DNA of 64,000 nucleotides, taken from NCBI GenBank assembly GCA_017656305.1, contig JACDOG010000005.1:62001-126000 (forward strand), in the 5' to 3' direction. Positions 1 to 64,000 of the stretch are shown here, one piece after another. A model generated the notes under the pieces. It saw only the letters and a list, made by a program, of their open reading frames with translations. It did no database searches and was not told the DNA's origin. The position numbers and the translations under genes were made by a program. This stretch comes from Thermoanaerobacteraceae bacterium. Lineage in GTDB: Bacteria; Bacillota; JADQBR01. Position 1 is the first letter of the stretch; each line of letters starts with the position of its first letter.

Positions 1-488
1 GCCGAGCGTGCCAGTTTCTTGCGGTCCAACTTTTCCAGGATGGCCAATTTTTTTAACGTTTGCGCGTTTTCCGGGCCGGCTTTTTCCCGGATAATCTGCA
101 TCTTTATTTCGTTTAAAAATTCTTCATACCGCTCCTGCATGCGCCCCGCTATTTTCTGTTCCAGTTCATCTTCCAGTGATTTTCTGGCCATCTGGTCAGC
201 CAGAATATCCTCCAGATGGTCCAGCACATCGGAAAATTCATCGGGAAAGGGAACCGTGTCTATAGTGGGATCGCCGTTAATCAACCGCATTAGAGCCAAA
301 ATTCGCTCCGCCACGTCCTCGGACCGCATCTCCTGCAGCGTTCCCAACTTGCTGGCCCGGAGCACCAGCTTGTCAGTACCCCAAAGGTCGTCTAACAGAC
401 CGTACAGTGCCGTAACTCTTTGCTCGATCTCCTGCTTAATTTCTATATGGTCGCTCGCTTTTGCAATATTATTTAACCGTCTGCTCAT
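1..488 (-). CDS. lonC: LonC-type ATP-dependent protease, N-terminal part (cut by window edge)
   Basis: About 162 N-terminal residues are visible; the rest, including the AAA+ and Ser-Lys protease domains, lies outside the window. The protein begins MSRRLNNIAKASDHIEIKQE and is rich in charged helix (repeated LEDELEQK-like and MQERYEEF stretches), as in the N-domain of the Firmicute Lon paralogue LonC. The ATG at 486-488 follows an AAAGGAG ribosome site. The neighbour rplI just upstream on the same strand supports the call, because lonC commonly sits between rplI and dnaB in Clostridia. The plus-strand reading frame over the same bases is a shadow. The catalytic residues cannot be checked here. 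Confidence 0.75.
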   Translation of the reverse strand, partial: MSRRLNNIAKASDHIEIKQEIEQRVTALYGLLDDLWGTDKLVLRASKLGTLQEMRSEDVAERILALMRLINGDPTIDTVPFPDEFSDVLDHLEDILADQMARKSLEDELEQKIAGRMQERYEEFLNEIKMQIIREKAGPENAQTLKKLAILEKLDRKKLARS

Positions 489-508
489 AGCAAACTCCTT
501 TCGCCAGG

Positions 509-955
509 TCATTGAGCAGTTACCTTTACTGTTACCTTTCCGTGTACTTCAGGATGGATCTTCACCTTGAGGTTATAACTGCCCAGCGATTTGATGGGGT
601 CATCCAGTTCAATCTTGCGCTTGTCAATCTTGATACCCAGCTCGTTTTTAATGGCCTCGGCAATGTCCTTGCTAGTAACCGAACCAAACAGTTTACCGTT
701 ATCGCCAGCCTTTGCCTTAATAGTGATAACTGACGCAGCCAGTCTTTCCCTGGTTTGTTCCGCCGCTGCAACTTCTTCCTGGTAGCGGCGCTGTTCCGCC
801 TTTTTCATCTTTTTCAATTCTTTCATATTACCGCTGGTGGCCTCTTCGGCAAGTCCTTTCGGTAATAAAAAATTGCGCGCGTAACCATCGGAAACCTCAA
901 CCACATCTCCCTTACGGCCCAACTTTTTTACGTCTTGTTTGAGAATAACCTTCAT
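509..955 (-). CDS. rplI: 50S ribosomal protein L9
   Basis: This 148-residue protein matches bL9 along its whole length: the N-terminal 23S rRNA-binding domain (MKVILKQDVKKLGRKGDVVEV, then GYARNFLLPKGLA), a long connecting helix rich in Lys/Glu, and the C-terminal domain with KLFGSVTSKDIA. L9 binds 23S rRNA domain V near the base of the L1 stalk. The ATG at 953-955 follows a GGAGAGGGTG ribosome site; the longer frame starting at 985 adds ten residues with no family support. The start overlaps the end of yybS by four bases, which suggests translational coupling. Confidence 0.97.
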   Translation of the reverse strand: MKVILKQDVKKLGRKGDVVEVSDGYARNFLLPKGLAEEATSGNMKELKKMKKAEQRRYQEEVAAAEQTRERLAASVITIKAKAGDNGKLFGSVTSKDIAEAIKNELGIKIDKRKIELDDPIKSLGSYNLKVKIHPEVHGKVTVKVTAQ

Positions 956-1938
956 TGCACCCTCTCCTTTCCTAACTTTCTCCAATCAAACAAGGGGTCA
1001 AAGACGCCTATGACGCTTAAAAATAAGCCCGCTAACGGCCAGTTAATAACTATAAAAGCAATCAGCAAAACACGCAGCAACGGTGAATTAAGTCTTTCCT
1101 TGTAAAAGTAAACTACCACGCTTAACCCGTTAATAAGTATGAAAGGAAAGTAAATGTACAGCACATTTTGCCCTACAGTAGTCATCCCCGGAAGCTGCAT
1201 GTAGTCTCCGAAAAGAACAAGTGCCAGGCCGATAATAACCCCCCATACCGAGTACCAGGGCAACTGCCAGTAGCGAAACGGCGGAATATAGGGGACGGGA
1301 AAGTTAAGTTTCTTAATAATCAGCCGTGCCAGCAGGAAGTTAACAATGGCAGAAAAAATCGTACTGACAATCAGAATACCGGGGATAATGGCCTTGAACC
1401 AGAGTGCCAGTTGCTCCATGGTTTGCCGCAGTTCTTCCTCATTAACACCCCGGGCGGCCATGTTATCCAGCAGTCCTATTTGTCGGTACAAGTCAATAGT
1501 GGATTCAATTGAGGTATTTAACTGCTGGTCCCAGGCAGCCAAATCCACCCCTGTCACCCCGGCAGATAGGAGCAGCACCAAGAACATGGACAGGCCCGCC
1601 ACCAGGCTGCCCCAGAATACAAACTTTCCGGGTGAGGCCTGTTTTTTGAACAACCAGCCATAGATAATCCCCACGCCACCAAACTGAACTATTTGCACAA
1701 AAGCCCTTACCGGGTCGGAAAATATCATTACCAGCAAAGAAGCCACAACGGTGACCAGAATTCCCGCCCGCAGGTCATACTTGATAATTGCAACTACCAT
1801 CGGAACGGTCCAAATAAAACTGGTAATCACCTGAAGCGGTGGTATCCACAATCCCACCAAAGCCAACAGCGCCGTCAACGCTGCAAGCATTGCTCCTTCA
1901 GTTAATGCTTTGGTACCGGAAGTCTGTCGCAAAGCCAA
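952..1938 (-). CDS. yybS: YybS-family (DUF2232) membrane protein
   Basis: A 328-residue polytopic membrane protein with about eight hydrophobic segments, for example LAALTALLALVGLWI near residue 18 and LIAFIVINWPLAGLFLSVIG near the end. The DUF2232/YybS family is a standard neighbour of rplI in Firmicutes; its biochemical role is unknown, and an S-component-like transporter fold has been suggested for the family. The start is a TTG (1936-1938) directly after the TGA of the upstream gene, with an AGGGG ribosome site inside that gene's last codons, so the two are probably coupled. Confidence 0.85.
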   Translation of the reverse strand: MALRQTSGTKALTEGAMLAALTALLALVGLWIPPLQVITSFIWTVPMVVAIIKYDLRAGILVTVVASLLVMIFSDPVRAFVQIVQFGGVGIIYGWLFKKQASPGKFVFWGSLVAGLSMFLVLLLSAGVTGVDLAAWDQQLNTSIESTIDLYRQIGLLDNMAARGVNEEELRQTMEQLALWFKAIIPGILIVSTIFSAIVNFLLARLIIKKLNFPVPYIPPFRYWQLPWYSVWGVIIGLALVLFGDYMQLPGMTTVGQNVLYIYFPFILINGLSVVVYFYKERLNSPLLRVLLIAFIVINWPLAGLFLSVIGVFDPLFDWRKLGKERVQ

Positions 1939-2253
1939 TCACCCCTGGTTGTCTGCTAAATAATCCAGCAACATTTCCATTTCATCCTTGATACCTTCAT
2001 CTTTCGCGGTATACTTTATTGTCCGTTTTAGCTTCCCAATTACCTGGCTGTCCAGCCGGCTAAAATCGATGCCCAGTTTTTTAGCCAGCAAGTAAGTACT
2101 TATGATAGTACGGGTCAGCGAATCTATAACGTTGCTCTGGTCATCCTTGGCCAAAGCTTTTAAAACACCTGCTGTACTATCTACCAGCTCGGCCTTTAGT
2201 TCCTCAATAATATGAATATTTCTCGCAATGGAAACCTTGTCCTGATATGTCAT
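1939..2253 (-). CDS. MazG-like family protein (all-alpha NTP pyrophosphohydrolase-like)
   Basis: A 104-residue, mostly helical protein (DKVSIARNIHIIEELKAELVDSTAGVLKAL...) that resembles the short MazG-like proteins of Firmicutes found beside the rpsR/rplI region. Those are related to all-alpha nucleotide pyrophosphohydrolases, but the classical metal-binding EExxE motif is not obvious here, so catalytic activity is doubtful. It lies between rpsR and yybS on the same strand and ends in TGA abutting the TTG start of yybS. An AGGAGG ribosome site precedes the ATG at 2253. Confidence 0.6.
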   Translation of the reverse strand: MTYQDKVSIARNIHIIEELKAELVDSTAGVLKALAKDDQSNVIDSLTRTIISTYLLAKKLGIDFSRLDSQVIGKLKRTIKYTAKDEGIKDEMEMLLDYLADNQG

Positions 2254-2431
2254 GTACTGTTCCTCCTAGATACATTTCCAAATTTTTACCCGGTATATGC
2301 ATGGTGGATACACTTTGAACCTGCTCCTTATCACGGAATGACATCTTTTATAGCTTCTATCTTTATCGCCTAACTCCTGCCGGGTTTACCCGCTGGAAAA
2401 AGTTGAAACTGCCCCTGTTTGGTTAAATTTA

Positions 2432-2455
2432 AAAGGGAGCAAAACGCTCCCTTTC
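2432..2455 (-). terminator. Terminator after rpsR
   Basis: Nine-base arms AAAGGGAGC/GCTCCCTTT with a four-base loop, followed on the minus strand by TAAATTT. It lies just beyond the rpsR stop and would end the rpsF-ssb-rpsR transcript. Confidence 0.8.
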
Positions 2456-2464
2456 AAAGCCTGT

Positions 2465-2689
2465 CTATTCTGCTGTAAACGGCATCAAAGCCATAATTCG
2501 CGCACGCTTAATAGCTCTGGTCAACTGCCGCTGGTGATGTGCGCAGTTGCCGGAAATTCTCCGGGGGAGGATTTTGCCGCGTTCCGTTACGTAACGACGC
2601 AACCGGTTTACATCTTTATAATCAACTACGTCTATTTTATCCACACAGAAACTACAAACTCTTTTCTTGCGCCTTCTGTCTCTAGCCAC
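2465..2689 (-). CDS. rpsR: 30S ribosomal protein S18
   Basis: A 74-residue bS18 with the basic N-terminus [14 protein letters not shown] and the conserved core [43 protein letters not shown]18 pairs with S6 on the platform of the small subunit. Two N-terminal cysteines (CSFC) plus the Cys-His in NCAHH suggest the zinc-ribbon form. The start is GTG at 2687-2689, since only that start yields the family N-terminus. It is the last gene of rpsF-ssb-rpsR and is followed by a strong hairpin at 2432-2455. Confidence 0.97.
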
Positions 2690-2734
2690 ACTATCCCTCC
2701 TCACATGGCAGGTTGACAATATATTCTTCCCACG

Positions 2735-3136
2735 TTAAAAAGGAACCTCGTCATCCACTTCCGTACCCAAGTCGTCAAAACCGCCCAGGTCTGCATCAGC
2801 GACTTTTCCTTGCTCCTTCGGCCAATCCAGGAAACGTACATCATCTGCTACAACTTCGGTGATGTGCCGGCGCTCTCCTTCCTGGTTTTCGTAGGAGCGC
2901 ACCTGAATACGACCCTCTATGGCAACCAACCGTCCTTTACCCAGGTTATTGGCACAGACTTCCGCCAACTTGCGCCACGCTACAATTCTGATAAAATCGG
3001 CCTCTCTCTCTCCTTGAGCATTGGTATAAGGACGTTCTACTGCAATTGAAAAGTTAGCCACTGCAACTCCACTAGCAGTATAGCGTAATTCAGGGTCATG
3101 AGTTAAGCGGCCGATAAGGATTACTCTGTTAAGCAA
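2735..3136 (-). CDS. ssb: Single-stranded DNA-binding protein
   Basis: A 133-residue SSB. The OB-fold covers residues 1-105 (LNRVILIGRLTHDPELRYTASG, FIRIVAWRKLAEVCANNL, GRIQVRSYENQEGERRHITEVVAD), and the acidic tail ends in DDEVPF, the partner-docking tip of bacterial SSBs. The likely start is TTG at 3134-3136, nine bases after AGGTGG; the GTG at 3148 overlaps that ribosome site. It sits between rpsF and rpsR, the standard Firmicute arrangement. The linker is short and lacks long Gly/Gln repeats. Confidence 0.95.
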   Translation of the reverse strand: MLNRVILIGRLTHDPELRYTASGVAVANFSIAVERPYTNAQGEREADFIRIVAWRKLAEVCANNLGKGRLVAIEGRIQVRSYENQEGERRHITEVVADDVRFLDWPKEQGKVADADLGGFDDLGTEVDDEVPF

Positions 3137-3158
3137 AAAAAACACCACCTAAAAAAAT

Positions 3159-3452
3159 TTAACTTACCTCTTCTCTACGAACAATCATGTACCTGATAAC
3201 ATCATCGCTAATCTTAAACAACCGCTCAAGCTCCTTCGCCACTTCCGGCTCACTGGTGAAATGTACCAATACATAGTACCCTTCACGGTAGTCTTTGATC
3301 TCGTAAGCCAAGCGGCGCTTACCCCATTCGTCCACTTTTTCCACTTCACCATTACCTTTGGTGATAACACCCTTAAATCTCTCCACCAAAGCTTTCAAGT
3401 CTTCTTCTTCAATGTCAGGACGAACCAGGTACAGGCATTCATAAGCCCGCAT
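3159..3452 (-). CDS. rpsF: 30S ribosomal protein S6
   Basis: A 97-residue bS6: MRAYECLYLVRPDIEEEDL at the N-terminus, the strand-rich core KVDEWGKRRLAYEIKDYREGYYVLVHF, and ISDDVIRYMIVRREE at the end. It forms a dimer with S18 in the 30S platform. It is the first gene of the rpsF-ssb-rpsR unit, with its own promoter at 3526-3554 and a leader of about 65 nt that may bind the S6:S18 pair. The ATG follows a GGAGG-rich ribosome site. Confidence 0.97.
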   Translation of the reverse strand: MRAYECLYLVRPDIEEEDLKALVERFKGVITKGNGEVEKVDEWGKRRLAYEIKDYREGYYVLVHFTSEPEVAKELERLFKISDDVIRYMIVRREEVS

Positions 3453-3519
3453 TGACCTTCACCTCCTCCCTCTGGACTATTGGCCCCGCCACCAGCAGCG
3501 GAGCAGGGATTTAAACGCG
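3453..3519 (-). promoter_or_regulatory. Candidate rpsF leader (S6:S18 autoregulation)
   Basis: The roughly 65-nt leader contains a GC-rich foldable stretch with the strings CTCCGCTG and GGTGGCGGGG. In many bacteria the rpsF leader binds S6:S18 through a short hairpin with a CCG-containing bulge. A CCG lies in the foldable part here, but I could not confirm the consensus fold by eye. Confidence 0.4.
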
Positions 3520-3525
3520 ACAGTA

Positions 3526-3554
3526 ATTATAGCATAACACCGCTGATAACACAA
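3526..3554 (-). promoter_or_regulatory. Sigma-A type promoter of rpsF-ssb-rpsR
   Basis: On the minus strand TTGTGT (3549-3554) and TATAAT (3526-3531) are separated by 17 bases, just upstream of the rpsF leader. A separate promoter fits the change of function from ychF to the ribosomal genes. Confidence 0.7.
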
Positions 3555-3557
3555 GTC

Positions 3558-4649
3558 TCAGCGATTAAAGTGGAAAAATACCACGTCGCCGTCGGCTATT
3601 TCATAATCTTTGCCTTCAAACCTCACCAGGCCCTGCTTTTTAGCAGTTGCGTAATCTCCGCATTCAAGCAGCACATGCCAGGGAACAACTTCCACCCGGA
3701 TAAAGCCTTTTTCCATATCGGTGTGAATTTTTCCGGCAGCCCGCGGGGCCACGGTACCATCTTTCACAGCCCAGGCACGTACTTCCGTATCATTAAAGGT
3801 AAAAAACGTGATTAGCGACAGCAACCCGTAAGCACTTTTCACCAGCCGGTCCAGGCCGGACTGCTCCAAGCCAAAATCGGCCAAAAACTCATGCCGCTCA
3901 TCCTCCGGCAGTTGCGCCACTTCCGCCTCCAGCTGTGCCGCTATGGCAATGGAAGCTGCTCCTTGTTTCTCCGCATAGGCCGCCACCTGTTTTACCGTTT
4001 CCGGCTGCTCGCCCAGCTGTGCTTCAGAAATATTGGCTACGTACAAAGTGGGCTTCACCGTCAGCAGGTTCAAATGGTTTACCAGTTCCCGTTCTTCCAC
4101 CGTCAGTATATGTTTGGCCAGTTTCCCTTCATTAAGTCCCTCTTCCAGCTTATCCAGCACCGGTTTCTCTTTTTCCGCTTCCTTATCCCTGGCTTTCAGC
4201 TTCCTGGCAACTTTCTCCTTTCGCCGCATAACCACTTCCAAATCCGCCAGTGCCAGTTCCGTTTCAATGACGGCGATGTCTTCCAGCGGCTCTACCCTGC
4301 CCCTGACGTGAGTGATATCACCTTCCGGAAAACACCGTACCACGTGTACCAGTGCCTCCACTTCACGCACGTGGGATAAAAACTTGTTGCCAAGACCCTC
4401 TCCCGAACTGGCACCCCTGACCAGCCCGGCTATATCCACAAATCTTACCATGCTAGGTATCCGCTCATCTCTATGCAACAAGTCCGCAATTTGGGTCAAC
4501 CGCTCGTCAGGCACCGGCACGATACCAACATTGGGTTCAATAGTGCAAAAAGGAAAATTTGCCGTTTCCGCCTGCTGCGTTGTTAGCGCATTAAATAAAG
4601 TAGACTTGCCCACATTGGGCAGCCCAATGATTCCCACAGATAAAGCCAT
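3558..4649 (-). CDS. ychF: Redox-regulated ATPase/GTPase YchF (Obg family)
   Basis: A 363-residue YchF. G1 is GLPNVGKST (residues 9-17), G3 is DIAG (72-75), and the NIS stretch near 205 replaces the usual NKxD, the change linked to ATP preference in this family. A helical domain sits in the middle (EVVMRRKEKVARKLKARDKEAEKEKP), and the C-terminal TGS-like domain ends DYEIADGDVVFFHFNR. YchF binds ribosomes and affects the oxidative stress response. The length is normal. The gene lies downstream of DUF951 and mscS on the same strand. Confidence 0.96.
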   Translation of the reverse strand: MALSVGIIGLPNVGKSTLFNALTTQQAETANFPFCTIEPNVGIVPVPDERLTQIADLLHRDERIPSMVRFVDIAGLVRGASSGEGLGNKFLSHVREVEALVHVVRCFPEGDITHVRGRVEPLEDIAVIETELALADLEVVMRRKEKVARKLKARDKEAEKEKPVLDKLEEGLNEGKLAKHILTVEERELVNHLNLLTVKPTLYVANISEAQLGEQPETVKQVAAYAEKQGAASIAIAAQLEAEVAQLPEDERHEFLADFGLEQSGLDRLVKSAYGLLSLITFFTFNDTEVRAWAVKDGTVAPRAAGKIHTDMEKGFIRVEVVPWHVLLECGDYATAKKQGLVRFEGKDYEIADGDVVFFHFNR

Positions 4650-4672
4650 ATTACAAGACCCCCAAGCTACAC

Positions 4673-4861
4673 CTACTCAATACGTGACACTATTTCCTTG
4701 ACACTTTTCTCAAACTTGCGGCGAGGTAGCATTACCTGTCTGCCGCAGCCCAGGCACTTGATACGAAAATCCATTCCAGTGCGCAGCACCTCCCATTTGT
4801 CGCTGCCGCAGGGATGAGGTTTTTTCATTCTCACCACATCACCCAGGAAATACTGAACCAT
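4673..4861 (-). CDS. DUF951 small zinc-ribbon-like protein
   Basis: A 62-residue protein matching DUF951 (YyzM-like): FLGDVVRMKKPHPCGSDKWEVLR, IKCLGCGRQVMLPRRKFEK. Cysteines at HPCG and in CLGC could bind a metal. The function is unknown, but the gene is typically found between mscS and ychF in Firmicutes, as here. It starts at the ATG at 4859-4861, two bases after the mscS stop. Confidence 0.88.
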   Translation of the reverse strand: MVQYFLGDVVRMKKPHPCGSDKWEVLRTGMDFRIKCLGCGRQVMLPRRKFEKSVKEIVSRIE

Positions 4862-4863
4862 GC

Positions 4864-6003
4864 TTATACCCCCTCCACCGTTTCCTGCTTGCCATCTTCC
4901 GCAATAATAACGCGGCGCGGGTAAGGAATTTCGATACCGTGTGCATCCAGGGCCTGTTTAAGCCGCTTGCGCAGTTCACGCTCCACACTCCACTGTTCAC
5001 CCGGCACAGTGTGAGCTATCACCCGGATCACCACTGCAGAATCCGCTAGTTCTACCACACCCTGAACAATGGGAACCTCCACAATAGAAGGCAAATCATG
5101 ATAAGCTTGTTCTGCAGCCTGCCGCATCACTTCAATAGCCCGGTCCACATCCTCTTCATACGCTATGCCTACGGTTACCAGCGCCAGCATTTTTCCTCTA
5201 TTATAATTGGTAACTTTGCTAATTTCTCCGTTGGGAATAATATGCAACTGCCCTGTCCATTCCCTCACCTTGGTGGTCCGCAATCCCATCTCCTCGATAA
5301 CACCGGTAACTCCTGCCACCGTCACATACTCGCCCACGGAAAACTGGTCCTCAAAGATGATAAAAAATCCGGTAATCACGTCCCTCACCAGATTTTGGGC
5401 ACCAAAGCCCACTGCCAAACCGGCAATTCCGGCAGTTGCCAAAATGGAGTTGGTCCTAACCCCGAAAGTTTCCAAAATCATTAGTCCCGCAATAAAGTAA
5501 ACTACGTACATTAGTACACTGCGCAGCAGCACACTTAACGTCTGGGCCCGCCGGCCCTCCAGTATTAATTCACCTTCTTCCTCGCTGATAAAAATATGGT
5601 CGATAACTACCCCGCCAAACCTCAACACAAGTCGGGCTGCGATGAGAATAACTACCGACTTAAAGATGTTGCCGCCAATTTCTTTCAGGTCTTCGGCCTT
5701 TATCACCGGTATCTGAAAAATTTCCAGGACAAATAACAGGACCAAGAAGTATATTCCGTAAACAAAAAACGTGCGTACCAAAACCTCAGCCGTTTGCGCC
5801 AGGTTTTCATCCATAGCAAACCGGCCCGTTTCAATGCGGTCAAATAATTTCTCAATTACCTTTTTCCCCACATATATAACAAATCGTGCCGCTATAAACA
5901 GAAGCAGCACCTTACCCAAATTTATTCCCCAGTACCATAACACCGGTGGGGACAGGTAGGTTTCCAGCAAGTTTTCCACTGCGCGAAAACCACTAGCTTC
6001 CAC
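4864..6003 (-). CDS. mscS: Small-conductance mechanosensitive channel (MscS family)
   Basis: A 379-residue channel with hydrophobic helices around residues 25-45, 75-100, 115-130 and 165-185. They precede the pore-lining helix GIAGLAVGFGAQNLVRDVITGFFIIFEDQFSVGEYV (about 190-225) and a cytoplasmic beta domain (VTGVIEEMGLRTTKVREWTGQLHIIPNGEI). MscS channels release solutes on hypo-osmotic shock. Two extra N-terminal helices make it longer than E. coli MscS. Its start overlaps the end of the HEAT-repeat gene by eleven bases, and the DUF951 gene follows at once. Confidence 0.93.
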   Translation of the reverse strand: MEASGFRAVENLLETYLSPPVLWYWGINLGKVLLLFIAARFVIYVGKKVIEKLFDRIETGRFAMDENLAQTAEVLVRTFFVYGIYFLVLLFVLEIFQIPVIKAEDLKEIGGNIFKSVVILIAARLVLRFGGVVIDHIFISEEEGELILEGRRAQTLSVLLRSVLMYVVYFIAGLMILETFGVRTNSILATAGIAGLAVGFGAQNLVRDVITGFFIIFEDQFSVGEYVTVAGVTGVIEEMGLRTTKVREWTGQLHIIPNGEISKVTNYNRGKMLALVTVGIAYEEDVDRAIEVMRQAAEQAYHDLPSIVEVPIVQGVVELADSAVVIRVIAHTVPGEQWSVERELRKRLKQALDAHGIEIPYPRRVIIAEDGKQETVEGV

Positions 6004-6856
6004 TTTCCGTACCTCCTATATATAGCTGCTGCAATGCTTTTTCGGCCTGCGTACTTACTTCCCAGCGTTCATCCCGCGTCAATTTCTTCAAAGATGGTAT
6101 TGCCTCCACAATTCCTCTGATGCCAACTACCCGGGCCGCCTGAGCGCGCACCCGCCAGTCACCGTCGTGTAAGGCGTGCAGTAAGGCCGCGGTTATTTCC
6201 GGAGTGGTTTCCAATTTTCCCAGGGCAATTACCGCTTCCCTGCGCACGCCGGGTTGTGAATGTGACAAGCAGTTGACAAGTTCTCCCGCTGCCTCCGCTG
6301 CTTCCAGCTCACCCAGCAGCTGAATTATAATTTCCCTACCTTCTTCCACATTTCGCAGTTGATTAACCAGGGTGGGCACCGCTTTATCCCCCAGCGCCAT
6401 AATCACTTCCGCCACGCGGGTAGGCAAGCCTGGGCGTTCGCTTTGCAACAAGGGCAGCAGCTCATCTAAAAGTTCCGGCTCCGCCGTAGCAGCTAAAGCA
6501 CGGGCCACAGCCAGCTGCACACCGGGACTGTTCTGATCCCAGGCCTGGAGCAACCACTTGCGCCCGTTTTCTCCCCCGAATACCGCTACTGCCATGGCAA
6601 TATCGGCCTGTTTACCGGCATCTCCGTGATCCAATCCTCGCTTCCAGCGTTGTAACAGTTCTCTCTCTGACAGCGCCTCCGAAATTTCCGCATCTTTCCC
6701 GTCAAGCTCTTCCCGGTTATCCAACAGCCAGCGAGCCGCTGCCGCCGGTTCCATAGACGCCAATTTCTCTTTCACGCTTTGGGAAGTTTTTCCCCGCTTG
6801 TTAAAAAGCAACCATAAGGTAACCAACAATACCAGTACCCCTACCAACTGGGCCAT
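5993..6856 (-). CDS. Membrane-anchored HEAT-repeat protein
   Basis: A 287-residue protein with one N-terminal hydrophobic helix (AQLVGVLVLLVTLWLLF), then helical repeats of the PBS-lyase/HEAT type: LLDELLPLLQSERPGLPTRVAEVIMALGDKAVPTLVNQL, GELVNCLSHSQPGVRREAVIALGKL, ALLHALHDGDWRVRAQAARVVG. Such repeats serve protein binding. The partner is unknown; the overlap with mscS suggests a link to the envelope. The ATG at 6856 follows AAAGGAGGAAC. Confidence 0.75.
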   Translation of the reverse strand: MAQLVGVLVLLVTLWLLFNKRGKTSQSVKEKLASMEPAAAARWLLDNREELDGKDAEISEALSERELLQRWKRGLDHGDAGKQADIAMAVAVFGGENGRKWLLQAWDQNSPGVQLAVARALAATAEPELLDELLPLLQSERPGLPTRVAEVIMALGDKAVPTLVNQLRNVEEGREIIIQLLGELEAAEAAGELVNCLSHSQPGVRREAVIALGKLETTPEITAALLHALHDGDWRVRAQAARVVGIRGIVEAIPSLKKLTRDERWEVSTQAEKALQQLYIGGTESGS

Positions 6857-6897
6857 AAGAGAAAGGTTCCTCCTTTAAAAAATGCCATTTTCAAGAC

Positions 6898-7500
6898 CTA
6901 TAGCGTTACTACACGCTCCCCGCCCATCAGATTCTCCAGGATGGTGTACATGTTGGTAACGCTGCCCACGCACAGCTTATCCTTGAGGTTGTAGTAGTCG
7001 AGACATGTCCCGCAGGAAAGAATCTCCACTCCCGCTTCTTTTAAGGCCATCAACTGGGCCAGCACGGGAGAATCCTCACAGGCAAGATAAACCCCTTTAT
7101 TAATAAACATCAGGGTCTTCGGTTTCATATCACTTTCCACCAGGGTATAGAAGAAGCTTTTTACCAGCGTTTCCCCCAATTCCTCACTGCCGGAACCCAA
7201 AACATTGCTGGTAAATAGAATAAACGCAGCCTTTTCCTCCATAGTTGCGGTGGAAATAGCAATATGTTCATCTTTGTTGACCGTTTCCCCCTTGTTAATG
7301 TGGATGTGATATTCCCCCTGGTGTTGTTTGACCTCCACATCCAGAGACATACTTTTTGCCAGTTTTACTACATTATCCCGGGCAGCTTCATTATCCACTA
7401 TGGTCACCAGTTCTCCACCGGAAATCTGCTCCAAAGCCTTTTTGGTTTCAATCACGGGCTGCGGGCAGGCCTTTCCGCGCGCATCCACCGTGTTCTTCAT
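6898..7500 (-). CDS. yedF: YedF: TusA-DsrE fusion, sulfur/selenium carrier-type protein
   Basis: 200 residues. An N-terminal TusA domain has the CPxP motif (DARGKACPQPVIETKKAL, about residues 6-23). A DsrE/F-like domain follows (AAFILFTSNVLGSGSEELGETLVKSFFYTL) with a Cys-rich region (CGTCLDYYNLKDKLCVG). In many Clostridia this fusion accompanies selD and is thought to carry Se or S, but its reaction is not established. The ATG at 7498-7500 is preceded by GAGGGGGG; the frame opening at 7542 adds a non-homologous tail. It lies just downstream of selD. Confidence 0.88.
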   Translation of the reverse strand: MKNTVDARGKACPQPVIETKKALEQISGGELVTIVDNEAARDNVVKLAKSMSLDVEVKQHQGEYHIHINKGETVNKDEHIAISTATMEEKAAFILFTSNVLGSGSEELGETLVKSFFYTLVESDMKPKTLMFINKGVYLACEDSPVLAQLMALKEAGVEILSCGTCLDYYNLKDKLCVGSVTNMYTILENLMGGERVVTL

Positions 7501-7663
7501 AAAAACCCCCCTCGTATAATATGTTTTGACCAACCCAACCACAGAATTTATGGTTCAGGTCTTAACAAAACTAAAATTAACTTTTATCCACAGACAAGCC
7601 CGTTCATTTCACCCTTGACGGTGAGAAGGGCCGCATGGTAGGCTTTCCGACCGCATAGACACC

Positions 7664-8698
7664 CTAACCGGTTACAGTGATTAATCCCTTACTATCGGTA
7701 ATCGTTCCAATGACGCTCCCGTCAATACCTGCCGCCTGCAGTAGACCGGTCAACTCACTTAACTTGGACTCCTCCACAACTATCAACAGTCCACCGGAAG
7801 TCTGCGGGTCACACAGTATTATCTGCCCGTGCTCGGGAACACCGGAAAATTCAATCTTGTCCTCCAGGTACCGCTTATTTTTGTATGCGCCGGCGGGAAT
7901 TACACCCATGCTAGCAAAGTCCACAACCCGGTCCATCACCGGTATATCCCCGTACTGCAACTCCATTCCCACACCGCTGCTGGCACATATCTCCCACGCG
8001 TGTCCCAGCAAGCCAAAACCGGTGATATCGGTGGCCGCCAAAACACCCACCTGCTGCATCACTGCCGAGGCTTTGTCATTGAGCTCGGTCATAACGGCAG
8101 TCAATTCCTCAAGGCCCTCATTGTCCAGCAAGTCCCCTTTCAACGCAGTGCTCAAAATACCGCTTCCCAGCGGCTTGGTAAGCACCACCCGGGCACCGGG
8201 TTGGGCCCCGGCATTGGTAATCAATTTATCCGGGTGAACCAAACCGGTAACAGCTAAACCGTACTTGGGTTCTTTATCCTCTATGGTATGGCCCCCGACA
8301 AGCAGGCAGCCTGCCTCCTGCAGTTTGACAGCACCTCCGGCAAGAATGCGCTGGATAACCTCTTTACCGATATCCAAATCAAATGCCGCTATATTCAGAG
8401 CAGTCAGCGGCCTGCCCCCCATGGCATAAATATCACTCAGGGCATTGGCCGCAGCCACCTGCCCAAACACATAAGGGTCATCCACCATGGGCGTAAAAAA
8501 ATCCACCGTCTGGACCAAAGCCTGTTGTTCATTTAACTTGTAGACTCCTGCATCATCCATTGTTGCGCCGCTGACCAGCAGCCGCGGGTCCTGAAACTGC
8601 GGCAAGTCCTCTAATATCTCACGCAGTGTTTCAGGCCCGATCTTTGCCGCTCAACCGGCAGCAGACGCACAATGGGTTAATTTCACCAGGTCAACCAC
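7664..8698 (-). CDS. selD: Selenide, water dikinase, itself a selenoprotein (in-frame UGA)
   Basis: SelD makes selenophosphate from selenide and ATP for selenocysteine and selenouridine synthesis. The conventional frame starts only at 8605, but reading upstream through TGA at 8651-8653 restores the N-terminus LTHCASAAGUAAKIGPETL, the family position where Cys or Sec is catalytic (residue 16). The ATP-binding body follows (GATMDDAGVYKLN, TVDFFTPMVDDPYVFGQVAAANALSDIYAMGG, DPQTSGGLL). With the GTG at 8696-8698 the protein is 344 residues, a normal length. yedF follows downstream. The organism must therefore carry selA/B/C elsewhere. Confidence 0.92.
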
Positions 8699-8751
8699 CC
8701 GTTTCACCTCACTTCTGCATTCTATTTCGCCATCACCGTAGCGTCTCCTGC

Positions 8752-10167
8752 TTATTTGTCCCCTGATAGAAATACATTATAGGCTTTGACCGTATAATAG
8801 AAATCTATTTTACTGGCAATTTCCAGGGGAGCATGCATACTTAAAATGGGTGGTCCGGAATCAATGGTCTCAATACCCTTGTTGGCTAAAAACTGCGCTA
8901 TGGTACCACCGCCACCCTGGTCCACTTTACCCAGTTCACCGGTCTGCCACAAAACGCCGTGCTTGTTATACAGCTGTCTTATCTGCGCTACGTACTCCGC
9001 CCCAGCATCATTGGCATTGTACTTGCCACCGGCACCGGTATATTTTGTCAATACCACACCGCATCCCAAGCGGGCAGCATTGTGTTTATCCATCACTTCG
9101 GGATAAGTGGGATCCAGGGCCGCGTTAACGTCGGCAGATATGGCCTGGGAAGCACCCAGCAACTGGTGCATACCTACCGTTTCCCCGGACCATACTATCA
9201 GCTGTTCCAACAAATACTCCAGCATGTTTGACTGCATCCCGGTGATACCGACACTGCCTATTTCCTCTTTGTCTGCAAACAGTCCCAATGCCAGGTACTC
9301 CGGCTCCCTAATGCCTGCCAGGGCTTTGAGGGTAGCATAGGCGCAGATACGGTCGTCCTGCCCATAAGCAGCAATTAGGCTCCTGTCCAGTCCCAGGTCT
9401 CTGGCAGGCATGGCAGGGACCAATTCCAGTTCGGCACTGATAAAATCTTCTTCCACTATGCCATACTGCTCGTAAAGTTGTTCCAGCAAAGCCAGTTTCA
9501 CCGGTTCCTTGACTTCCTCATCCTGCACCGGAATACTGCCGACAACAATATTCAACGCTTCTCCAGGCACAGCCTCCGTGGCCTTCTTTTTCATCTGGTC
9601 TTTTGCCAGGTGCGGCAGCAGGTCGGTTATGGTAAACACCGGGTCCCCGGCATCTTCACCAATCATTATGGAAACCCTGTCACCCTGCGCGGTGTAAACC
9701 ACACCGTGGAGTGCCAGCGGTACGGCCGTCCACTGGTATTTTTTAATGCCGCCATAATAATGTGTCTTGCACAAACCCAACCCTTCCTGCTCGTACAGCG
9801 GTTCCGGTTTCAGGTCCAACCTGGGCGCATCCAGGTGACTGCCTACCAGGCGAAAACCTGCAGACAGCGGCTGTTTCCCCCAAATACCAAGAATCAGGGA
9901 CCGTTCCTTCCAAACAAAATAAAAACGCTCCCCTGCTTTAGGCCGCGCTTTTTTAGCGTCTTCCAGCTTCAAGAACCCGTTATCCTGACACCACCGGACA
10001 ATCTCAGCTACTGCTTCCCGTTCCGTTTTAGCTTTATTTAAAAAATCCATGTAATGTTTAGCCAGGGCAAAAACGTCGTCCCGTTCACCAGCCCCCAGGC
10101 CCTGCCAGCCATTTTTTCTGTTGAGTTTCAACTTCTCAGCCAACTGGTTGTAGTTTTTTTCAGCCAT
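8752..10167 (-). CDS. Aspartyl-type aminopeptidase, family M18
   Basis: A 471-residue metallo-aminopeptidase with the M18 signatures GSHLDAPRLDLKP (metal His/Asp, about residues 108-120), FADKEEIGSVGITGMQSNM (Glu ligands, about 300) and SMHAPLEIASKIDFYYT near the C-terminus. These cytosolic di-zinc enzymes release N-terminal acidic or other residues from peptides. The length fits the bacterial ApeA-like branch. The gene stands just upstream of selD on the same strand with a short gap, so they may share a transcript, though no functional link is known. Confidence 0.92.
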   Translation of the reverse strand: MAEKNYNQLAEKLKLNRKNGWQGLGAGERDDVFALAKHYMDFLNKAKTEREAVAEIVRWCQDNGFLKLEDAKKARPKAGERFYFVWKERSLILGIWGKQPLSAGFRLVGSHLDAPRLDLKPEPLYEQEGLGLCKTHYYGGIKKYQWTAVPLALHGVVYTAQGDRVSIMIGEDAGDPVFTITDLLPHLAKDQMKKKATEAVPGEALNIVVGSIPVQDEEVKEPVKLALLEQLYEQYGIVEEDFISAELELVPAMPARDLGLDRSLIAAYGQDDRICAYATLKALAGIREPEYLALGLFADKEEIGSVGITGMQSNMLEYLLEQLIVWSGETVGMHQLLGASQAISADVNAALDPTYPEVMDKHNAARLGCGVVLTKYTGAGGKYNANDAGAEYVAQIRQLYNKHGVLWQTGELGKVDQGGGGTIAQFLANKGIETIDSGPPILSMHAPLEIASKIDFYYTVKAYNVFLSGDK

Positions 10168-10329
10168 AAAAACCCTCCATTTTTTTGGATTAAGTTACCA
10201 GGATATATCAATTTTAGGATTTCCTGAAAGTAAGAGTTTATGATTTCTACCGCAAACTTTTTCCTAAAACTAGCCGGATGCCCGACTACCCGGTTCCAGC
10301 ATCAAAAAAAAGCCTACGGGTTAGCAATA

Positions 10330-11001
10330 TTACGAAAAAAACAGGTATTGTTGGATTATAAACTTAAATAGAAACATTAGCTTGGGCACGAGAACAGACC
10401 GGTTTATTGCGCCGTTGATATCAGCAAGTATGCCACCGCCCGGCACTGCCGTACTGATTGCCAGCAGCGGTGTCACAACCACCAGCAGCAGTCCTAAAAT
10501 AAACGCCGTAGTAACAAGGCCTACAATTAAGCCGCCCAGGCGGTTAATCCCCCCCAGCAATGTATGCTTGATGGTAGCAGTAATGGCTGTGGCCAGAAGC
10601 CGCAGCAGAAAAGTTGCTATAAAAATGAGCAGTAAAAAAACAACGGCTACCAAAAGAGCAAAGCTGAGATTATATATCAAATTGCCCTCTGATACCGCCG
10701 GTGACCCCAGAGGCAGCTTGTTCAACAGCTGGTGAAAAAAACCGGCAAAAAAGCCGCCCTTATCCGGTCGCTCCAGCAGGCCCAAGTCAGGCAGTTTGGC
10801 TGCCAGCCAGGGAGTTATCCTACTGGTAATCAAATACCGCTTGTCCAAATAAAAAGCCACCGGGCGTGCCCAACTGGAAGCCACGGCACACCCCAGTGCC
10901 AGTCCCACCAGACCGGTAAGAGAATTTAACAGTCCTTTTCGATAGCCGCGAAAGGCACCTAAGCCCAGTAGCATTAAGATTATTCCGTCCAAATAACTCA
11001 T
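10330..11001 (-). CDS. CvpA family membrane protein
   Basis: 223 residues with an N-terminal CvpA domain (SYLDGIILMLLGLGAFRGYRKGLLNSLTGLVGLALGCAVASSWARPVAFYLD), then helices around VAVVFLLLIFIATFLLRLLA and GLIVGLVTTAFILGLLLVVVTP. The Gly-rich RGYRKG loop is typical. CvpA proteins were first linked to colicin V production and are common envelope proteins of uncertain role. The gene follows a 97-residue membrane gene by ten bases. The 160 bases after its stop hold no gene and only a weak hairpin around 10270-10300. Confidence 0.82.
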   Translation of the reverse strand: MSYLDGIILMLLGLGAFRGYRKGLLNSLTGLVGLALGCAVASSWARPVAFYLDKRYLITSRITPWLAAKLPDLGLLERPDKGGFFAGFFHQLLNKLPLGSPAVSEGNLIYNLSFALLVAVVFLLLIFIATFLLRLLATAITATIKHTLLGGINRLGGLIVGLVTTAFILGLLLVVVTPLLAISTAVPGGGILADINGAINRSVLVPKLMFLFKFIIQQYLFFS

Positions 11002-11011
11002 AGCTCATCCT

Positions 11012-11305
11012 TCACTTTCTCTTACCCTTGTTCCGTACCGGCACACCTTTCCTGCCGATCAGGTCATAAATGGCATTTGAACCGCGGGAGACAATTATAC
11101 CGGATAACACGTAATCAATTATGGGATAAGGGGTTTCCAGACCCACAGCGGCAAAAATCCCCAACCGGTAAGTAATACAGAGCAAGATACCGATAGCCAT
11201 AGAAACCAGCTGGCTGTTGCGGTCACTGACCAGCCTTTTGAACACAGTAGTAAGAAATTCCACCACCAGTGCCAGAAAAATTAATCCTTCCAACGCCTGC
11301 ATCAT
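11012..11305 (-). CDS. Small membrane protein of unknown function
   Basis: 97 residues with two or three hydrophobic segments (ALEGLIFLALVVEFLTTVF; LVSMAIGILLCITYRLGIFAAVGL; a shorter one around IIDYVLSGIIVSRGSNAIYDL) and a strongly basic tail (RKGVPVRNKGKRK). Size, topology and charge recall phage holin-like proteins, but I do not recognise a family. It probably forms a two-gene unit with cvpA. The GGGG-rich stretch before the ATG at 11303-11305 can serve as ribosome site. Confidence 0.6.
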   Translation of the reverse strand: MMQALEGLIFLALVVEFLTTVFKRLVSDRNSQLVSMAIGILLCITYRLGIFAAVGLETPYPIIDYVLSGIIVSRGSNAIYDLIGRKGVPVRNKGKRK

Positions 11306-11430
11306 TTTTCCCCCTTGAGGCAGAAAAATTTATCGGACTTGCTAAAATATATGTGCCGCCCCAGGGGGTTAGACTAATTTTTTGCCGGTAAGAGCAGGTT
11401 CTTCCCGGTCACGAAATAACCTTGTGTAGT

Positions 11431-12234
11431 TTACCTAAAAGTATGTTCCTCTGCCGGGAACACCCCACGACGCACCTCATCCTTGTACTCTTGTAAAGCT
11501 GCCACAATTTCTGCAGCCAGGTTGCGGTAGCGCTTTACAAACCGGGGCTGAAACCGGTCAAACAAACCCAACATATCGTGAAACACCAGCACCTGGCCGT
11601 CACACCCGGCGCCGGCACCGATACCAATGGTCGGCACCTCCAGCATTCCGGTTATCTCGTTAGCCAAAGCCTCGGGCACGCACTCCAGGACAACCCCCAT
11701 TACCCCGGCCTGTTGTAGTGCTCTGGCATCTTCCAGAATCTTTTGCGCTGCTTCCGGAGTCCGCCCCTGGACTTTATATCCTCCCAACTTGGTGGCCGTC
11801 TGCGGGGTTAACCCCAGGTGACCCAGTACCGGAATGCCGGCATCCACTATGGCCTTTACCGTGGGAGCAATTTCCGTGCCGCCTTCCAGCTTTACTGCAT
11901 GAGCACCCGCTTCCTTAACCAGCCTGCCGGCATTTCTGATAGCCTCTTCTCTGGTAATATTGTAGGACATGAACGGCATATCGGCAACAACGAAACACCG
12001 CTGTACCCCGCGCATGACTGCCTTGGTGTGGTGAAGCATATCTTCCATAGTCACCGGCACGGTACTGTCCAGTCCCAACACGGTCATGCCCAGCGAATCT
12101 CCCACCAGAATCATATCAATCCCGGCCCTGTCCACCAGCAGGGCAGTCGGGTAATCATATGCCGTAAGCATGGTAATCTTTTCCCCGTTAGCTTTCATTT
12201 CCTGCAAGGTAACAATGGACACCTTTTCCGCCAT
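11431..12234 (-). CDS. panB: 3-methyl-2-oxobutanoate hydroxymethyltransferase
   Basis: 267 residues. PanB transfers a hydroxymethyl group from methylene-tetrahydrofolate to ketoisovalerate, the first step of pantothenate synthesis. Family motifs: MLTAYDYPTALLVDRAGIDMILVGDSLGMTVLG, GRLVKEAGAHAVKLEGG, VLGHLGLTPQ, GIGAGAGCDGQVLVFHDMLG. The ATG at 12232-12234 follows GGGAAGGGTGG; a 22-residue upstream extension is not family-like. No panC, panD or panE is adjacent, so the gene is an orphan here. Confidence 0.96.
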   Translation of the reverse strand: MAEKVSIVTLQEMKANGEKITMLTAYDYPTALLVDRAGIDMILVGDSLGMTVLGLDSTVPVTMEDMLHHTKAVMRGVQRCFVVADMPFMSYNITREEAIRNAGRLVKEAGAHAVKLEGGTEIAPTVKAIVDAGIPVLGHLGLTPQTATKLGGYKVQGRTPEAAQKILEDARALQQAGVMGVVLECVPEALANEITGMLEVPTIGIGAGAGCDGQVLVFHDMLGLFDRFQPRFVKRYRNLAAEIVAALQEYKDEVRRGVFPAEEHTFR

Positions 12235-12336
12235 AATCCACCCTTCCCTAGACCTTATTTTGGTTATTTTCATTATATTGTTTTTTCCACCAATTAACAA
12301 GAAAAAGGACCCTACTTGTACTTTTCAGAACAAAAT

Positions 12337-12364
12337 TTGACAAATATCACACCTGTAGTATAAT
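12337..12364 (+). promoter_or_regulatory. Near-consensus sigma-A promoter
   Basis: TTGACA (12337-12342) and TATAAT (12359-12364) match consensus exactly with a 16-base spacer. It points along the plus strand into the hairpin at 12397-12438, with no plus-strand gene in between, so it could drive a short RNA. Confidence 0.8.
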
Positions 12365-12396
12365 AAAGATGTGTGTGTGGTGTGACATGAAGCATA

Positions 12397-12438
12397 AGCA
12401 AAAGACCGCTGCTATCCTTCAAGTGGCGGTCTTTTGCT
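12397..12438. terminator. Strong 13-bp hairpin, possibly bidirectional terminator
   Basis: Arms AGCAAAAGACCGC (12397-12409) and GCGGTCTTTTGCT (12426-12438) pair perfectly around a 16-nt loop. It lies about 30 bases after the strong plus-strand promoter and beyond the stop of the small minus-strand gene at 12450-12596, which it could terminate. Neither side has a long T-run; the T-run is inside the arm. Confidence 0.6.
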
Positions 12439-12449
12439 GTCTGGACTTT

Positions 12450-12596
12450 TCAAGCAGCCTGTCGATAACGGTCTTCCGGATGGCCGATTTCGGGCGGAGT
12501 TGGTTCGGCAGGCACCTCTTCGGGATTTTCGGGGTGCACCACCTGGTCCGGCTGTGGGGTTTCCGGCTGCCATGGCTGGTCAATCCGCAACAGCAA
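12450..12596 (-). CDS. Small Pro/Glu-rich protein, candidate gene
   Basis: A 48-residue frame that begins with TTG (12594-12596), eight bases after GGAGG. It is rich in proline and acidic residues (QPWQPETPQPDQ, EEVPAEPTPPEIGHPED) and ends QAA. I do not recognise it. The well-placed ribosome site and the hairpin beyond its stop support a real gene; composition and shortness leave doubt. Two plus-strand frames over the same bases look like its shadow. Confidence 0.45.
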   Translation of the reverse strand: MLLRIDQPWQPETPQPDQVVHPENPEEVPAEPTPPEIGHPEDRYRQAA

Positions 12597-12782
12597 TGTT
12601 TATACCTCCTTCCTCAATCTGTGTTACTACAAGGTACAAAAAACAGTCCGAATTAGTTTTATCATGCCCATATAAGACGCCTGGTATTTCCCCAAGACCT
12701 TCCGAAATATTGGGCCACCACAGGTAACTGGATGTTGACACCGGTAAAGTTCAATGATACACTAATCATAAATTTAAAAATA

Positions 12783-12875
12783 GTTAGCAGGGGTGCCGCA
12801 AGGCTGAGAAACGAATATGCTGGTATTCGTTACCCTTTGAACCTGATGTGGGTAATACCACCGCAGGGAGCTAAC
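12783..12875 (+). promoter_or_regulatory. TPP riboswitch (THI element)
   Basis: The closing stem GTTAGC (12783-12788) with GCTAAC (12870-12875) encloses the conserved blocks GGGGTGCC, GGCTGAGA, ACCCTTTGAACCTGAT and the end GCAGGGA. It lies upstream of thiM and is followed by a terminator at 12927-12955, so it should attenuate the thi operon when thiamine pyrophosphate is plentiful. Confidence 0.97.
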
Positions 12876-12926
12876 GACATCAAGAATTTCGCCACCCTAA
12901 ACTGTCAGTAGACTCTGTATGCGCAT

Positions 12927-12955
12927 AACCTCCACTCAGGTGGAGGTTTTTATTT
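12927..12955 (+). terminator. Riboswitch-controlled attenuator hairpin before thiM
   Basis: ACCTCCAC/GTGGAGGT arms around a short loop, then TTTTTATTTT. Its position between the TPP aptamer and the thiM start fits a ligand-gated terminator. Confidence 0.88.
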
Positions 12956-12977
12956 TAAAATTCAAGGAGGGCCCAAT

Positions 12978-13781
12978 ATGCTAGAACAGCTTCACTGCTG
13001 CCTGCAGCAAGTAAGAGAAAAAACACCGCTGGTTCATGCCATAACAAACTACGTGACAGTTAACGACTGTGCCAACATCCTGCTGGCCGCTGGCGCTTCT
13101 CCCGCTATGTGCGAAGCCGCCGATGAAACTTTTGACTTCAGCCAGATTGCCAGTGCCCTGTACCTGAATACCGGCACCCTTACCAGGGAGCAGGAAGTGG
13201 CCATGCTGCTGGCTATTCGCGGTGCCACCATTAAAAAAGTACCCGTAATCCTGGATCCTGTAGCCTGCGGTGCCATCCCCAAAAAACTGGACTTTATCCG
13301 TAAGTTAAGACATTTTGGAGACATATCCGTCATTAAGGGCAACATGGCAGAAATTAAAGCGCTGCTGGGGGTGGAAACCAAAGCCAGGGGAGTAGATTCT
13401 TTGGACGACGGTGATGACGGCGTTGAGGTTTGCCAGACCCTGGCAGAAAAGTTCAACTGTATCGTGGCAGCTACCGGGAAAACTGATATCATCACCGACG
13501 GCGATAGAGTATGCCTGGTTGACAACGGCTCGGAAATGCTGGGCAAGATCACCGGTACCGGCTGTATGCTGGGAGCGTTAACTGCCGGTTTTTGCGGGGC
13601 CAGTGATGACCTGTTTTTGGCCACCTGTGCCGCCCACCTGACCATGGCCTTGGCCGGAGAGCTGGCTGCAGAAAATGATGGCGGTACCCTGCCCGGTACC
13701 TTCAAGAAAAATCTTTTTAACCAGATTTATTTAATGAATGAGAATACCATGAAGGAACAGGGGAAAGTCCAATGGCAGTAG
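12978..13781 (+). CDS. thiM: Hydroxyethylthiazole kinase
   Basis: 267 residues. ThiM phosphorylates 4-methyl-5-hydroxyethylthiazole for thiamine salvage. Family features: [28 protein letters not shown] near the N-terminus, [26 protein letters not shown], and the catalytic [15 protein letters not shown] with its cysteine near residue 198. It is the first gene after the TPP riboswitch, starts at ATG 12978 after AAGGAGGG, and overlaps thiE by ten bases. Confidence 0.96.
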
Positions 13782-14395
13782 ATTACAGCCTTTACTTGAT
13801 CACCGACCGCCATCTCGTAGGAAATAAGGATTTTTACCGCTCCGTAATTAAAGCCCTGGAGGGCGGCGTTACCCTGCTGCAGGTCAGGGAAAAGAATGTC
13901 AGTTCCAGGGAGTTTTACGAAATCAGCCTCAAACTAAAAAAAATTGCCAGGCAATATGATGTTCCCTTAATCATCAATGACCGGCTGGACATCGCCCTGG
14001 CCGTTGATGCCGACGGCCTACACATAGGCCAGGACGACCTACCCGTTGCAACGGCGAGGAAGCTGCTGGGCAGAGAGAAAATTTTGGGGTACTCGGTATC
14101 CAACGAGGAAGAGGCACTTTACGGCGAGCGGCACGGAGCCGATTATCTAGGAGCCGGTCCCGTCTACGCCACCGACAGTAAAAAAGACGCCGGCAGACCC
14201 ATCGGTACGGAAGGGTTGAAAAAGATAAAGCAGACAGTAAATATTCCGGTCGTGGGTATCGGCGGCATCAGTGCCGAAAACCTGGCCGATGTAAAGCGCA
14301 CCGGCGCCGACGGCATTTCCGTCATTTCCGCAATTCTCTCCCGGGACGACACCTACCGGGCTGCAAAGGAGCTAATTGATTTATGGAACGAGTAA
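13772..14395 (+). CDS. thiE: Thiamine-phosphate synthase
   Basis: 207 residues. ThiE joins HMP pyrophosphate and thiazole phosphate to thiamine phosphate. Motifs: [91 protein letters not shown]. It overlaps both neighbours (thiM and the HAD gene), a sign of tight coupling. Confidence 0.97.
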
Positions 14396-15045
14396 CCTTC
14401 GCCTTTTTCATTGACTTTGACGGTACTATAACGCGCAACGATGTCTGCGAAACCCTGGTAACCACCTTTGCCGGTGACGGGTGGCAGGAAATCAACCGCA
14501 GGTGGGAACAAAAAGAGCTGTCCACCGTCGAGTGCGCACGGCAAACTTTTAAGCTTTTTACCACTTCCGACCCCCAGGAAATAAGAAAAATTCTTGATAA
14601 CATACAATTGGATGCAAGCTTTAAGGATTTTGTTTCTTACTGTAAAAGCCACGGGTTCCCCATTTACATTTTAAGTGACGGCTATGACTTTTATATTGAC
14701 TACCTGCTGGAAAAGGAAGGAATCGAGCTGCCCTATTATGCCAATAAACTCATCTTTTCTCCAGAAATGGATATTGAGGCACCCTACCAGTCCGCTGACT
14801 GCGACCTGTGCGGTGTCTGCAAGACGAAATTAATGCAGCAGTTACAAAAAGCAGGACAGGTCAGCGTCTACATCGGCGACGGCTATTCCGATTTCTGCCC
14901 GGCCAAGCATGCCGATTACGTATTTGCCAAAAAAACGCTTTACCGGCACTGCACGGCAACAGGCAGGGAAGTTTTTCAATTCGCTACCTTCAGCGATGTG
15001 CTGCAGGAAGTAAAAAATTTAATTGCAGAGGTGGGACAACAATGA
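14383..15045 (+). CDS. HAD-IB family phosphatase in the thiamine operon (MtnX-like)
   Basis: 220 residues with HAD motif I DFDGTI (residues 11-16), motif II near [10 protein letters not shown], and the late acidic motif [13 protein letters not shown] Cys-rich insert ([11 protein letters not shown]) recalls MtnX-type 2-hydroxy-3-keto-5-methylthiopentenyl-1-phosphate phosphatases. Its place between thiE and thiD, overlapping both, suggests it acts on a thiamine intermediate such as thiamine phosphate or HMP phosphate. That is inference from context; the fold alone does not tell the substrate. Confidence 0.75.
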
Positions 15046-15842
15046 AGCACGTCTTAACTATTGCGGGTTCAGACTCCGGCGGCGGTGCCGGTATCCAGGC
15101 GGACCTGAAGACTTTTTCCGCCCTGGGAACTTACGGCATGAGTGTAATAACGGCTGTCACCGCCCAAAATACCCGGGGAGTTTTTCGGGTGGTGGAAATG
15201 GATAAAACCATGGTTAAGTCACAAATAGATTGCATTTTTGACGACATCAGAGTTGACGCCGTAAAGATAGGCATGGTTTCCAACGCGGAAATTATCGCCC
15301 AGATTGCCGCCTCCCTAACCGAGTGGCATGCGCAAAACATCGTGGTGGATCCGGTCATGGTCTCCAAAAGCGGCCATCACCTGCTGCGGCCGGAAGCCAA
15401 AAAACAGCTGGTAGAAAAACTGCTGCCCCTGGCTACAGTAGTTACCCCTAACATACCGGAAGCAGAAGTTATTTTGGATAGGGAAATAAAAAATGTAGAT
15501 GAGATGGCAGAAGCAGCAATGGATATTTACCGGCTGGGACCAAGAAGTGTGCTTGTTAAGGGCGGGCACCTGGATGGAGATGCCACCGATATCTTTTTTG
15601 ACGGCAAAACCATAACCGAGTTTACAGCCGAGCATGTCCACACAAGAAACACCCACGGAACAGGCTGCACCCTGTCCTCGGCAATTGCCGCTCACCTGGC
15701 ACAGGGCCACGACCTGGTCACCGCCATCAGAAAAGCAAAGGAATATCTCACAGAAGCCATAAAACACGGCCTGAATATCGGCAAAGGCATCGGGCCGGTA
15801 CACCATTTTCACAATCTCTACCGCAGGGCAAGCATGCTGTAA
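15042..15842 (+). CDS. thiD: Hydroxymethylpyrimidine (phospho)kinase
   Basis: 266 residues. ThiD phosphorylates HMP and HMP phosphate. Motifs: [74 protein letters not shown] and [18 protein letters not shown] with the catalytic Cys. Translation starts at ATG 15042, inside the stop of the HAD gene (ATGA overlap); the longer frame from 14808 is not the real N-terminus. A hairpin follows at 15857-15896. Confidence 0.97.
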
Positions 15843-15856
15843 AAATATTCTCCAAA

Positions 15857-15896
15857 AGAGGAAGCCGGAAAACAGGCCGGCCTCCTTTATTTTTTA
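15857..15896 (+). terminator. Terminator of the thi operon
   Basis: GAGG...GCCGG pairs with CCGGC...CTCC and is followed by TTTATTTTTT, directly after the thiD stop. Confidence 0.8.
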
Positions 15897-16060
15897 ATAA
15901 GCCTTTTGCAAAATGACAATTTTAGGTTTCTTTCTTTCGCAAGCATCAATAGCTGTGCTGTCAATAGCAATTGTTTATAAATTATTTCTTCGTCATAGCA
16001 TTGTTGAACTAAGTCATAAAACAACTGCTCTGGGGTGAAGTTCTTTCTTTTCGTCTTCAT
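15887..16060 (-). CDS. Small hypothetical protein, uncertain
   Basis: A 57-residue minus-strand frame (MKTKRKNFTPEQLFYDLVQQ ...) with a basic N-terminus and an amphipathic helix LLLTAQLLMLAKERN. It is too short to place in a family; the beginning faintly recalls IS3-type OrfA proteins (KRKxFTPE) but the rest does not. The ribosome site is poor (GGG touches the ATG). A small hairpin, CCCTT/AAGGG at 16061-16077, lies just upstream. It may be a relic. The rest of 15843-16148 shows nothing else. Confidence 0.3.
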   Translation of the reverse strand: MKTKRKNFTPEQLFYDLVQQCYDEEIIYKQLLLTAQLLMLAKERNLKLSFCKRLIKK

Positions 16061-16148
16061 CCCTTGTTATATAAGGGTTATATATTATGCAAAATCCTTA
16101 CAATACAAAAATTAACAAACATTGCACGTAGTCAACAAACCACTCGGT

Positions 16149-16604
16149 TTACGGCCACTGGCCCAGCAGGCGCAACATCAGGGCTGCAATACCGCCGGCC
16201 ATCAGCGGACCTACGGGTATTCCTTTCAGAAAAACTATCCCGATAATGGAACCGAACACCAGGCCGATCATCAATTCCGGTTGGTGCTGCAGCAGCTGCA
16301 GTCCCTTGCCGTTAAGACTGGTTGCAATGGCTCCGCTGATCAGGGCTACAAACCCCGGGACGGAGAAAAAGGAGGAAATAATCTCGCGACCGTCAACCTT
16401 GTTGGCAGCAAAAGGCACCAGCACCGATATTACCAAAAACAACAGGCCCAACTCCAGACCCCTGCGTTCCAAAATCGGCAAAAAACGCTCCAGGTTAACG
16501 TAATCTATAACCAGCAAAATTGCCGCTGCCGCAGCAATAATATCCGATTTTCCCAAAATACCCAGTATAAGAATGAGAATGATAATCCAGTTTACTTGCG
16601 GCAC
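16149..16604 (-). CDS. DUF441 (YtwI-like) membrane protein
   Basis: 151 residues with four hydrophobic stretches: WIIILILILGILG, LGLLFLVISVLVPFAANKVDG, VPGFVALISGAIATSLNG and GLVFGSIIGIVFLKGIPVGPLMAGGIAALML. The family signature PxAxxKVdgrei and the KGIPVGPL(M)AGGI end are clear. The role is unknown. The start is probably GTG at 16604, seven bases after GGAGGGG, giving the usual family length. It is flanked by the thi operon and by comB and seems to be transcribed alone. Confidence 0.85.
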   Translation of the reverse strand: MPQVNWIIILILILGILGKSDIIAAAAAILLVIDYVNLERFLPILERRGLELGLLFLVISVLVPFAANKVDGREIISSFFSVPGFVALISGAIATSLNGKGLQLLQHQPELMIGLVFGSIIGIVFLKGIPVGPLMAGGIAALMLRLLGQWP

Positions 16605-16836
16605 GGTTACCCCTCCGCTAAACATCCTATTCACGGAAGGCCATGCCTAGACTAGTGAAACACATTTCTTTTTTCCGTTTATTTCCTTTTCCAAAAAGAC
16701 CATGCCTTAACCGGCTTAATTAAATTAATTGTAAAATTCCCGGCCTTCGGAATTAAATCCTGTACTCCTTAATTTAAAAGAACTTTTTTCCAAAAAATCA
16801 GGCTTTCCCATGGTTTGAGAAAGAAAATACATGCCG

Positions 16837-17544
16837 TCAGATTGTTATCATTTTCCCGTCAAAGTACGGAACTAGATTTATTTTCCCCACCTGCGCACAG
16901 TACTCAATATCCTCCGTAAAACCCAGTTCCACCAAATACTGACCGTGATTGGACATAAGCAGCAGTTCACGCATTTCCCTGCTCTCAGCCAGCAGGCAGG
17001 CTGCCCGCGCTCGGTCATCCATAGCAAGTTTGACCCGTTCCCGAAGCAGGCAAAGTATTAACCCGGCCACGGCAAAATCATCCAGGGAAAACCTTTCCCG
17101 CGTACCGGCACATACCAGCACCACATCCTCATGTAAACGTAGTAACTGGTCGGCAACCGCCGGTGCATTCAAAGCACTGCCAATCAATATGGTACCGGCA
17201 GTCTCACTGCGTTTGATCGCTTTCGTACCGTTGGTAGTAGTCATCAACAGTGTCTTCCCCGCCACCACATCACCGGTATATTCCAGCGGTGAATTGCCCA
17301 AATGAAAACCTGTTATCTTAACTCCCTTGCGTTCCCCGCACAGCAATAGCTTGTTGTTGTGCCATCCATAATACTGCTTGGCCTCCTCAGGAGTAAAAAA
17401 AGGCATGACTGCTGTTGCCCCGTTGGCAAAAGCCGTCACCATGGTAGACGTGGCCCGTAATACATCAATTACCACTGCTGTTTTTCCCGAAATGCCGGTA
17501 ATTTCCCCGGCATGTGGTACCACCGTTACCTGCAAGCCTGTCAC
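16837..17544 (-). CDS. comB: 2-phosphosulfolactate phosphatase
   Basis: 235 residues. ComB removes phosphate from 2-phosphosulfolactate to give sulfolactate. Recognisable stretches: VVIDVLRATSTMVTAFANGATAVMPF, LLMTTTNGTKAIKRSETAG, VLVCAGTRERFSLDDFAVAGLIL. The start overlaps the comA stop by four bases. In methanogens this step leads to coenzyme M; in Bacillus-type sporeformers the ComA homologue YitC is tied to sulfolactate of the spore. No comC/comDE gene is adjacent, so sulfolactate may be the end product. Confidence 0.9.
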   Translation of the reverse strand: MTGLQVTVVPHAGEITGISGKTAVVIDVLRATSTMVTAFANGATAVMPFFTPEEAKQYYGWHNNKLLLCGERKGVKITGFHLGNSPLEYTGDVVAGKTLLMTTTNGTKAIKRSETAGTILIGSALNAPAVADQLLRLHEDVVLVCAGTRERFSLDDFAVAGLILCLLRERVKLAMDDRARAACLLAESREMRELLLMSNHGQYLVELGFTEDIEYCAQVGKINLVPYFDGKMITI

Positions 17545-18428
17545 CTCTCTAAAATTTTCTTCCCCTCATCCGTTAAGCTTTCCTGCCCGGTAATGTCCTT
17601 GTACAGGGCGGGTAGCACCGCTTTTGCCTTCAAACAGTCCCGCAGGGTATCGCCCCGCAGGCCCACGCGCAGTGCTTCCAAAGCCAGGATTTCACTGGGC
17701 TGAATGTTCCCCAGGTTGACGTTGGGGCCAAAACTCGTAATCAACGCCTGCTGCTGACTTTTCAGCGGCGCCTCCCACAGTATCTTGCCAAGGTCTTTAA
17801 TACTGGCTAGCAGCCGTTCCAGTTCCTCTTGCCTTATAGCACCCTTTTGGTCGTAAATAACTACCCCTTTGCCGGATTCTCGGCCCTCCACAATTACCTT
17901 GTACGCCCCGTCTTGCAGGTCCTGCTCTATCTGTTCACAAATTCTCTCTGTTTCCAGCATATCACGGGGGTCCTTTTTACCCACTTCAGCCAGCACCTTG
18001 AAACCGCTGTCAATGGCCCGTTTAATTGCTGCCGAACGTATGCGCTGCGGCATGTTGATAGTACCGTCGGAAACTTCAACGGCTGTAAACCCCAGCTCTT
18101 TAGCAGTTTTTAAAAACACCTGCAGCTTTCCCTGCAGCACCGCAACCTCCAAAAAGGTGCCCCCGGGAAAGATATCCACATCATAGGAGGTCACCAGGCG
18201 GATTTTTTGTTCCAGCAGCTGCTGGGAATAAAAGGCGGAAGTACCAAAACCCAGCTTGATAAAATCAATGTAGTCAGCGGCCAGGTCCAGCAGCTCTCTG
18301 GTCTCAGTAAGCCCCAAACCCTTGTCAATAATCATGGTAATTCCATTTTCCCGCGGCTTGTCCTGCCTGCCCATCAAGGGGAACTCGAATATCTCCTTCC
18401 ATGCCTTTAAGCTGTTAAGTTTCGCCAC
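17541..18428 (-). CDS. comA: Phosphosulfolactate synthase
   Basis: 295 residues. ComA adds sulfite to phosphoenolpyruvate to form phosphosulfolactate. Motifs: RENGITMIIDKGLGL, DLAADYIDFIKLGFGTSAF, DVDIFPGGTFLEVAVLQGK, LGFTAVEVSDGTINMP and FKVLAEVGKKDPRD. The start is taken as GTG at 18426-18428 after AAGGAG; the frame from 18494 adds a Pro/Ser/Lys leader with no homology. The pair comA-comB is a sulfite-consuming route in a window that also encodes sulfite reductases. Confidence 0.92.
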   Translation of the reverse strand: MAKLNSLKAWKEIFEFPLMGRQDKPRENGITMIIDKGLGLTETRELLDLAADYIDFIKLGFGTSAFYSQQLLEQKIRLVTSYDVDIFPGGTFLEVAVLQGKLQVFLKTAKELGFTAVEVSDGTINMPQRIRSAAIKRAIDSGFKVLAEVGKKDPRDMLETERICEQIEQDLQDGAYKVIVEGRESGKGVVIYDQKGAIRQEELERLLASIKDLGKILWEAPLKSQQQALITSFGPNVNLGNIQPSEILALEALRVGLRGDTLRDCLKAKAVLPALYKDITGQESLTDEGKKILER

Positions 18429-18680
18429 CGAACAGTCATCTCCTTTTTTTATTTTTCTATTCACGCTCCCGTTGTCCGGTGACAGCCAAGGCAAATTTTT
18501 TGTAGCAGCTTTTGGCCGGCAAACATATATACACCCGGTCTTATATTGTCCGCCAATTTTTGCCGACAGCGCCGGCTTTTTTATAACTCTTAGCGATTAT
18601 TTTACAGAGCCTTCCCCGGCGTAATGATTTTGGTTTGGATGGGGTAAACTAGTTTCTGATTTGGCAAAAGGAGGCACATG

Positions 18681-20090
18681 ATGAAAAAGGATTCAGTAAT
18701 CAAGCTGGTTGCCCTGGGCGGCGTGCCATTATTAATGGTATTAGGAAATTCTATGCTAATCCCGGTTTTCCCACAAATGCAACAAGCTTTGAATATCTCC
18801 CAGTTTAAAGCAGGACTCACCATCACCTTGTTTTCCATTCCTGCAGGTGTCAGTATCCCGGTTTTGGGCTTTTTATCGGATAAAATAGGGCGAAAGTTGA
18901 TTATCGTCCCTTCACTGATACTGTACGGTATCGGCGGCGTAATTTCCGGCATCTCGCCCATCCTGCTTCAGCAGCAGGCATACCCTTTACTGCTTGCCGG
19001 GAGGATCGTACAGGGAATAGGCGCCGCCGGCACCGGGCCCATTGCCCTGGCACTGGTAAGCGACATCTTTACCGGCGATGATCGGACTCAGGCCCAGGGG
19101 TCTGTTGAAGCGGCCAACGGTTTGGGTAAGGTGATCAGCCCTATCTTGGGATCCCTGGTGGCGCTGATTACCTGGTATGCTATCTTTTTTGTCTACGCCT
19201 TTTTAGCCATTCCCATTGCCCTGGGAGTTTGGTTTCTCATCAAAGAACCCAAACCCAATCACCAGGGCAACTCATTAAGCAATTACTTCCAGGGAATAAA
19301 AAGAATCTTTTCCCAACACGGAAAATCCCTGATAGGCTCCTACCTGGCCGCCAGCGTTGTGCTCTTTACGTTATTCGGCATTCTGTCCTATTTATCTGAC
19401 GTTTTGGAAATGCACTACGGCCTAAGAGGAGTCATCAAAGGCTTTGCCCTGGCAGTGCCGGTATTGGCAATGTCCTCCACGTCGTTTCTTTCGGGGAAAA
19501 TCCTGAAAAACAACCAGTCGCTTCTGAAACCTTTCATTGTCGGCGGTTTAGCCATCCTTGCGGGTGCTTTATTAATCCTGTCTTTATTTAAAACAAATCT
19601 CATCTTTTTTATCGCCATAGTCATTATGGGTATCGGTACGGGACTGGTACTCCCGGCAGTCAATACGGTAGTTACCAGTGCGGCACCGCTGGAGGAACGG
19701 GGCGGCATCACCGCTCTTTACGGCACGGTACGTTTTTTCGGCGTGGCAGCAGGCCCACCTACGTACAGCAAACTGCTGGAAATCAGCAAAAGCACCATGT
19801 TCTGGGGCGGCAGCGGCATTGCCCTGGCGGCTTTCCTTATCAGTTTTCTGCTGGTTAGTAAAAAGGAACTCGGCAAACCAGGAGAAGCCGACCAGTCATC
19901 ACAGAACTGGCAAATACCTGAAGGGGAAAATGACCAAACAAAAAAGAAAGAACAAACGGCAGATTCTCCCTTACTAACACCACCAAAGAGACTCCCCGGT
20001 TTTAATTTACAAACAGCTTGGAAACCTGTCGCCGGTATAGCTTCCTGCCTGGCCATCCTGCTCTTCTGGCTGAAACGCAGGCAGCGCTAG
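18681..20090 (+). CDS. MFS transporter
   Basis: 469 residues, twelve predicted helices. The N-terminal half has the MFS loop motif GFLSDKIGRKLIIVPSL between helices 2 and 3, GRIVQGIGAAGTGPIALALVSDIF in helix 4, and GKVISPILGSLV in helix 5 (antiporter-like), suggesting drug:H+ export of the DHA1 kind. A hydrophilic linker of about 50 residues precedes a final helix SCLAILLFWLKRRQR. The second of two adjacent ATGs fits the GGAGG spacing better. It overlaps the convergent yqhV-like gene by four bases. Confidence 0.88.
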   Translation: MKKDSVIKLVALGGVPLLMVLGNSMLIPVFPQMQQALNISQFKAGLTITLFSIPAGVSIPVLGFLSDKIGRKLIIVPSLILYGIGGVISGISPILLQQQAYPLLLAGRIVQGIGAAGTGPIALALVSDIFTGDDRTQAQGSVEAANGLGKVISPILGSLVALITWYAIFFVYAFLAIPIALGVWFLIKEPKPNHQGNSLSNYFQGIKRIFSQHGKSLIGSYLAASVVLFTLFGILSYLSDVLEMHYGLRGVIKGFALAVPVLAMSSTSFLSGKILKNNQSLLKPFIVGGLAILAGALLILSLFKTNLIFFIAIVIMGIGTGLVLPAVNTVVTSAAPLEERGGITALYGTVRFFGVAAGPPTYSKLLEISKSTMFWGGSGIALAAFLISFLLVSKKELGKPGEADQSSQNWQIPEGENDQTKKKEQTADSPLLTPPKRLPGFNLQTAWKPVAGIASCLAILLFWLKRRQR

Positions 20091-20365
20091 CCCCTGCCCA
20101 CACCGTAAAAAATCAGGGCCACGCCAATTAATATGTAAAGCATCTTACTTAGAGGCAGCTTCCCGGCCAGTCCTATCAATCCCAGTGCCATGACAATAAA
20201 CAGGATGCTGGGTCCGATAAATGCCAACACACCGTTGATTTTCATGGCAGTTTCCACCCGGTTAAAATAAAGCATGAGCAGGGCGGCGGATATCTCAATG
20301 CACCCGGACAAAACGCGAACCAGCGCCATGCCAAATACGCATTTATCCTTGACAAAAAACCACAA
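20087..20365 (-). CDS. yqhV: YqhV family (DUF2619) membrane protein
   Basis: 92 residues with three hydrophobic segments and the family stretch GMALVRVLSGCIEISAALLMLYFNRVETAMKINGVLAFIGPSI. YqhV genes of sporeformers lie near spoIIIA in Bacillus; here it stands alone. Its role is unknown. The likely start is TTG at 20363-20365, ten bases after GGGAGG. It converges with the MFS gene, the two stops overlapping by four bases. Confidence 0.82.
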   Translation of the reverse strand: MWFFVKDKCVFGMALVRVLSGCIEISAALLMLYFNRVETAMKINGVLAFIGPSILFIVMALGLIGLAGKLPLSKMLYILIGVALIFYGVGRG

Positions 20366-20400
20366 CAGCAGCCAGCCTCCCTTTCCACATTCATTAATGC

Positions 20401-21300
20401 TTATGCCCGACTGTTGTGGTTAATACCTCTTTTTTGGTGGAACAAATACAATCCTGCCAGAATTAAAGCCCCGCCGACTGCTTCCGAAACAGAAGGAACT
20501 TCACCAAAAAACAACCATGCCAGCACTGTCGCCCCCACCGGTTCACCCAATATATTGACCGATATGTAGCTGGTTTCCAGGTACTTCAATGCCCAGTTAA
20601 ACAGGCTGTGGCCTAACATGGTGGGCACCAGTGCCAGGAGAAAAAATACCAGCCATGTACCTGCAGGGTAACCATGTAACGGCGTGTTACTGACAAGGGC
20701 TAGCACCAGCAGCACTACTGTACTGGTCGAATACACCACCAGTGTATACTCCAGCATGGGTACCCGTTTTCTCAGGCTGCGCCCGATCAATAAATACACT
20801 GACACCAGCAAGGCGCCCAGCAGGGCCAGGACATCACCGTACAGCCTGTGCAGCTCCTGGGATCCGCCCAGGCCGATAAAGATACTCCCCGTCAAAGATA
20901 TGGCAATGCCCAGCATGGCCAGAGGCGCTACCCGTTCCCGGAAAAGCAGGTACTCCCCGGCCACAACAAAAATAGGCTGCATGGTGACCAACACGGTGGA
21001 GCTGGCTACCGAAGTAAGCTCTAAAGAAACAAACCAGCTGTAAAAATGCAGTGCCAGAAACACACCGGAACCCATGGCCAACACCATATCCTGCACTGCA
21101 AACGCTTTAAAATTTGCTTCCCCACGGGTAAAAATTACACCACAAGTCAGCAAAGCAGCAAACAATAACCGGTACATGGCGGTTATCAACGCCGGCGCAG
21201 CCGACCAGCGTACAAAAATCGCCGCGAAGGAAACCGCCAAGACACCCACGAGCACCGCTATTTTCGCTATAACCTGTATCTTTTCCTCATTTATCCCCAT
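20401..21300 (-). CDS. EamA/DMT-family transporter
   Basis: 299 residues with ten predicted helices in two EamA repeats (VLVGVLAVSFAAIFVRWSAAPALITAMYRLLFAALL; GDVLALLGALLVSVYLLIGRSL). The repeat ends carry the family features SSTVLVTMQPIFVVAGEYLLFRERV and SVNILGEPVGATVLAWLFFGEVPS, so both halves end with a Glu-containing helix. DMT transporters export metabolites or drugs; the substrate cannot be told. It is probably a single-gene unit. Confidence 0.9.
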   Translation of the reverse strand: MGINEEKIQVIAKIAVLVGVLAVSFAAIFVRWSAAPALITAMYRLLFAALLTCGVIFTRGEANFKAFAVQDMVLAMGSGVFLALHFYSWFVSLELTSVASSTVLVTMQPIFVVAGEYLLFRERVAPLAMLGIAISLTGSIFIGLGGSQELHRLYGDVLALLGALLVSVYLLIGRSLRKRVPMLEYTLVVYSTSTVVLLVLALVSNTPLHGYPAGTWLVFFLLALVPTMLGHSLFNWALKYLETSYISVNILGEPVGATVLAWLFFGEVPSVSEAVGGALILAGLYLFHQKRGINHNSRA

Positions 21301-21389
21301 AAAATTCCTCCAAAGTATGTCAGTAAGCAGGAATATCCTATCACTTAGCGAAGTAACTTAATATTGGACCAATTAAAGGAGGGGTAATG

Positions 21390-21539
21390 ATGGCCAAGGA
21401 ACAAAAACCCGTACCATTGATGCTGACCTACTATAAACCGGAAACCGAACACCAAAAGCACGCCGCCACTTTTATGGCTTACGTAATGTTCATCGCCCTG
21501 GCACTCATTTCGGTCTTTTTAATGTATCAATTTACTTAA
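21390..21539 (+). CDS. Small single-pass membrane protein
   Basis: 49-50 residues. A hydrophilic N-terminus (MAKEQKPVPLMLTYYKPETE) is followed by one helix, FMAYVMFIALALISVFLMYQF. Two ATGs (21387, 21390) follow AAAGGAGGGG; the second is better spaced. A strong terminator follows at 21571-21606, so this is a complete short transcription unit. I do not recognise a family. Confidence 0.7.
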   Translation: MAKEQKPVPLMLTYYKPETEHQKHAATFMAYVMFIALALISVFLMYQFT

Positions 21540-21570
21540 TAAATCAAGCAAGCCCATCACCAGTTTAAAA

Positions 21571-21606
21571 GACCTCCACTAAACCTTTAGTCGGAGGTTT
21601 TTTTAT
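21571..21606. terminator. Hairpin between convergent genes
   Basis: ACCTCC/GGAGGT plus CTAAA/TTTAG pairing around a short loop, then TTTTTTTATTTTT on the plus strand; the minus side is also moderately T-rich. Confidence 0.85.
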
Positions 21607-21624
21607 TTTTCGCCAGGTAAGGCA

Positions 21625-22260
21625 TCAGTCTTTAGGCAGGTATTTGCTATCACCCCAGCTTAATTGCACCCGGTCATTGGTCACGTTAACCAAACACTTT
21701 CCCAGCCCTTCTTTTTGCTTCACCGGCACCCAGTAGGACAGTGCTGCACGGTCGGCAAACCGGTGCTGACCGGTAATACAGTCAAACTGTTTTACCTCGT
21801 GTTCAATGATGCCTATCAGGTTATAATCCGCCCGAACCGTTAGCTTAATGTGCCGCACCATCAATTGTTTTCCTGCCGCCTCTACCCCCTGCTGGGCTGC
21901 CTGGCCGTATGCCCTGATTAATCCGCCGGCACCCAGTTTGATGCCGCCGAAATAACGAGTCACCACCACAACAGTATTGGTCAGTTCGTTCTGCTTCAAT
22001 ACTTCCAAAACTGGAACGCCGGCTGTACCACTGGGTTCCCCGTCATCGTTACAGCGCTGCGTCCTGCGTTCAATGCCCACAATAAACGCTGGAACATTAT
22101 GCGTTGCTTCCCGGTGATCCTGCTTAACCTGCTCCACAAACTGCAGTGCTTCCTGCTCCGTACTAACCGGACTGACAAAAGCGATAAACCGGGACTTTCG
22201 GATAACCAGCTCCTGCCGCGCCTGTTTCCTAACAGTCCAGTAGCTCTCCAACAGCAACAT
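21625..22260 (-). CDS. yigZ: YigZ/IMPACT family protein
   Basis: 211 residues. The N-terminal UPF0029 domain has KSRFIAFVSPVSTEQEALQFVEQVKQDHREATHNVPAFIVG and DDGEPSGTAGVPVLEVLKQNELTNTVVVVTRYFGGIKLGAGGLIRAYG; a C-terminal DUF1949-like ferredoxin-fold half follows. The family is related to the eukaryotic translation regulator IMPACT, and its bacterial role is unclear. GGAGG almost touches the ATG at 22260, so one of the following in-frame TTG codons may be the true start. Confidence 0.9.
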   Translation of the reverse strand: MLLLESYWTVRKQARQELVIRKSRFIAFVSPVSTEQEALQFVEQVKQDHREATHNVPAFIVGIERRTQRCNDDGEPSGTAGVPVLEVLKQNELTNTVVVVTRYFGGIKLGAGGLIRAYGQAAQQGVEAAGKQLMVRHIKLTVRADYNLIGIIEHEVKQFDCITGQHRFADRAALSYWVPVKQKEGLGKCLVNVTNDRVQLSWGDSKYLPKD

Positions 22261-22392
22261 GCCTCCTTAATCCGGTAAACTAAAGTAAAAAACAAGCCGG
22301 ACAAGTAGTCTAACCGGCGGTACACACGAAAAAGACCGCCAGTTCAGCGGTCTCAGTATCTCCCGTCATAATATTTTATACACCGGCCGGTA

Positions 22393-22587
22393 TTACTCCG
22401 CAAGAGTTTCGTTAAGCGCTTTAACCAGGTCATCTACATCTACGCCATGTGCCCTCGCACCCTGTTCAATATTTTCAAACTGTGCTGCTGCACAGCCAAG
22501 GCAGCCCATGCCGTGCTCCATAAAAACCTTAGCTGTCTGCGGGTACTTGCTGACCACCTCGGTAATACTCATGTCTTTTGTAATCAT
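22393..22587 (-). CDS. DUF1858 domain protein
   Basis: 64 residues: MITKDMSITEVVSKYPQTAKVFMEHGMGCLGCAAAQFENIEQGARAHGVDVDDL. The Cys pair CLGC within GMGCLGC is the family hallmark. Such domains accompany hybrid-cluster and sulfur/iron proteins, but the role is unknown. The ATG at 22585-22587 follows GGAGGTG. It lies downstream of the UroD-like methyltransferase gene on the same strand. Confidence 0.88.
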   Translation of the reverse strand: MITKDMSITEVVSKYPQTAKVFMEHGMGCLGCAAAQFENIEQGARAHGVDVDDLVKALNETLAE

Positions 22588-22662
22588 TATTTTCACCTCC
22601 CGGAGTTACTTACATTTTAATAAAACCTGCAAGTCTTGTAAACCCATTTATTTACTCTATTT

Positions 22663-23682
22663 TTACCTGTCAAAATAATACATGGCTTTTAAAGTGGCAG
22701 CATCTATGTCTTCCGTAAGAAACCCGCTGGCACTGGAAAGCAGGTAACCCCCGCCCTGGGAAAGCAGCGCCACTCTCTCAGCAACCAGCTTTTTCACCTG
22801 CTGCTCGGATGCTTCATAAAGCTCGGTCAGGTCAATTCCCCCCATCAGGATAAATCGCTTGCCGTACTGCAGTTTTATGTAGGGCAGGTTCATGCCCGCA
22901 AGGGGTTCCAGGGAATGTAGCCCGCAGACGGGAGTGCCGGCCAGCCATTCCAAAAGGGACATGATGTTGCCGTCGGAATGGAAAAACACCGGCTTGCCCA
23001 ATTTGTCAATGGCTGCAAAAAGTTCCTGTTCATAAGGTGCCACCCATCTGAAAAAAACCTCCCGGCTGCAAAAAAGCCCCCGGCGGTGGGCCACATCATC
23101 GGTCACTAAAATGGCATCCACGCCTGTCCTGCACAGGTGTTCCGCCAAGCCATAACTAAATTCCACCGCCCTGGCAAACATGGGCTCCAGTAAGTCAGGT
23201 TCTTCCTCAAGTACAGCCAAAAAATCCAGCAGGTCCATGGTACGGGCGACAGCCTGAAACACACCGTCCACGATACCGAATAAAAATAACCCCTTGTTTC
23301 GTAAGGTACCGCTGTCCGGGAAGGATATGCCCGCAAGGTCAGGAAAACGGTACTGCTTGATATCCTGAAGGTCAACAATGGGGTAGGCTACCAACTGCTC
23401 TCTCCCGCCGGGTATCTGCCAGAAAATTCGTCCCCAGCAGTCCCGCAGTTCCTTTCGCCCCTTGTCGTCATACTTGATAAACTGTTTTTCCGGGTATTGC
23501 GGCAGTAAGCCGTAAAAATCAAATCCCAGCAAGTCGATACCGGCCTCCAAAACACCGCTTCCATTATTTCCGGTCAACTTTTGGCATAGAGCACGGTTTA
23601 GAAAAAATTCCCCCCGGGGTACCGGCCGCAGTTCCTCTCCCCTGATAATACGCTTCACGCTTTCCCTGCCTTGCATGGTCAT
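22663..23682 (-). CDS. Uroporphyrinogen decarboxylase-family protein (corrinoid methyltransferase-like)
   Basis: 339 residues. The UroD/MtaA/CmuA TIM-barrel is recognisable from GVLEAGIDLLGFDFYG, DAILVTDDVAHRRGLFCSREVFFRWVAPYEQELFAAIDKLGKPVFFHSDGNIMSLLEWLAGTPVCGLHSLEPLAGM and RFILMGGID. His in FFHSDG and Cys in PVCGLHS match the zinc His-x-Cys site of methylcobamide:CoM-type methyltransferases better than true heme-pathway HemE. A corrinoid partner is not adjacent. It overlaps the DUF3343 gene by four bases. Confidence 0.82.
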   Translation of the reverse strand: MTMQGRESVKRIIRGEELRPVPRGEFFLNRALCQKLTGNNGSGVLEAGIDLLGFDFYGLLPQYPEKQFIKYDDKGRKELRDCWGRIFWQIPGGREQLVAYPIVDLQDIKQYRFPDLAGISFPDSGTLRNKGLFLFGIVDGVFQAVARTMDLLDFLAVLEEEPDLLEPMFARAVEFSYGLAEHLCRTGVDAILVTDDVAHRRGLFCSREVFFRWVAPYEQELFAAIDKLGKPVFFHSDGNIMSLLEWLAGTPVCGLHSLEPLAGMNLPYIKLQYGKRFILMGGIDLTELYEASEQQVKKLVAERVALLSQGGGYLLSSASGFLTEDIDAATLKAMYYFDR

Positions 23683-23942
23683 CCCTCTTTTGTCACCCGG
23701 TGTACCTTATCCCACTTGATTCCCTTTTGGCCAAGCTTTTCCAGTATTTTCTCCCGGTCTTCCCAGAAAAATTTGACAGCCATGCCGCAGCTTGCTGAAA
23801 TCCGGCGTGGTGTCGGAATGAGCAGAAATGTTATCCCGGCTTCTTTTAGCACTGCTTCAGACTGCAGCGCCTGGTGGGTGGTACCAAATGTAACCACTCC
23901 GTAGGCGTTACTTTTCAACAACCCGCTCAAATCGCCAGTCAT
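23679..23942 (-). CDS. DUF3343 protein (putative Se/S carrier-like)
   Basis: 87 residues with the family stretch AYGVVTFGTTHQALQSEAVLKEAGITFLLIPTPRRISASCGMAVKF and the single conserved Cys in SASCG. DUF3343 proteins are described as putative selenium or sulfur carriers because of their link to Se-dependent clusters; function unproven. The ATG at 23940-23942 follows AGGAGG. It overlaps the UroD-like gene by ATGA, so this small Cys protein and the methyltransferase are co-translated. Confidence 0.85.
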   Translation of the reverse strand: MTGDLSGLLKSNAYGVVTFGTTHQALQSEAVLKEAGITFLLIPTPRRISASCGMAVKFFWEDREKILEKLGQKGIKWDKVHRVTKEG

Positions 23943-24028
23943 AACTATTACCTCCTAGCCTGACAGCCCAAAGATTGCAGCCGCTATCAAAAAGTTATAT
24001 AATTAGCCACAGAACGGGGGGGATAGCT

Positions 24029-24460
24029 ATGGAAAACGTGGTTCCCATTACCATTAATAGGGAAGGGGAATGGTATTACGGTGATAATAAAATGTTTCGC
24101 CTGGATATAGTGTCTCTCTTGGCAGAACACCTGGAAAAAGACAGGCAGGGCAACTACTACATTCATTACAACAATCAGGTTTACCCCGTTAACGTGGAAG
24201 CCACACCGTTTGTGGCCCAGAGTTTGCAAGCCATAACTGCGGAACAACTGACAGTAAAACTCACCGACGGGCGGACGGTTGACATAAAATTGGATACCTT
24301 GATTTTGGATAACGGTATCCCCTATGCCACCATGAAATGGCCTCAGGATACCCGTCTCTCAAGACAGGTTCTTTGGGACCTGGGGGATTACCTGGTGGAA
24401 GACAATAACAGTGTTTACTTACAAATTGACGGCAAAACCCACCAGTTAAATGAACGGTAA
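24029..24460 (+). CDS. DUF1285-like protein
   Basis: 143 residues with the pattern I..EGEWYYGDNKMFRLDIVSLLAEHLEKDRQGNYYIHYNNQVYPVNVEATPFVAQSL, which follows the order of DUF1285 (W-Y-G, a Leu-rich helix, G-Y, V-E-x-x-P-F-V). The second half, DGRTVDIKLDTLILDNGIPYATMKW, also fits a small beta-rich repeat. Function unknown. The ATG at 24029-24031 follows GGGGGGG; a longer frame from 23975 lacks a ribosome site. It is transcribed alone, divergent from the DUF3343 unit, and ends at the hairpin at 24518-24556. Confidence 0.55.
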   Translation: MENVVPITINREGEWYYGDNKMFRLDIVSLLAEHLEKDRQGNYYIHYNNQVYPVNVEATPFVAQSLQAITAEQLTVKLTDGRTVDIKLDTLILDNGIPYATMKWPQDTRLSRQVLWDLGDYLVEDNNSVYLQIDGKTHQLNER

Positions 24461-24517
24461 GAACTCAACAGTAATGGTACCACTTTATACCAAACCGGTC
24501 CAGCCTTTTACCCAAAA

Positions 24518-24556
24518 AATTCCCACTAAAGTTTTAGTGGGAATTACTTTTTTTAA
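24518..24556 (+). terminator. Terminator after the DUF1285-like gene
   Basis: AATTCCCACTAAA (24518 on) pairs with TTTAGTGGGAATT, then ACTTTTTTT. Confidence 0.88.
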
Positions 24557-24762
24557 CTTATAACCGGCAAGTAAGCATCAACATTTCTGGTTGTTAACTT
24601 TGAAATCGGTGATGTCCCTACAGGTTTCATTTGCTAATTTCAGTTCAATGTTATTATTACCATCCACTACAAAATTATCCGTCGAAAAAAAATGAATAAT
24701 TGCTGTCGCATGTTAATAACGTTAGCTATACGGAAGGTCCACCGGCTATCCAAATTTCACCC
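24557..24762. other. Non-coding gap with a short unassigned minus-strand frame
   Basis: No complete gene. A start-less minus-strand frame of about 44 codons with protein-like composition (it ends ...ANETCRDITDFKVNNQKC) covers roughly 24580-24710 and may be a relic. Confidence 0.3.
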
Positions 24763-24792
24763 TTGAATACCCTTACCCCCTCATGGTATTAT
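24763..24792 (+). promoter_or_regulatory. Sigma-A type promoter of a short transcript
   Basis: TTGAAT (24763-24768) and TATTAT (24787-24792) with an 18-base spacer. It precedes the strong ribosome site at 24823-24830 and the terminator at 24940-24968. Confidence 0.6.
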
Positions 24793-24837
24793 GATAACAG
24801 GGTGACATTCCCATTTTTGAAAAAGGAGGGTTGTGGA

Positions 24838-24900
24838 GTGGTAGTTTTACAGAGACGTTTCTTCATCCCGCGGGTTGCTCACTGCAGCGAGGGCTGCTGA
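24838..24900 (+). CDS. Possible 20-residue peptide gene
   Basis: AAGGAGGG (24823-24830) stands seven bases before GTG (24838). The 20-codon frame reads MVVLQRRFFIPRVAHCSEGC, basic and hydrophobic at first, with two cysteines near the end. A promoter lies upstream and an intrinsic terminator 40 bases downstream, giving a complete mini-gene of about 170 nt on the strand opposite ilvH. It could be a peptide gene or an RNA regulator. Confidence 0.4.
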   Translation: MVVLQRRFFIPRVAHCSEGC

Positions 24901-24939
24901 CTGCAGTCCCGGGCAAGACGTTAAACTGCCCATAGAGAA

Positions 24940-24968
24940 AGGGAGCAGCCTCCCCTGCTCCCTTTTTA
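24940..24968 (+). terminator. Hairpin ending the mini-gene; near the ilvH stop
   Basis: AGGGAGCAG (24940-24948) and CTGCTCCCT (24955-24963) followed by TTTTATT on the plus strand. The minus side, where ilvH ends, has no good T-run. Confidence 0.8.
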
Positions 24969-25472
24969 TTATTCACCCATTTCCCGTGCCGGTTCTGGCC
25001 CGCGCGCCAGTGCAATTCTGCCCGTCCGCACAATCTCAATGATGCCGTGCTCCTGGAGTACCTCCAGCAGCGCATCGGTTTTATCCACTTCTCCTGTCAG
25101 TTCAATTACCATGGTTTCTCGGTTCACATCCACGATCTTGGCCCGAAAAATGTTGACGATATCTACAATATCAGAACGATTTTCCGCCGGCGCTCGCACC
25201 TTGATTAAAGCCAGTTCCCGGCTGATGGCCTTGGTAGATGTCAAATTGGTAATCTTGATGACGTCCACCAGCTTTGCCAGCTGCTTGATTACCTGGTCTA
25301 TCTCATCCGGCTCGCATTCCACCACCAAGGTAATCCTGGTCACTTTGGGATCCTCAGTGGGACCGGCGGCAATGCTGTCAATATTAAAGGCGCGCCGGCT
25401 GATCAATCCCGATATGTGTGATAGCACCGTAGGTCGGTTGACAACCAGTAACGCAAGGGTGTGTTTCAACAT
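24969..25472 (-). CDS. ilvH: Acetolactate synthase small subunit (regulatory)
   Basis: 167 residues. An N-terminal ACT domain (LKHTLALLVVNRPTVLSHISGLISRRAFNIDSIAAGPTEDPKVTRITLVVE) is followed by the C-terminal regulatory domain (RELALIKVRAPAENRSDIVDIVNIFRAKIVDVNRETMVIELTGEVDKTDALLEVL). IlvH confers valine feedback on acetolactate synthase. The ATG at 25470-25472 gives the family N-terminus. The catalytic subunit gene ilvB is not adjacent, nor is ilvC, which is unusual; it must lie elsewhere. Confidence 0.95.
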   Translation of the reverse strand: MLKHTLALLVVNRPTVLSHISGLISRRAFNIDSIAAGPTEDPKVTRITLVVECEPDEIDQVIKQLAKLVDVIKITNLTSTKAISRELALIKVRAPAENRSDIVDIVNIFRAKIVDVNRETMVIELTGEVDKTDALLEVLQEHGIIEIVRTGRIALARGPEPAREMGE

Positions 25473-25519
25473 GGGCACCTCCAATTTTTCTTATATTGTA
25501 TGGCCCTGGTAAAATTTTG

Positions 25520-26173
25520 TCAACGCCCTATTTTCTGAAACAGCCAGTAGGAATAAGCAAGGGAAAAGAAAGCGGCACCAAGTATCAGCGGCATAAATAC
25601 CAGCCATATCCAGCTCTGGGGCAACAGCAGCGCACTGAGCAGCGCCAACAGGCCGGAGATGGTCCACACATACCCTGACAGGCGGTGCGTCCGCTGCCAT
25701 ACCTCCTCGTTAGCCAGCGTCCAGGGCGTTTTAATGCCGACAAAGTAGTTAAACCGCAGGCGTCCCATAAAATTGCCGATAATGACAAGCAACAGGGCAA
25801 CGGCTCCGGGGATCACGCGACCAACAGGCACTTGATAACCCAAAGCCGTCAGGATAATGACCACATACAGTACCTCCAAAAAGACATGAATCAGGTAACG
25901 CAATACCCTGTAAACTTCGGAAAATTTGGCATAATTTTCCCGTTTGGGATCCAGCTGCGGCAGGTAAATGAACAGGAAGTAAAGAGCCAGATTTAATAAA
26001 GGTATGGCAAATGCTCCCTTGAAACGACTGCCGTAACTGTCCACCTGACCTTTGACATTCCAGTGCATAGGTACCTGTTCCGGCAGTTGAGGGTACACCC
26101 AAATTGCTACCAGCAACGTCAGCGCCACCAAAACCGCCAACGGCCATTCCCACTTGATTTCTCTACTCATCAT
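25520..26173 (-). CDS. sdpI: SdpI family membrane protein (DUF1648 + SdpI)
   Basis: 217 residues with about six helices. The DUF1648 part holds LVAIWVYPQLPEQVPMHWNVKGQVDSYGSRFKGAFAIPLLNLALYFL, and the SdpI part holds FNYFVGIKTPWTLANEEVWQRTHRLSGYVWTISGLLAL. SdpI gives immunity to the SdpC killing factor in Bacillus and in that system also sequesters SdpR. It overlaps the sdpR-like gene by eleven bases. No sdpC is visible. Confidence 0.88.
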   Translation of the reverse strand: MMSREIKWEWPLAVLVALTLLVAIWVYPQLPEQVPMHWNVKGQVDSYGSRFKGAFAIPLLNLALYFLFIYLPQLDPKRENYAKFSEVYRVLRYLIHVFLEVLYVVIILTALGYQVPVGRVIPGAVALLLVIIGNFMGRLRFNYFVGIKTPWTLANEEVWQRTHRLSGYVWTISGLLALLSALLLPQSWIWLVFMPLILGAAFFSLAYSYWLFQKIGR

Positions 26174-26453
26174 TCTTTCCTCCCTTGCGGTAATCTTTTA
26201 AATCCAGCACCCAGTTCAACAAATCCTGTACCACAGTGGTGTTAAGCGAGTAGTATACGTGCTGCCCTTTTCTCTCCGCCAAAACCAGTTTGGCCTGTTT
26301 TAAAATGTTTAAATGATGTGAAATGCTGGGTTTGGAAATAGAAAACCGTTCTGCAATTTCTCCAGCAGTCATATCTCTTTCCTTTAACATACTTATAATG
26401 CGGCGCCTGTTTCTATCGGCCAATGCCTTAAAAGTATTGTTCAGCCCGCTCAT
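26163..26453 (-). CDS. sdpR: ArsR/SdpR family transcriptional repressor
   Basis: 96 residues, a winged helix: FKALADRNRRRIISMLKERDMTAGEIAERFSISKPSISHHLNILKQAKLVLAERKGQHVYYSLN. No metal-site cysteines are present, which fits SdpR rather than a metal sensor. The gene is first in the sdpRI pair and likely represses itself through the palindrome at 26484-26503, 31 bases upstream. Confidence 0.9.
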   Translation of the reverse strand: MSGLNNTFKALADRNRRRIISMLKERDMTAGEIAERFSISKPSISHHLNILKQAKLVLAERKGQHVYYSLNTTVVQDLLNWVLDLKDYRKGGKNDE

Positions 26454-26483
26454 AACATCCCCCCAAAGTAAATCTTGTTAGAT

Positions 26484-26503
26484 AATTAGATAATTATCTA
26501 ATT
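26484..26503. promoter_or_regulatory. SdpR-type operator
   Basis: A perfect 20-bp palindrome centred between 26493 and 26494, with the core TAGATAATTATCTA and a further half-site TTAGATAA at 26479-26486. It lies immediately upstream of the ArsR/SdpR-like gene. Confidence 0.75.
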
Positions 26504-26619
26504 GTTTAATTGCATTATATATCTCCAATCATTCTGTGTCAATAAAAATAGTACAGAGGATTTTTGAAAATAAGAAAGAATAGAAGTATAAAAAGTAAAC
26601 AATAAAGGAAGCGAAAAAA

Positions 26620-27147
26620 ATGAGCGAGCAAAATAACAGCAAAAACGCCTTCTCTTTGCTGCCGGAAAACAGGCAACTGGAGCAAGCGGTAGGTGAACTG
26701 CTCCGCAAACACAGTTTGACAATAGCCACTGCCGAGTCCTGTACCGGCGGGCTGTTAAGTCATAAGCTGACCTTGGTCCCGGGTAGTTCCGGCTATTTCC
26801 CACTAGGCCTGGTCACTTACGATAACCGCTGGAAGGTAAATTTGCTGAACATTCCCGAAGAAACCATCACCACAAACGGGGCTGTCAGCCCGGAAGTGGC
26901 AGAAGCCATGGCCCGAGGAGTAAGGCAGAGGGCAGGTACGGATTTAGGCATTGGTATTACGGGTATTGCGGGACCGGGAGGGGGGACCGCGGAAAAACCT
27001 GTGGGTCTGGTGTATATAGGGCTGGCAGATGACAAACGGGTGACCGTGAAACGGTACCATTTTACCGGCGACCGGGCAGCTAACAAGGAAAACTCCGCCC
27101 GGGCGGCCCTGCAGTTGTTATATGATTACCTGGTTAATCTGAAATAA
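26620..27147 (+). CDS. pncC: Nicotinamide-nucleotide amidohydrolase (CinA C-terminal domain protein)
   Basis: 175 residues, the stand-alone CinA-C domain: TIATAESCTGGLLSHKLTLVPGSSGYFPLGLVTYDNRWKVNLLNIPEETI, VSPEVAEAMARGVRQRAGTDLGIGITGIAGPGGGTAEKPVGLVYIGLAD. The Ser of AESCTGG is the nucleophile in the family. PncC deamidates NMN to NaMN for NAD recycling. The gene diverges from sdpR and stands alone. Confidence 0.93.
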   Translation: MSEQNNSKNAFSLLPENRQLEQAVGELLRKHSLTIATAESCTGGLLSHKLTLVPGSSGYFPLGLVTYDNRWKVNLLNIPEETITTNGAVSPEVAEAMARGVRQRAGTDLGIGITGIAGPGGGTAEKPVGLVYIGLADDKRVTVKRYHFTGDRAANKENSARAALQLLYDYLVNLK

Positions 27148-27171
27148 AAAAAGCGGGGTACTCCCGCCTTT
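27145..27171 (-). terminator. Terminator between pncC and the lipoprotein gene
   Basis: GCGGG (27153-27157) and CCCGC (27163-27167); the minus strand continues into TTTTTTT, so it mainly serves the lipoprotein gene. Confidence 0.8.
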
Positions 27172-27181
27172 ACCCAGGTTC

Positions 27182-27583
27182 CTAACTATCGCCCAAATAG
27201 GTTTGGTTGAGCCTGCGGTACCTGGCATCGTAAAAAGCCTTACCCACTTTTTTGCCATCCTCGTAAGCAGCGTAAACCGTTACGGAAATACCCTGGTTTT
27301 CCGCATCCAGAATCTTCATAAATTTATCCCGAACCCGCCCTGCAGTAGCGGCAATTTGTTCCTTGTTCAGGTACTTGTAAATAATTATGGTCACGATGTA
27401 CTCCTTTTTTTCCTGGTTGTACATCACTCCAGCCTTTTTCACATCCTTAAACTCCTCACTAATGCCTGCAGCCAGCTTCTTCGCCTGTTCCAACTGGCCG
27501 TTGCCACCGCCGCAGCCGCCCACCAGCAGCATCACCAGCACAATCAGAAGGCAAACGCAACTTCGCCTTATTTTCATAACCAC
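27182..27583 (-). CDS. Hypothetical lipoprotein
   Basis: 133 residues. A signal peptide with the lipobox LVGGC (Cys near residue 24) is followed by a Gly/Asn linker and a small alpha-beta domain (LAAGISEEFKDVKKAGVMYNQEKKEYIVTIIIYKYLNKEQIAATAGRVRDKFMKIL). No family recognised. An in-frame ATG at residue 3 may be the true start. It is a single-gene unit with a terminator at 27145-27171. Confidence 0.7.
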   Translation of the reverse strand: MVMKIRRSCVCLLIVLVMLLVGGCGGGNGQLEQAKKLAAGISEEFKDVKKAGVMYNQEKKEYIVTIIIYKYLNKEQIAATAGRVRDKFMKILDAENQGISVTVYAAYEDGKKVGKAFYDARYRRLNQTYLGDS

Positions 27584-27734
27584 CCCGCCTTTTTCATAAA
27601 AATTAGGATGCAGTTGTGAAAATATACACTTAAAGTTATATGCCGTATTTATATTATATTTTTTGCCTGCGAAACTATTCCTTTAAAGAATCTCGTCTAC
27701 TTTTGCCGAATCAGCACTTTTCCCTGAGGGTGGT

Positions 27735-28217
27735 TTAGAAAAAGATAGCAGCCAGCCACCCGGCAATAAAAGGTGTCAAGAATACCAAGCTTAGGCGCAC
27801 AAACATAAACCGCGGCCCCATGATAGCAAGCTCAAAAGGAAGCTGGCCAATCCCCAGCATGGCCCAGCCGGTTACAAAAGCTACTGCCGTGCCTAGGCCA
27901 GCACCGGCCTGAAAGATTGAAGCTATAATGGGAAAGGACACGTAAGGTCCACCGGGTATTAACGCACCGCCCGCGCCGCCAATTAGAATACCTTTGAACC
28001 CGGCACCTTCACCCAGCCAGTTTTGAATCAACTGCGCCGGCACTGCCACCTGCAGCATACCCGATACTACAAAGGCAAACAACAGCAGAGGCAGTAAGTT
28101 CACCAGCATCTTCCGGCCGGTATCTACGGCTTTCAAATGTGACCCGTCCCGCCGTCTATATGCAATAATAAATAGGATTAAAGCCATCACAATTAAGATA
28201 CCCAGCGCTACTGTCAT
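27735..28217 (-). CDS. Half-size permease (ArsP/DUF318-like), second of a pair
   Basis: 160 residues, about five helices, with GFKGILIGGAGGALIPGGPYVSFPIIASIFQAGAGLGTAVAFVTGWAMLGIGQLPFELAIMG. The GGALIPGGPY motif recurs in the gene just upstream, so the two half-proteins probably form one transporter. The DUF318 superfamily includes the organoarsenical exporter ArsP and uncharacterised permeases; the substrate is unknown. It overlaps its partner by four bases. Confidence 0.75.
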   Translation of the reverse strand: MTVALGILIVMALILFIIAYRRRDGSHLKAVDTGRKMLVNLLPLLLFAFVVSGMLQVAVPAQLIQNWLGEGAGFKGILIGGAGGALIPGGPYVSFPIIASIFQAGAGLGTAVAFVTGWAMLGIGQLPFELAIMGPRFMFVRLSLVFLTPFIAGWLAAIFF

Positions 28218-28765
28218 GCTTCCTCACCTTTCTTGCTTATTTCTGATATCTGGTGCCTGATTCGCTGCGACATTTTTTCTCCATATACCGCATTAGCCAC
28301 CAAGCCCACCAGAATGGGAAAAGCAAAAGTTATCACGTAGCGAACCAGCGTAATGTGCGACCCAATTAACGCAATCTCCATGGGCAAGCGGCTTAACGTC
28401 CACAGGTTTTTCGCCGTCACAAAGGCCAGAACCGTACCTATCTCCGCACCGCCCATCAAAAAGGAAGCAGCTATAGGATAAAACACATACGGGCCGCCAG
28501 GTATCAGTGCTCCCGCAACCGCCCCCAGCAGCAACCCCTTAAAACCAGACTCTTTTCCCAGCCATTTTTTAATCATTTCCTGAGAAACCAGGGTTTGAAT
28601 CAGCCCCGCCACAAGAAAAGCCACCAGTAACAGAGGAAATACCTGCAGCAGCATCTGCCCACCGTTGGCAAATCCCCTGCTGACCAATTTTAAACCGCCC
28701 TGAACATATGCCAGAATAGTCAAAATAACTGCTACAACCGCCATGCCAATTGTAGTATTGCGCAT
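28214..28765 (-). CDS. Half-size permease (ArsP/DUF318-like), first of a pair
   Basis: 183 residues with the same module as its neighbour: GFKGLLLGAVAGALIPGGPYVFYPIAASFLMGGAEIGTVLAFVTAKNLWTLSRLPMEIALIGSHITLVRYVITF, with a longer N-terminal helix and a basic C-terminal tail. The duplication suggests an ancient split of one permease. It lies downstream of a persulfide/CoA-disulfide reductase gene, with a hairpin (28866-28903) between, so co-regulation is only possible. Confidence 0.75.
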   Translation of the reverse strand: MRNTTIGMAVVAVILTILAYVQGGLKLVSRGFANGGQMLLQVFPLLLVAFLVAGLIQTLVSQEMIKKWLGKESGFKGLLLGAVAGALIPGGPYVFYPIAASFLMGGAEIGTVLAFVTAKNLWTLSRLPMEIALIGSHITLVRYVITFAFPILVGLVANAVYGEKMSQRIRHQISEISKKGEEA

Positions 28766-28865
28766 AAAATTCCCCCTTTTACGATTAGTCTTTCGCCATT
28801 TGCCTGATATTACCTTTAAAGCATGGAAAAAAAAACTAACCGGTTCAAATCAGCAGGCAAAACAG

Positions 28866-28903
28866 AAATAATAAGACCGATGTTTACTTGCTTAACACCG
28901 GTC
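28866..28903 (-). terminator. Terminator after the reductase gene at 28941-30602
   Basis: On the minus strand GACCGGTGTT pairs with AACATCGGTC around a 9-nt loop, then TTATTATTT. Confidence 0.6.
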
Positions 28904-28940
28904 AAAAGCGCTTGCGAAATACACCGTATTCTTTCTTTAG

Positions 28941-30602
28941 CTATTCTTTCGGTAACCTGCGGGAAAAATGCAGGTAGCCGCCGCTCAAGTTAATGGGCTT
29001 GAAGCCGTGATGGTCCAACAGCTTGCATGCCTGGTAGGAGCGGTACCCGATGGCACAGTAAGTGTAGACCGTTTTTCCCTTATCCAGTTCATCCAGGCGG
29101 TCACGCAGTTGGTCTAAGGGTATGTTTACCGCTCCCGGAATATGACCACCATCATATTCCTCCGGACTGCGTACGTCTACAAGCTGTACATCTTCACCGC
29201 TGTTGACCACTTTCAGCAGCTCTTCCGGAGTTATGGCTTCATATTCACCCCGGTAGATATTGGCAGCCACAAAGCCGGCAATAATGGCAGGGTCTTTTGC
29301 TGAACCGAAAGGCGGAGCGTACGCCAGGTCCAAATGCTCCAAATCCTCAACGGTTAACTGAGAGTAAATAGCCGTGGCAAAGACATCAATTCTTTTATCC
29401 ACTCCCCTGGGCCCGACAATCTGCGCTCCAATCAGCCGCGCGGTGCGCTTGTCCACCAGCACCTTGATAGTCATGGTTTCCGCCCCGGGGTAATACCCGG
29501 CATGGTCCTGAGAATGGGTGTAGGAAACAAAATAATCAAATCCGGCATCTTTGGCATCCCGCTCGTTTAACCCGGTAACGGCAACCGTCAAGTCACATAC
29601 CTTTACTATAGCAGTACCAAGAACCCCACGAAACTCCATGTAACCGCCGGCCGCATTGGCACCAGCAACCCTGGCCTCCTTGTTTGCCGGGCCGGCGAGA
29701 GGAATGCGAACTTTTCTTCCCGATACCAGGTGCCGCTTTTCCACAATGTCCCCGGCGGCATAGATATGGGGAACGGACGTCTGCATGCGGCTATTGACCA
29801 CGATACCGCCACTATCACCAATCAACACCCCGGCTTTTTCCGCCAGCTCCAAACGCGGCCTGACGCCGATAGAGAGAATTGCCAAATCGGCGTCAATCCT
29901 TTTACCGCTTTCCAGCTCCACCTGCTCCAGCTGTCCGGAGCCGTTGAAAGCTTTAACCCCGTCTTCCAGGATGACATCTACGCCTTTTTCCACCAGGTGT
30001 TTTTCAATCAGCAAAGCCATATCCCAGTCCAACGGCGGCAGTACTTGGTTGGCCTTTTCCACAAGGGTAACCTCAATACCGCGCTGCAGCAAGTTTTCTA
30101 CCATCTCCAGGCCAATAAAGCCTCCGCCAATAACTACGGCACGCCGGGGCCGTTCCCTGTCTATGTATCCTTTCACGGCATCAGCATCAGGCACGGTCCA
30201 CAGCGTAAAGATATTGTCCAGTTCAACACCCGGCAACGGAGGTCTAACCGGTTCCCCACCGGTGGCAATGACCAGTTCATCATAAGGTTGTTGAAACCGG
30301 GTGCCGCCGGTTAAGTCTTCAACCGTAACCTCCTTTTTCACCGGGTCAATATCCGTAACCCGGTGCTTGATTTTTACATCAATGTTGAAGCGCCGTTTAA
30401 AACGCTCCGGCGTTATCAAAAACAAATCTTCCCGTTGGGGAATTACTTCACCTACGTAATAAGGAAGGCCGCAATTGGCAAAAGAGACGTACTCGCCCTG
30501 TTCATAGATAATTATCTCCGACGCTTCGTTGGTCCGTCGGGCCTTAGTCGCCGCTCCGGCACCGGCAGCAACCCCGCCAATGATGACAATACGCTTTTTC
30601 AT
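28941..30602 (-). CDS. CoA-disulfide/persulfide reductase with C-terminal rhodanese domain
   Basis: 553 residues. The FAD-binding GGVAAGAGAATKARR (residues 8-22) is followed by the redox Cys in YVSFANCGLPYYVGE (Cys near 44), NAD-binding VVIGGGFIGLEMVENL, YAAGDIVEKRHLVSG and a dimerisation domain. A rhodanese domain begins near residue 455 (VQLVDVRSPEEYDGGHIPGAVNIPLDQL) with active Cys in YTYCAIGYRS. NADH-dependent persulfide reductases of this layout reduce CoA persulfide, CoA disulfide or polysulfide. A paralogue lies at 38671-40380. Confidence 0.9.
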   Translation of the reverse strand: MKKRIVIIGGVAAGAGAATKARRTNEASEIIIYEQGEYVSFANCGLPYYVGEVIPQREDLFLITPERFKRRFNIDVKIKHRVTDIDPVKKEVTVEDLTGGTRFQQPYDELVIATGGEPVRPPLPGVELDNIFTLWTVPDADAVKGYIDRERPRRAVVIGGGFIGLEMVENLLQRGIEVTLVEKANQVLPPLDWDMALLIEKHLVEKGVDVILEDGVKAFNGSGQLEQVELESGKRIDADLAILSIGVRPRLELAEKAGVLIGDSGGIVVNSRMQTSVPHIYAAGDIVEKRHLVSGRKVRIPLAGPANKEARVAGANAAGGYMEFRGVLGTAIVKVCDLTVAVTGLNERDAKDAGFDYFVSYTHSQDHAGYYPGAETMTIKVLVDKRTARLIGAQIVGPRGVDKRIDVFATAIYSQLTVEDLEHLDLAYAPPFGSAKDPAIIAGFVAANIYRGEYEAITPEELLKVVNSGEDVQLVDVRSPEEYDGGHIPGAVNIPLDQLRDRLDELDKGKTVYTYCAIGYRSYQACKLLDHHGFKPINLSGGYLHFSRRLPKE

Positions 30603-30633
30603 GACATCTGATTCCTCCCAGAACTTGTAATGC

Positions 30634-31551
30634 TTACTTCTCTATATTACCCGCTATATATTCTTTACAAAATTTCATAAAATGTTCACAAGCCAGCGAG
30701 GGAACCTGTTCTTTGAATAGCAAAAAACGAAAGGTTCTTTTTAAAGAACATCCTTCCAATGCTGCCGCTTTGAGACTACCCGCAGCCAATTCTTCCTGCA
30801 CAGTTAATTTAGACAGTACGGTAACTCCTAAATTTTCTTTCACCAGGGCTTTTATAGCCTGCGTACTACCCATTTCCATGAAAACATTTAGCTCGCCAAG
30901 TTTTTTGCCCATACCGGTAACGGCATTTTCAATTACTTTGCGGGTACCGGAACCCGGTTCGCGCAGAATCAATTTTTCCTTTGTAAATTCATCCCAGGAA
31001 ACAATATCTCGTCCCGCCCACCTGTGTCCTGGCGCAAATAATACTAGCATCTCGTCAGTCATAAATTCCTGTTCTATCAAACGCTTGTTGGTAATAGGCC
31101 CTTCTACCAAAGCTAAGTCTATCTCATGCTGGCTAAGCATGTTTTCTATGGTTTGGGTATTCTCCACCTCCAGCAAAAAATCCACTTCAGGAAATTTTTG
31201 CTTGAATGCACCCATAATGGCCGGCAGTAAATACTCCCCTATTGTGAGAGTAGCCCCTAATCGCAGCGATCCTCTTACTTCGTTCTGCAGCCGGTTTATT
31301 TCTCGCGTAGCCTCATCTGCGAGCACGGAAATACGCTGGGCATAATCCAATAACACTTTGCCTGCCGGGGTTAGCGTTATTTCCTTTTCATATCTTTTAA
31401 ACAACTTCACTCCCAAAGTATCTTCCAGTTGCTGAATTTGAATGCTTACCGCCGGCTGGCTAATATGTAAATAATCCGCAGCACGGGAAAAGTTTTTTCT
31501 TTCTGCAACAACCATAAAAGTTTTTATACGGGAATCAAGCATATTAATCAC
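30634..31551 (-). CDS. LysR family regulator
   Basis: 305 residues. The HTH is RIKTFMVVAERKNFSRAADYLHISQPAVSIQIQQLEDTLGVKLFKRYEKEITLTPAG, followed by a periplasmic-binding-like effector domain that starts GSLRLGATLTIGEYLLPAIMGAFKQKFPEVDF. The GATLTIGEYLLP stretch is typical of CysB/CbbR-like members, some of which are tied to sulfur or selenium metabolism. The gene lies just upstream of the reductase on the same strand and is divergent to the ASKHA gene. The inverted repeat at 31626-31652 may be its site. Confidence 0.9.
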   Translation of the reverse strand: MINMLDSRIKTFMVVAERKNFSRAADYLHISQPAVSIQIQQLEDTLGVKLFKRYEKEITLTPAGKVLLDYAQRISVLADEATREINRLQNEVRGSLRLGATLTIGEYLLPAIMGAFKQKFPEVDFLLEVENTQTIENMLSQHEIDLALVEGPITNKRLIEQEFMTDEMLVLFAPGHRWAGRDIVSWDEFTKEKLILREPGSGTRKVIENAVTGMGKKLGELNVFMEMGSTQAIKALVKENLGVTVLSKLTVQEELAAGSLKAAALEGCSLKRTFRFLLFKEQVPSLACEHFMKFCKEYIAGNIEK

Positions 31552-31625
31552 CCTATAATACTTAGATATTCAGCTAATTTCGTTCTTTTTCGATAGTTTT
31601 TGGTGAAACTAAATCTTACTATACG

Positions 31626-31652
31626 CCAAATTTGACAAATTTTCAAATTTGG
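31626..31652. promoter_or_regulatory. Inverted repeat before lysR
   Basis: CCAAATTTG (31626-31634) and CAAATTTGG (31644-31652) with a 9-base spacer, about 75 bases upstream of the LysR start in the divergent gap. This is a reasonable autoregulatory site; protein unassigned. Confidence 0.5.
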
Positions 31653-31768
31653 GAAATGTGTGACACTTTCTTAAAAGTTTCAGATATTCCCAAACAGCTC
31701 AAGAGAAATTTAAACAGGTAAATATATATATACACAATCATTAACGAACAGTGGTACAATGTTATTAC

Positions 31769-32044
31769 ATGGTTTTATCTTGTCAAATTATGAGCTTGCC
31801 CATTCCCCTGGTTTTGTTCGGTTTTGTAATTACCTGTCTTATTAGCACCTTTTTTAGCATTCCGGAAATGGTATTGCGAAACATTTCAGCAACAGCATCG
31901 TCTCTTCTGACCTCGGCCATGGTAACCCCAGAACTTAACGTAAACCTGTCCAGTCTACAAAATCGAGTATTACACTCGCCAGCAGCTATGCTCTTTATTT
32001 CGGCAATTATTTCCATGGTATCTTACTATACTTTATGGTTCTAA
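31769..32044 (+). CDS. Uncertain small membrane protein
   Basis: A 91-residue plus-strand frame with two hydrophobic stretches (IPLVLFGFVITCLISTFFSI and AAMLFISAIISMVSYYTLW) just upstream of the ASKHA gene. An ATG at 31769 or 31790 could start it, but neither has a ribosome site. The opposite strand is also open over 31783-32016. Codon positions give no clear preference, so either frame or neither may be real. Confidence 0.3.
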   Translation: MVLSCQIMSLPIPLVLFGFVITCLISTFFSIPEMVLRNISATASSLLTSAMVTPELNVNLSSLQNRVLHSPAAMLFISAIISMVSYYTLWF

Positions 32045-32114
32045 GTCACCAGTGGATGCAAATGGGTAAGGAAAAATTCGGGGCAATGCCGGTTGTCCCT
32101 GAGGAGGTGAAATA

Positions 32115-33692
32115 ATGAAGGCCTTAAGCAACTACAAGAATAAACCCTTAAGCGAAGTGTATCATTTACAACTTTCTAAGCCTAACCAAGGAGATAACAG
32201 GGCAGATGTGGAACGGGTCGTTGCTGCACTGCAGGAAAAGATACAGGTTCCGGTCACCATGCCGCTGGAATTAATGTATGAATTGCCGTCAGCCCTCCGC
32301 CGTAACAATTGGCAGCTGTTCGTCACAATAAATTACAACTGGTTTCCTGCAAACAGGCCAGAACATCACCTTCAAGCTCAGGTGGTCTCATTTTCTGCAC
32401 CTCAGTCCCAGCCCGTCCCCTACGGAGTAGCGGTGGACCTGGGGTCAACCACTGTCAGCGGCCAGCTGTGGGACTTAAATAGCCACCAGCTGGTAGCAGA
32501 AGCAGCATGTCTTAACGAGCAGGTTTCCATTGGTGAAGATATCCTATCCCGGATTTTTTATGCAGACACCCCTGAAAAACAAAAGCACCTGCAGCAACTA
32601 GCCGCTGCAAGCGTCAACCGGGTAATCACCGACTTGGTCCAGGCTTGTAAAATTAAGGCAACAGATATAACTGCAGCCGTAATCAGCGGCAATACCTCCA
32701 TGACCCATTTCTTATTGGGATTGCCCCCCCAGAACATTTGCCGCAGTCCATATACACCAGTCCTTAACAATCCCTGTTTTCAAACGGCGGAGAAACTGGG
32801 ATTGTCCATGCACCCGTCAGCAGCTGTGTACCTGCTCCCTAATGTCGGTAGCTACGTGGGCGGTGATGTGCTGGCCGGCATCCTGGCCAGCGGCATGCAC
32901 CGGAAACAGGAAATAAGTTTGCTGGTCGACATCGGTACCAACGGGGAGATGATTCTTGGAAACAAAGAGTGGCTGCTAGCAGCCGCCGGTGCTGCCGGAC
33001 CGGCACTGGAAGGAGGAGTGGTCACCTGCGGTATGCGGGCCAAGCCCGGCGCGGTATACTCTGTACAGATTGACCGGAACAGCCGCCAGGTATCATACCG
33101 GACCATTGATAATCTCCCCGCCAAAGGTATTTGTGGCTCAGGAATTATTGAAGCCGTATCCGAAGCATTAATGTCTGGAATTATCAACCGCCGTGGCCAA
33201 TTTAGGGAAGGACGCACTTCACTGGTTATCGTCCCGAAAGAAAAAAGCGCCACCAAAATGCCCATCCAACTAACTGCCAATGATATTGCCAAGCTGTTAA
33301 GAACTAAAGCAGCAGCCAATGCCATTTTAGCCACGCTGCTTGACCAGGCAGGTTACGATCTCACCGACTTAAATCATTTTTATGTTGCAGGTGCTTTTGG
33401 TAACTACCTGAATGTTGAAGCTGCTATTACCATCGGGCTGTATCCCGACGTACCCCGGCAACGGATTGAAATTTTGGGTAACAGTTCCTTAAAAGGTGCC
33501 GGATTGCTGTTAAACGATATCAGTAAAGCTCTGGAACTAGCTGAAATCCTGAAAAAAATTGCCTATGTGGAAATGAATGATAGTGCCGACTTTATGAAAC
33601 ATTTTACTGCCGGTTTATTTTTCCCGCATACGGACTTAAACCTTTTCCCCACAGTCAGGGCAAAGCTTCTCTCAACAACCCGGGACAAGTAA
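32115..33692 (+). CDS. ASKHA-domain protein related to corrinoid activator RACo, without ferredoxin domain
   Basis: 525 residues. RACo enzymes use ATP to drive reductive reactivation of corrinoid proteins. The ASKHA core is clear: phosphate-1 GVAVDLGSTTVSGQLWDL (about 105), phosphate-2 LLVDIGTNGEMIL (about 275), CGMRAKPGAV, GICGSGIIEAVSEAL, and YVAGAFGNYLNVEAAITIGLYPD (about 430). The first 95 residues have no cysteine, so the usual N-terminal [2Fe-2S] domain is missing and an external electron donor would be needed. No corrinoid protein gene is adjacent. Strong GAGGAGGTG ribosome site. Confidence 0.85.
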   Translation: MKALSNYKNKPLSEVYHLQLSKPNQGDNRADVERVVAALQEKIQVPVTMPLELMYELPSALRRNNWQLFVTINYNWFPANRPEHHLQAQVVSFSAPQSQPVPYGVAVDLGSTTVSGQLWDLNSHQLVAEAACLNEQVSIGEDILSRIFYADTPEKQKHLQQLAAASVNRVITDLVQACKIKATDITAAVISGNTSMTHFLLGLPPQNICRSPYTPVLNNPCFQTAEKLGLSMHPSAAVYLLPNVGSYVGGDVLAGILASGMHRKQEISLLVDIGTNGEMILGNKEWLLAAAGAAGPALEGGVVTCGMRAKPGAVYSVQIDRNSRQVSYRTIDNLPAKGICGSGIIEAVSEALMSGIINRRGQFREGRTSLVIVPKEKSATKMPIQLTANDIAKLLRTKAAANAILATLLDQAGYDLTDLNHFYVAGAFGNYLNVEAAITIGLYPDVPRQRIEILGNSSLKGAGLLLNDISKALELAEILKKIAYVEMNDSADFMKHFTAGLFFPHTDLNLFPTVRAKLLSTTRDK

Positions 33693-33747
33693 ACATTTAA
33701 TGAAAATTGTGCTATTTATTTTCCATTACAAACCCCTATACAAAAGA

Positions 33748-33768
33748 GCGCAGCCCTAAGGGCTGCGC
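33748..33768 (-). terminator. Hairpin after the dsrK2 unit
   Basis: GCGCAGCCC (33748-33756) and GGGCTGCGC (33760-33768) pair perfectly around three bases. The minus side continues TCTTTTG; the plus side lacks a T-run. Confidence 0.65.
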
Positions 33769-33785
33769 CCAAAATTATATTTGAA

Positions 33786-33928
33786 ACCGACCGGTGTCAA
33801 CACAATCCTAATGTACCCGAGGCAACCATACAGCCGAAAGTAGGGGGGGGGAGCAATATGGACCTCAGGCTGTCGTCGGGGGACGCTAAAACCAATAAAT
33901 TAGAGGCACTACATCAACACCGGTCGGT
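33786..33928 (-). ncRNA. 143-nt foldable element closed by a perfect 12-bp inverted repeat, unidentified
   Basis: ACCGACCGGTGT at 33786-33797 and ACACCGGTCGGT at 33917-33928 are exact reverse complements. Nested inside are GTACCCGA with TCGGGGGAC and ACAGCC with GGCTGT, plus a run of nine G. The layered pairing fits a structured RNA in the 3' part of the dsrK2 transcript, followed by the hairpin at 33748-33768. No target-site duplication flanks it, but a MITE cannot be excluded. A 26-codon plus-strand frame at 33858-33938 is probably fortuitous. Strand is unproven. Confidence 0.5.
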
Positions 33929-33953
33929 GGCTTGCTAACCACGAAAGAAACGA

Positions 33954-35567
33954 TTACTCCTCCAAGAATTCAAAAAACGGCCTGTCCAAGTCTGCCAAAG
34001 CATTTACCACCAGTTCGACTATGCCAGCATACTGAACATTGTACTTGGCAGTCAATTGGTAATGTTCCAAAATATCTCTCATAGAACCCTTGCAGTTGGA
34101 ACACGGTGCACAAATATACTTAGGAATACTGGCATCCTCCAGTGTATCCTGAAATACTTCAAGAATCTGCTTGACTTTCATTCTGACACTGACATTTTTC
34201 CGCCATTCGGGAAAGTTAAAAGAATTCATAATGGCAAAGCCACTGCCGCCACCGCAACAATAGTTATACACACCATGGGGTGTCATTTCCCAGAACTGCG
34301 GCGCAACAGCCTTTAATATATCCCGCTGCGGTTTGACAATACCCATTTGCCGGACAACGTTACACGGGTCATGCAGCGTGACGGGAAAATTATTTTTGCT
34401 TGGATCCAGTTTAAGCCTGTTATCTTTGATAATATCCCTTAAAATGGGCAGAAAACTCTCCACCGGGACCTTGTTAGCGCCGTAAGTCATCCTGTCAGCC
34501 GTCACTACGGCAGCTTTGTGCGCGTGACCGCACTCTCCCAGCACAATGCGCTTGACTCCCAACTTTCTGGCAGCTTCAAACTGTTTTAAAGCAATTTTCT
34601 TCGCTTGCCCGTCATCGTAAAAAAGCCCATAATTGACATTGTCATAACCCAGCAAATCGCTACTTAAGGTCCAGTCCAAACCAGCTTCCTCGAACAATAT
34701 CGCAAAGGCCATGGGATTTTCCGGCCAGGACATGTACTCCCCCGCATTGTGAATCAGTAGAATGTCTGCTCCTTCCTTATCAATGGGTATCTTTATTTTC
34801 TTACCGGTTTTCTCTTCCAGGTCTTCCTCCAAAAACTCAATAATATCCAAAAAAGCCGGTTTGGTAAGCCCCGTAGAGGAGCCGGTCTTCAACTGTAATT
34901 CCGTTCCTTTTTCATGTAATGCTTTTGGCGCAATTCCCAGTTCCTGACTGAAAATTTTCCTGATTTCCCTGGCAAGCAAACCGTTATCCAAACCGAGAGG
35001 GCATGTCTGGGCACAGCGTCTGCACAGGTTGCACCGGTAGGACAGTTCTCCCAAACGAGCCACTGTTTCCCAATTAAGGTCAATATCAGCACCTACCAGG
35101 CCGCCCAGCAGCCTACCGCTTTTAGTAAAGTATTTTTTGACAATCTTTCGCAGCACTTCGGATCGATAGATGGGGCGATACAATTCATGCCCCTCGGTGC
35201 TTTGAAAAATATGGCAGGCTTCTGAGCAAGTGTTGCATTTGGCACAATATTCTATGGAAAGCTTCAGCGGCTGAATGATGCCCCTGTTGGTTTCCTCCGA
35301 CAGCATTTTTCCCAAACCTTGCAGAAACTTCCTGACAAATTCCTCTTCCTCTTCCTTTGTTTCCGGCCGTTTTAGCGTATCGATAGCAATAAAGCCGTCC
35401 AGAGTTGTACAATATTTTTCCCGCCATTCTTCTTTTGGCTCCTTAAATTCCGGAGCCGTATCCAGCTTGTCAAACGGACCGGGTAAAGGCATTAATCTAT
35501 CAATCTTTGTCAGCTGGTCAGCCGGCTTACCCATATCCCGTGGCTTTAAGTGCTTACCATTTATCAT
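33954..35567 (-). CDS. dsrK: DsrK-type (HdrD-like) iron-sulfur subunit, second copy
   Basis: 537 residues. Two [4Fe-4S] motifs, CAKCNTCSEACH (near 110) and CNLCRRCAQTCP (near 180), are followed by two CCG-type regions: CGHAHKAAV with DPCNVVRQMG and YNYCCGGGSG, then CAPCSNCKGSM. The last are the heterodisulfide-reductase-like catalytic cluster ligands. DsrK takes electrons from the membrane subunit DsrM and is thought to reduce the DsrC trisulfide. It follows dsrM2 by 31 bases as the last gene of its unit, before the element at 33786-33928. It is about as long as the DsrK at 47649-49265 but clearly different in sequence. Confidence 0.88.
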   Translation of the reverse strand: MINGKHLKPRDMGKPADQLTKIDRLMPLPGPFDKLDTAPEFKEPKEEWREKYCTTLDGFIAIDTLKRPETKEEEEEFVRKFLQGLGKMLSEETNRGIIQPLKLSIEYCAKCNTCSEACHIFQSTEGHELYRPIYRSEVLRKIVKKYFTKSGRLLGGLVGADIDLNWETVARLGELSYRCNLCRRCAQTCPLGLDNGLLAREIRKIFSQELGIAPKALHEKGTELQLKTGSSTGLTKPAFLDIIEFLEEDLEEKTGKKIKIPIDKEGADILLIHNAGEYMSWPENPMAFAILFEEAGLDWTLSSDLLGYDNVNYGLFYDDGQAKKIALKQFEAARKLGVKRIVLGECGHAHKAAVVTADRMTYGANKVPVESFLPILRDIIKDNRLKLDPSKNNFPVTLHDPCNVVRQMGIVKPQRDILKAVAPQFWEMTPHGVYNYCCGGGSGFAIMNSFNFPEWRKNVSVRMKVKQILEVFQDTLEDASIPKYICAPCSNCKGSMRDILEHYQLTAKYNVQYAGIVELVVNALADLDRPFFEFLEE

Positions 35568-35597
35568 ACAATCTCCTCCCCTATTCAGTTTATTACC

Positions 35598-36482
35598 CTA
35601 CTTCTTTTCATCTGTCGTTTGCCAGTGAGGAGCAGACCACGTTATTTTCGGTTTAAACTGTGAGCCCTCCTGTATTTTCTTTTCCACTTTACTTCCTGGT
35701 AAGTTGGGGGCATTGTCCCACAGCACCTTATGGAAAGTGAAGTACTTACCTGCATAATGACTCATTTTCGTTAAGGGAATATAGATTAACAGAAGTCCCA
35801 GTAGAATAATGTGGACCGTCAATGCTGCATCAGCCTGAATTGGCTGAAAGGTCAGCAAACTTCGCGCCATTTCTCTACCATAATTAAAACCTACATCCTG
35901 TTGCCAAACGTTTATCCCAGACACTACCGTTGAAAAAATGAAGAGCAGGTTGAAATATTCCTGAGCACTGGTATATTTTTTGAAAGAAGGCATTACCAAC
36001 CGCTTGAAAAGAAGTGCTGCCGAACCAAAAGCAGTAAGTACAGCACCTGCGGCTCCGGTCAAAATAGTCAGGTAATAAATCAATCGTGCCAATCCACCTG
36101 AAGAAGGAACTGCTACTCCAACAAGCTCGAAACCTGCTCCCGTAAATATCAGAATAGTCCAACCTATCAGCAGATAAATCCCTAAATGTAGCGCATAGGA
36201 TAACCACCATAAAGACTTCTGGTGTTCAAAAAGCCGCTTGATAAACAGCATCTCCTGCAACATTTCCTTCAGCTCGCCCGCAAAGGATATTTCGTGCTTT
36301 TTCCTCCACCAGCCGCTTTCTTCCATGTATGAACCACCGTACTCAGCCTTGCCTTTTTCTTTAGGAATAGGGTAAAGGTCCAGTCTGCCGTGTACAGGCA
36401 TTCTGGCATACTGTACCGCCTTGTACAAGGACAGAAAAATAAAGGACAACAGGGCAAAATAAGAAAATATCAACAGTAACAT
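35598..36482 (-). CDS. dsrM: DsrM-type membrane cytochrome b subunit, second copy
   Basis: 294 residues. Helices at the N-terminus (LLLIFSYFALLSFIFLSLY), near 100 (WWLSYALHLGIYLLIGWTILIFTGAGF), 140 (LIYYLTILTGAAGAVLTAFGSAALLF), 185 and 225 (AALTVHIILLGLLLIYIPLTKMSHYAGKYF) fit a NarI-like diheme cytochrome b; His in SYALHLG, TVHIILL and KMSHYAG are candidate heme ligands. It passes quinol electrons to DsrK. Paired with dsrK2 and lacking J, O and P, it forms the simple DsrMK type. Confidence 0.85.
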   Translation of the reverse strand: MLLLIFSYFALLSFIFLSLYKAVQYARMPVHGRLDLYPIPKEKGKAEYGGSYMEESGWWRKKHEISFAGELKEMLQEMLFIKRLFEHQKSLWWLSYALHLGIYLLIGWTILIFTGAGFELVGVAVPSSGGLARLIYYLTILTGAAGAVLTAFGSAALLFKRLVMPSFKKYTSAQEYFNLLFIFSTVVSGINVWQQDVGFNYGREMARSLLTFQPIQADAALTVHIILLGLLLIYIPLTKMSHYAGKYFTFHKVLWDNAPNLPGSKVEKKIQEGSQFKPKITWSAPHWQTTDEKK

Positions 36483-36555
36483 TTTTTAACCCCCCTTGCA
36501 TCTCGCACCAACCTTGAGAAAAACAGCGGTAGCACTAAAGTTTGTTTTTGATTGT

Positions 36556-37155
36556 TCACTTATGGGATGTGCTGCCATTGGCACTATCCAGTTCATTTTG
36601 CAGTTGAGTAATAATTTTTTTTATTTTGATAGATATTCTACCTTGGGTGATATTATATTTTTCAGCAATCTCCACCTGTTTCAGCTTTTCCCTGCCGCCA
36701 ATGCCGTAAAAGCTAAATAGTATATCCTTTTCCATCTCAGATAAACCTGCAAGTATTTTTCGCAAGCACTCTTTTTCCTCTTTGGAACTAAATAATTCTT
36801 CGGGATTATAGTCATCACCACTAACTCTATCACAGACAGAAATGCTTTTGTTGTGTGAGCCGTTGCTGTCAACTTCAAATTCATCTTCCAGTCTCATACA
36901 AACGTCCCTGAAAAACCGCTTTCTCCGGCGCAAGTACATTCTAATCTCATTATCTATGCACTTGTAGGCAAAAGTAGAAAACTTTGTATTTCTGTCATTC
37001 TTATACTTACATATGGCTTTCAACAACCCGAAACAACCTTCCTGAAACAAATCATCATATTCATCCGCTGAATTAAGCCGGTACTTTTTAATCACCTTCC
37101 GTACCAGGTCATAGTTGTTATAAAACAGTTCCCTTTCCTTTTCAGTCAATGCCAC
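36556..37155 (-). CDS. Sigma-70 family factor inside the dsr locus
   Basis: 199 residues. Region 2 is clear (DEYDDLFQEGCFGLLKAICKYKNDRNTKFSTFAYKCIDNEIRMYLRRRKR, about 35-85), then a variable acidic part and region 4 (EMEKDILFSFYGIGGREKLKQVEIAEKYNITQGRISIKIKKIITQL). No region 3 or 1.1 is seen, so it belongs to the small group related to sporulation and alternative sigma factors. Start GTG at 37153-37155, five bases after GGGGAGGGG. It lies between cbiA and dsrM2 on one strand, so it may control sulfur genes or be a displaced sporulation factor. Confidence 0.85.
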   Translation of the reverse strand: MALTEKERELFYNNYDLVRKVIKKYRLNSADEYDDLFQEGCFGLLKAICKYKNDRNTKFSTFAYKCIDNEIRMYLRRRKRFFRDVCMRLEDEFEVDSNGSHNKSISVCDRVSGDDYNPEELFSSKEEKECLRKILAGLSEMEKDILFSFYGIGGREKLKQVEIAEKYNITQGRISIKIKKIITQLQNELDSANGSTSHK

Positions 37156-37233
37156 TGGTGCCCCTCCCCCAAAAAATTGGCATAATGGCTTCACACTTTT
37201 CCCAACGGCAATTTTGAAAAGTACGCTCACGAG

Positions 37234-38640
37234 CTACATGGCGGACAGTTCCCTTTCACGATTACCGCATGCCAGTTGTACAAAGTTTTTGGCCCATTGA
37301 GGAGTTGCCAAGCTGTGAATATGATTATAGGTAGCAAATACATTTTTGTATATAATTCCGTCTCTGCCATCTATCCCTTTACCCCGTTCCACGCTTAGGG
37401 CAAAGGAAATCTTACTTTCATCAATATTTATCAGCCTTGAATGATGAAATTCATGTCCCCTGATTTTTTCCAATAGCGTAAAATAGCCATTGGGTTCTAC
37501 TACTCTTGTTACCGTGTATCCATGCCCTTGGGGCTTTTTCTCCATAATTGCATCAAAAGGCAAAGCACCTACCATGGCATATTCCTGGCCTTGGTAAATT
37601 ATTCTTCTTCCCAGGTACATCAATCCGCCACATTCAGCATATACGGGCAGACCGTTATGAACGGCCTTATAGATGCTCTGGCGGAACAAAACATTTTTCT
37701 CCAATTCACCAGCAAATAACTCGGGAAACCCCCCGCCTATATACAGTCCATCCAGATTACCTAAAGAAGTATCGGAAAGAGAATCCAGAAACACCAGGTT
37801 CGCGCCTTCATCTTTCAGTTGCTGCAAGTTCTCTGGGTAGTAAAAAGAGAAGACGCGGTCTTTAATTACACCAATTGTAACGCTTTTGTCCGAGCTCCGC
37901 ACCATGGATTGTTTGCCGGCCAGCCCGGGAATACTCTCCATTTTGGTTGCATTGGCTATCCGTAAAATTTGCTGCAGGTCAACGTGTTGGGCAATCACAT
38001 CCCCGAGTTTGTCAACTACTTTGCAAAATTCATCCCGTTCATTGGCTGGAATCAAGCCCAGATGCCGGTCGGGAATGGTTAGCTCGGCATTTTTGGGGAT
38101 ACTGCCGACCACAGGAACCTTGCAGTATCTCTGAATAACTTCCCGCAGAATCCTCTCGTGCCGTGCATTGCCTACCTTATTTAAGATAACTCCTGCAATG
38201 TTAATCTCCCTGTCAAAATGCTGGTAGCCCATTACTGTGGCTGCCGCGCTCCTGGTCATCCTGGTACAATCAACCACCAGAATTACGGGGGCTTGAATGA
38301 TTTTAGCTATCTGCGCCGTACTGCCTGACCCTTCAAAGTCCAATCCATCATATAATCCCATAGCGCCTTCTACAATACTGATATCTGCACCCGCACCATG
38401 CTCGGTAAAAGATTGTATAATTGTTTCCTTGGACATCAGGACCGCATCTAAGTTGTGACAATCCCGACCGGTAATGGCTGTCATCCAGCCGGCATCTATA
38501 TAATCCGGACCTTTTTTAAATGCCTGAACTTTCATACCCATTTTGTTCAGTGCTGCCAGCAACCCCAAGGTAACTGTAGTTTTACCGGAACGACCTTTTG
38601 GTGCTGCAATAACCACTCGCGGAATAGTTTGGGCTACCAT
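37234..38640 (-). CDS. cbiA: Cobyrinate a,c-diamide synthase / siroheme amidase (CbiA/DsrN)
   Basis: 468 residues. N-terminal P-loop domain APKGRSGKTTVTLGLLAAL (residues 10-28) with the DethiobiotinS-like core, and a C-terminal glutamine amidotransferase with the catalytic Cys in VYAECGGLMYLGRR (near 335) and GHEFHHSRL. In sulfite reducers such genes sit with dsr and are called dsrN, thought to amidate siroheme for DsrAB. Here it is next to a persulfide reductase and a second dsrMK, without cobalamin genes, which favours that role; cobalamin synthesis remains possible. Start ATG at 38638-38640. Confidence 0.88.
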   Translation of the reverse strand: MVAQTIPRVVIAAPKGRSGKTTVTLGLLAALNKMGMKVQAFKKGPDYIDAGWMTAITGRDCHNLDAVLMSKETIIQSFTEHGAGADISIVEGAMGLYDGLDFEGSGSTAQIAKIIQAPVILVVDCTRMTRSAAATVMGYQHFDREINIAGVILNKVGNARHERILREVIQRYCKVPVVGSIPKNAELTIPDRHLGLIPANERDEFCKVVDKLGDVIAQHVDLQQILRIANATKMESIPGLAGKQSMVRSSDKSVTIGVIKDRVFSFYYPENLQQLKDEGANLVFLDSLSDTSLGNLDGLYIGGGFPELFAGELEKNVLFRQSIYKAVHNGLPVYAECGGLMYLGRRIIYQGQEYAMVGALPFDAIMEKKPQGHGYTVTRVVEPNGYFTLLEKIRGHEFHHSRLINIDESKISFALSVERGKGIDGRDGIIYKNVFATYNHIHSLATPQWAKNFVQLACGNRERELSAM

Positions 38641-38670
38641 GATTTTCCCTCCCAAAAAACCAAAACTTGT

Positions 38671-40380
38671 TTATCTTTTCGCAACTGGTAAAGCCTTAAG
38701 CCCGCCGGCCAGAGATTTTACATTTTCAAAACCCGCTCCCTTGAGCACTCGAACAGCCTCATATGCCCTGACGCCTAAAGGACAGAGAACTATTACTAGT
38801 CGGTCCCGGGGAACTTCGTTCAATCGTTCTCGCAATTCCCCTAAAGGAATGTTAATTACATTAGGTTTGTTTAACGGCCTCATTCTTACCTCATTTTCCG
38901 TCCGCACATCCAAAAAAACCAGGTCCTGGTTATCCTGCGTCATTTTTACTAGTGCAGACGGCATCACTACTTCTAATAATTCATCCTGAATATTTTTCAA
39001 AGTATTGGCGGAGTGATTGGCCAAATCTATAGCAGTAGCAAACATGGGTGCATAAGCCAGTTCCATCTGCCGTAAATCGTCTATGTTTCCTTCCATTGCA
39101 ATGACACTGGCAATGACATCTAAACGTTTGATGACATCACCCTCGCCAATGACCTGCACACCCAGCAACCTTCCGTTGTCCCGGTCAGCAATAAGTTTCA
39201 CAATTCCCGAGCCGTGCATCGGATAATAGTGGGTAGCATCCAGCCCGGATACAATACTGGTCACCGTGTTAAAGCCGGCGGCCTTTGCCTGTTCTTCGGT
39301 TAAACCGCTGCGGCCAACATTGACATCAAATACCCGCACTGCTGTAGTACCTAAAACACCGGGAAATTTTTCATTCATACCAGCAATATTATTGGCAATA
39401 ACTCTGCCCTGTTTATTTGCAATTGAAGCCAGGGGCAGATAACACGGCTGGCCGGTAATCCGGTGTATGTTCTCAACACAGTCGCCACCGGCAAAAATGT
39501 CCGGATCACTTGTAGTGAGATATTCGTCTACGACTATACCGCCAGTTGAACCAACTCTTAAACCGCACTCCCGGGCTAGCCTGGTGTTTGGTTTTACGCC
39601 ACAGGCCAAGACCACCAAGTCTGCCTCCAGGGCATGGTTGGTAGTGCGTACCAGTTTGACATTATGTCCCTCCCGTGAGTGTTCTTCAATTGCGATAACA
39701 CTTTCTCCCAACAACACTTCTACTCCATTGACTTCCACATTTTCCTCTAACAACGGAGCCAGGTCCGGGTCCAACATGCTGCTCAGCAAAACATTTTCTT
39801 TTTCTACAATCACAATTTTTCGATTACGATGGTTTAGCGCTTCCGCGACCTCCAGACCAATTAACCCACCACCAACTATTACTATATTCTTGACGCTGGC
39901 ATCAATCTTTTGCTTTAATGCCAGGGCATCCTGGGGGCAGTGCAATGCCAGCACTCCCGGCAGGTCCGTACCCGGCACCGGAGGGTAAACCGGCTCTGCT
40001 CCAGTCGCCAGTACCAGTTTGTCATACGGCAGCCTGCGCCGTTTACCGTCTGCACCACTATTCTTGTCATAAATCACGACCTCTTTTTTTACGCGGTCAA
40101 TAGCTTCAGCGACGGTACCGGATAGAAAGTTAATATCCTTCTCTCGTTTAAAGTAGTCCGTATTGCGAACAATCCCTGCAGTAGTAGTCATTAAATCATT
40201 TATGCTGGGGATCAAACCGCCGACATATAACGGCATGCCGCACCCACCATAGGAAATATATTCGTTCTGTTCGATAACAGTAATTTGCGCCTCAGGCATC
40301 AACCGTCTCAATCTGGCCGCTGTTTTCGGACCGGTAGCTACTCCACCGACAATAACAATCCGTTTGCCTTCCATAGCCAC
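38671..40380 (-). CDS. CoA-disulfide/persulfide reductase with rhodanese domain, dsr-linked paralogue
   Basis: 569 residues. FAD motif GGVATGPKTAARLRR (about 10-24), redox Cys in YISYGGCGMPLYVGG (about 45-59), NAD motif VIVGGGLIGLEVAEAL, and FAGGDCVENIHRITG. The C-terminal rhodanese domain begins near 470 (LVFLDVRTENEVRMRPLNKPNVINIPLGEL) with active Cys in VIVLCPLGVRAYE. The YGGCGMP stretch is typical of NADH-dependent persulfide reductases. It is the first gene of the cbiA-sigma-dsrM2-dsrK2 unit, 31 bases before cbiA, which ties persulfide or polysulfide handling to DsrMK. Confidence 0.9.
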   Translation of the reverse strand: MAMEGKRIVIVGGVATGPKTAARLRRLMPEAQITVIEQNEYISYGGCGMPLYVGGLIPSINDLMTTTAGIVRNTDYFKREKDINFLSGTVAEAIDRVKKEVVIYDKNSGADGKRRRLPYDKLVLATGAEPVYPPVPGTDLPGVLALHCPQDALALKQKIDASVKNIVIVGGGLIGLEVAEALNHRNRKIVIVEKENVLLSSMLDPDLAPLLEENVEVNGVEVLLGESVIAIEEHSREGHNVKLVRTTNHALEADLVVLACGVKPNTRLARECGLRVGSTGGIVVDEYLTTSDPDIFAGGDCVENIHRITGQPCYLPLASIANKQGRVIANNIAGMNEKFPGVLGTTAVRVFDVNVGRSGLTEEQAKAAGFNTVTSIVSGLDATHYYPMHGSGIVKLIADRDNGRLLGVQVIGEGDVIKRLDVIASVIAMEGNIDDLRQMELAYAPMFATAIDLANHSANTLKNIQDELLEVVMPSALVKMTQDNQDLVFLDVRTENEVRMRPLNKPNVINIPLGELRERLNEVPRDRLVIVLCPLGVRAYEAVRVLKGAGFENVKSLAGGLKALPVAKR

Positions 40381-40459
40381 AGCTCCTTATTCTCCGCATT
40401 AATAGTCCTATCACCAATACTAAATTACAAAACAAAAAGTTTTCTCTGACAGATTTCTA

Positions 40460-40503
40460 AAAAACCACCGGTGGAATAAAATATACCCACCGGTGATTTT
40501 TTA
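40460..40503. terminator. Bidirectional terminator between dsrC and the persulfide reductase unit
   Basis: CACCGGTGG (40466-40474) and CCACCGGTG (40487-40495) pair around a 12-nt AT-rich loop. The minus side continues GTTTTTT after dsrC; the plus side continues ATTTTTT. It separates the dsrAB-C unit from the next operon. Confidence 0.88.
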
Positions 40504-40540
40504 TACCATTGCAACAGCTCACTGGCTTAAGCTCAATATC

Positions 40541-40855
40541 TTATACACAACCAGTCGGTTTCGGCAACCCGGCAATTTTGCAGGCGCCTTTTGCCGGTCC
40601 TGATGGAAATAGCTCATAAATTTCTTTAAGGGAAAAGCCGGTTTCCTTGGTTACCTTGCGTACCATCGGTGCAATGCCATACTGTTTGTAATAATCTCTC
40701 AGGTAGTTAATAACTTTCCAGTGGTCCTCAGTTAATTCTTCAACTTCCTCTGTTTTTGCCAAATATTCGGCTACAGCCTCATCCCATAAATCCGGATCCG
40801 TAATGAAACCATCCTCATCAACTTCAATTACCTTGCCATTAACTTCAAAGCTCAT
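40541..40855 (-). CDS. dsrC: DsrC, sulfur-carrier substrate of DsrAB and DsrMK
   Basis: 104 residues. DsrC receives sulfur from DsrAB as a trisulfide between its C-terminal cysteines. The end GPAKGACKIAGLPKPTGCV carries both: Cys92 and Cys103, ten residues apart, the arrangement of functional DsrC and not of the one-Cys TusE/RspA forms. The body has GFITDPDLWDEAVAEYLA and LTEDHWKVINYLRDYYKQYGIAPMVRKVTKE. The ATG at 40853-40855 follows GGAGGTG; the frame from 40969 is too long. It is the last gene of the dsrA unit and is followed by a strong terminator. Confidence 0.96.
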   Translation of the reverse strand: MSFEVNGKVIEVDEDGFITDPDLWDEAVAEYLAKTEEVEELTEDHWKVINYLRDYYKQYGIAPMVRKVTKETGFSLKEIYELFPSGPAKGACKIAGLPKPTGCV

Positions 40856-40949
40856 GCTCAACACCTCCAAAAGATTTTTGATTAGTATTAAAATCAAACT
40901 AACCCAAGTCACACAGCCAACAATACCTGCCACTTTGAAATTTCCTTCT

Positions 40950-41120
40950 TTATCCTTCGTCGTCAGCATGTTCTTCCAGGTTGACTTTTACAGCTTCCAG
41001 TGCCATTTCCAACCCCTCGGCAATCCCTTGTTTGTACTCATTGGATTTATAATCACGTAGTTCTTTCATAATCGCTTCGTATAGTCTGATAGTTTCCTGC
41101 AGGGATTCTTTCAGTGACAT
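40950..41120 (-). CDS. Small acidic protein between dsrD and dsrC, unknown
   Basis: 56 residues: SLKESLQETIRLYEAIMKELRDYKSNEYKQGIAEGLEMALEAVKVNLEEHADDEG. It is one or two amphipathic helices, acidic, without cysteine. Start ATG at 41118-41120 after GGAGGT. No family recognised. Its place between dsrD and dsrC on the same transcript makes a role in the Dsr system likely, perhaps a small adaptor, but nothing in the sequence proves it. Confidence 0.7.
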   Translation of the reverse strand: MSLKESLQETIRLYEAIMKELRDYKSNEYKQGIAEGLEMALEAVKVNLEEHADDEG

Positions 41121-41190
41121 AGGCTTTACCTCCTGAAGGTCGCCGGAGCTGATACCAAGCAGCATCCGGCGCCCTCTATTGCCAAAGGTT

Positions 41191-41394
41191 TTACTTGTTT
41201 TTCAGTTTCACATACGAGGTGCCCAGGTACAAAAATTCAACAATATCTTCCCTTGCCAACTCGTTTACCACCTTATCCACTATGCGTTTCTTCACACCCA
41301 GCGAAGCAGCAATATCCTTGTTTTTCGCCTTGTCGACTTTTTCCAGGTATTCCACTACTTGTGACCTTATTTGGTCATGAGACATTTCAGTCAC
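41191..41394 (-). CDS. dsrD: DsrD-like winged-helix protein
   Basis: About 64-67 residues: SHDQIRSQVVEYLEKVDKAKNKDIAASLGVKKRIVDKVVNELAREDIVEFLYLGTSYVKLKNK. This fits a small winged helix like DsrD, the protein that follows dsrB in reductive-type organisms and has been reported to activate DsrAB. The likely start is GTG at 41392-41394, some eight bases after AGGTGG; ATG at 41385 is an alternative. Similarity to Desulfovibrio DsrD is modest, and position supports the name as much as sequence does. Confidence 0.72.
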   Translation of the reverse strand: MTEMSHDQIRSQVVEYLEKVDKAKNKDIAASLGVKKRIVDKVVNELAREDIVEFLYLGTSYVKLKNK

Positions 41395-41410
41395 GGAAGA
41401 CACCACCTAT

Positions 41411-42484
41411 TTACTTAGTATACTTAAAGTTGGTAGTGGTTCTAAACGTCGGCACGGAGAAGATAAAGTCATCTATATGCTTATCTGTAAATGGTAGTTC
41501 GGCAATTTCAAAAAATTTCTCCCAGCCGATTCTTTCAATCCACTCGCCGTATCTTTCGCCTTTTTTCGCATTTTTGACCCATATTTCTACCAGGTTTTTG
41601 ATAGCACTGACCAGTTCATCCCATCTTGGCGGGTTATTGGGTACCCAGGGAATAGCCAACCGGGAAAATGAAGGGCCTGATCGCGCGTTGGATACCTTGC
41701 CACCTACAAAGATAGCCAAACCGTCATTTTCTGGGTCAATAATTTTCATTGACGGGCAAACTGTATAACAGTTACCGCAGTACATGCATTTTTCTTCATT
41801 AACGCTGACGCTTTTGGCCTTAGGATTGGGGCGAATAGCTCCCGTAGGGCACGCAGCGATTACATTGGGAATCTCGCAGTTTTTCGCCACACCTTCGTCG
41901 TCTATCTTGGGTATAGTCCGGTGTATGCCCACAAAAGCAATGTCCGAACAGTGAACCGCACCGCACATATTTAGGCAGCATGCCATGGATATCTTTAACT
42001 TGGCCGGCAGGTCATCAGTTTTAAAGTAATCGAACAATTCGTCCATTACCGCTTTTACCGGACCAGAGGCATCCGTGGCAGCGCTGTGACAGTGAATCCA
42101 TCCCTGAGTATGAATGATATTGTTTAAACAATTTCCAGTCCCGCCAACAGGCCAACCTCTTTCTTCCAGCTCGGCAATTAACGGTTCTACTTTCTCCGGA
42201 TCATCAACCAAAAATTCCACGTTGTGTCTTGAAGTAAACCGCAAGTGCCCGTTGCAGTACTTGTCGGCTATGTCAGCAAACTCGCGAAGAGAAGTTATAC
42301 TTAGCAGGCGCGGGGAACCGGCACGAACCGTATACAACTCGTCGCCTGTTTCACTAACGTGCTTCAGCACCCCTGGTTTAATTCTTTCAAAATACTTCCA
42401 CTTGCCATAATTATCCTTAATAATTTGGGGCAGCATCTCTTCATAATGTGGAGGACCAATATCAGTTCTACCTTTGGCTACCAT
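41411..42484 (-). CDS. dsrB: Dissimilatory sulfite reductase beta subunit
   Basis: 357 residues. DsrAB reduces sulfite by six electrons at siroheme-[4Fe-4S] and loads the product on DsrC. Signatures: [77 protein letters not shown], and the ligand pair C-x3-C in MACCLNMCG (Cys170, Cys174). A ferredoxin domain follows with [12 protein letters not shown] (Cys233 to 243). It follows dsrA by a one-base overlap. The ATG at 42482-42484 has a GAGGGGGATG ribosome site. Confidence 0.97.
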
Positions 42485-43695
42485 TATTTTTCATCCCCCT
42501 CTTCTTTTTGTACCAATTCATCAGGCCACCAGAAGAAGTACGGGTTAGCCCGCGGATGATGAACCATCTGCGCTTTAGGTTCAAGGCCTACCTCTTTTAG
42601 GAAGGTTCTCATCCCCTTCCTATAAATCAACTCACCAATTCTCTCTCTTACCTTGGCGTTTTCATCCCACCATTCCCAAATGCGTTCCAGTAAGTCTTTC
42701 AGTTCTGCATAACCATCCTCTTTGTTCAACTTCATAAACGGAACAATAACCCAGGATAAGAATGCCGATTGAACAATAGTAGCCTTACCACCAATTAGAA
42801 TAGTAGCACCGCAGTCCTTACCAATGCGAAGTGCCTTAGGCATCTTGTTGATACAGTGCATACATCTTACACAGTTTTCATCATCAACTGTAAACTCGGC
42901 TTTTTCTTTATCAAAAGCACAGGCTTTAGTCGGACACTTATCGACTACCAAACCTTGAATATCCATGCCACTTGCCGCATACTCCTTTACGGCCTCTGCA
43001 TCAATGCGAATGGAATCTCGCCAGGTACCAATAATTGACAGGTCGGCCCGGGCAATGGATGAAACACAGTCATTTGCACAGCCGGAAATTTTTATTTTAA
43101 ACTTGTAGGGCCACATAGGCCTGTGCAGCTCATCCTGGTATTCGTTGGTTAAATTATGACACAAGTGTAAAGTATCAAAGCAGGCATTATTGCATCGTGC
43201 CGGCCCCACGCAGCAGCTGGGTGTTCTTAAGTCGGAACCGGAACCACCTAAATCCCAACCGTTTTCCGCAAGCTCATCAAAACACGGCTGCAGGTGGTCG
43301 GTAGTAGTACCCAACAGTACTGCATCACCAGTAGCACCGTGCATGTTGGTCAATCCCGAACCGTGTTTTTCCCAGATGTCAGCCAGATTTCTCAAAGCAT
43401 CAGAGGTATAAAACCATCCTGATGGCTGGTTAACACGCATGGTGTGAAACTCCTGCACATTGGGGAACTCTTCCGGAATATCACAGTACCTACCGATAAC
43501 ACCGCCGCCATATCCTCTAACACCAACAATACCACCGTGTTTCCAGTGACACATTTTATCTTCATAAGATCTTTCCAGCAGGTCGATAGCTTCTTCTGTC
43601 ATTTTGTTGCCGGCCTGCTTTTCCATTTCCTTTACAAAACTGGGCCATGGACCCTTTTTCAGTTCATCCAACAATGGTCTCTTCTTATCTGACAT
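42484..43695 (-). CDS. dsrA: Dissimilatory sulfite reductase alpha subunit
   Basis: 403 residues. The siroheme-[4Fe-4S] ligands are seen as C-x5-C in CVGPARC (Cys162, Cys168) and C-x3-C in GCANDC (Cys206, Cys210). The ferredoxin insert has CPTKAC near 254 and CVRCMHC near 275-281. The N-terminal part holds [49 protein letters not shown]. With DsrD downstream and no DsrEFH or DsrL in the window, this is most likely the reductive type. The ATG at 43693-43695 follows GGTGGG. Confidence 0.97.
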
Positions 43696-43743
43696 TCCTT
43701 TCCCACCTCGCATAAAAAGTTTTCGCTTGCGGTTCCCGAGAGA

Positions 43744-43926
43744 TTACAACTCCTGGAGGCTGATGGCTTCCTGCGGGCAAATGCTGACACAGCTCTCACA
43801 ACCCATGCATTCACCATCACCTATATCTGCCTTGCCATCACTGACTACCAAGTATTGGGCGGGACAAGAAGTTTCACAAGTTCCGCAACCATCACAACGA
43901 TCAGTGTCAATTGTTACAAGATACAT
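43744..43926 (-). CDS. 2[4Fe-4S] ferredoxin, first gene of the dsrA unit
   Basis: 60 residues with two cluster motifs, CDGCGTCETSCP (residues 11-22) and CMGCESCVSICP (39-50), and an acidic overall charge. It starts at ATG 43924-43926, eight bases after GGGAGG. Standing 48 bases before dsrA on the same strand, it is a natural electron carrier to DsrAB; an electron-transfer role is family knowledge, the partner is inference. Confidence 0.92.
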   Translation of the reverse strand: MYLVTIDTDRCDGCGTCETSCPAQYLVVSDGKADIGDGECMGCESCVSICPQEAISLQEL

Positions 43927-44294
43927 GCGTTTCACCTCCCATGCAATAATTTAATAAGCCTCCCTTGTTCTTGTTAACACTTTAACAATCAATACTACAG
44001 AGTTTGTTGTTCATTATTGATTGCTTATTACTTTGTCTAAAATAGTGAAATATCGAAACCAGGGCTTTCACCCCTAATGAAATCAGTTATCAAAAAAATT
44101 GCGACAACACTGCCAATGCAACATATTTAGTTTTAATCCTAAATGCTAATAACATATTTCGACTTTTTTCAAGAGATTCCTCCTTTTTTCTGTGTATTTC
44201 CCCGGAAAATTTCTGCAACAGCTGATGTTTTTCTGGTATATCGAAAATACTTATAAGTTTTTTTGCTTATAATTAAAATTTGTTGTTAATTAAA
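43927..44294. other. 368-bp AT-rich gap with the dsrA-unit promoter region
   Basis: No gene on either strand. It holds the upstream region of ferredoxin-dsrAB and, at the far end, the 3' side of dsrM. The one clear site is the palindrome at 43971-43988. Confidence 0.7.
43971..43988. promoter_or_regulatory. CRP/FNR-type palindrome before the dsrA unit
   Basis: TTGTTA and TAACAA separated by six bases, a perfect 6-N6-6 inverted repeat 45 bases upstream of the ferredoxin start. The geometry matches CRP/FNR-family sites, including those of HcpR-like regulators of sulfate-reduction genes; the regulator is not known here. Confidence 0.55.
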
Positions 44295-45302
44295 CTACTC
44301 TTTTTCAACGGGTATCCCAACCGCTTTCATAACCTGCCTGAATTCATCCTCATATTCCTCATAGGAGTGAACCTCAACCGGATAATTCCACGGGTTAATA
44401 TGACGCCTTGCTCGGCTGTCATTAGGAAGATTTCGCGTCGGACTTAAAAAGATACCTCCCATGTGTACCAGCTTGCTAAATGGAAAATAGGCAAACAGAA
44501 CACTCACCAGAAACAGGTGAATATAAAACAATACGCTGATTCCTTCTGGCACAGTCGGATTGAAGGTTGCCAAACCCAAAGCCAATTGCTTAACCGCGAC
44601 AACATTCTCCCGCATAAAATAACGCATGAGGATACCGGTTAATGCCAAAGTAAAAATCACCAGCAGCGGAAAGTAGTCGGAAAGTAATGATATATAACGC
44701 ACTTGGGGAATAGCAACCCGTCTGATAAAAAGATAAGTCACAGCTAAAAGCAGAATAATACCGCTTACATAAATATGCTGCAGACCAATTTCAAAAAAAC
44801 CGTCCACACTGCTGATGACCTTCACGAATGAAGGAATAGGGTCCGCAAAAAAGCGCAAGTGCCTGATAATTACCAATAGCATGGACCAATGAAACAGCAG
44901 TCCCGCCAGCCACAGCCATTTTTCCCAAGTGTAAACTATTTTCGGACCATCTTTCAGTTCCGCACGCACGTTGCGAAACAGCGATCGAAAAAAGAGCACT
45001 TCCAAAGCCATCCGTGCAATTACACCGGCCGTGCTGGCAGGGTTATCAATTTTATTTGATTTAATCCACGGCAGTGATTTTTGCTGTCCGCAAGTAGTAG
45101 GTATTCGAAAGGGAACGGGTGACTGCGCCCATTTGACTATACGGTATACGACACCCGCCAGGAAGATGAAAAACGCGGCGTACGGTATGACAACCCCAAA
45201 CAAAAATTGCAAACCAGCTACCTGAACTCCCAAAAACGCCAGCAAAACCAGGGCTATAACCAATAACGCGGATAATCCCATGCCCATCTTCAAATCCCCC
45301 AT
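44295..45302 (-). CDS. dsrM: DsrM, membrane cytochrome b of DsrMKJOP
   Basis: 335 residues with helices near 10-30, 35-52, 125-150, 175-195, 205-230 and 255-280, among them WLWLAGLLFHWSMLLVIIRHLRFF, VRYISLLSDYFPLLVIFTLALTGILMRYF and ISVLFYIHLFLVSVLFAYFPFSKLVHMGGIF, whose His residues fit heme b ligands. It is thought to oxidise menaquinol and feed DsrK. Here it is the last gene of the K-J-O-P-M unit, whereas in most organisms dsrM comes first. An in-frame ATG six codons in is a possible alternative start. Confidence 0.93.
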   Translation of the reverse strand: MGDLKMGMGLSALLVIALVLLAFLGVQVAGLQFLFGVVIPYAAFFIFLAGVVYRIVKWAQSPVPFRIPTTCGQQKSLPWIKSNKIDNPASTAGVIARMALEVLFFRSLFRNVRAELKDGPKIVYTWEKWLWLAGLLFHWSMLLVIIRHLRFFADPIPSFVKVISSVDGFFEIGLQHIYVSGIILLLAVTYLFIRRVAIPQVRYISLLSDYFPLLVIFTLALTGILMRYFMRENVVAVKQLALGLATFNPTVPEGISVLFYIHLFLVSVLFAYFPFSKLVHMGGIFLSPTRNLPNDSRARRHINPWNYPVEVHSYEEYEDEFRQVMKAVGIPVEKE

Positions 45303-45324
45303 TTCACTATGTTTCTGTCAATTT

Positions 45325-46479
45325 CTATTCCACTTCAGCTTTCACTGAAACAACCAGCTTATAAAACACGCTGAGCAGGAAAAGCCCTACCGCCCAAATA
45401 CCCAGACTGACCATAATTTCCGGTAGCGTAGGTACGTATTCCGTAACAGTTTCAAACGGGTTGGGAATAAAACCTCCCACTACGAAACTAATACCTTTTT
45501 CAATGAGCATTGAAACAAACACCGCCACACATGCCAAAAGTAACGCCCCATCATTGCGACGCATTTTCGGGTTAAGCAGGATAACCAGGGCAAATACCGC
45601 CAGCACCACAAACAGCCACATTAGGGGCACCAGTTTGCCATGCCCTTCAATTCCCATAAATAAATACCGTAGACTGAGCATATGCCCTGGAACTTTGCTG
45701 TAAAAAGCCGTAAAAAACTCCACTGCAATCATAAAAAGTGTTATTACCAAGGCATAAGTAACAATTAATGACAACTTTTGCACAGCTGCTTTTCCGGCGT
45801 CAAAATTGGCATACCTTTTTAATATATAAGTTAAAATAATCAACAACGCCGGCCCGGTGGCAAAAGCAGACGCGAGAAACTTTGGAGCTATCAGAGCAGT
45901 TAACCAGAAGTCTCTCCCGGCCAGACCGGAATACAGAAAGGCAGTTACCGTATGAATACTGAAAGCCCAGGGAATAGAAACATAAATTAACGCTTTCACC
46001 CACTTAGGCGGCGCTACTGAATTGCGTTCTGCCTCCAAAACATTCCAGGCAATTAATATATTTAAGAGCAGGTAACCGTTTAATACCACCATATCCCAAA
46101 ACATGACCGAATGCGGCGTAGCATAAATTAGCACATTGAACAGCCTGGTTGGCATCCCCATATCGACAATGATAAATAACAAGCACATAATCACGGAGGA
46201 AACAGCCAAAAATTCCCCCAACACAGTTATCCTGCCAAACTCTTTGACATTATGCAGGTAATACGGTAAAACCAGCATCACTGCCGATGCCGCAACCCCC
46301 ACAATAAAGGTGAACTGCCCTATATATAACCCCCAGGACACGTCTCTGCTCATACCGGTAACAGTCAGGCCTTCGCGTAATTGTATGAGGTAAAAAAACA
46401 GTCCTAACGCCATGAGCCCCAGCAAACACAACAGCCAATTTCTGTATAACCTGCTGCCTTTAAAAGCTTTTTCCAACAT
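45325..46479 (-). CDS. dsrP: DsrP, NrfD-like membrane subunit
   Basis: 384 residues, ten predicted helices, no cofactor motif. Family features include DVSWGLYIGQFTFIVGVAASAVMLVLPYYLHNVKEFGRITVLGEFLAVSSVIMCLLFIIVDMGMPTRLFNVLIYATPHSVMFWD and IPWAFSIHTVTAFLYSGLAGRDFWLTALIAPKFLASAFATGPALLIIL. NrfD/DsrP proteins exchange electrons with quinones through the partner ferredoxin DsrO. It sits between dsrO and dsrM with short gaps. Confidence 0.94.
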   Translation of the reverse strand: MLEKAFKGSRLYRNWLLCLLGLMALGLFFYLIQLREGLTVTGMSRDVSWGLYIGQFTFIVGVAASAVMLVLPYYLHNVKEFGRITVLGEFLAVSSVIMCLLFIIVDMGMPTRLFNVLIYATPHSVMFWDMVVLNGYLLLNILIAWNVLEAERNSVAPPKWVKALIYVSIPWAFSIHTVTAFLYSGLAGRDFWLTALIAPKFLASAFATGPALLIILTYILKRYANFDAGKAAVQKLSLIVTYALVITLFMIAVEFFTAFYSKVPGHMLSLRYLFMGIEGHGKLVPLMWLFVVLAVFALVILLNPKMRRNDGALLLACVAVFVSMLIEKGISFVVGGFIPNPFETVTEYVPTLPEIMVSLGIWAVGLFLLSVFYKLVVSVKAEVE

Positions 46480-46496
46480 ACAATACCCACTCCCCT

Positions 46497-47261
46497 TTAC
46501 ACTAAATAATAAACGTTGGGATGCGTACCCAATTCCACCCGACGCTGTAATGCAAGTCGTGTTGTCAGCAGTTTTCTAACCTGTGAATGGGGATTTTCCA
46601 GATCACCAAAAGCAAGCACATTTCTAGGACAAGCTTCTACGCATAAAGGAAGCAGTCCGGCGGCAAGTCTTTCAGCGCAAAAGTTGCATTTTTCAACAAC
46701 ACCTTTTCTTCTAGCGGGGTACTCCAGGTTCTTTTGTTTGATACAAGGGCGCGGGTCTTGAAAATTAAAACTCCGGGCTCCATAGGGACATGCAGCCATA
46801 CAGTACCGGCACCCGACGCACCTGTGATAATCCATCATAACGATGCCGTCTTCCCTTTTATAGGTAGCTTTCGTCGGGCAAACTCTCACGCAGGCGGGAT
46901 TCTCGCAGTGATTACACATGACCATACAATGATGCTTTTGGGCCCCATGGCCGACATATTTATTTTCCAAACCGGGAAAGACTTTTTCGAAAGGCTCGCT
47001 CCAAATCCATTTAACTTCCTCTTCCCGGTCCTTAATATCCGGCACATTATGCGCCGCGTGACACGCTCTCTGGCATTTCATACAGTTATCACACTTGTTA
47101 ATATCTACTACCATGGCCCATCTTTTGCCCGCCAGGGCTTTGGGCGCGGGGGAAAAACGTTCTTGTCCGGTTCCCGCCAGTGCACTGGCAATTGGTAATG
47201 TGCCCAGCCCCAGCATCCATGTTCCGCCTATCTTGAAAAATTTTCTCCTGCTAATTTTCAT
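46497..47261 (-). CDS. dsrO: DsrO, exported iron-sulfur protein
   Basis: 254 residues. A twin-arginine signal (SRRKFFKIGGTWMLGLGTLP) directs the folded protein across the membrane. Four [4Fe-4S] motifs follow: CDNCMKCQRACH, CNHCENPACVRVCP, CVGCRYCMAACP and CNFCAERLAAGLLPLCVEACP. It is the extracytoplasmic electron-transfer partner of DsrP and DsrJ. It overlaps the dsrJ stop by one base. Confidence 0.95.
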   Translation of the reverse strand: MKISRRKFFKIGGTWMLGLGTLPIASALAGTGQERFSPAPKALAGKRWAMVVDINKCDNCMKCQRACHAAHNVPDIKDREEEVKWIWSEPFEKVFPGLENKYVGHGAQKHHCMVMCNHCENPACVRVCPTKATYKREDGIVMMDYHRCVGCRYCMAACPYGARSFNFQDPRPCIKQKNLEYPARRKGVVEKCNFCAERLAAGLLPLCVEACPRNVLAFGDLENPHSQVRKLLTTRLALQRRVELGTHPNVYYLV

Positions 47262-47656
47262 TACTCATCCCCCTTTGCCTCAAGATGACAGCTCCAGCAG
47301 ACCGGTTTCACGCCAGCATAATCATGACACCGATCGCAAAATTCCTCTTTGTTTGAATGACATTTTAAACACGTGTTCTGCAGGCTCATATCATACGTCT
47401 TGCCGTCGGAGGCTCTGTAAATCCTCATTCCTTCCCTGGCCACGGCATTTTTCCATTCCATAAGTAATTCCATATGCCTTCTTCTCATAAAGTCTCTAGA
47501 CTCAACGCATTGTTTCTCTTCCAGTTGGTTAATGGCAGGAGTATCAAGCTCCAGTACCGGGGCAACCGAGTCGTTTCCCAATGCACTCCAAAACGGAAAT
47601 GTAGCCATAGCAATAAAAATAATTAATCCAGCAAGTATGTTTCGGGACTTATACAT
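47261..47656 (-). CDS. dsrJ: DsrJ, triheme cytochrome c
   Basis: 131 residues with an uncleaved signal anchor (NILAGLIIFIAMATFPFW) and three CxxCH motifs: CLKCH (96-100), CDRCH (107-111) and CWSCH (120-124). Cys50 in EKQCVESRDFMRRRHMELL matches the conserved Cys proposed as ligand of the unusual His/Cys heme. Start ATG at 47654-47656. It overlaps dsrK by eight bases. Confidence 0.93.
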   Translation of the reverse strand: MYKSRNILAGLIIFIAMATFPFWSALGNDSVAPVLELDTPAINQLEEKQCVESRDFMRRRHMELLMEWKNAVAREGMRIYRASDGKTYDMSLQNTCLKCHSNKEEFCDRCHDYAGVKPVCWSCHLEAKGDE

Positions 47657-49265
47657 CGCCACCATCCTCCGTTCTCAGCAGCGGTTCGCCACGCAAATTA
47701 GTGGTACGCTGCTTTTCACCCTTCATTATCAGCGCGTTGCCCACCAACTCATGAACTCCGGAAACACTGACCCCGGGAACCCAGTAGTTCATCAATGTCG
47801 GCAGCGCGGCTCTATCTACAGCACAAATGCACGTCAAAGTATTGACATCGTATTTTTCATGTACGTATTTAACCGCATTAGCTCTAGGCAGACCGCCTTT
47901 CATCCTCATGACCATATTTTCTTCGGCATTTAAACCAGCACCACTGCCGCAACAGAAGGTCTTTTCCCGAATAGTCTCTTCAGGCATTTCATAAAAGTAA
48001 TTACAAGTATTTTTTATGATGTAGCGCGGCTCTTCAAACAGGCCCATCGCTCTGGCAGGATTGCAAGAATCGTGAAACGTAATCCTAAAGTGGTCGTTCC
48101 GGGATGGATCCAACTTCAGCTTGTTATTCCGGATAAGGTCTGCTGTAAACTCTACGATATGAACCATCTTGGTAGATTTAGCGTTTTCAAACTTGGTGCC
48201 TGTTATGGGAGAAACCGGCTCTTCTAAAAAATCAGCCGGGCCGTTCATGGTATTCATGTACTGATGTACCACCCGCCACATGTGACCGCACTCGCCTCCA
48301 AGTATCCACTTGACTCCCAATCTTTCGGCCTCGGCATACATCTTTGCATTAAGACGCTTCATCATTTCATGCGAGGTAAAGGAGCCAAAGTTACCGCCTT
48401 CGGAAGCATAAGTGCTCAAAGTATAATCAAGCCCTATCTCATGAAATAACATCAGGTAACCCATAAAAGTATAAATACCGGGATCAGCAAAAACGTCACC
48501 CGACGGTGGAATAAATAGTATTTCCGCTCCCTTTCTGTTAAATGTCGGCTCCACTCGTATGCCGGTAACATCTTCAATATCATCTGCCAGCATTTCCACC
48601 ATATCCTTTAAAGCGTGCGGTTGAATGCCCAGGTGGTTTCCCTTTTTATAACAGTTGGCCACAGGAGAAGCAATCCATTCAATGTTGCAGCCCAGTAAGT
48701 TAAGCAGTTCCCGGGCGATAATGGTAATTTCGGCAGTATCTATCCCATATGGACAAAATACCGAGCAGCGGCGGCACTGCGTGCACTGGAAGAAGTAATA
48801 AAACCATTCTTTAACAACATCTTCCGTCAGTTCCCGTGCCCCAGCCATTTTTCCCAGAAGTTTGCCGGCAACGGTAAATTCCTTTCGGTAAATTGAGCGC
48901 AGCAGTTCCGCTCTCAGCACAGGCATATTCTTTGGATCACCAGTCCCCAGAAAGAAGTGGCATTTGTCAGCACAGGCGCCGCACCTGACACAGATATCCA
49001 TGAAAATTCTCAAAGAGCGATACTTTTCCAACCGCTCTCTCAGTCCTTCAAAAATAACTTCCTTCCAGTTTTCTGGAAGTTTCCAATCTTCTTCCTCCGG
49101 AGACCATTTTCTTGGATTGGGAAGCCCCACTGCTTCCAGGCTTTCCGGTTTTGCAGCATAGCACCACATACCCTCTTCAAATTTCACAGGCATATCCATC
49201 CATGGCTTTGCCGGAGGTTTATGATCGATGTTAACTAGCTGTTCTGGCTTTGGAACTTTTGCCAT
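47649..49265 (-). CDS. dsrK: DsrK, catalytic iron-sulfur subunit of DsrMKJOP
   Basis: 538 residues. [4Fe-4S] motifs CVRCGACADKCHFF and CTQCRRCSVFCPYG, then HdrD-like ligand regions CGHMWRVVHQYMNT, DSCNPARAMG and FCCGSGAGLN, ending with CICAVDRAALPTLMNYW. The conserved CCG site is the proposed place of DsrC trisulfide reduction. It is the second gene of the unit, 66 bases after the RsbRD-like gene, and dsrJ follows by overlap. Confidence 0.95.
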   Translation of the reverse strand: MAKVPKPEQLVNIDHKPPAKPWMDMPVKFEEGMWCYAAKPESLEAVGLPNPRKWSPEEEDWKLPENWKEVIFEGLRERLEKYRSLRIFMDICVRCGACADKCHFFLGTGDPKNMPVLRAELLRSIYRKEFTVAGKLLGKMAGARELTEDVVKEWFYYFFQCTQCRRCSVFCPYGIDTAEITIIARELLNLLGCNIEWIASPVANCYKKGNHLGIQPHALKDMVEMLADDIEDVTGIRVEPTFNRKGAEILFIPPSGDVFADPGIYTFMGYLMLFHEIGLDYTLSTYASEGGNFGSFTSHEMMKRLNAKMYAEAERLGVKWILGGECGHMWRVVHQYMNTMNGPADFLEEPVSPITGTKFENAKSTKMVHIVEFTADLIRNNKLKLDPSRNDHFRITFHDSCNPARAMGLFEEPRYIIKNTCNYFYEMPEETIREKTFCCGSGAGLNAEENMVMRMKGGLPRANAVKYVHEKYDVNTLTCICAVDRAALPTLMNYWVPGVSVSGVHELVGNALIMKGEKQRTTNLRGEPLLRTEDGGDV

Positions 49266-49330
49266 CGTAACACCCTTCCTTTTTGCAAATTTATCTTTAC
49301 AGCACCCGCTTTATCAAGTCCAGAAAAAAC

Positions 49331-49849
49331 TTAACCGCACGCATTGCTCAATCTTTGAACCATGTGATACTCCCGTTTTATTTCGTTCACTTTTGCCTGA
49401 TAAATTTGCTCCCTGGCTTCCATATACTTGTCAAATGCCAGCAGGGCCAGTTCATCCAGCCATTTATCCATTTCCTGCAACTCAGTTTCGGAAACATACC
49501 CTTCACTAATTTCCTTACCCAGTTGGTCCCTTACGACATCCTTTAATTTAAAAATAAAGGCTATCGCCTGGGAAGGAGACGAGTCATAAACTGCCTTAAT
49601 CTTAATCAGTTCCTCTAAAATGGAATGCAACTCACCAGTAGCCGCACCCCGAACAAGGCCTTCGTATAACCCAGCCGCCTGCCGGTAAAAGGCTGTTCCC
49701 ACCGGGTTGGCAAACTGGTTTTCTTCCTGCTTGAGAAACTTAGCAGTCTCCGGGGGATAAAACTCCAAAATCGTTTCAAACCACCTGTTGAGAATGACTT
49801 TTTGTTTTTGCTGGAGGCATTCTTTTAAATTGCAGTTCTTCAGTTTCAT
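49331..49849 (-). CDS. RsbRD N-terminal-domain protein, first gene of the dsrKJOPM unit
   Basis: 172 residues, all helical: LKECLQQKQKVILNRWFETILEFYPPETAKFLKQEENQFANPVGTAFYRQAAGLYEGLVRG and SPSQAIAFIFKLKDVVRDQL. This matches the globin-like non-heme sensor domain (RsbRD_N) without the STAS part. Such genes are common before dsrMKJOP in sulfite reducers; function unknown, probably sensory or assembly related. The ATG at 49847-49849 follows GGAGAG. Confidence 0.8.
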   Translation of the reverse strand: MKLKNCNLKECLQQKQKVILNRWFETILEFYPPETAKFLKQEENQFANPVGTAFYRQAAGLYEGLVRGAATGELHSILEELIKIKAVYDSSPSQAIAFIFKLKDVVRDQLGKEISEGYVSETELQEMDKWLDELALLAFDKYMEAREQIYQAKVNEIKREYHMVQRLSNACG

Positions 49850-49927
49850 CTTCTTTCTCTCCTCACCGTGCAACATTACACCCATATTCCACCTCTTTTC
49901 CACTGGCACTGAAATTGTGCGGCAGGC

Positions 49928-49945
49928 TTGTGCCTCAATTCACAT
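49928..49945. promoter_or_regulatory. CRP/FNR-type site before the dsrKJOPM unit
   Basis: TTGTGC-N6-TCACAT, two mismatches from the palindrome TTGTGA-N6-TCACAA used by CRP and HcpR-type regulators. It lies about 80 bases upstream of the RsbRD-like start and shares its geometry with the site at 43971-43988. Confidence 0.5.
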
Positions 49946-49998
49946 TAATTGTTGTATATTAGCGTACATTATTTTATATTAAAGATAAATCCTAAATA

Positions 49999-50136
49999 TT
50001 ACCCCTCTATTTCAATATGCCCGAAATACTTTTCGTTTCGTATTTGGCAGTAATCGAGCAGGTAAAAGTCGGGAATAGTCGTCTTCTCGCTGGTGAGGTG
50101 ACAGGGCTTTTCTCAGCCCATCGGCTCGGCTGACAT
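49999..50136 (-). other. 46-codon frame with one internal UGA: possible small selenoprotein or relic
   Basis: From ATG (50134-50136) the frame reads MSAEPMG, then TGA at 50113-50115, then EKPCHLTSEKTTIPDFYLLD and on to IEIEG and TAA at 49999-50001. The part after TGA is protein-like, with a Cys four residues after the UGA. The organism uses Sec (selD). Against it: no ribosome site, a terminator just upstream, no clear SECIS-like hairpin after the UGA. It may equally be a relic or an RNA. Confidence 0.25.
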
Positions 50137-50150
50137 GCTGGACAAACAAA

Positions 50151-50183
50151 AACCTTCTCTGCCCAGTGCAGGCAGAGAAGGTT
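50151..50183 (-). terminator. Terminator after the AsrC-like gene
   Basis: AACCTTCTCTGCC (50151-50163) and GGCAGAGAAGGTT (50171-50183) pair over 13 bp; the minus side ends GGTTTTTGTTT. Confidence 0.9.
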
Positions 50184-50199
50184 GTAATCCAAGACTTTT

Positions 50200-51021
50200 T
50201 TATTTCGAGATTAATTTCACAAATTCACCAAAAGAAATCCTGTCAATCATATTACCTAACCTTTCATTTGGCTTACCATATTCTAGGTAAACCTGCAAAA
50301 TTTTCTCCACCATGTTTAAAACCTCGGATATTGTGGTATAATCCCCTAATTTCCTGGCAAACTTAACATGGCGTCCCATTTTACCCCCTACTAAAATACG
50401 GTAATAGATTTGGTCAATTTTGATGGGATTACAATGCTCCGCACAAAGACCACATTCAACACATGCCGTTTTATCAATATTGACACTACCGCTCTCAGTC
50501 TTGACAATGGCATTTTCCCGGCACATTTTTATACAAGTGTAGCAGCGATTACATTCATCCTCATCTATGAAAACTTTTGCCACACCAACAACGCCAATAT
50601 CATTTAGCTGCGGATGCGTACACGCATTGGGACAACCGGCAACCGCAATCTTTAATTTCGCCGGTAAATTCTCCTCAGAATTTAAATTACTATCTATCTC
50701 CAATCCCAGAGAAGCGCTGTCAATCCTGCTATTTACACAGGTAAATCCCGGGCAGGCAACTATGTTGCGAATGTTATCGCCTACGGTGGTTATAGTCCAA
50801 CCAACCTTTTCCAATTCTTCCATGGCAGCTTTGACTTTGTTTAAAGGCACTCCTGGTATTTCCACAGTCTTGCGAACTGTTAAATGCAACCGCTTATTCC
50901 CATACCGGCAGGCTACCTGCTGCAGCTTCTCCAATTGTTCAGGAAAAATAATTCCTACAGGAACTCGCAGCCGTATGGTAACCAAATTTGATTGTCTTTG
51001 AGAAACAAAATGCTGCCGCAT
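50200..51021 (-). CDS. Siroheme sulfite/nitrite reductase-like protein with 2[4Fe-4S] (AsrC-like)
   Basis: 273 residues. A half-size siroheme fold with VACPGFTCVNSRIDS (Cys90, Cys95) and GCPNACTHP (Cys130, Cys134), then two ferredoxin clusters, CNRCYTCIKMC (157-167) and CVECGLCAEHC (187-197), and a C-terminal helix region. This matches single-subunit AsrC/low-molecular-weight sulfite reductases. The first Cys pair is C-x4-C, not the usual C-x5-C. Role may be assimilatory sulfite reduction or detoxification. It is downstream of the double-HTH gene and ends at a strong terminator. Confidence 0.82.
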   Translation of the reverse strand: MRQHFVSQRQSNLVTIRLRVPVGIIFPEQLEKLQQVACRYGNKRLHLTVRKTVEIPGVPLNKVKAAMEELEKVGWTITTVGDNIRNIVACPGFTCVNSRIDSASLGLEIDSNLNSEENLPAKLKIAVAGCPNACTHPQLNDIGVVGVAKVFIDEDECNRCYTCIKMCRENAIVKTESGSVNIDKTACVECGLCAEHCNPIKIDQIYYRILVGGKMGRHVKFARKLGDYTTISEVLNMVEKILQVYLEYGKPNERLGNMIDRISFGEFVKLISK

Positions 51022-51042
51022 GATTATTCACCCTTCAGATGG

Positions 51043-51777
51043 CTAATTATTTCTGCTGTATTTACTTTTTAAGAATAGCGCATAATCTAACACATTTTGT
51101 TTTTCCTCCGTATTCATCTCGCTTAACAGATCGACAATATTCTTGACCACAGGATCATCTGCCAGCATACCCTTTGTTTTATACCGTTTTATCAAATCTA
51201 CCAGCCCGCGAAACAGTTCCATTTCTTCCACCGAAAGTTCTTCTTGAATATCATTTAAATCTACCGGTTCGTTTTCTTCTTTTTGGGGCTGGTTCGGCGG
51301 ACACACTTCCTCAGAAAGTACTTCCTGCTGTTCTTCGGTAAAAAAGTCCGTTACAGGCACTCCCAATACAGCAGCAAGTTTACTGATAGTTTTTAAGGAG
51401 GGGCAGGTGTTACCTCGCTCAATTTCACTAATATGCGTATAAGAAATGCCCGCCTGCTTTCCGAAATCAACCAGCGTTAAGCCTTTACGTTCCCGCAATT
51501 TTCTTATTTTTCGTCCCACGGCACCGGTGAGGTTACTAATTTGGTCAACCACTTCTTCTAAAGTATCGCTATCCTCCTCGGAGTCAAAATAGTCTTCAGG
51601 GAGTTCCATTATTACACAAAGCTTCTTAACCAGTTGCTTGCTTAATTTTCTCTTACCCTGTTCTACGTCTTTAAGACAACCTACCGGAATGTCCAGTTTT
51701 TCCGCCAGTTCTTGAACCGAAAGCCCTTTTTCTAACCTGAGTTTTTTTAATTTTTCTCCGCTTAACACCCCACTCAC
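51043..51777 (-). CDS. XRE-family regulator with two HTH domains
   Basis: 244 residues. The first HTH_3 domain (KLKKLRLEKGLSVQELAEKLDIPVGCLKDVEQGKRKLSKQLVKKLC) spans about 8-55 and the second (KIRKLRERKGLTLVDFGKQAGISYTHISEIERGNTCPSLKTISKLAAVLGVPVTDFF) about 90-145. The acidic C-terminal part (EENEPVDLNDIQEELSVEEMELFRGLVDLI) may bind a partner. Two HTH domains in one chain can contact a long operator alone. It overlaps the nitrilase gene by four bases and precedes the AsrC-like gene, which it may control. Confidence 0.88.
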   Translation of the reverse strand: MSGVLSGEKLKKLRLEKGLSVQELAEKLDIPVGCLKDVEQGKRKLSKQLVKKLCVIMELPEDYFDSEEDSDTLEEVVDQISNLTGAVGRKIRKLRERKGLTLVDFGKQAGISYTHISEIERGNTCPSLKTISKLAAVLGVPVTDFFTEEQQEVLSEEVCPPNQPQKEENEPVDLNDIQEELSVEEMELFRGLVDLIKRYKTKGMLADDPVVKNIVDLLSEMNTEEKQNVLDYALFLKSKYSRNN

Positions 51778-52610
51778 CCCTTAAGTAAATCTTGGTACAA
51801 TTCCGGCCTTCTGGCGGACAGGTAAAACGAGTTTTTCATGGTTTCTTTGCGTTTAGTCCTGATAGCATTGAAACGTCGGGGGTCCAAATGAGCTACAAGC
51901 ATTATTTCCCGGTCATTGTAACATTCGGTAATTACGTTGCCTTTGGGATCAATTATTACAGAACCGCCGCCAAAGGTCTGCTTTTCACCGTCATAACCCA
52001 CCAAGTTACATGCAGCAACATAAACACTATTATCATATGCTCGCGCATTTAAATATTTTTGCCAAACCAATCGACGGGCTTTCCCAGCCACTGGTGAGGC
52101 GTGTGGTGCAAAAATGATTTCACAGCCGTTTAATGCCAGTATTGTGGATATTTCCGGAAAATGCATTTCCCAGCACAGTTGGACACCAAACACTACCCCA
52201 TCACCTTTGAAAACAGGCAATCTATCCCCCTGGCTAAAATATTCCTTTTCGTATTGGCCTAAATGAGTCTTGCGGTATTTATGAATTTTTCCATCGGGGT
52301 AGGCTACTATATGGGTAATAAACGGCTTGCCCGACCTGTTTTCTTCAACTAGTCCTGCTAAAATTGTCATTCCAAGCTGCTGAGCCAACCCACTGATAGC
52401 AGTTGAACTTTGACCGGGAACAGGCTCTGCCATTTGCCGCGCTCGTTCCCTGCTGTATCCGGTTATACTTAATTCAGGAAAACAAATAATATTTACATTT
52501 TTTTTCTGAGCAATACGAGAGTAAGTTTCAATCTTGGCTAAATTTTCCTCCACCCGCATAACTTTCGCCTGCATCTGGACAACTGCTATCCCTAACGGTT
52601 TCAATCTCAA
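51774..52610 (-). CDS. Carbon-nitrogen hydrolase (nitrilase family)
   Basis: 278 residues with the catalytic triad Glu in NIICFPELSITGY, Lys in HKYRKTHLG (near 112) and Cys in FGVQLCWEMHFPEIS (near 148), the classical Glu-Lys-Cys arrangement. These enzymes hydrolyse amides or N-carbamoyl groups; the substrate is unknown. The link to an XRE regulator and an AsrC-like protein is by operon only. It is divergent from the YeiH unit across an AT-rich gap. Confidence 0.9.
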   Translation of the reverse strand: MRLKPLGIAVVQMQAKVMRVEENLAKIETYSRIAQKKNVNIICFPELSITGYSRERARQMAEPVPGQSSTAISGLAQQLGMTILAGLVEENRSGKPFITHIVAYPDGKIHKYRKTHLGQYEKEYFSQGDRLPVFKGDGVVFGVQLCWEMHFPEISTILALNGCEIIFAPHASPVAGKARRLVWQKYLNARAYDNSVYVAACNLVGYDGEKQTFGGGSVIIDPKGNVITECYNDREIMLVAHLDPRRFNAIRTKRKETMKNSFYLSARRPELYQDLLKG

Positions 52611-52924
52611 CCTTCCTTTAGCGCATCTTTTCTACCTTAATTAATATCTTAATATATCTGGTACTTATTATCAACTTCATACTTTGAATTTATGCTGTGG
52701 TATAAATTTAGTTTATGCTTTTTATAAAAATTTTTAAGTTTACCCAAATATTTATACTGACTTACTCATATAACTTAATGAAAGAGTTCTTTTTTTTACC
52801 TCCCATTTGTTCTTGTTATCACTATCTCATACCAACACCTTAATATCTGCAGTTTTTTCATATTGTCAAAGTAATATTTTTCTCTGTCTAAATCTAAAAA
52901 GAGAAACAATAATGTAAAGGGGGT
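52611..52924. other. 314-bp AT-rich divergent gap
   Basis: No gene. Very AT-rich between the nitrilase gene (minus) and the YeiH unit (plus). It must hold both promoters, but I could not pick a convincing -35/-10 pair. Confidence 0.6.
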
Positions 52925-52987
52925 ATGCCAAGAAGATTTTATCAATCGGTATTTAGCTGGTTGCCCCGTAAGAGGTGGTTCTTATGA
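52925..52987 (+). CDS. Possible 20-residue leader peptide
   Basis: ATG at 52925 after AAAGGGGGT opens a 20-codon basic, aromatic frame (MPRRFYQSVFSWL..., ending KRWFL) whose TGA (52985-52987) overlaps the ATG of the next gene by ATGA. This geometry suggests translational coupling to the small membrane protein. It could also be chance. Confidence 0.4.
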   Translation: MPRRFYQSVFSWLPRKRWFL

Positions 52988-53298
52988 AAGATATCTGTAA
53001 ACAAAAAAAATCACTGCGTCATTATTGGAAGAATTATGATTGGTTCGCAAAATTTAACCTCGGCCTATTCGTGGTCATACTTGTAGTAACTATCTATTTG
53101 ATTATCCGGGATCCAGGTAATCTTAGCAATCAACCTTATGGGGCAGGGGACTATTACTACACTGATGTTGAAGGATTTGAAAAAGTATTTTTTGGAAAAG
53201 GTTTAGGTACTAATTACCCAATATTATTTTTCAGTTTGTTTATTAGCTGGGGGTTGATCTGCTGGTATTTTCTCAAGTGGATTGAGAAAAAAAAATAA
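52984..53298 (+). CDS. Small membrane protein paired with YeiH
   Basis: 104 residues: a basic N-terminus (KDICKQKKSLRHYWKNYDWFAKFN), helix LGLFVVILVVTIYLIIRD, a loop with GAGDYYYTDVEGFEKVFFGKGLGTNYP, and a second helix ILFFSLFISWGLICWYFLKW. The ATG at 52984-52986 follows AGAGGTGG. It lies 40 bases before the YeiH-type transporter on one transcript and is probably its partner. I do not recognise a family. Confidence 0.75.
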   Translation: MKDICKQKKSLRHYWKNYDWFAKFNLGLFVVILVVTIYLIIRDPGNLSNQPYGAGDYYYTDVEGFEKVFFGKGLGTNYPILFFSLFISWGLICWYFLKWIEKKK

Positions 53299-53338
53299 GC
53301 AGATTAAAAATTAACGAGTTAATATGGAGGTGCTAACT

Positions 53339-54685
53339 TTGTCCGACCGAGTAACTGCCAGTAAATTTCAGTGGTCAGATTTAGTAAAAAAAGAGGATTG
53401 GTGGGCAATCTGGCTGGGGTTCTTTATAATCATTGCAACATTGATAGGTAAACTTTCCGGAGCATATACATTAAAAGCCGCTAAGCCCCACAAGGGCTGG
53501 GGAACAGGGGACTATCCCACACTATTCAGTGCCTATTCCGGAATTTTACCCAAGTTACTGTTTTTGCTTGTTTTCCTGGGAGTAATTTTTGCTATTGGTA
53601 TTAAGGTAATGGGCGGGAATGTGCCAAAATTTGCTAGGGCATTTCCTGTACTGTTCATCCTAACGACAATTGCCTACACTTTTGCCAACCACTATATAAT
53701 TAAGAATTACCTCGGTTATGCCTTCTGGTGCTTGGGTATAGGATTGCTGATAAGTAATACCATTAAAACGCCCGAATGGTTGAAACCCGCCATAAAGACG
53801 GAGTACTATATTAAGACCGGTCTGGTTTTGCTTGGCGCTGAGATTCTCTTTTCAAATATTGTAAAGTTCGGTATGTACGGTTTAGGAATTGCCTGGGGTG
53901 TAACCCCGATAGTCGTAATCTTCATGTGGCTTTTTGGTACCAGAGTACTGAAGATGGTAAGTAAACCCATGGTAATGATCATAGCAACCGCCACATCGGT
54001 GTGCGGGGTTTCTGCAGCAATTGCCGCCGCCGCTGCATGCAAGGCTAAAAAAGAAGATCTGACATTTGCTATCGGTTTGACACTGATCTTTACAGTTCTA
54101 ATGATGGTTACCATGCCCATTTTTGTTAAAGCTGTCGGGATGGATGAAATGATCGGCGGAGCGTGGATGGGAGGCACCATCGACGCCACAGGGGCAGTTG
54201 TGCTTGCCGGTGAGGTATTAGGACCAATCGGCGCCCAGGTTGCAGCAATGGTAAAAATGATCCAGAACGTTCTCATAGGTGTAATTGCCTTTGCAATTGC
54301 CGTTTTCTGGGTAACAAGGGTTGAAAGGGACAAAGATGGACCGGCAGTTAGCGCCAGTGAGATCTGGCATCGTTTCCCCAAGTTCATCCTTGGTTTCCTG
54401 GCTGCATCGGTCGTCTTCTCTTTCTTGGTTGAACCTTCTCTGGGTACGGATGTTACCAAAAGTATTTTGAGCCTTACAAAAGGATTTAGAGGCTGGTGCT
54501 TTGCCCTGGCCTTCATGAGCATCGGACTAGAATCTAACTTTAAAGAAATGGCTCAGCTGGTTCAAGGCGGCAAACCTCTAATGCTCTATATTGTCGGTCA
54601 ATCCTTTAACCTTGCGCTAACTTTACTTGTAGCCTGGCTGTTGCTGAGCGGGATAATTTTCCCTGTTCCACAACTGACAGTTTAA
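53339..54685 (+). CDS. YeiH-type putative sulfate exporter
   Basis: 448 residues, about eleven helices. Family features: SNTIKTPEWLKPAIKTEYYIKTGLVLLGAEILF, GTRVLKMVSKPMVMIIATATSVCGVSAAIAAAAACKAKKEDLTFAIGLTLIFTVLMMV, GAWMGGTIDATGAVVLAGEVLGPIGAQVAAMVKMIQNVLIG and LTKGFRGWCFALAFMSIGLESNFKEM. The family is annotated as putative sulfate exporter and is seen with sulfonate and sulfite metabolism. The start is TTG at 53339 after GGAGGTG; the extra N-terminal region (SDLVKKEDWWAIWLGFFIII) is longer than in E. coli YeiH. Confidence 0.85.
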   Translation: MSDRVTASKFQWSDLVKKEDWWAIWLGFFIIIATLIGKLSGAYTLKAAKPHKGWGTGDYPTLFSAYSGILPKLLFLLVFLGVIFAIGIKVMGGNVPKFARAFPVLFILTTIAYTFANHYIIKNYLGYAFWCLGIGLLISNTIKTPEWLKPAIKTEYYIKTGLVLLGAEILFSNIVKFGMYGLGIAWGVTPIVVIFMWLFGTRVLKMVSKPMVMIIATATSVCGVSAAIAAAAACKAKKEDLTFAIGLTLIFTVLMMVTMPIFVKAVGMDEMIGGAWMGGTIDATGAVVLAGEVLGPIGAQVAAMVKMIQNVLIGVIAFAIAVFWVTRVERDKDGPAVSASEIWHRFPKFILGFLAASVVFSFLVEPSLGTDVTKSILSLTKGFRGWCFALAFMSIGLESNFKEMAQLVQGGKPLMLYIVGQSFNLALTLLVAWLLLSGIIFPVPQLTV

Positions 54686-54695
54686 ATATTGTATT

Positions 54696-54726
54696 AAAAG
54701 AGGTGGTAACCAGCCACCTCTTTTTT
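54696..54726 (+). terminator. Terminator of the YeiH unit
   Basis: GAGGTGG (54700-54706) with CCACCTC (54714-54720), then TTTTTT. Confidence 0.92.
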
Positions 54727-54889
54727 AATTAAAGTCCCCTGTAAAACTCCAGGAATATTAAATATATAACACCCAAAACTCTTGATTTGAAAAAATAATT
54801 GGTATTATTCTGTTTTTCAGCAAGCTCAAGAGTCGAGGACACCCGATTCTAAAACCAAGGCAGCAACAGTTCCAGGTAACCGTTTTTTG

Positions 54890-55165
54890 CTTACTTTCCC
54901 CACCGGTCTCCTCCTTTTCACCCCTTCACCACCGGGTTTTACCTGGAAATTCAATTAGAATTTTATTTCCTCCTGATGCAGCACATCTTGCCCGGGCTTT
55001 TTCCCTGTATAAACAAACGCAATTCGGTTCAACAGACGTTGACTACCCAGGCAATCTTATACCGGGAGATCCGCTTTTCTATCCATTGTCTGCCCTTAAC
55101 TTAAATAGGCCGGGGTCACCTGGTCCAGTTCCTACGAAATATACTTTTCCTGTTCGAAAACATTA
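54890..55165 (-). pseudogene. cobA: Decayed uroporphyrinogen-III C-methyltransferase (cobA/sumT) remnant
   Basis: On the minus strand, broken frames still read the family motifs in the right order: KVYFVGTGPGDPGLFKLRAD (from 55147 down to about 55088), then after a stop and a frame change SQRLLNRIAFVYTGKKPGQDVLHQEEIK, then ILIE.PGKT, then VVKG.KGGD near 54905. Normal SUMT has GxGPGDP, YVGK..G, QEEIN and RLKGGDP at about the same spacing. Several stops and shifts make it non-functional. SUMT makes precorrin-2 for siroheme. The rest of 54727-55263 shows no gene. Confidence 0.8.
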
Positions 55166-55263
55166 AAAGCCTATTCTAACCTCATTGTACACCAAATTAA
55201 TGATATTCAACGTGAATAAGTCCGATTTATACGTATGTTTTGCAATAAAACACCAATTATAGA

Positions 55264-55287
55264 ATTTCCCTCTGTTAATTGGGAAAT
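55264..55287. promoter_or_regulatory. Inverted repeat upstream of cooS
   Basis: ATTTCCC (55264-55270) and GGGAAAT (55281-55287) with a 10-base spacer. In addition CCCTCTG (55268-55274) is complementary to CAGAGGG (55315-55321), which overlaps the cooS ribosome site, so a switch in the leader is possible. Confidence 0.4.
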
Positions 55288-55332
55288 ATAATTATAAATT
55301 AATAATTTTAGTTGCAGAGGGGGTATTAATTT

Positions 55333-57246
55333 ATGGATGAAACAATCCTGGCAAAAACAGAGGGCCGTGCAAGTGTGCACCAGTCAGTAGAGGAAATGCT
55401 GGAAAGAATCCGGGAAGACGGTCTTTCCAATGTCTTTGACAGGTGGCAGGCACAAGAAACGATACGGTGCAAGTTCTGCCTGCAGGGCCTGAGCTGCCAG
55501 CTATGTACTAATGGTCCATGTAGAATTAGTGATAAAACGGGCGTAACCAGAGGGGTATGCGGTATCGATGCCAACGGCATGGCCATGAGAAATATTTTGT
55601 TAAGAAATATCATGGGAGCCGCTACATACAGCCACCATGCCTACCAGGCATTTCGAACCCTTAAATCAACAGCCCAGGGAAAAACACCGTTTAAGATCAC
55701 CGACGTGGATAAGCTGAAGTGGATGTGTGAAAAAGTGGGTATTGACATAAACCAGGATACCAACACCATGGCTATTCAGTTGGCAGAATTCCTGGAAAAA
55801 GAATTGCATAAAGACTATGACAACCCCAGTACCATGGTGGAAGCCTTCGCGCCGCGCAAAAGAAAAGACGTCTGGCGTGACCTGGCCATTTACCCCGCTG
55901 GTGTTGTTTATGAAATTCAGGATGCTGTTGCCAGCTGCCTGACCAATGTAGACGGTGATTATGTCTCACTGGCGAAAAAAGCCATGCGTTTGGGAATCGC
56001 CACCATTTACACAGCGCAAATCGGTCTGGAAATGGTGCAGGATATCTTGTTCGGCACCCCGATGCCGCACGAAATAAATACCGACCTGGGTATTATGGAC
56101 CCGGACTACGTAAACATAGTCTTTAACGGCCACCAGCCCTGGGTCGGTGTGGCCACCATGCAACTGGCCAAAAAACCTGAAGTACAAGAAAGAGCTAAAA
56201 CGGCCGGAGCCAAAGGTATAAAAATTGTCGCATCCATTGAAACGGGCCAAGAATTGGCCCAAAGGTATGAAATGGACGACGTATTTGTAGGCCACATAGG
56301 CAACTGGATCAGCATCGAACCGCTGCTGGCCACGGGAACGGTAGATGTCTTTGCCATGGACGAAAACTGCTGCCCACCCGCTATCCACGAATACGCCGAC
56401 AGATACCAGGTCACTCTGGTCAGCATCAATGATATAGTGAGGCTGCCGCATTTGGAGCTTACTTTTGACTACAAACCCCCAGAAGCACAGCACGTAGCTG
56501 AAAAACTCATTGACCATGCCATAGAAAATTTTAAGAAGCGCAGGGAAAGAATTACGCCCAAGGTACCAAACATCCAGCAAAAAGCCATTGCAGGTTTCTC
56601 AACAGAAGCAGTATTAAAAGCTCTGGGCAACAGGCTGGACCCACTGGTAGATGTCATTGCCCAGGGCAAGATTAAAGGAGTAGTAGCGTTGGTGAGCTGT
56701 TCCACTTTAAGAAACGGCCCTCAGGATTGGGTGACAGTAAATTTGGCAAAGGAGTTAATTAAGAGAGACATTCTTATTGTCAGCGGCGGCTGTGGTAACC
56801 ACGCCTTGGAAGTGGCCGGGATGTGCAACATGGATGCCCTGGAAATGGCCGGGGAAGGTTTAAAAGAAGTATGCGGTTCCCTGCAGATACCTCCCGTGCT
56901 CAGTTTCGGAACGTGTACCGACACAGGAAGAATTTCCATGTTGGTGACAGCCCTGGCGGATCACTTGGACGTTGACATTCCGGACTTACCCATTGCAGTA
57001 ACTGCACCGGAATGGATGGAACAAAAAGCAACCATAGACGGTGTTTTTACCCTAGCTTACGGTGCATACACCCACCTGTCACCTACACCATTCATTACCG
57101 GTGCACCGCAGCTGGTTAAGCTGCTCACTGAAGAAGTTGAGAAGTTAACAGGAGGAAAAATAGTATTGGGTGATGATCCCCAGGTAATAGCACATGATAT
57201 TGAAACACACATCGTAAACAAACGTAAAGCCATGGGACTGCAATAG
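55333..57246 (+). CDS. cooS: Monofunctional carbon monoxide dehydrogenase, catalytic subunit
   Basis: 637 residues. The N-terminal cluster region CKFCLQGLSCQLCTNGPCRI...GVCGI holds the B/D cluster ligands. The C-cluster [Ni-4Fe-4S] surroundings are present: NGHQPW, DENCCPPAIHEYAD, VALVSCSTLRNG, VSGGCGNHALE and SFGTCTDTGR. CooS oxidises CO to CO2 or the reverse. No cooF, cooC or acs genes are adjacent, so its electron partner must be general. Ribosome site AGAGGGGG precedes ATG 55333; a terminator follows. Confidence 0.96.
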   Translation: MDETILAKTEGRASVHQSVEEMLERIREDGLSNVFDRWQAQETIRCKFCLQGLSCQLCTNGPCRISDKTGVTRGVCGIDANGMAMRNILLRNIMGAATYSHHAYQAFRTLKSTAQGKTPFKITDVDKLKWMCEKVGIDINQDTNTMAIQLAEFLEKELHKDYDNPSTMVEAFAPRKRKDVWRDLAIYPAGVVYEIQDAVASCLTNVDGDYVSLAKKAMRLGIATIYTAQIGLEMVQDILFGTPMPHEINTDLGIMDPDYVNIVFNGHQPWVGVATMQLAKKPEVQERAKTAGAKGIKIVASIETGQELAQRYEMDDVFVGHIGNWISIEPLLATGTVDVFAMDENCCPPAIHEYADRYQVTLVSINDIVRLPHLELTFDYKPPEAQHVAEKLIDHAIENFKKRRERITPKVPNIQQKAIAGFSTEAVLKALGNRLDPLVDVIAQGKIKGVVALVSCSTLRNGPQDWVTVNLAKELIKRDILIVSGGCGNHALEVAGMCNMDALEMAGEGLKEVCGSLQIPPVLSFGTCTDTGRISMLVTALADHLDVDIPDLPIAVTAPEWMEQKATIDGVFTLAYGAYTHLSPTPFITGAPQLVKLLTEEVEKLTGGKIVLGDDPQVIAHDIETHIVNKRKAMGLQ

Positions 57247-57247
57247 C

Positions 57248-57282
57248 AAAAACCGGCCAGCTTCCTGCTGAGCCGGTTTTTT
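57248..57282. terminator. Bidirectional terminator between cooS and the radical SAM gene
   Basis: AACCGGC (57251-57257) and GCCGGTT (57272-57278), T-run on the plus strand, and GGTTTTTGC on the minus. Confidence 0.85.
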
Positions 57283-58231
57283 ACTGAAACTTTTTTAGAG
57301 CCTTGCCGTTTAAGTAGTCACATTTCGCCCCCTGGTAGGTATCAAGCTCTTCCAAACGTGCCTCTATAAGCTGTTTTATTTTCCACCAGCTGGTATCCCA
57401 GTTGCTGAACAGTTGCTTGTTCTGCGGTCCCTTACCCACCAGTCTTTGAACAACCGCGTCCGGGTACAGGTATTCAAGAAAGGTCACTACTCGCTCCACG
57501 TACTCTTCCAGCGAAATTATCCTGAAGTCACCCCGGAGATACTGCCGGCCCAGCTCCGTGCCTTCAACAACGTACAGGGAATGCAACTTTACGTATTCTA
57601 TGTCAAGGGCGGATAATATCTTGGCATTTTCTATAACATCGGTCATATCATCCCCCGGCAGGTTGAGAATAATATGCGCGCAGATAGCAAAATTTCTCTT
57701 CTTGATGCGCCGTACGGCATCCAAAAATTCAGCCAGCGTGTGCCCCCTGTTGACATATTTTAAAGTATGGTAGTTGACCGTCTGCAAACCCAGTTCTATA
57801 TTGATATCCAGTCCCCGTTCCGCCAGGGGAACCAGTACCTCCAGGTATGCATCACTGATACAATCGGGCCGGGTGGAAATGGAGATACCCACGATATCTT
57901 CTTCCTCCGCTGCCGTTTCCACATTGGAACGAAACTGTTCCAGGGGCAAATACGTGTTGGTAAATGCCTGGAAATAAGCGATAAACTTCCCAGCATTAAA
58001 CCGCTTTTTAAAGTAAGCTTTATTTTCGGCCAGCTGTTCCCTGACAGACAACGTAGGGGACAGGCACTGAAAACCTGCTCCCTGTTCATCACAGAAAATA
58101 CAGCCGCCAACGCCTAAAGTACCGTCGCGATTAGGACAGGAGCCGGCAAGATTAACCGGCAACTTGTATACCTTCTGGCCAAATTTCTGCTGCAGGTGTT
58201 TGGAATACTGGTTGTAACGTGCTTGAAACAT
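57281..58231 (-). CDS. Radical SAM protein, TIGR01212 family
   Basis: 316 residues: QYSKHLQQKFGQKVYKLPVNLAGSCPNRDGTLGVGGCIFCDEQGAGF, where the radical SAM Cys are in SCPNRDG...GCIFC, the spaced form of this Elp3-like family (YhcC group). Later LGLQTVNYHTLKYVNRGHTLAEFLDAVRRIKKRNFAICAHIILNLPGDDMTDVIENAK and KLHSLYVVEGTELG fit the TIM barrel. Its substrate is unknown. The ATG at 58229-58231 follows GGGAG; an upstream extension to 58321 lacks family support. It converges with cooS. Confidence 0.9.
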   Translation of the reverse strand: MFQARYNQYSKHLQQKFGQKVYKLPVNLAGSCPNRDGTLGVGGCIFCDEQGAGFQCLSPTLSVREQLAENKAYFKKRFNAGKFIAYFQAFTNTYLPLEQFRSNVETAAEEEDIVGISISTRPDCISDAYLEVLVPLAERGLDINIELGLQTVNYHTLKYVNRGHTLAEFLDAVRRIKKRNFAICAHIILNLPGDDMTDVIENAKILSALDIEYVKLHSLYVVEGTELGRQYLRGDFRIISLEEYVERVVTFLEYLYPDAVVQRLVGKGPQNKQLFSNWDTSWWKIKQLIEARLEELDTYQGAKCDYLNGKALKKFQ

Positions 58232-58365
58232 GGCACATGCTCCCTCATGTATCGGTAACAATTTATTTCTAGCATGTCCAAATAAATTCCTGCTCATAAC
58301 TTGGAAGGAAATAAGCTTCAAATTGACCCCCGGTCAGGCCTATAAATTTTATTTTACCAAAGTTA

Positions 58366-58394
58366 TTGCCGAAAAAAAAATTAACCCATACAAT
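58366..58394 (+). promoter_or_regulatory. Sigma-A type promoter
   Basis: TTGCCG (58366-58371) and TACAAT (58389-58394), spacer 17. It precedes the broken mini-gene at 58432 and possibly tex. Confidence 0.6.
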
Positions 58395-58431
58395 AGAAGG
58401 CGACTACTATTGACTTAAAGGAGGAAGCACC

Positions 58432-58568
58432 ATGTTTTAGGCGGCAGGCATTTTACAACCTGGCAAACCCAGAACGGCAGAACCGTAACCACCATGCAGG
58501 AGCGGGCTTACAAACACAAAGTGGCTATCGTCTGTCCCTTTTTGGGCGAGGGGATAATGACAAACTAA
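58432..58568 (+). pseudogene. Small gene, probably frameshifted at the second codon
   Basis: AAAGGAGG sits well placed before ATG (58432-58434), yet the frame reads ATG TTT TAG. One more T in that T-run would open a 45-residue frame (MF then LGGRHFTTWQTQNGRTVTTM, ending FLGEGIMTN, stop 58566-58568). So this is a one-base deletion or a sequencing error. A further 23-codon hydrophobic frame, MRLVSGAVIVFTGVILLMLV and on, lies at 58573-58644 without a ribosome site. Confidence 0.45.
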
Positions 58569-58661
58569 TCACATGAGGTTGGTTAGCGGTGCCGTTATTG
58601 TTTTCACCGGTGTCATCTTACTGATGTTAGTTAAAACGCCGTAGAACGAGGTGAATTACAA

Positions 58662-60785
58662 TTGCTAGATATTCTAAGCAGGGAATTTGCCATACCTAAA
58701 CAAAATGTCCAAGCAGTTATCAAGCTGCTGAAAGAAGGCAACACCATACCTTTTATCGCCCGCTACCGCAAGGAAATGACCGGCGGCTTGGATGACCAGA
58801 CACTGCGGCAGCTGGCGGAACGGTTAAACTACCTGGAAAAGCTGGAGCAGAGAAAGCAGGAGATTTTGCAGGCCATTGACAAACAGGGCAAGCTGACCGG
58901 CCATTTGGAAGCGAAAATCAATAAAGCCGATACACTGGCCAAACTGGAAGACCTGTACCGCCCGTATAAGCAAAAGAAAAGCACCCGGGCAGCCAAAGCC
59001 AGAGAAAAGGGCCTGGAACCGCTGGCTGAGATAATTTTGGCACAGGATACAGCCATTACCGAGGAGCTTCTAGCACCTTACGTCAATCCTCACAAGGAAC
59101 TTACCAATACCCATGACTGCTTACAGGGCGCTTTAGACATCATCGCCGAGTGGGTATCTGATAATGCAGACCTGCGCCAGTGGCTCAGAGATTTGGCCTT
59201 TAAAGAAGGCATACTAGCAACCAGCGGTAAGGAAGGTATTTACGATAGCCCGTACCGGGATTATAACAACTACCGGGAAAGCGTCTCCACGATACCGGCA
59301 CACCGTATTCTGGCAGTGAACCGTGCGGAAAAAGAAGAGTTCCTGACTGTAAGTATCCATCTGCCTTGGGACAAAATTCTTGCCCATTACGAGAAGCACT
59401 ATATTAAGGAAACTTCCGCCTGTGCCGCAGTTTTGCGGGAGGCCATTACGGATGCGTTGAAACGACTCATCCTGCCGGCCATCAAGCGCGAAGTCCGCAG
59501 CACCCTGACAGAGAAGGCAGAAAGACAAGCAATCCGGGTTTTTAGGAAAAACTTGCATAAGCTGTTATTGCAGGCACCCGTCATCGGAAAAAAAATCCTG
59601 GCAATTGACCCCGGTTACCGGACCGGGTGCAAGGTAGCTGCCGTCGATGAGTTTGGCAATCTTTTAACAACTGCAACCATTTACCCCAATGCCCCGCAAT
59701 ATGACTCGGTACAGGCAGCTAAAACTTTGCTGGAAATTATTGAGAAGCATGGCATAGATTTAATCGCCATCGGTAATGGTACTGCCTCGCAGGAAACAAA
59801 AAAGTTTGTGGCCAGTCTCATTCAGGAACACCACCTGGAAATCAGCTATACCATTGTCAACGAAGCCGGTGCCAGTGTGTACTCGGCCTCAGAAGTTGCC
59901 CGGGAAGAATTTCCCGACCTGGACGTGTCACTGCGCAGCGCGGTGAGTCTGGCCCGCAGGCTGCAGGACCCCCTGGCGGAACTGGTAAAAATAGACCCCA
60001 AGGCAATTGGCGTGGGTCAATACCAGCATGATGTCAATCAAAAAGCCCTCACCAAAGCCCTTGAAGGAGTAGTTGAGGACTGCGTCAACAGCGTCGGGGT
60101 AAATTTAAATACCGCTTCCGCCCAGCTATTGCAGTTTGTGGCCGGTTTAACGCCGGCTATCTGCAGCAAAATAATTCAATACCGGGAAACCAACGGCTTT
60201 TTTAGTAACAGAAAACAGTTATTGGATGTCCCCGGATTGGGGCCAAAAACCTTTGAACAATGTGCGGGATTTCTACGTATTCCCGATGGCAACAACCCGC
60301 TGGACAACACGGCTGTCCACCCGGAAAGTTATGCAGTGGTGCAGGCATTAAGCGAAAAGTTAGGGAAAACCCTAAGGGAAATATTAGGTGACAAACCCTT
60401 GCTGCAATCGTTGCAGCCGGAACAGCTGGCTTCAGAACTGGAGGTAGGCCTACCCACGCTAAAGGACATCCTGCAGGAACTGCAAAAGCCCGGTAGAGAC
60501 CCCAGAGAAGACCGATTTCCACCACTCTTCAGACAGGATATCCTGGAATTGGATGACCTGAAGCCGGGCATGCAACTGCAGGGTGTGGTACGCAATGTGG
60601 TAGATTTTGGGGCGTTTGTGGATATCGGCGTGCATCAGGACGGCCTGATACATATTTCCCAGCTGAGTGAAAGTTTTGTCAAACACCCGCTGGATGTAGT
60701 TAACGTCGGTGATATAGTCACGGTTACCGTTTTGGATGTAGATGTTTCTCGCAGGCGTATCAGTCTCTCGTTAATTGCAGGTTAA
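58662..60785 (+). CDS. tex: Tex family RNA-binding protein
   Basis: 707 residues. Helical N-terminal part (IPFIARYRKEMTGGLDDQTLRQLAERLNYLEKLEQRKQEIL), a YqgF/RNase H-like domain (ILAIDPGYRTGCKVAAVDEFGNLL), HhH motifs (VNLNTASAQLLQFVAGLTPAICSKIIQYRETNGFFSNRKQLLDVPGLGPKTFEQCAGFLRI) and a C-terminal S1 domain (GMQLQGVVRNVVDFGAFVDIGVHQDGLIHISQLS). Tex takes part in transcription and RNA handling. The TTG start at 58662 follows GAGGTG. It ends at a terminator. Confidence 0.96.
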   Translation: MLDILSREFAIPKQNVQAVIKLLKEGNTIPFIARYRKEMTGGLDDQTLRQLAERLNYLEKLEQRKQEILQAIDKQGKLTGHLEAKINKADTLAKLEDLYRPYKQKKSTRAAKAREKGLEPLAEIILAQDTAITEELLAPYVNPHKELTNTHDCLQGALDIIAEWVSDNADLRQWLRDLAFKEGILATSGKEGIYDSPYRDYNNYRESVSTIPAHRILAVNRAEKEEFLTVSIHLPWDKILAHYEKHYIKETSACAAVLREAITDALKRLILPAIKREVRSTLTEKAERQAIRVFRKNLHKLLLQAPVIGKKILAIDPGYRTGCKVAAVDEFGNLLTTATIYPNAPQYDSVQAAKTLLEIIEKHGIDLIAIGNGTASQETKKFVASLIQEHHLEISYTIVNEAGASVYSASEVAREEFPDLDVSLRSAVSLARRLQDPLAELVKIDPKAIGVGQYQHDVNQKALTKALEGVVEDCVNSVGVNLNTASAQLLQFVAGLTPAICSKIIQYRETNGFFSNRKQLLDVPGLGPKTFEQCAGFLRIPDGNNPLDNTAVHPESYAVVQALSEKLGKTLREILGDKPLLQSLQPEQLASELEVGLPTLKDILQELQKPGRDPREDRFPPLFRQDILELDDLKPGMQLQGVVRNVVDFGAFVDIGVHQDGLIHISQLSESFVKHPLDVVNVGDIVTVTVLDVDVSRRRISLSLIAG

Positions 60786-60814
60786 AATTATCTCCCTCTC
60801 AGTTTGCATCAATC

Positions 60815-60846
60815 AAGCGCAGTCATAAAACCTGACTGCGCTTTGA
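60815..60846. terminator. Terminator after tex
   Basis: AAGCGCAGTCA (60815-60825) and TGACTGCGCTT (60833-60843), 11 bp. Confidence 0.85.
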
Positions 60847-60851
60847 AAATA

Positions 60852-61382
60852 CTATTCATCAATGGTAAACTGCCAACCACACCAGTAACCCTCCGGCTTG
60901 GGATCCGGCGGACAAGCCAGGCAGCGGGTCTCAATTCGCGGGTCAATAGTCCTGGCAAATTCACCATATTCTACCAGGCCCACGGGCTTGCATGGATGCT
61001 GAGGCATGTTCTTGCGATTTCTCGCAGCCTGCACGCGGCATTCCACCATATAGAAATTCAGGGTCCTGGTATCGGGACGCTCGATTTTCCACTGGTTAAT
61101 CAGGGCATACATACGCAACCGCAGAGCCTGTTCCAGGGCATCCAGGCCCCCTCCTTCATCTATCCCAAAACGTTTTATAATTCGCTTGGCTTCAATAACA
61201 GTAAATTTTTTCCAAGCATTCTTGTTAAATTCGTTTGCCTTTTCAATACCGTAAGCCTTCTCCACTTCCTGAAACCACAAGCCATCGTGCGCTAGCCAGT
61301 TTTTCGTAGCATCAGTAAGATACGCCAGCAATTCTTCCTTGGTCAAATCTTTAAAATCTCGCAACTCATGTACCCTCCCCAA
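60852..61382 (-). CDS. DUF6125-type cytosolic protein, function unknown
   Basis: 176 residues: LTKEELLAYLTDATKNWLAHDGLWFQEVEKAYGIEKANEFNKNAWKKFTVIEAKRIIKRFGI, then RPDTRTLNFYMVECRVQAARNRKNMPQHPCKPVGLVEYGEFARTIDPRIETRCLACPPDPKPEGYWCGWQF. Five cysteines in the C-terminal half (ECR, HPCK, RCLACP, YWCG) suggest a metal or substrate site. The same pattern recurs in anaerobes annotated as DUF6125; no reaction is known. It is a single gene; an in-frame ATG or GTG a few codons in could be the real start. Confidence 0.65.
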   Translation of the reverse strand: MGRVHELRDFKDLTKEELLAYLTDATKNWLAHDGLWFQEVEKAYGIEKANEFNKNAWKKFTVIEAKRIIKRFGIDEGGGLDALEQALRLRMYALINQWKIERPDTRTLNFYMVECRVQAARNRKNMPQHPCKPVGLVEYGEFARTIDPRIETRCLACPPDPKPEGYWCGWQFTIDE

Positions 61383-61500
61383 AAAACATTCCCTTACTAG
61401 TATAACTAAAAATTACCATTGTCTCAATTGAAAATTTTGAATATTTAGCAAATCTGTGCTGGCTTTCAATTGCCAGCACAACCCAGGGATAATTTCGGTT

Positions 61501-62313
61501 CTATCTTTCAATACTTCTAAATATCGGTTTTTGCTCACGAAATGTAGTGACATATTTAAATCCGGCCCGTCTCAGCAAATCCATAGCTTCATCCAATTTC
61601 AAACCAATATTTGCGGTATTGTGCGCGTCTGACCCCACGGTAATTATTTCCCCGCCCAGCTGACGATACAGGCAGATAACGTCAAAATCAGGCAGGCTGC
61701 AATCCAAACCGTAGCGGTACCCGGACATGTTAACCTCTATGCCGCGCCCGGTATGGATGAGTTCCTTTAAAGTATCCTCAATAATGTCATAATAATCTTT
61801 CCAGTTAATATCCCTGCTCTGGCAATTCAAGTATCTTACATACCTTTTAATTAAGTCTAAATGTCCGACCACATTAAAGTGCCGGTAATTTTTCACCTGC
61901 TCGTTCAGGGCAATAAAGTAATCAGTCAGGGCTTCTTTGCAGGTTTTCCCTTGAAAAAACGCCCCGTCATGTAAATCCCCATCATCCACCACGTGAACGG
62001 AGCCAAGGACAAAATCAAACCGCCCCTGTTCGGTAAATTTACAGCTGGCTTCATAACCCGAGGGGTGTAGACCCACCTCCACACCGCGCACCAGCACCAG
62101 CCGGCCCCGGTATTCAGCTTGCAAGGTAGCAATTTCCCGAATATAATCATCATAATCAAAGTCCCACTGCAGCTCACTATCGGGATAAATAACATCCAAA
62201 TGCTCGGTAAACGCTATTTCCCGAATCCCCTTTTTCACTGCAGCAGCACATGCCTCAGCCATGGGCATATTGGAATCTGCGGAAAAATCGGTGTGAACAT
62301 GGTAATCAAACAT
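61501..62313 (-). CDS. PHP-domain histidinol-phosphatase-like hydrolase
   Basis: 270 residues with PHP metal motifs FDYHVHTDFSADSNMPM (residues 2-18), EIAFTEHLDVIYPDSE, RGVEVGLHP, DFVLGSVHVVDDGDLHDG, FNVVGHLDLIKRYVRY and TVGSDAHN. This fits the HisJ/HisK class of histidinol phosphatases, though the PHP superfamily has other phosphatases. No his gene is adjacent, so the histidine role is inferred from family only. The ATG at 62311-62313 is preferred to the frame from 62370. Confidence 0.85.
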   Translation of the reverse strand: MFDYHVHTDFSADSNMPMAEACAAAVKKGIREIAFTEHLDVIYPDSELQWDFDYDDYIREIATLQAEYRGRLVLVRGVEVGLHPSGYEASCKFTEQGRFDFVLGSVHVVDDGDLHDGAFFQGKTCKEALTDYFIALNEQVKNYRHFNVVGHLDLIKRYVRYLNCQSRDINWKDYYDIIEDTLKELIHTGRGIEVNMSGYRYGLDCSLPDFDVICLYRQLGGEIITVGSDAHNTANIGLKLDEAMDLLRRAGFKYVTTFREQKPIFRSIER

Positions 62314-62779
62314 GTGAAAAAACCTTTCTGAACAACATATTCTTAAATTTATTCTTTCCCAAAGCATCAATTCCTGCCTTAACCAATGACTGCAATAAGA
62401 AAAATTTACCCTATAACAAAACCATATGCTTATAGTAATTTTCTATGCTTTTTCGCTGGGTTTCCATACGTCATTTGCAAATCCACTACTTTTCTGACGT
62501 GACAAGACGCTTTTTGCTGACGGATTTTACTCAAAATACATAATTTACGCTGCTAAATTCAATATTATTTTTAAAATTGTTCAGATTATGTGTCATATTG
62601 ACCGAAATTGTCGAAGCAAGTTATTATCAAACACAAGATACTGTCACTTTTTAACTTTACTTGTGCCTTAATTAACAAGCGTTACCAGATTGAACCAGTA
62701 TCAAACAAAAATTGAGGAGGTGAATTAACAGCCAACTTAAGGCGCTTTTTTTGTTAAATACTAGGGGAGGTCATAACTA
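62314..62779. other. 466-bp gap with one promoter candidate
   Basis: No gene. TTGACC (62598-62603) and TATTAT (62622-62627), spacer 18, could drive the cytochrome gene. A GAGGAGGTG ribosome-like site at about 62714-62722 has no start codon after it. Confidence 0.5.
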
Positions 62780-64000
62780 ATGAAAAAATTACTTGCTATT
62801 TTGTTAATTACGGTAGCGGCATTTGTCCTGCTTACCGGATGCAGTGTGGATACCGACACACCCGGCCAGCAGGATACCAATGCCGCCGAAGACACCGGAC
62901 AGCAAGAAGCTGCCGAAGAAACCGACAAGGACAGCGGTGCGGTCGCTGTGGACCACAGCCAGCTGACCGGCCCGTTTGAAACTCCGCAGGATGTAACCAG
63001 GCAGTGCTTAACCTGCCATTCTGACGTGGCCGCTGATATCATGCAGACATATCACTGGAATTGGGCAGGTTCCAATCCCAATATAGTAGGCCACGAAAGC
63101 GACACCGATCTGGGTAAGAAAAACGGCATTAACAACTTCTGTATCGCCACTGCTTCCAATGAACCGGTATGTACCAAATGTCATATTGGTTACGGCCCCG
63201 AGTTTGCTGGCGAGGAAAACATTGATTGCCTGGTATGCCATGCTACCAACGGCCAATACCAGAAGGGCAAGAACGGTATGCCGGCAGAAGGGGTTGATCT
63301 GGTGGCTGCCGCCCAAAGTGTCGGCAAACCAACCGTCAAGAACTGTGGCACATGTCATTTCTACGCCGGCGGCGGTGATGCGGTAAAACAGGGTGATTTG
63401 GACTCCACATTACTGGATGCCACCGCAGAACACGACGTGCATCTGGGCGGACAGGGTATGGCCTGTGTGGACTGCCACGCAGGAGATAATCATAAGATAA
63501 AGGGAACCAGTATCCATGTTGAACCCACCGAAGGCAGCGTGGGCTGTGATAGCTGTCATGGCAGTGAACCGCACGAAAACGGCACTTTGAATAATCACCT
63601 GAATACCGTTGCCTGCCAAACCTGTCACATTCCCACATTTGCCCGGGGACAAGCAACAAAAATATACTGGGACTGGTCAACTGCCGGACAGGATAAGGAA
63701 GCTACAAAAGACAAGTACGGCAAGGAAACCTACAACAAGAAGAAAGGTTCCTTTGTTTGGGCCAAGGACGTTACACCAACCTATGCCTGGTACAACGGTA
63801 AAGTGGACCGCTATCTCGTCGGCGATCCCATTAATGAAAACGGGGTAACAGTTCTAGCAAAGCCCGTAGGTAGTATAGATGACCCGGACGCAAAAATTTA
63901 CCCGTTCAAGGTAATGAAGGGCAAGCAGCCTGCAGATGCCAAGTACAATTACCTGCTGACGCCAAACGTAGTGGGTTTCTGGCAACATTTTGATTGGGAC
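62780..64000 (+). CDS. Multiheme cytochrome c lipoprotein, octaheme tetrathionate reductase-like (cut by window end)
   Basis: 407 residues are visible with no stop. A signal peptide ends in the lipobox LLTGC (Cys21), then a Asp/Glu/Gln-rich linker. Seven CxxCH heme motifs follow (residues 76-80, 131-135, 150-154, 189-193, 229-233, 256-260, 279-283). The segment NNFCIATASNEPVCTKCHIGYG matches the octaheme tetrathionate reductase family. As a surface lipoprotein it could reduce tetrathionate, nitrite, hydroxylamine or sulfite, or serve as an electron conduit. GGGGAGG precedes ATG 62780. Confidence 0.88.
   Translation, partial: MKKLLAILLITVAAFVLLTGCSVDTDTPGQQDTNAAEDTGQQEAAEETDKDSGAVAVDHSQLTGPFETPQDVTRQCLTCHSDVAADIMQTYHWNWAGSNPNIVGHESDTDLGKKNGINNFCIATASNEPVCTKCHIGYGPEFAGEENIDCLVCHATNGQYQKGKNGMPAEGVDLVAAAQSVGKPTVKNCGTCHFYAGGGDAVKQGDLDSTLLDATAEHDVHLGGQGMACVDCHAGDNHKIKGTSIHVEPTEGSVGCDSCHGSEPHENGTLNNHLNTVACQTCHIPTFARGQATKIYWDWSTAGQDKEATKDKYGKETYNKKKGSFVWAKDVTPTYAWYNGKVDRYLVGDPINENGVTVLAKPVGSIDDPDAKIYPFKVMKGKQPADAKYNYLLTPNVVGFWQHFDWD

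Follow-up and report, generated by a model that had tools for sequence, protein, structure and literature searches.

In the window analyzed, a 64,000-nt stretch of the genome of a Thermoanaerobacteraceae bacterium (contig JACDOG010000005.1, positions 62,001 to 126,000), a gene encoding a sigma-70 family factor lies among dsr genes (Table 1). As the first-pass annotation had it, this gene is located between cbiA/dsrN and dsrM2 on one strand and with short gaps, 78 nt downstream of the former and 73 nt upstream of the latter. The proteins deduced from dsrM2 and dsrK2 are DsrM-like and DsrK-like, respectively, both scoring below the equivalog cut-offs (39.7 bits versus 300 for DsrM and 397.5 bits versus 400 for DsrK). 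The intrinsic terminator behind dsrC parts the fdxD-dsrAB-D-C unit from the cdr/rhodanese-dsrN-sigma-dsrM2-dsrK2 unit, and a third unit of the dsr region, dsrT-dsrKJOPM, is also apart from that of the sigma gene. As terminator-like sites were found neither in the dsrN-sigma gap nor in the sigma-dsrM2 gap, the sigma gene is best placed in the cdr/rhodanese-dsrN-sigma-dsrM2-dsrK2 unit and, judged from strand, spacing and the missing terminator, would be co-transcribed with dsrN and dsrM2. A promoter-like site within the 3' end of dsrN (37352-37324, 10/12), however, counts against co-transcription. When searching the same genome for aprA, the best score was 389 bits (cut-off 642).

Table 1. Features of the dsr region and of other loci considered in the analysis. 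Positions refer to the window unless a contig or locus is given.
Feature	Position	Strand	Remarks
dsrK2	33954..35567	-	DsrK-like iron-sulfur protein
dsrM2	35598..36482	-	DsrM-like membrane cytochrome b
sigma-70 family gene	36556..37155	-	199 aa, GTG start; regions 2 and 4 only
possible N-terminal extension of the sigma gene	37156..37230	-	25 residues, in frame; GTG at 37230 without ribosome-binding site
dsrN/cbiA	37234..38655	-	TIGR00379, 499 bits
cdr/rhodanese	38671..40380	-	CoA-disulfide-reductase-like, rhodanese domain at the C-terminus; opens the unit with the sigma gene
intrinsic terminator behind dsrC	40457..40503	-	18-bp stem, -25.9 kcal/mol, z -7.9, U-rich 3' side
dsrC	40541..40855	-	
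dsrB	41411-42484	-	
dsrA	42484-43713	-	
perfect Rex-type operator	43971..43988	.	TTGTTAA-N4-TTAACAA; 35-52 nt before fdxD-dsrAB
dsrK, dsrJ, dsrO, dsrP, dsrM	44295..49265	-	in transcription order
DsrT-like protein	49331-49909		RsbRD_N (stressosome-type) domain; head of dsrKJOPM genes
sigK N-terminal half	G000 contig C8: 99708-100118 (L106:9708-10118)		same strand as C-terminal half
sigK C-terminal half	G000 contig C8: 49620-49964 (L152)		about 50 kb from N-terminal half
serine recombinase	C8:50160-51680		506 aa; adjoins sigK C-terminal half
SigW-like ECF sigma gene	L086:9470-10123		near second dsrAB copy of G151, opposite strand

The longest minus-strand frame over the sigma gene spans 36556-37230 (224 aa, GTG start), while the plus-strand reading of 36556-37155 is interrupted by stops. 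By eye, the GTG at 37155 is preceded by a strong ribosome-binding site, GGGGGAGGGG-CACCA, and none is seen upstream of the GTG at 37230. Hence, 37155 is the better start, and the N-terminal extension is probably not translated. In the deduced product, the Pfam domains Sigma70_r2 (64.7 bits, cut-off 24) and Sigma70_r4 (31.4 bits, cut-off 24.1) both exceed their thresholds, which argues against a chance reading frame, and TIGR02937 is matched with 108.3 bits (cut-off 42.9). This places the protein in the sigma-70 superfamily and corroborates the 199-residue factor with regions 2 and 4 initially described. Region 1.2, a full region 3 and a pro-sequence are all missing from the 199-aa form, which begins at region 2 and thus does not show the pro-sequence of SigK and SigE. 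The GC content of the gene (0.387) is the lowest among window genes of at least 150 aa (mean 0.483, sd 0.037). Its codon usage is native-looking and does not point to a recent foreign origin. Single-sequence structure prediction of the protein was poor, with a mean pLDDT of 48.

The best named models for the protein are those of SigK, with 106 bits (cut-off 252) and, for a second SigK model, 100.5 bits (cut-off 298.7), followed by SigE (84 bits, cut-off 339), SigF (68, 321), SigG (67, 372) and SigH (45, 295). Accordingly, it stays below every equivalog cut-off (given as 252-349 bits for SigK/SigE). In a maximum-likelihood tree, the factor is found on a long branch whose position is not fixed. 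The AU test rejected grouping with SigK (p 0.014) and with SigE alone (p 0.023), but not with SigK plus SigE together (p 0.089). The phylogenetic comparison with spore sigma factors proposed in the first-pass annotation thus did not give clear orthology, and in view of the cut-offs missed by far and the rejected placements, orthology to SigE, SigF, SigG, SigH or SigK is dismissed. Nevertheless, there is resemblance to SigK and SigE (TIGR02846, TIGR02835; 31-36% identity), as in these a short linker replaces region 3, with region 2.4 comparing as IENEILMxLR versus IDNEIRMYLR. Unlike SigK and SigE, the factor has no region 1.2, no pro-sequence and no spore gene context.

A close homolog was not found in the 399 genomes of the phylum scanned, the best matches being 33-37% identical and representing either SigK/SigE or members of a short family encoded close to dnaB/purA. 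The nearest relatives of equal length belong to the latter, i.e., short orphan sigma factors of 200-206 aa in genomes G033, G111 and G146 (L117-L119), which agree in architecture and share a DDYN-EE linker motif at 32-36% identity. However, their genes lie between dnaB and purA neighborhoods, not with dsr, and the joint clade has a support of 55/56. A profile of the four short sigma factors (A1) retrieved only its own four members from the 399 genomes; below a wide score gap, further matches have frames of SigK/SigE length. Extracytoplasmic function-type (ECF, group 4) sigma factors likewise possess only regions 2 and 4, have about 200 aa and match TIGR02937, whereas the present sequence is SigE/K-like and matches Sigma70_r4 instead of Sigma70_r4_2. 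As, in addition, an anti-sigma domain was not reported among the neighbors scanned with Pfam, ECF membership is rejected. A phage origin was also discarded, with GenBank phage matches being at most 36% identical among the matches listed and no relative found in IMG/VR; PHROG 351 matches every sigma factor tested and is therefore uninformative in this respect. Among the plasmid matches listed, identities are mostly 28-37%, with most of the protein covered.

In the collection of 399 genomes, the order and class of the organism comprise only three. A DsrA match is present in 54 of the 399; for 38 of these, not counting the organism studied here, dsr loci were read, 40 in all (776 kb). In none of these 40 loci does a sigma gene lie inside the dsr cluster (0/40), so that it is not a conserved dsr component, and a dsr operon with a sigma factor was not found in the literature searched either. 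The initial statement that an own sigma factor is non-standard for dsr operons is thus borne out. The Desulfosporosinus-type dsr cluster has dsrM2K2, dsrT, dsrN and fdxD (PMC6372793). In clusters of this type and in the loci L071 and L075 (genomes G004 and G043 from other families), the dsr gene set is the same as here, but a sigma gene is lacking. Moreover, the order dsrC-cdr/rhodanese-dsrN-dsrM2-dsrK2 is identical in L071 and L075, with dsrN-dsrM2 spacings of 0 and 13 nt, respectively. This tight junction in same-order relatives without the sigma gene indicates an insertion in the lineage studied here. In the same-family genome G001 (DsrA 82% identical), the dsr cluster is rearranged and also without the sigma gene. 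A 13-bp direct repeat, GAAAGGGAACTGT, found at the 3' end of dsrN and again at the 5' end of the sigma gene, is possibly a weak footprint of the insertion (P about 0.018 by shuffles; such repeats occur in 4/126 window tiles). The sigma factor in the dsr operon is a real oddity of one lineage and, as it is dispensable for the dsr pathway of the phylum, the claim is limited to this lineage. The first-pass annotation had named clear orthology to a known sporulation sigma factor together with a missing dsr link in relatives as evidence against its proposal; the latter was found, the former was not.

With moderate confidence, we regard the protein as a lineage-specific orphan sigma factor that was captured by the accessory dsr unit, follows the expression of this unit and serves some promoter set. 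A fast-evolving orphan of the sigma-70 family, of the SigE/SigK-like kind with regions 2 and 4 and without pro-sequence, was inserted into the conserved dsrN-dsrM2 junction in this lineage, as the comparison with relatives shows. It would be transcribed with the cdr/rhodanese-dsrN-dsrM2-dsrK2 unit, as strand, spacing and the missing terminator imply, so that its level would follow that of the unit. As neither an anti-sigma gene nor a pro-sequence is visible, control would be exerted at the level of synthesis. RNA polymerase might then be led by the factor to some promoter set, resulting in a second transcription program tied to sulfite/sulfur respiration, while the dsr genes themselves would probably be read by the housekeeping sigma factor together with other regulators, as in the sigma-less relatives. 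To our knowledge, regulation of dsr genes in Gram-positive sulfate and sulfite reducers is poorly understood, and a sigma factor within a dsr unit would provide a direct handle on it if acting on dsr genes. In any case, the locus may serve as a compact and testable example of a metabolic operon that captured a sigma factor.

It is rather unlikely that the gene is a neutral passenger, i.e., an orphan sigma gene whose place in the operon is accidental and that has targets unrelated to sulfur or is decaying. Such a reading would agree with its presence in one genome only and with the long branch. Besides, sigma genes are common, as region-2 matches occur at 15 places in the 2.70-Mb genome (about 1 per 180 kb). 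At the density of this genome, the 776 kb of dsr flanks should, by rough estimate, contain about 4 sigma genes; 1 was observed (L086), and it lies outside the operon. Sigma genes are thus no more frequent around dsr than expected and, with these genes being common, finding one of them embedded in 54 genomes with dsr is within chance placement. However, the reading frame is intact, both domains exceed the cut-offs and the ribosome-binding site is strong. Moreover, the insertion spared the operon, which is unbroken, with dsrM2 keeping a good ribosome-binding site behind the sigma gene.

Unlikely, too, is a dedicated dsr sigma factor that transcribes its own unit and/or fdxD-dsrAB and dsrT-dsrKJOPM in a positive loop. 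In favor of this, the gene sits within the operon, and one AC-N16-CATA-N3-T / CATA-N3-TA site pair is present upstream of a nitrilase-like gene at 52610, which is SigK/SigE-like, as expected from the SigE/K-like region 2.4. In addition, ATTTAGGATT-rich blocks are common to the upstream regions of fdxD and dsrT and are found nowhere else in the genome (at most 1 mismatch), but as the pattern was defined post hoc from these same two sites, it is not counted as evidence. In contrast, when the upstream regions of ten genes of the dsr region were searched for SigK-, SigE-, SigH- and ECF-type patterns, the counts were those expected by chance (P 0.11-0.57), and the best de novo block common to the dsr units (score 15) was equalled in 23/100 shuffled sets. 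The shared -10/-35 variant upstream of the dsr units, which the first-pass annotation had suggested searching for, was consequently not found. As, furthermore, all relatives transcribe the same dsr operon without the sigma gene, the earlier idea of a factor directing the sulfur genes loses ground; control of dsr itself is possible, albeit unsupported. A minus-strand copy of TAACAAGAACAA precedes both the nitrilase-like gene at 52610 (copy at 52807-52818) and fdxD (copy at 43965-43976, where it overlaps with the Rex site); by shuffling, this sharing is not significant.

The palindrome upstream of fdxD-dsrAB, which matches the Rex consensus, has no second perfect copy in the 2.7-Mb genome, where a gene for a Rex protein is also present (C6:33966). 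Together, palindrome and Rex gene point to redox repression of an ordinary fdxD-dsrAB promoter via this putative site, while a Rex operator was not found in the dsr loci of relatives. An XRE-type double-HTH regulator (51043-51777) and a LysR regulator (30634-31551) recur beside dsr in many relatives. Both are more plausible than the sigma factor as conserved regulators of dsr. A self-contained circuit, with the operon sigma boosting sulfur respiration or a dedicated companion regulon and perhaps receiving input from the RsbRD_N protein whose gene precedes dsrKJOPM, appears quite improbable. Homologs of this DsrT-like RsbRD_N protein are present in several sigma-free dsr clusters (L063, L073, L080, L082, L088, and L089).

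Highly improbable, finally, is the proposed link to sporulation, either as a sporulation sigma factor or by coupling sulfur respiration to sporulation: although SigK and SigE are the best named matches and share the short linker, the scores are far below the cut-offs, the AU test rejected placement with SigK and placement with SigE alone, a pro-sequence is missing, and the genome possesses its own SigE, SigF, SigG and SigH, all above cut-off, as well as a sigK interrupted by a skin-like element of about 50 kb with a serine recombinase, leaving no vacant spore role. Adjoining the C-terminal half of sigK, a run of minus-strand genes (C8: 39808-48160, L152) resembles a type III CRISPR (Csm/Cmr) locus, as judged by eye from the translations. 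Within the window, a TPP riboswitch (RF00059, 76 bits) is located at 12779-12886 on the plus strand.
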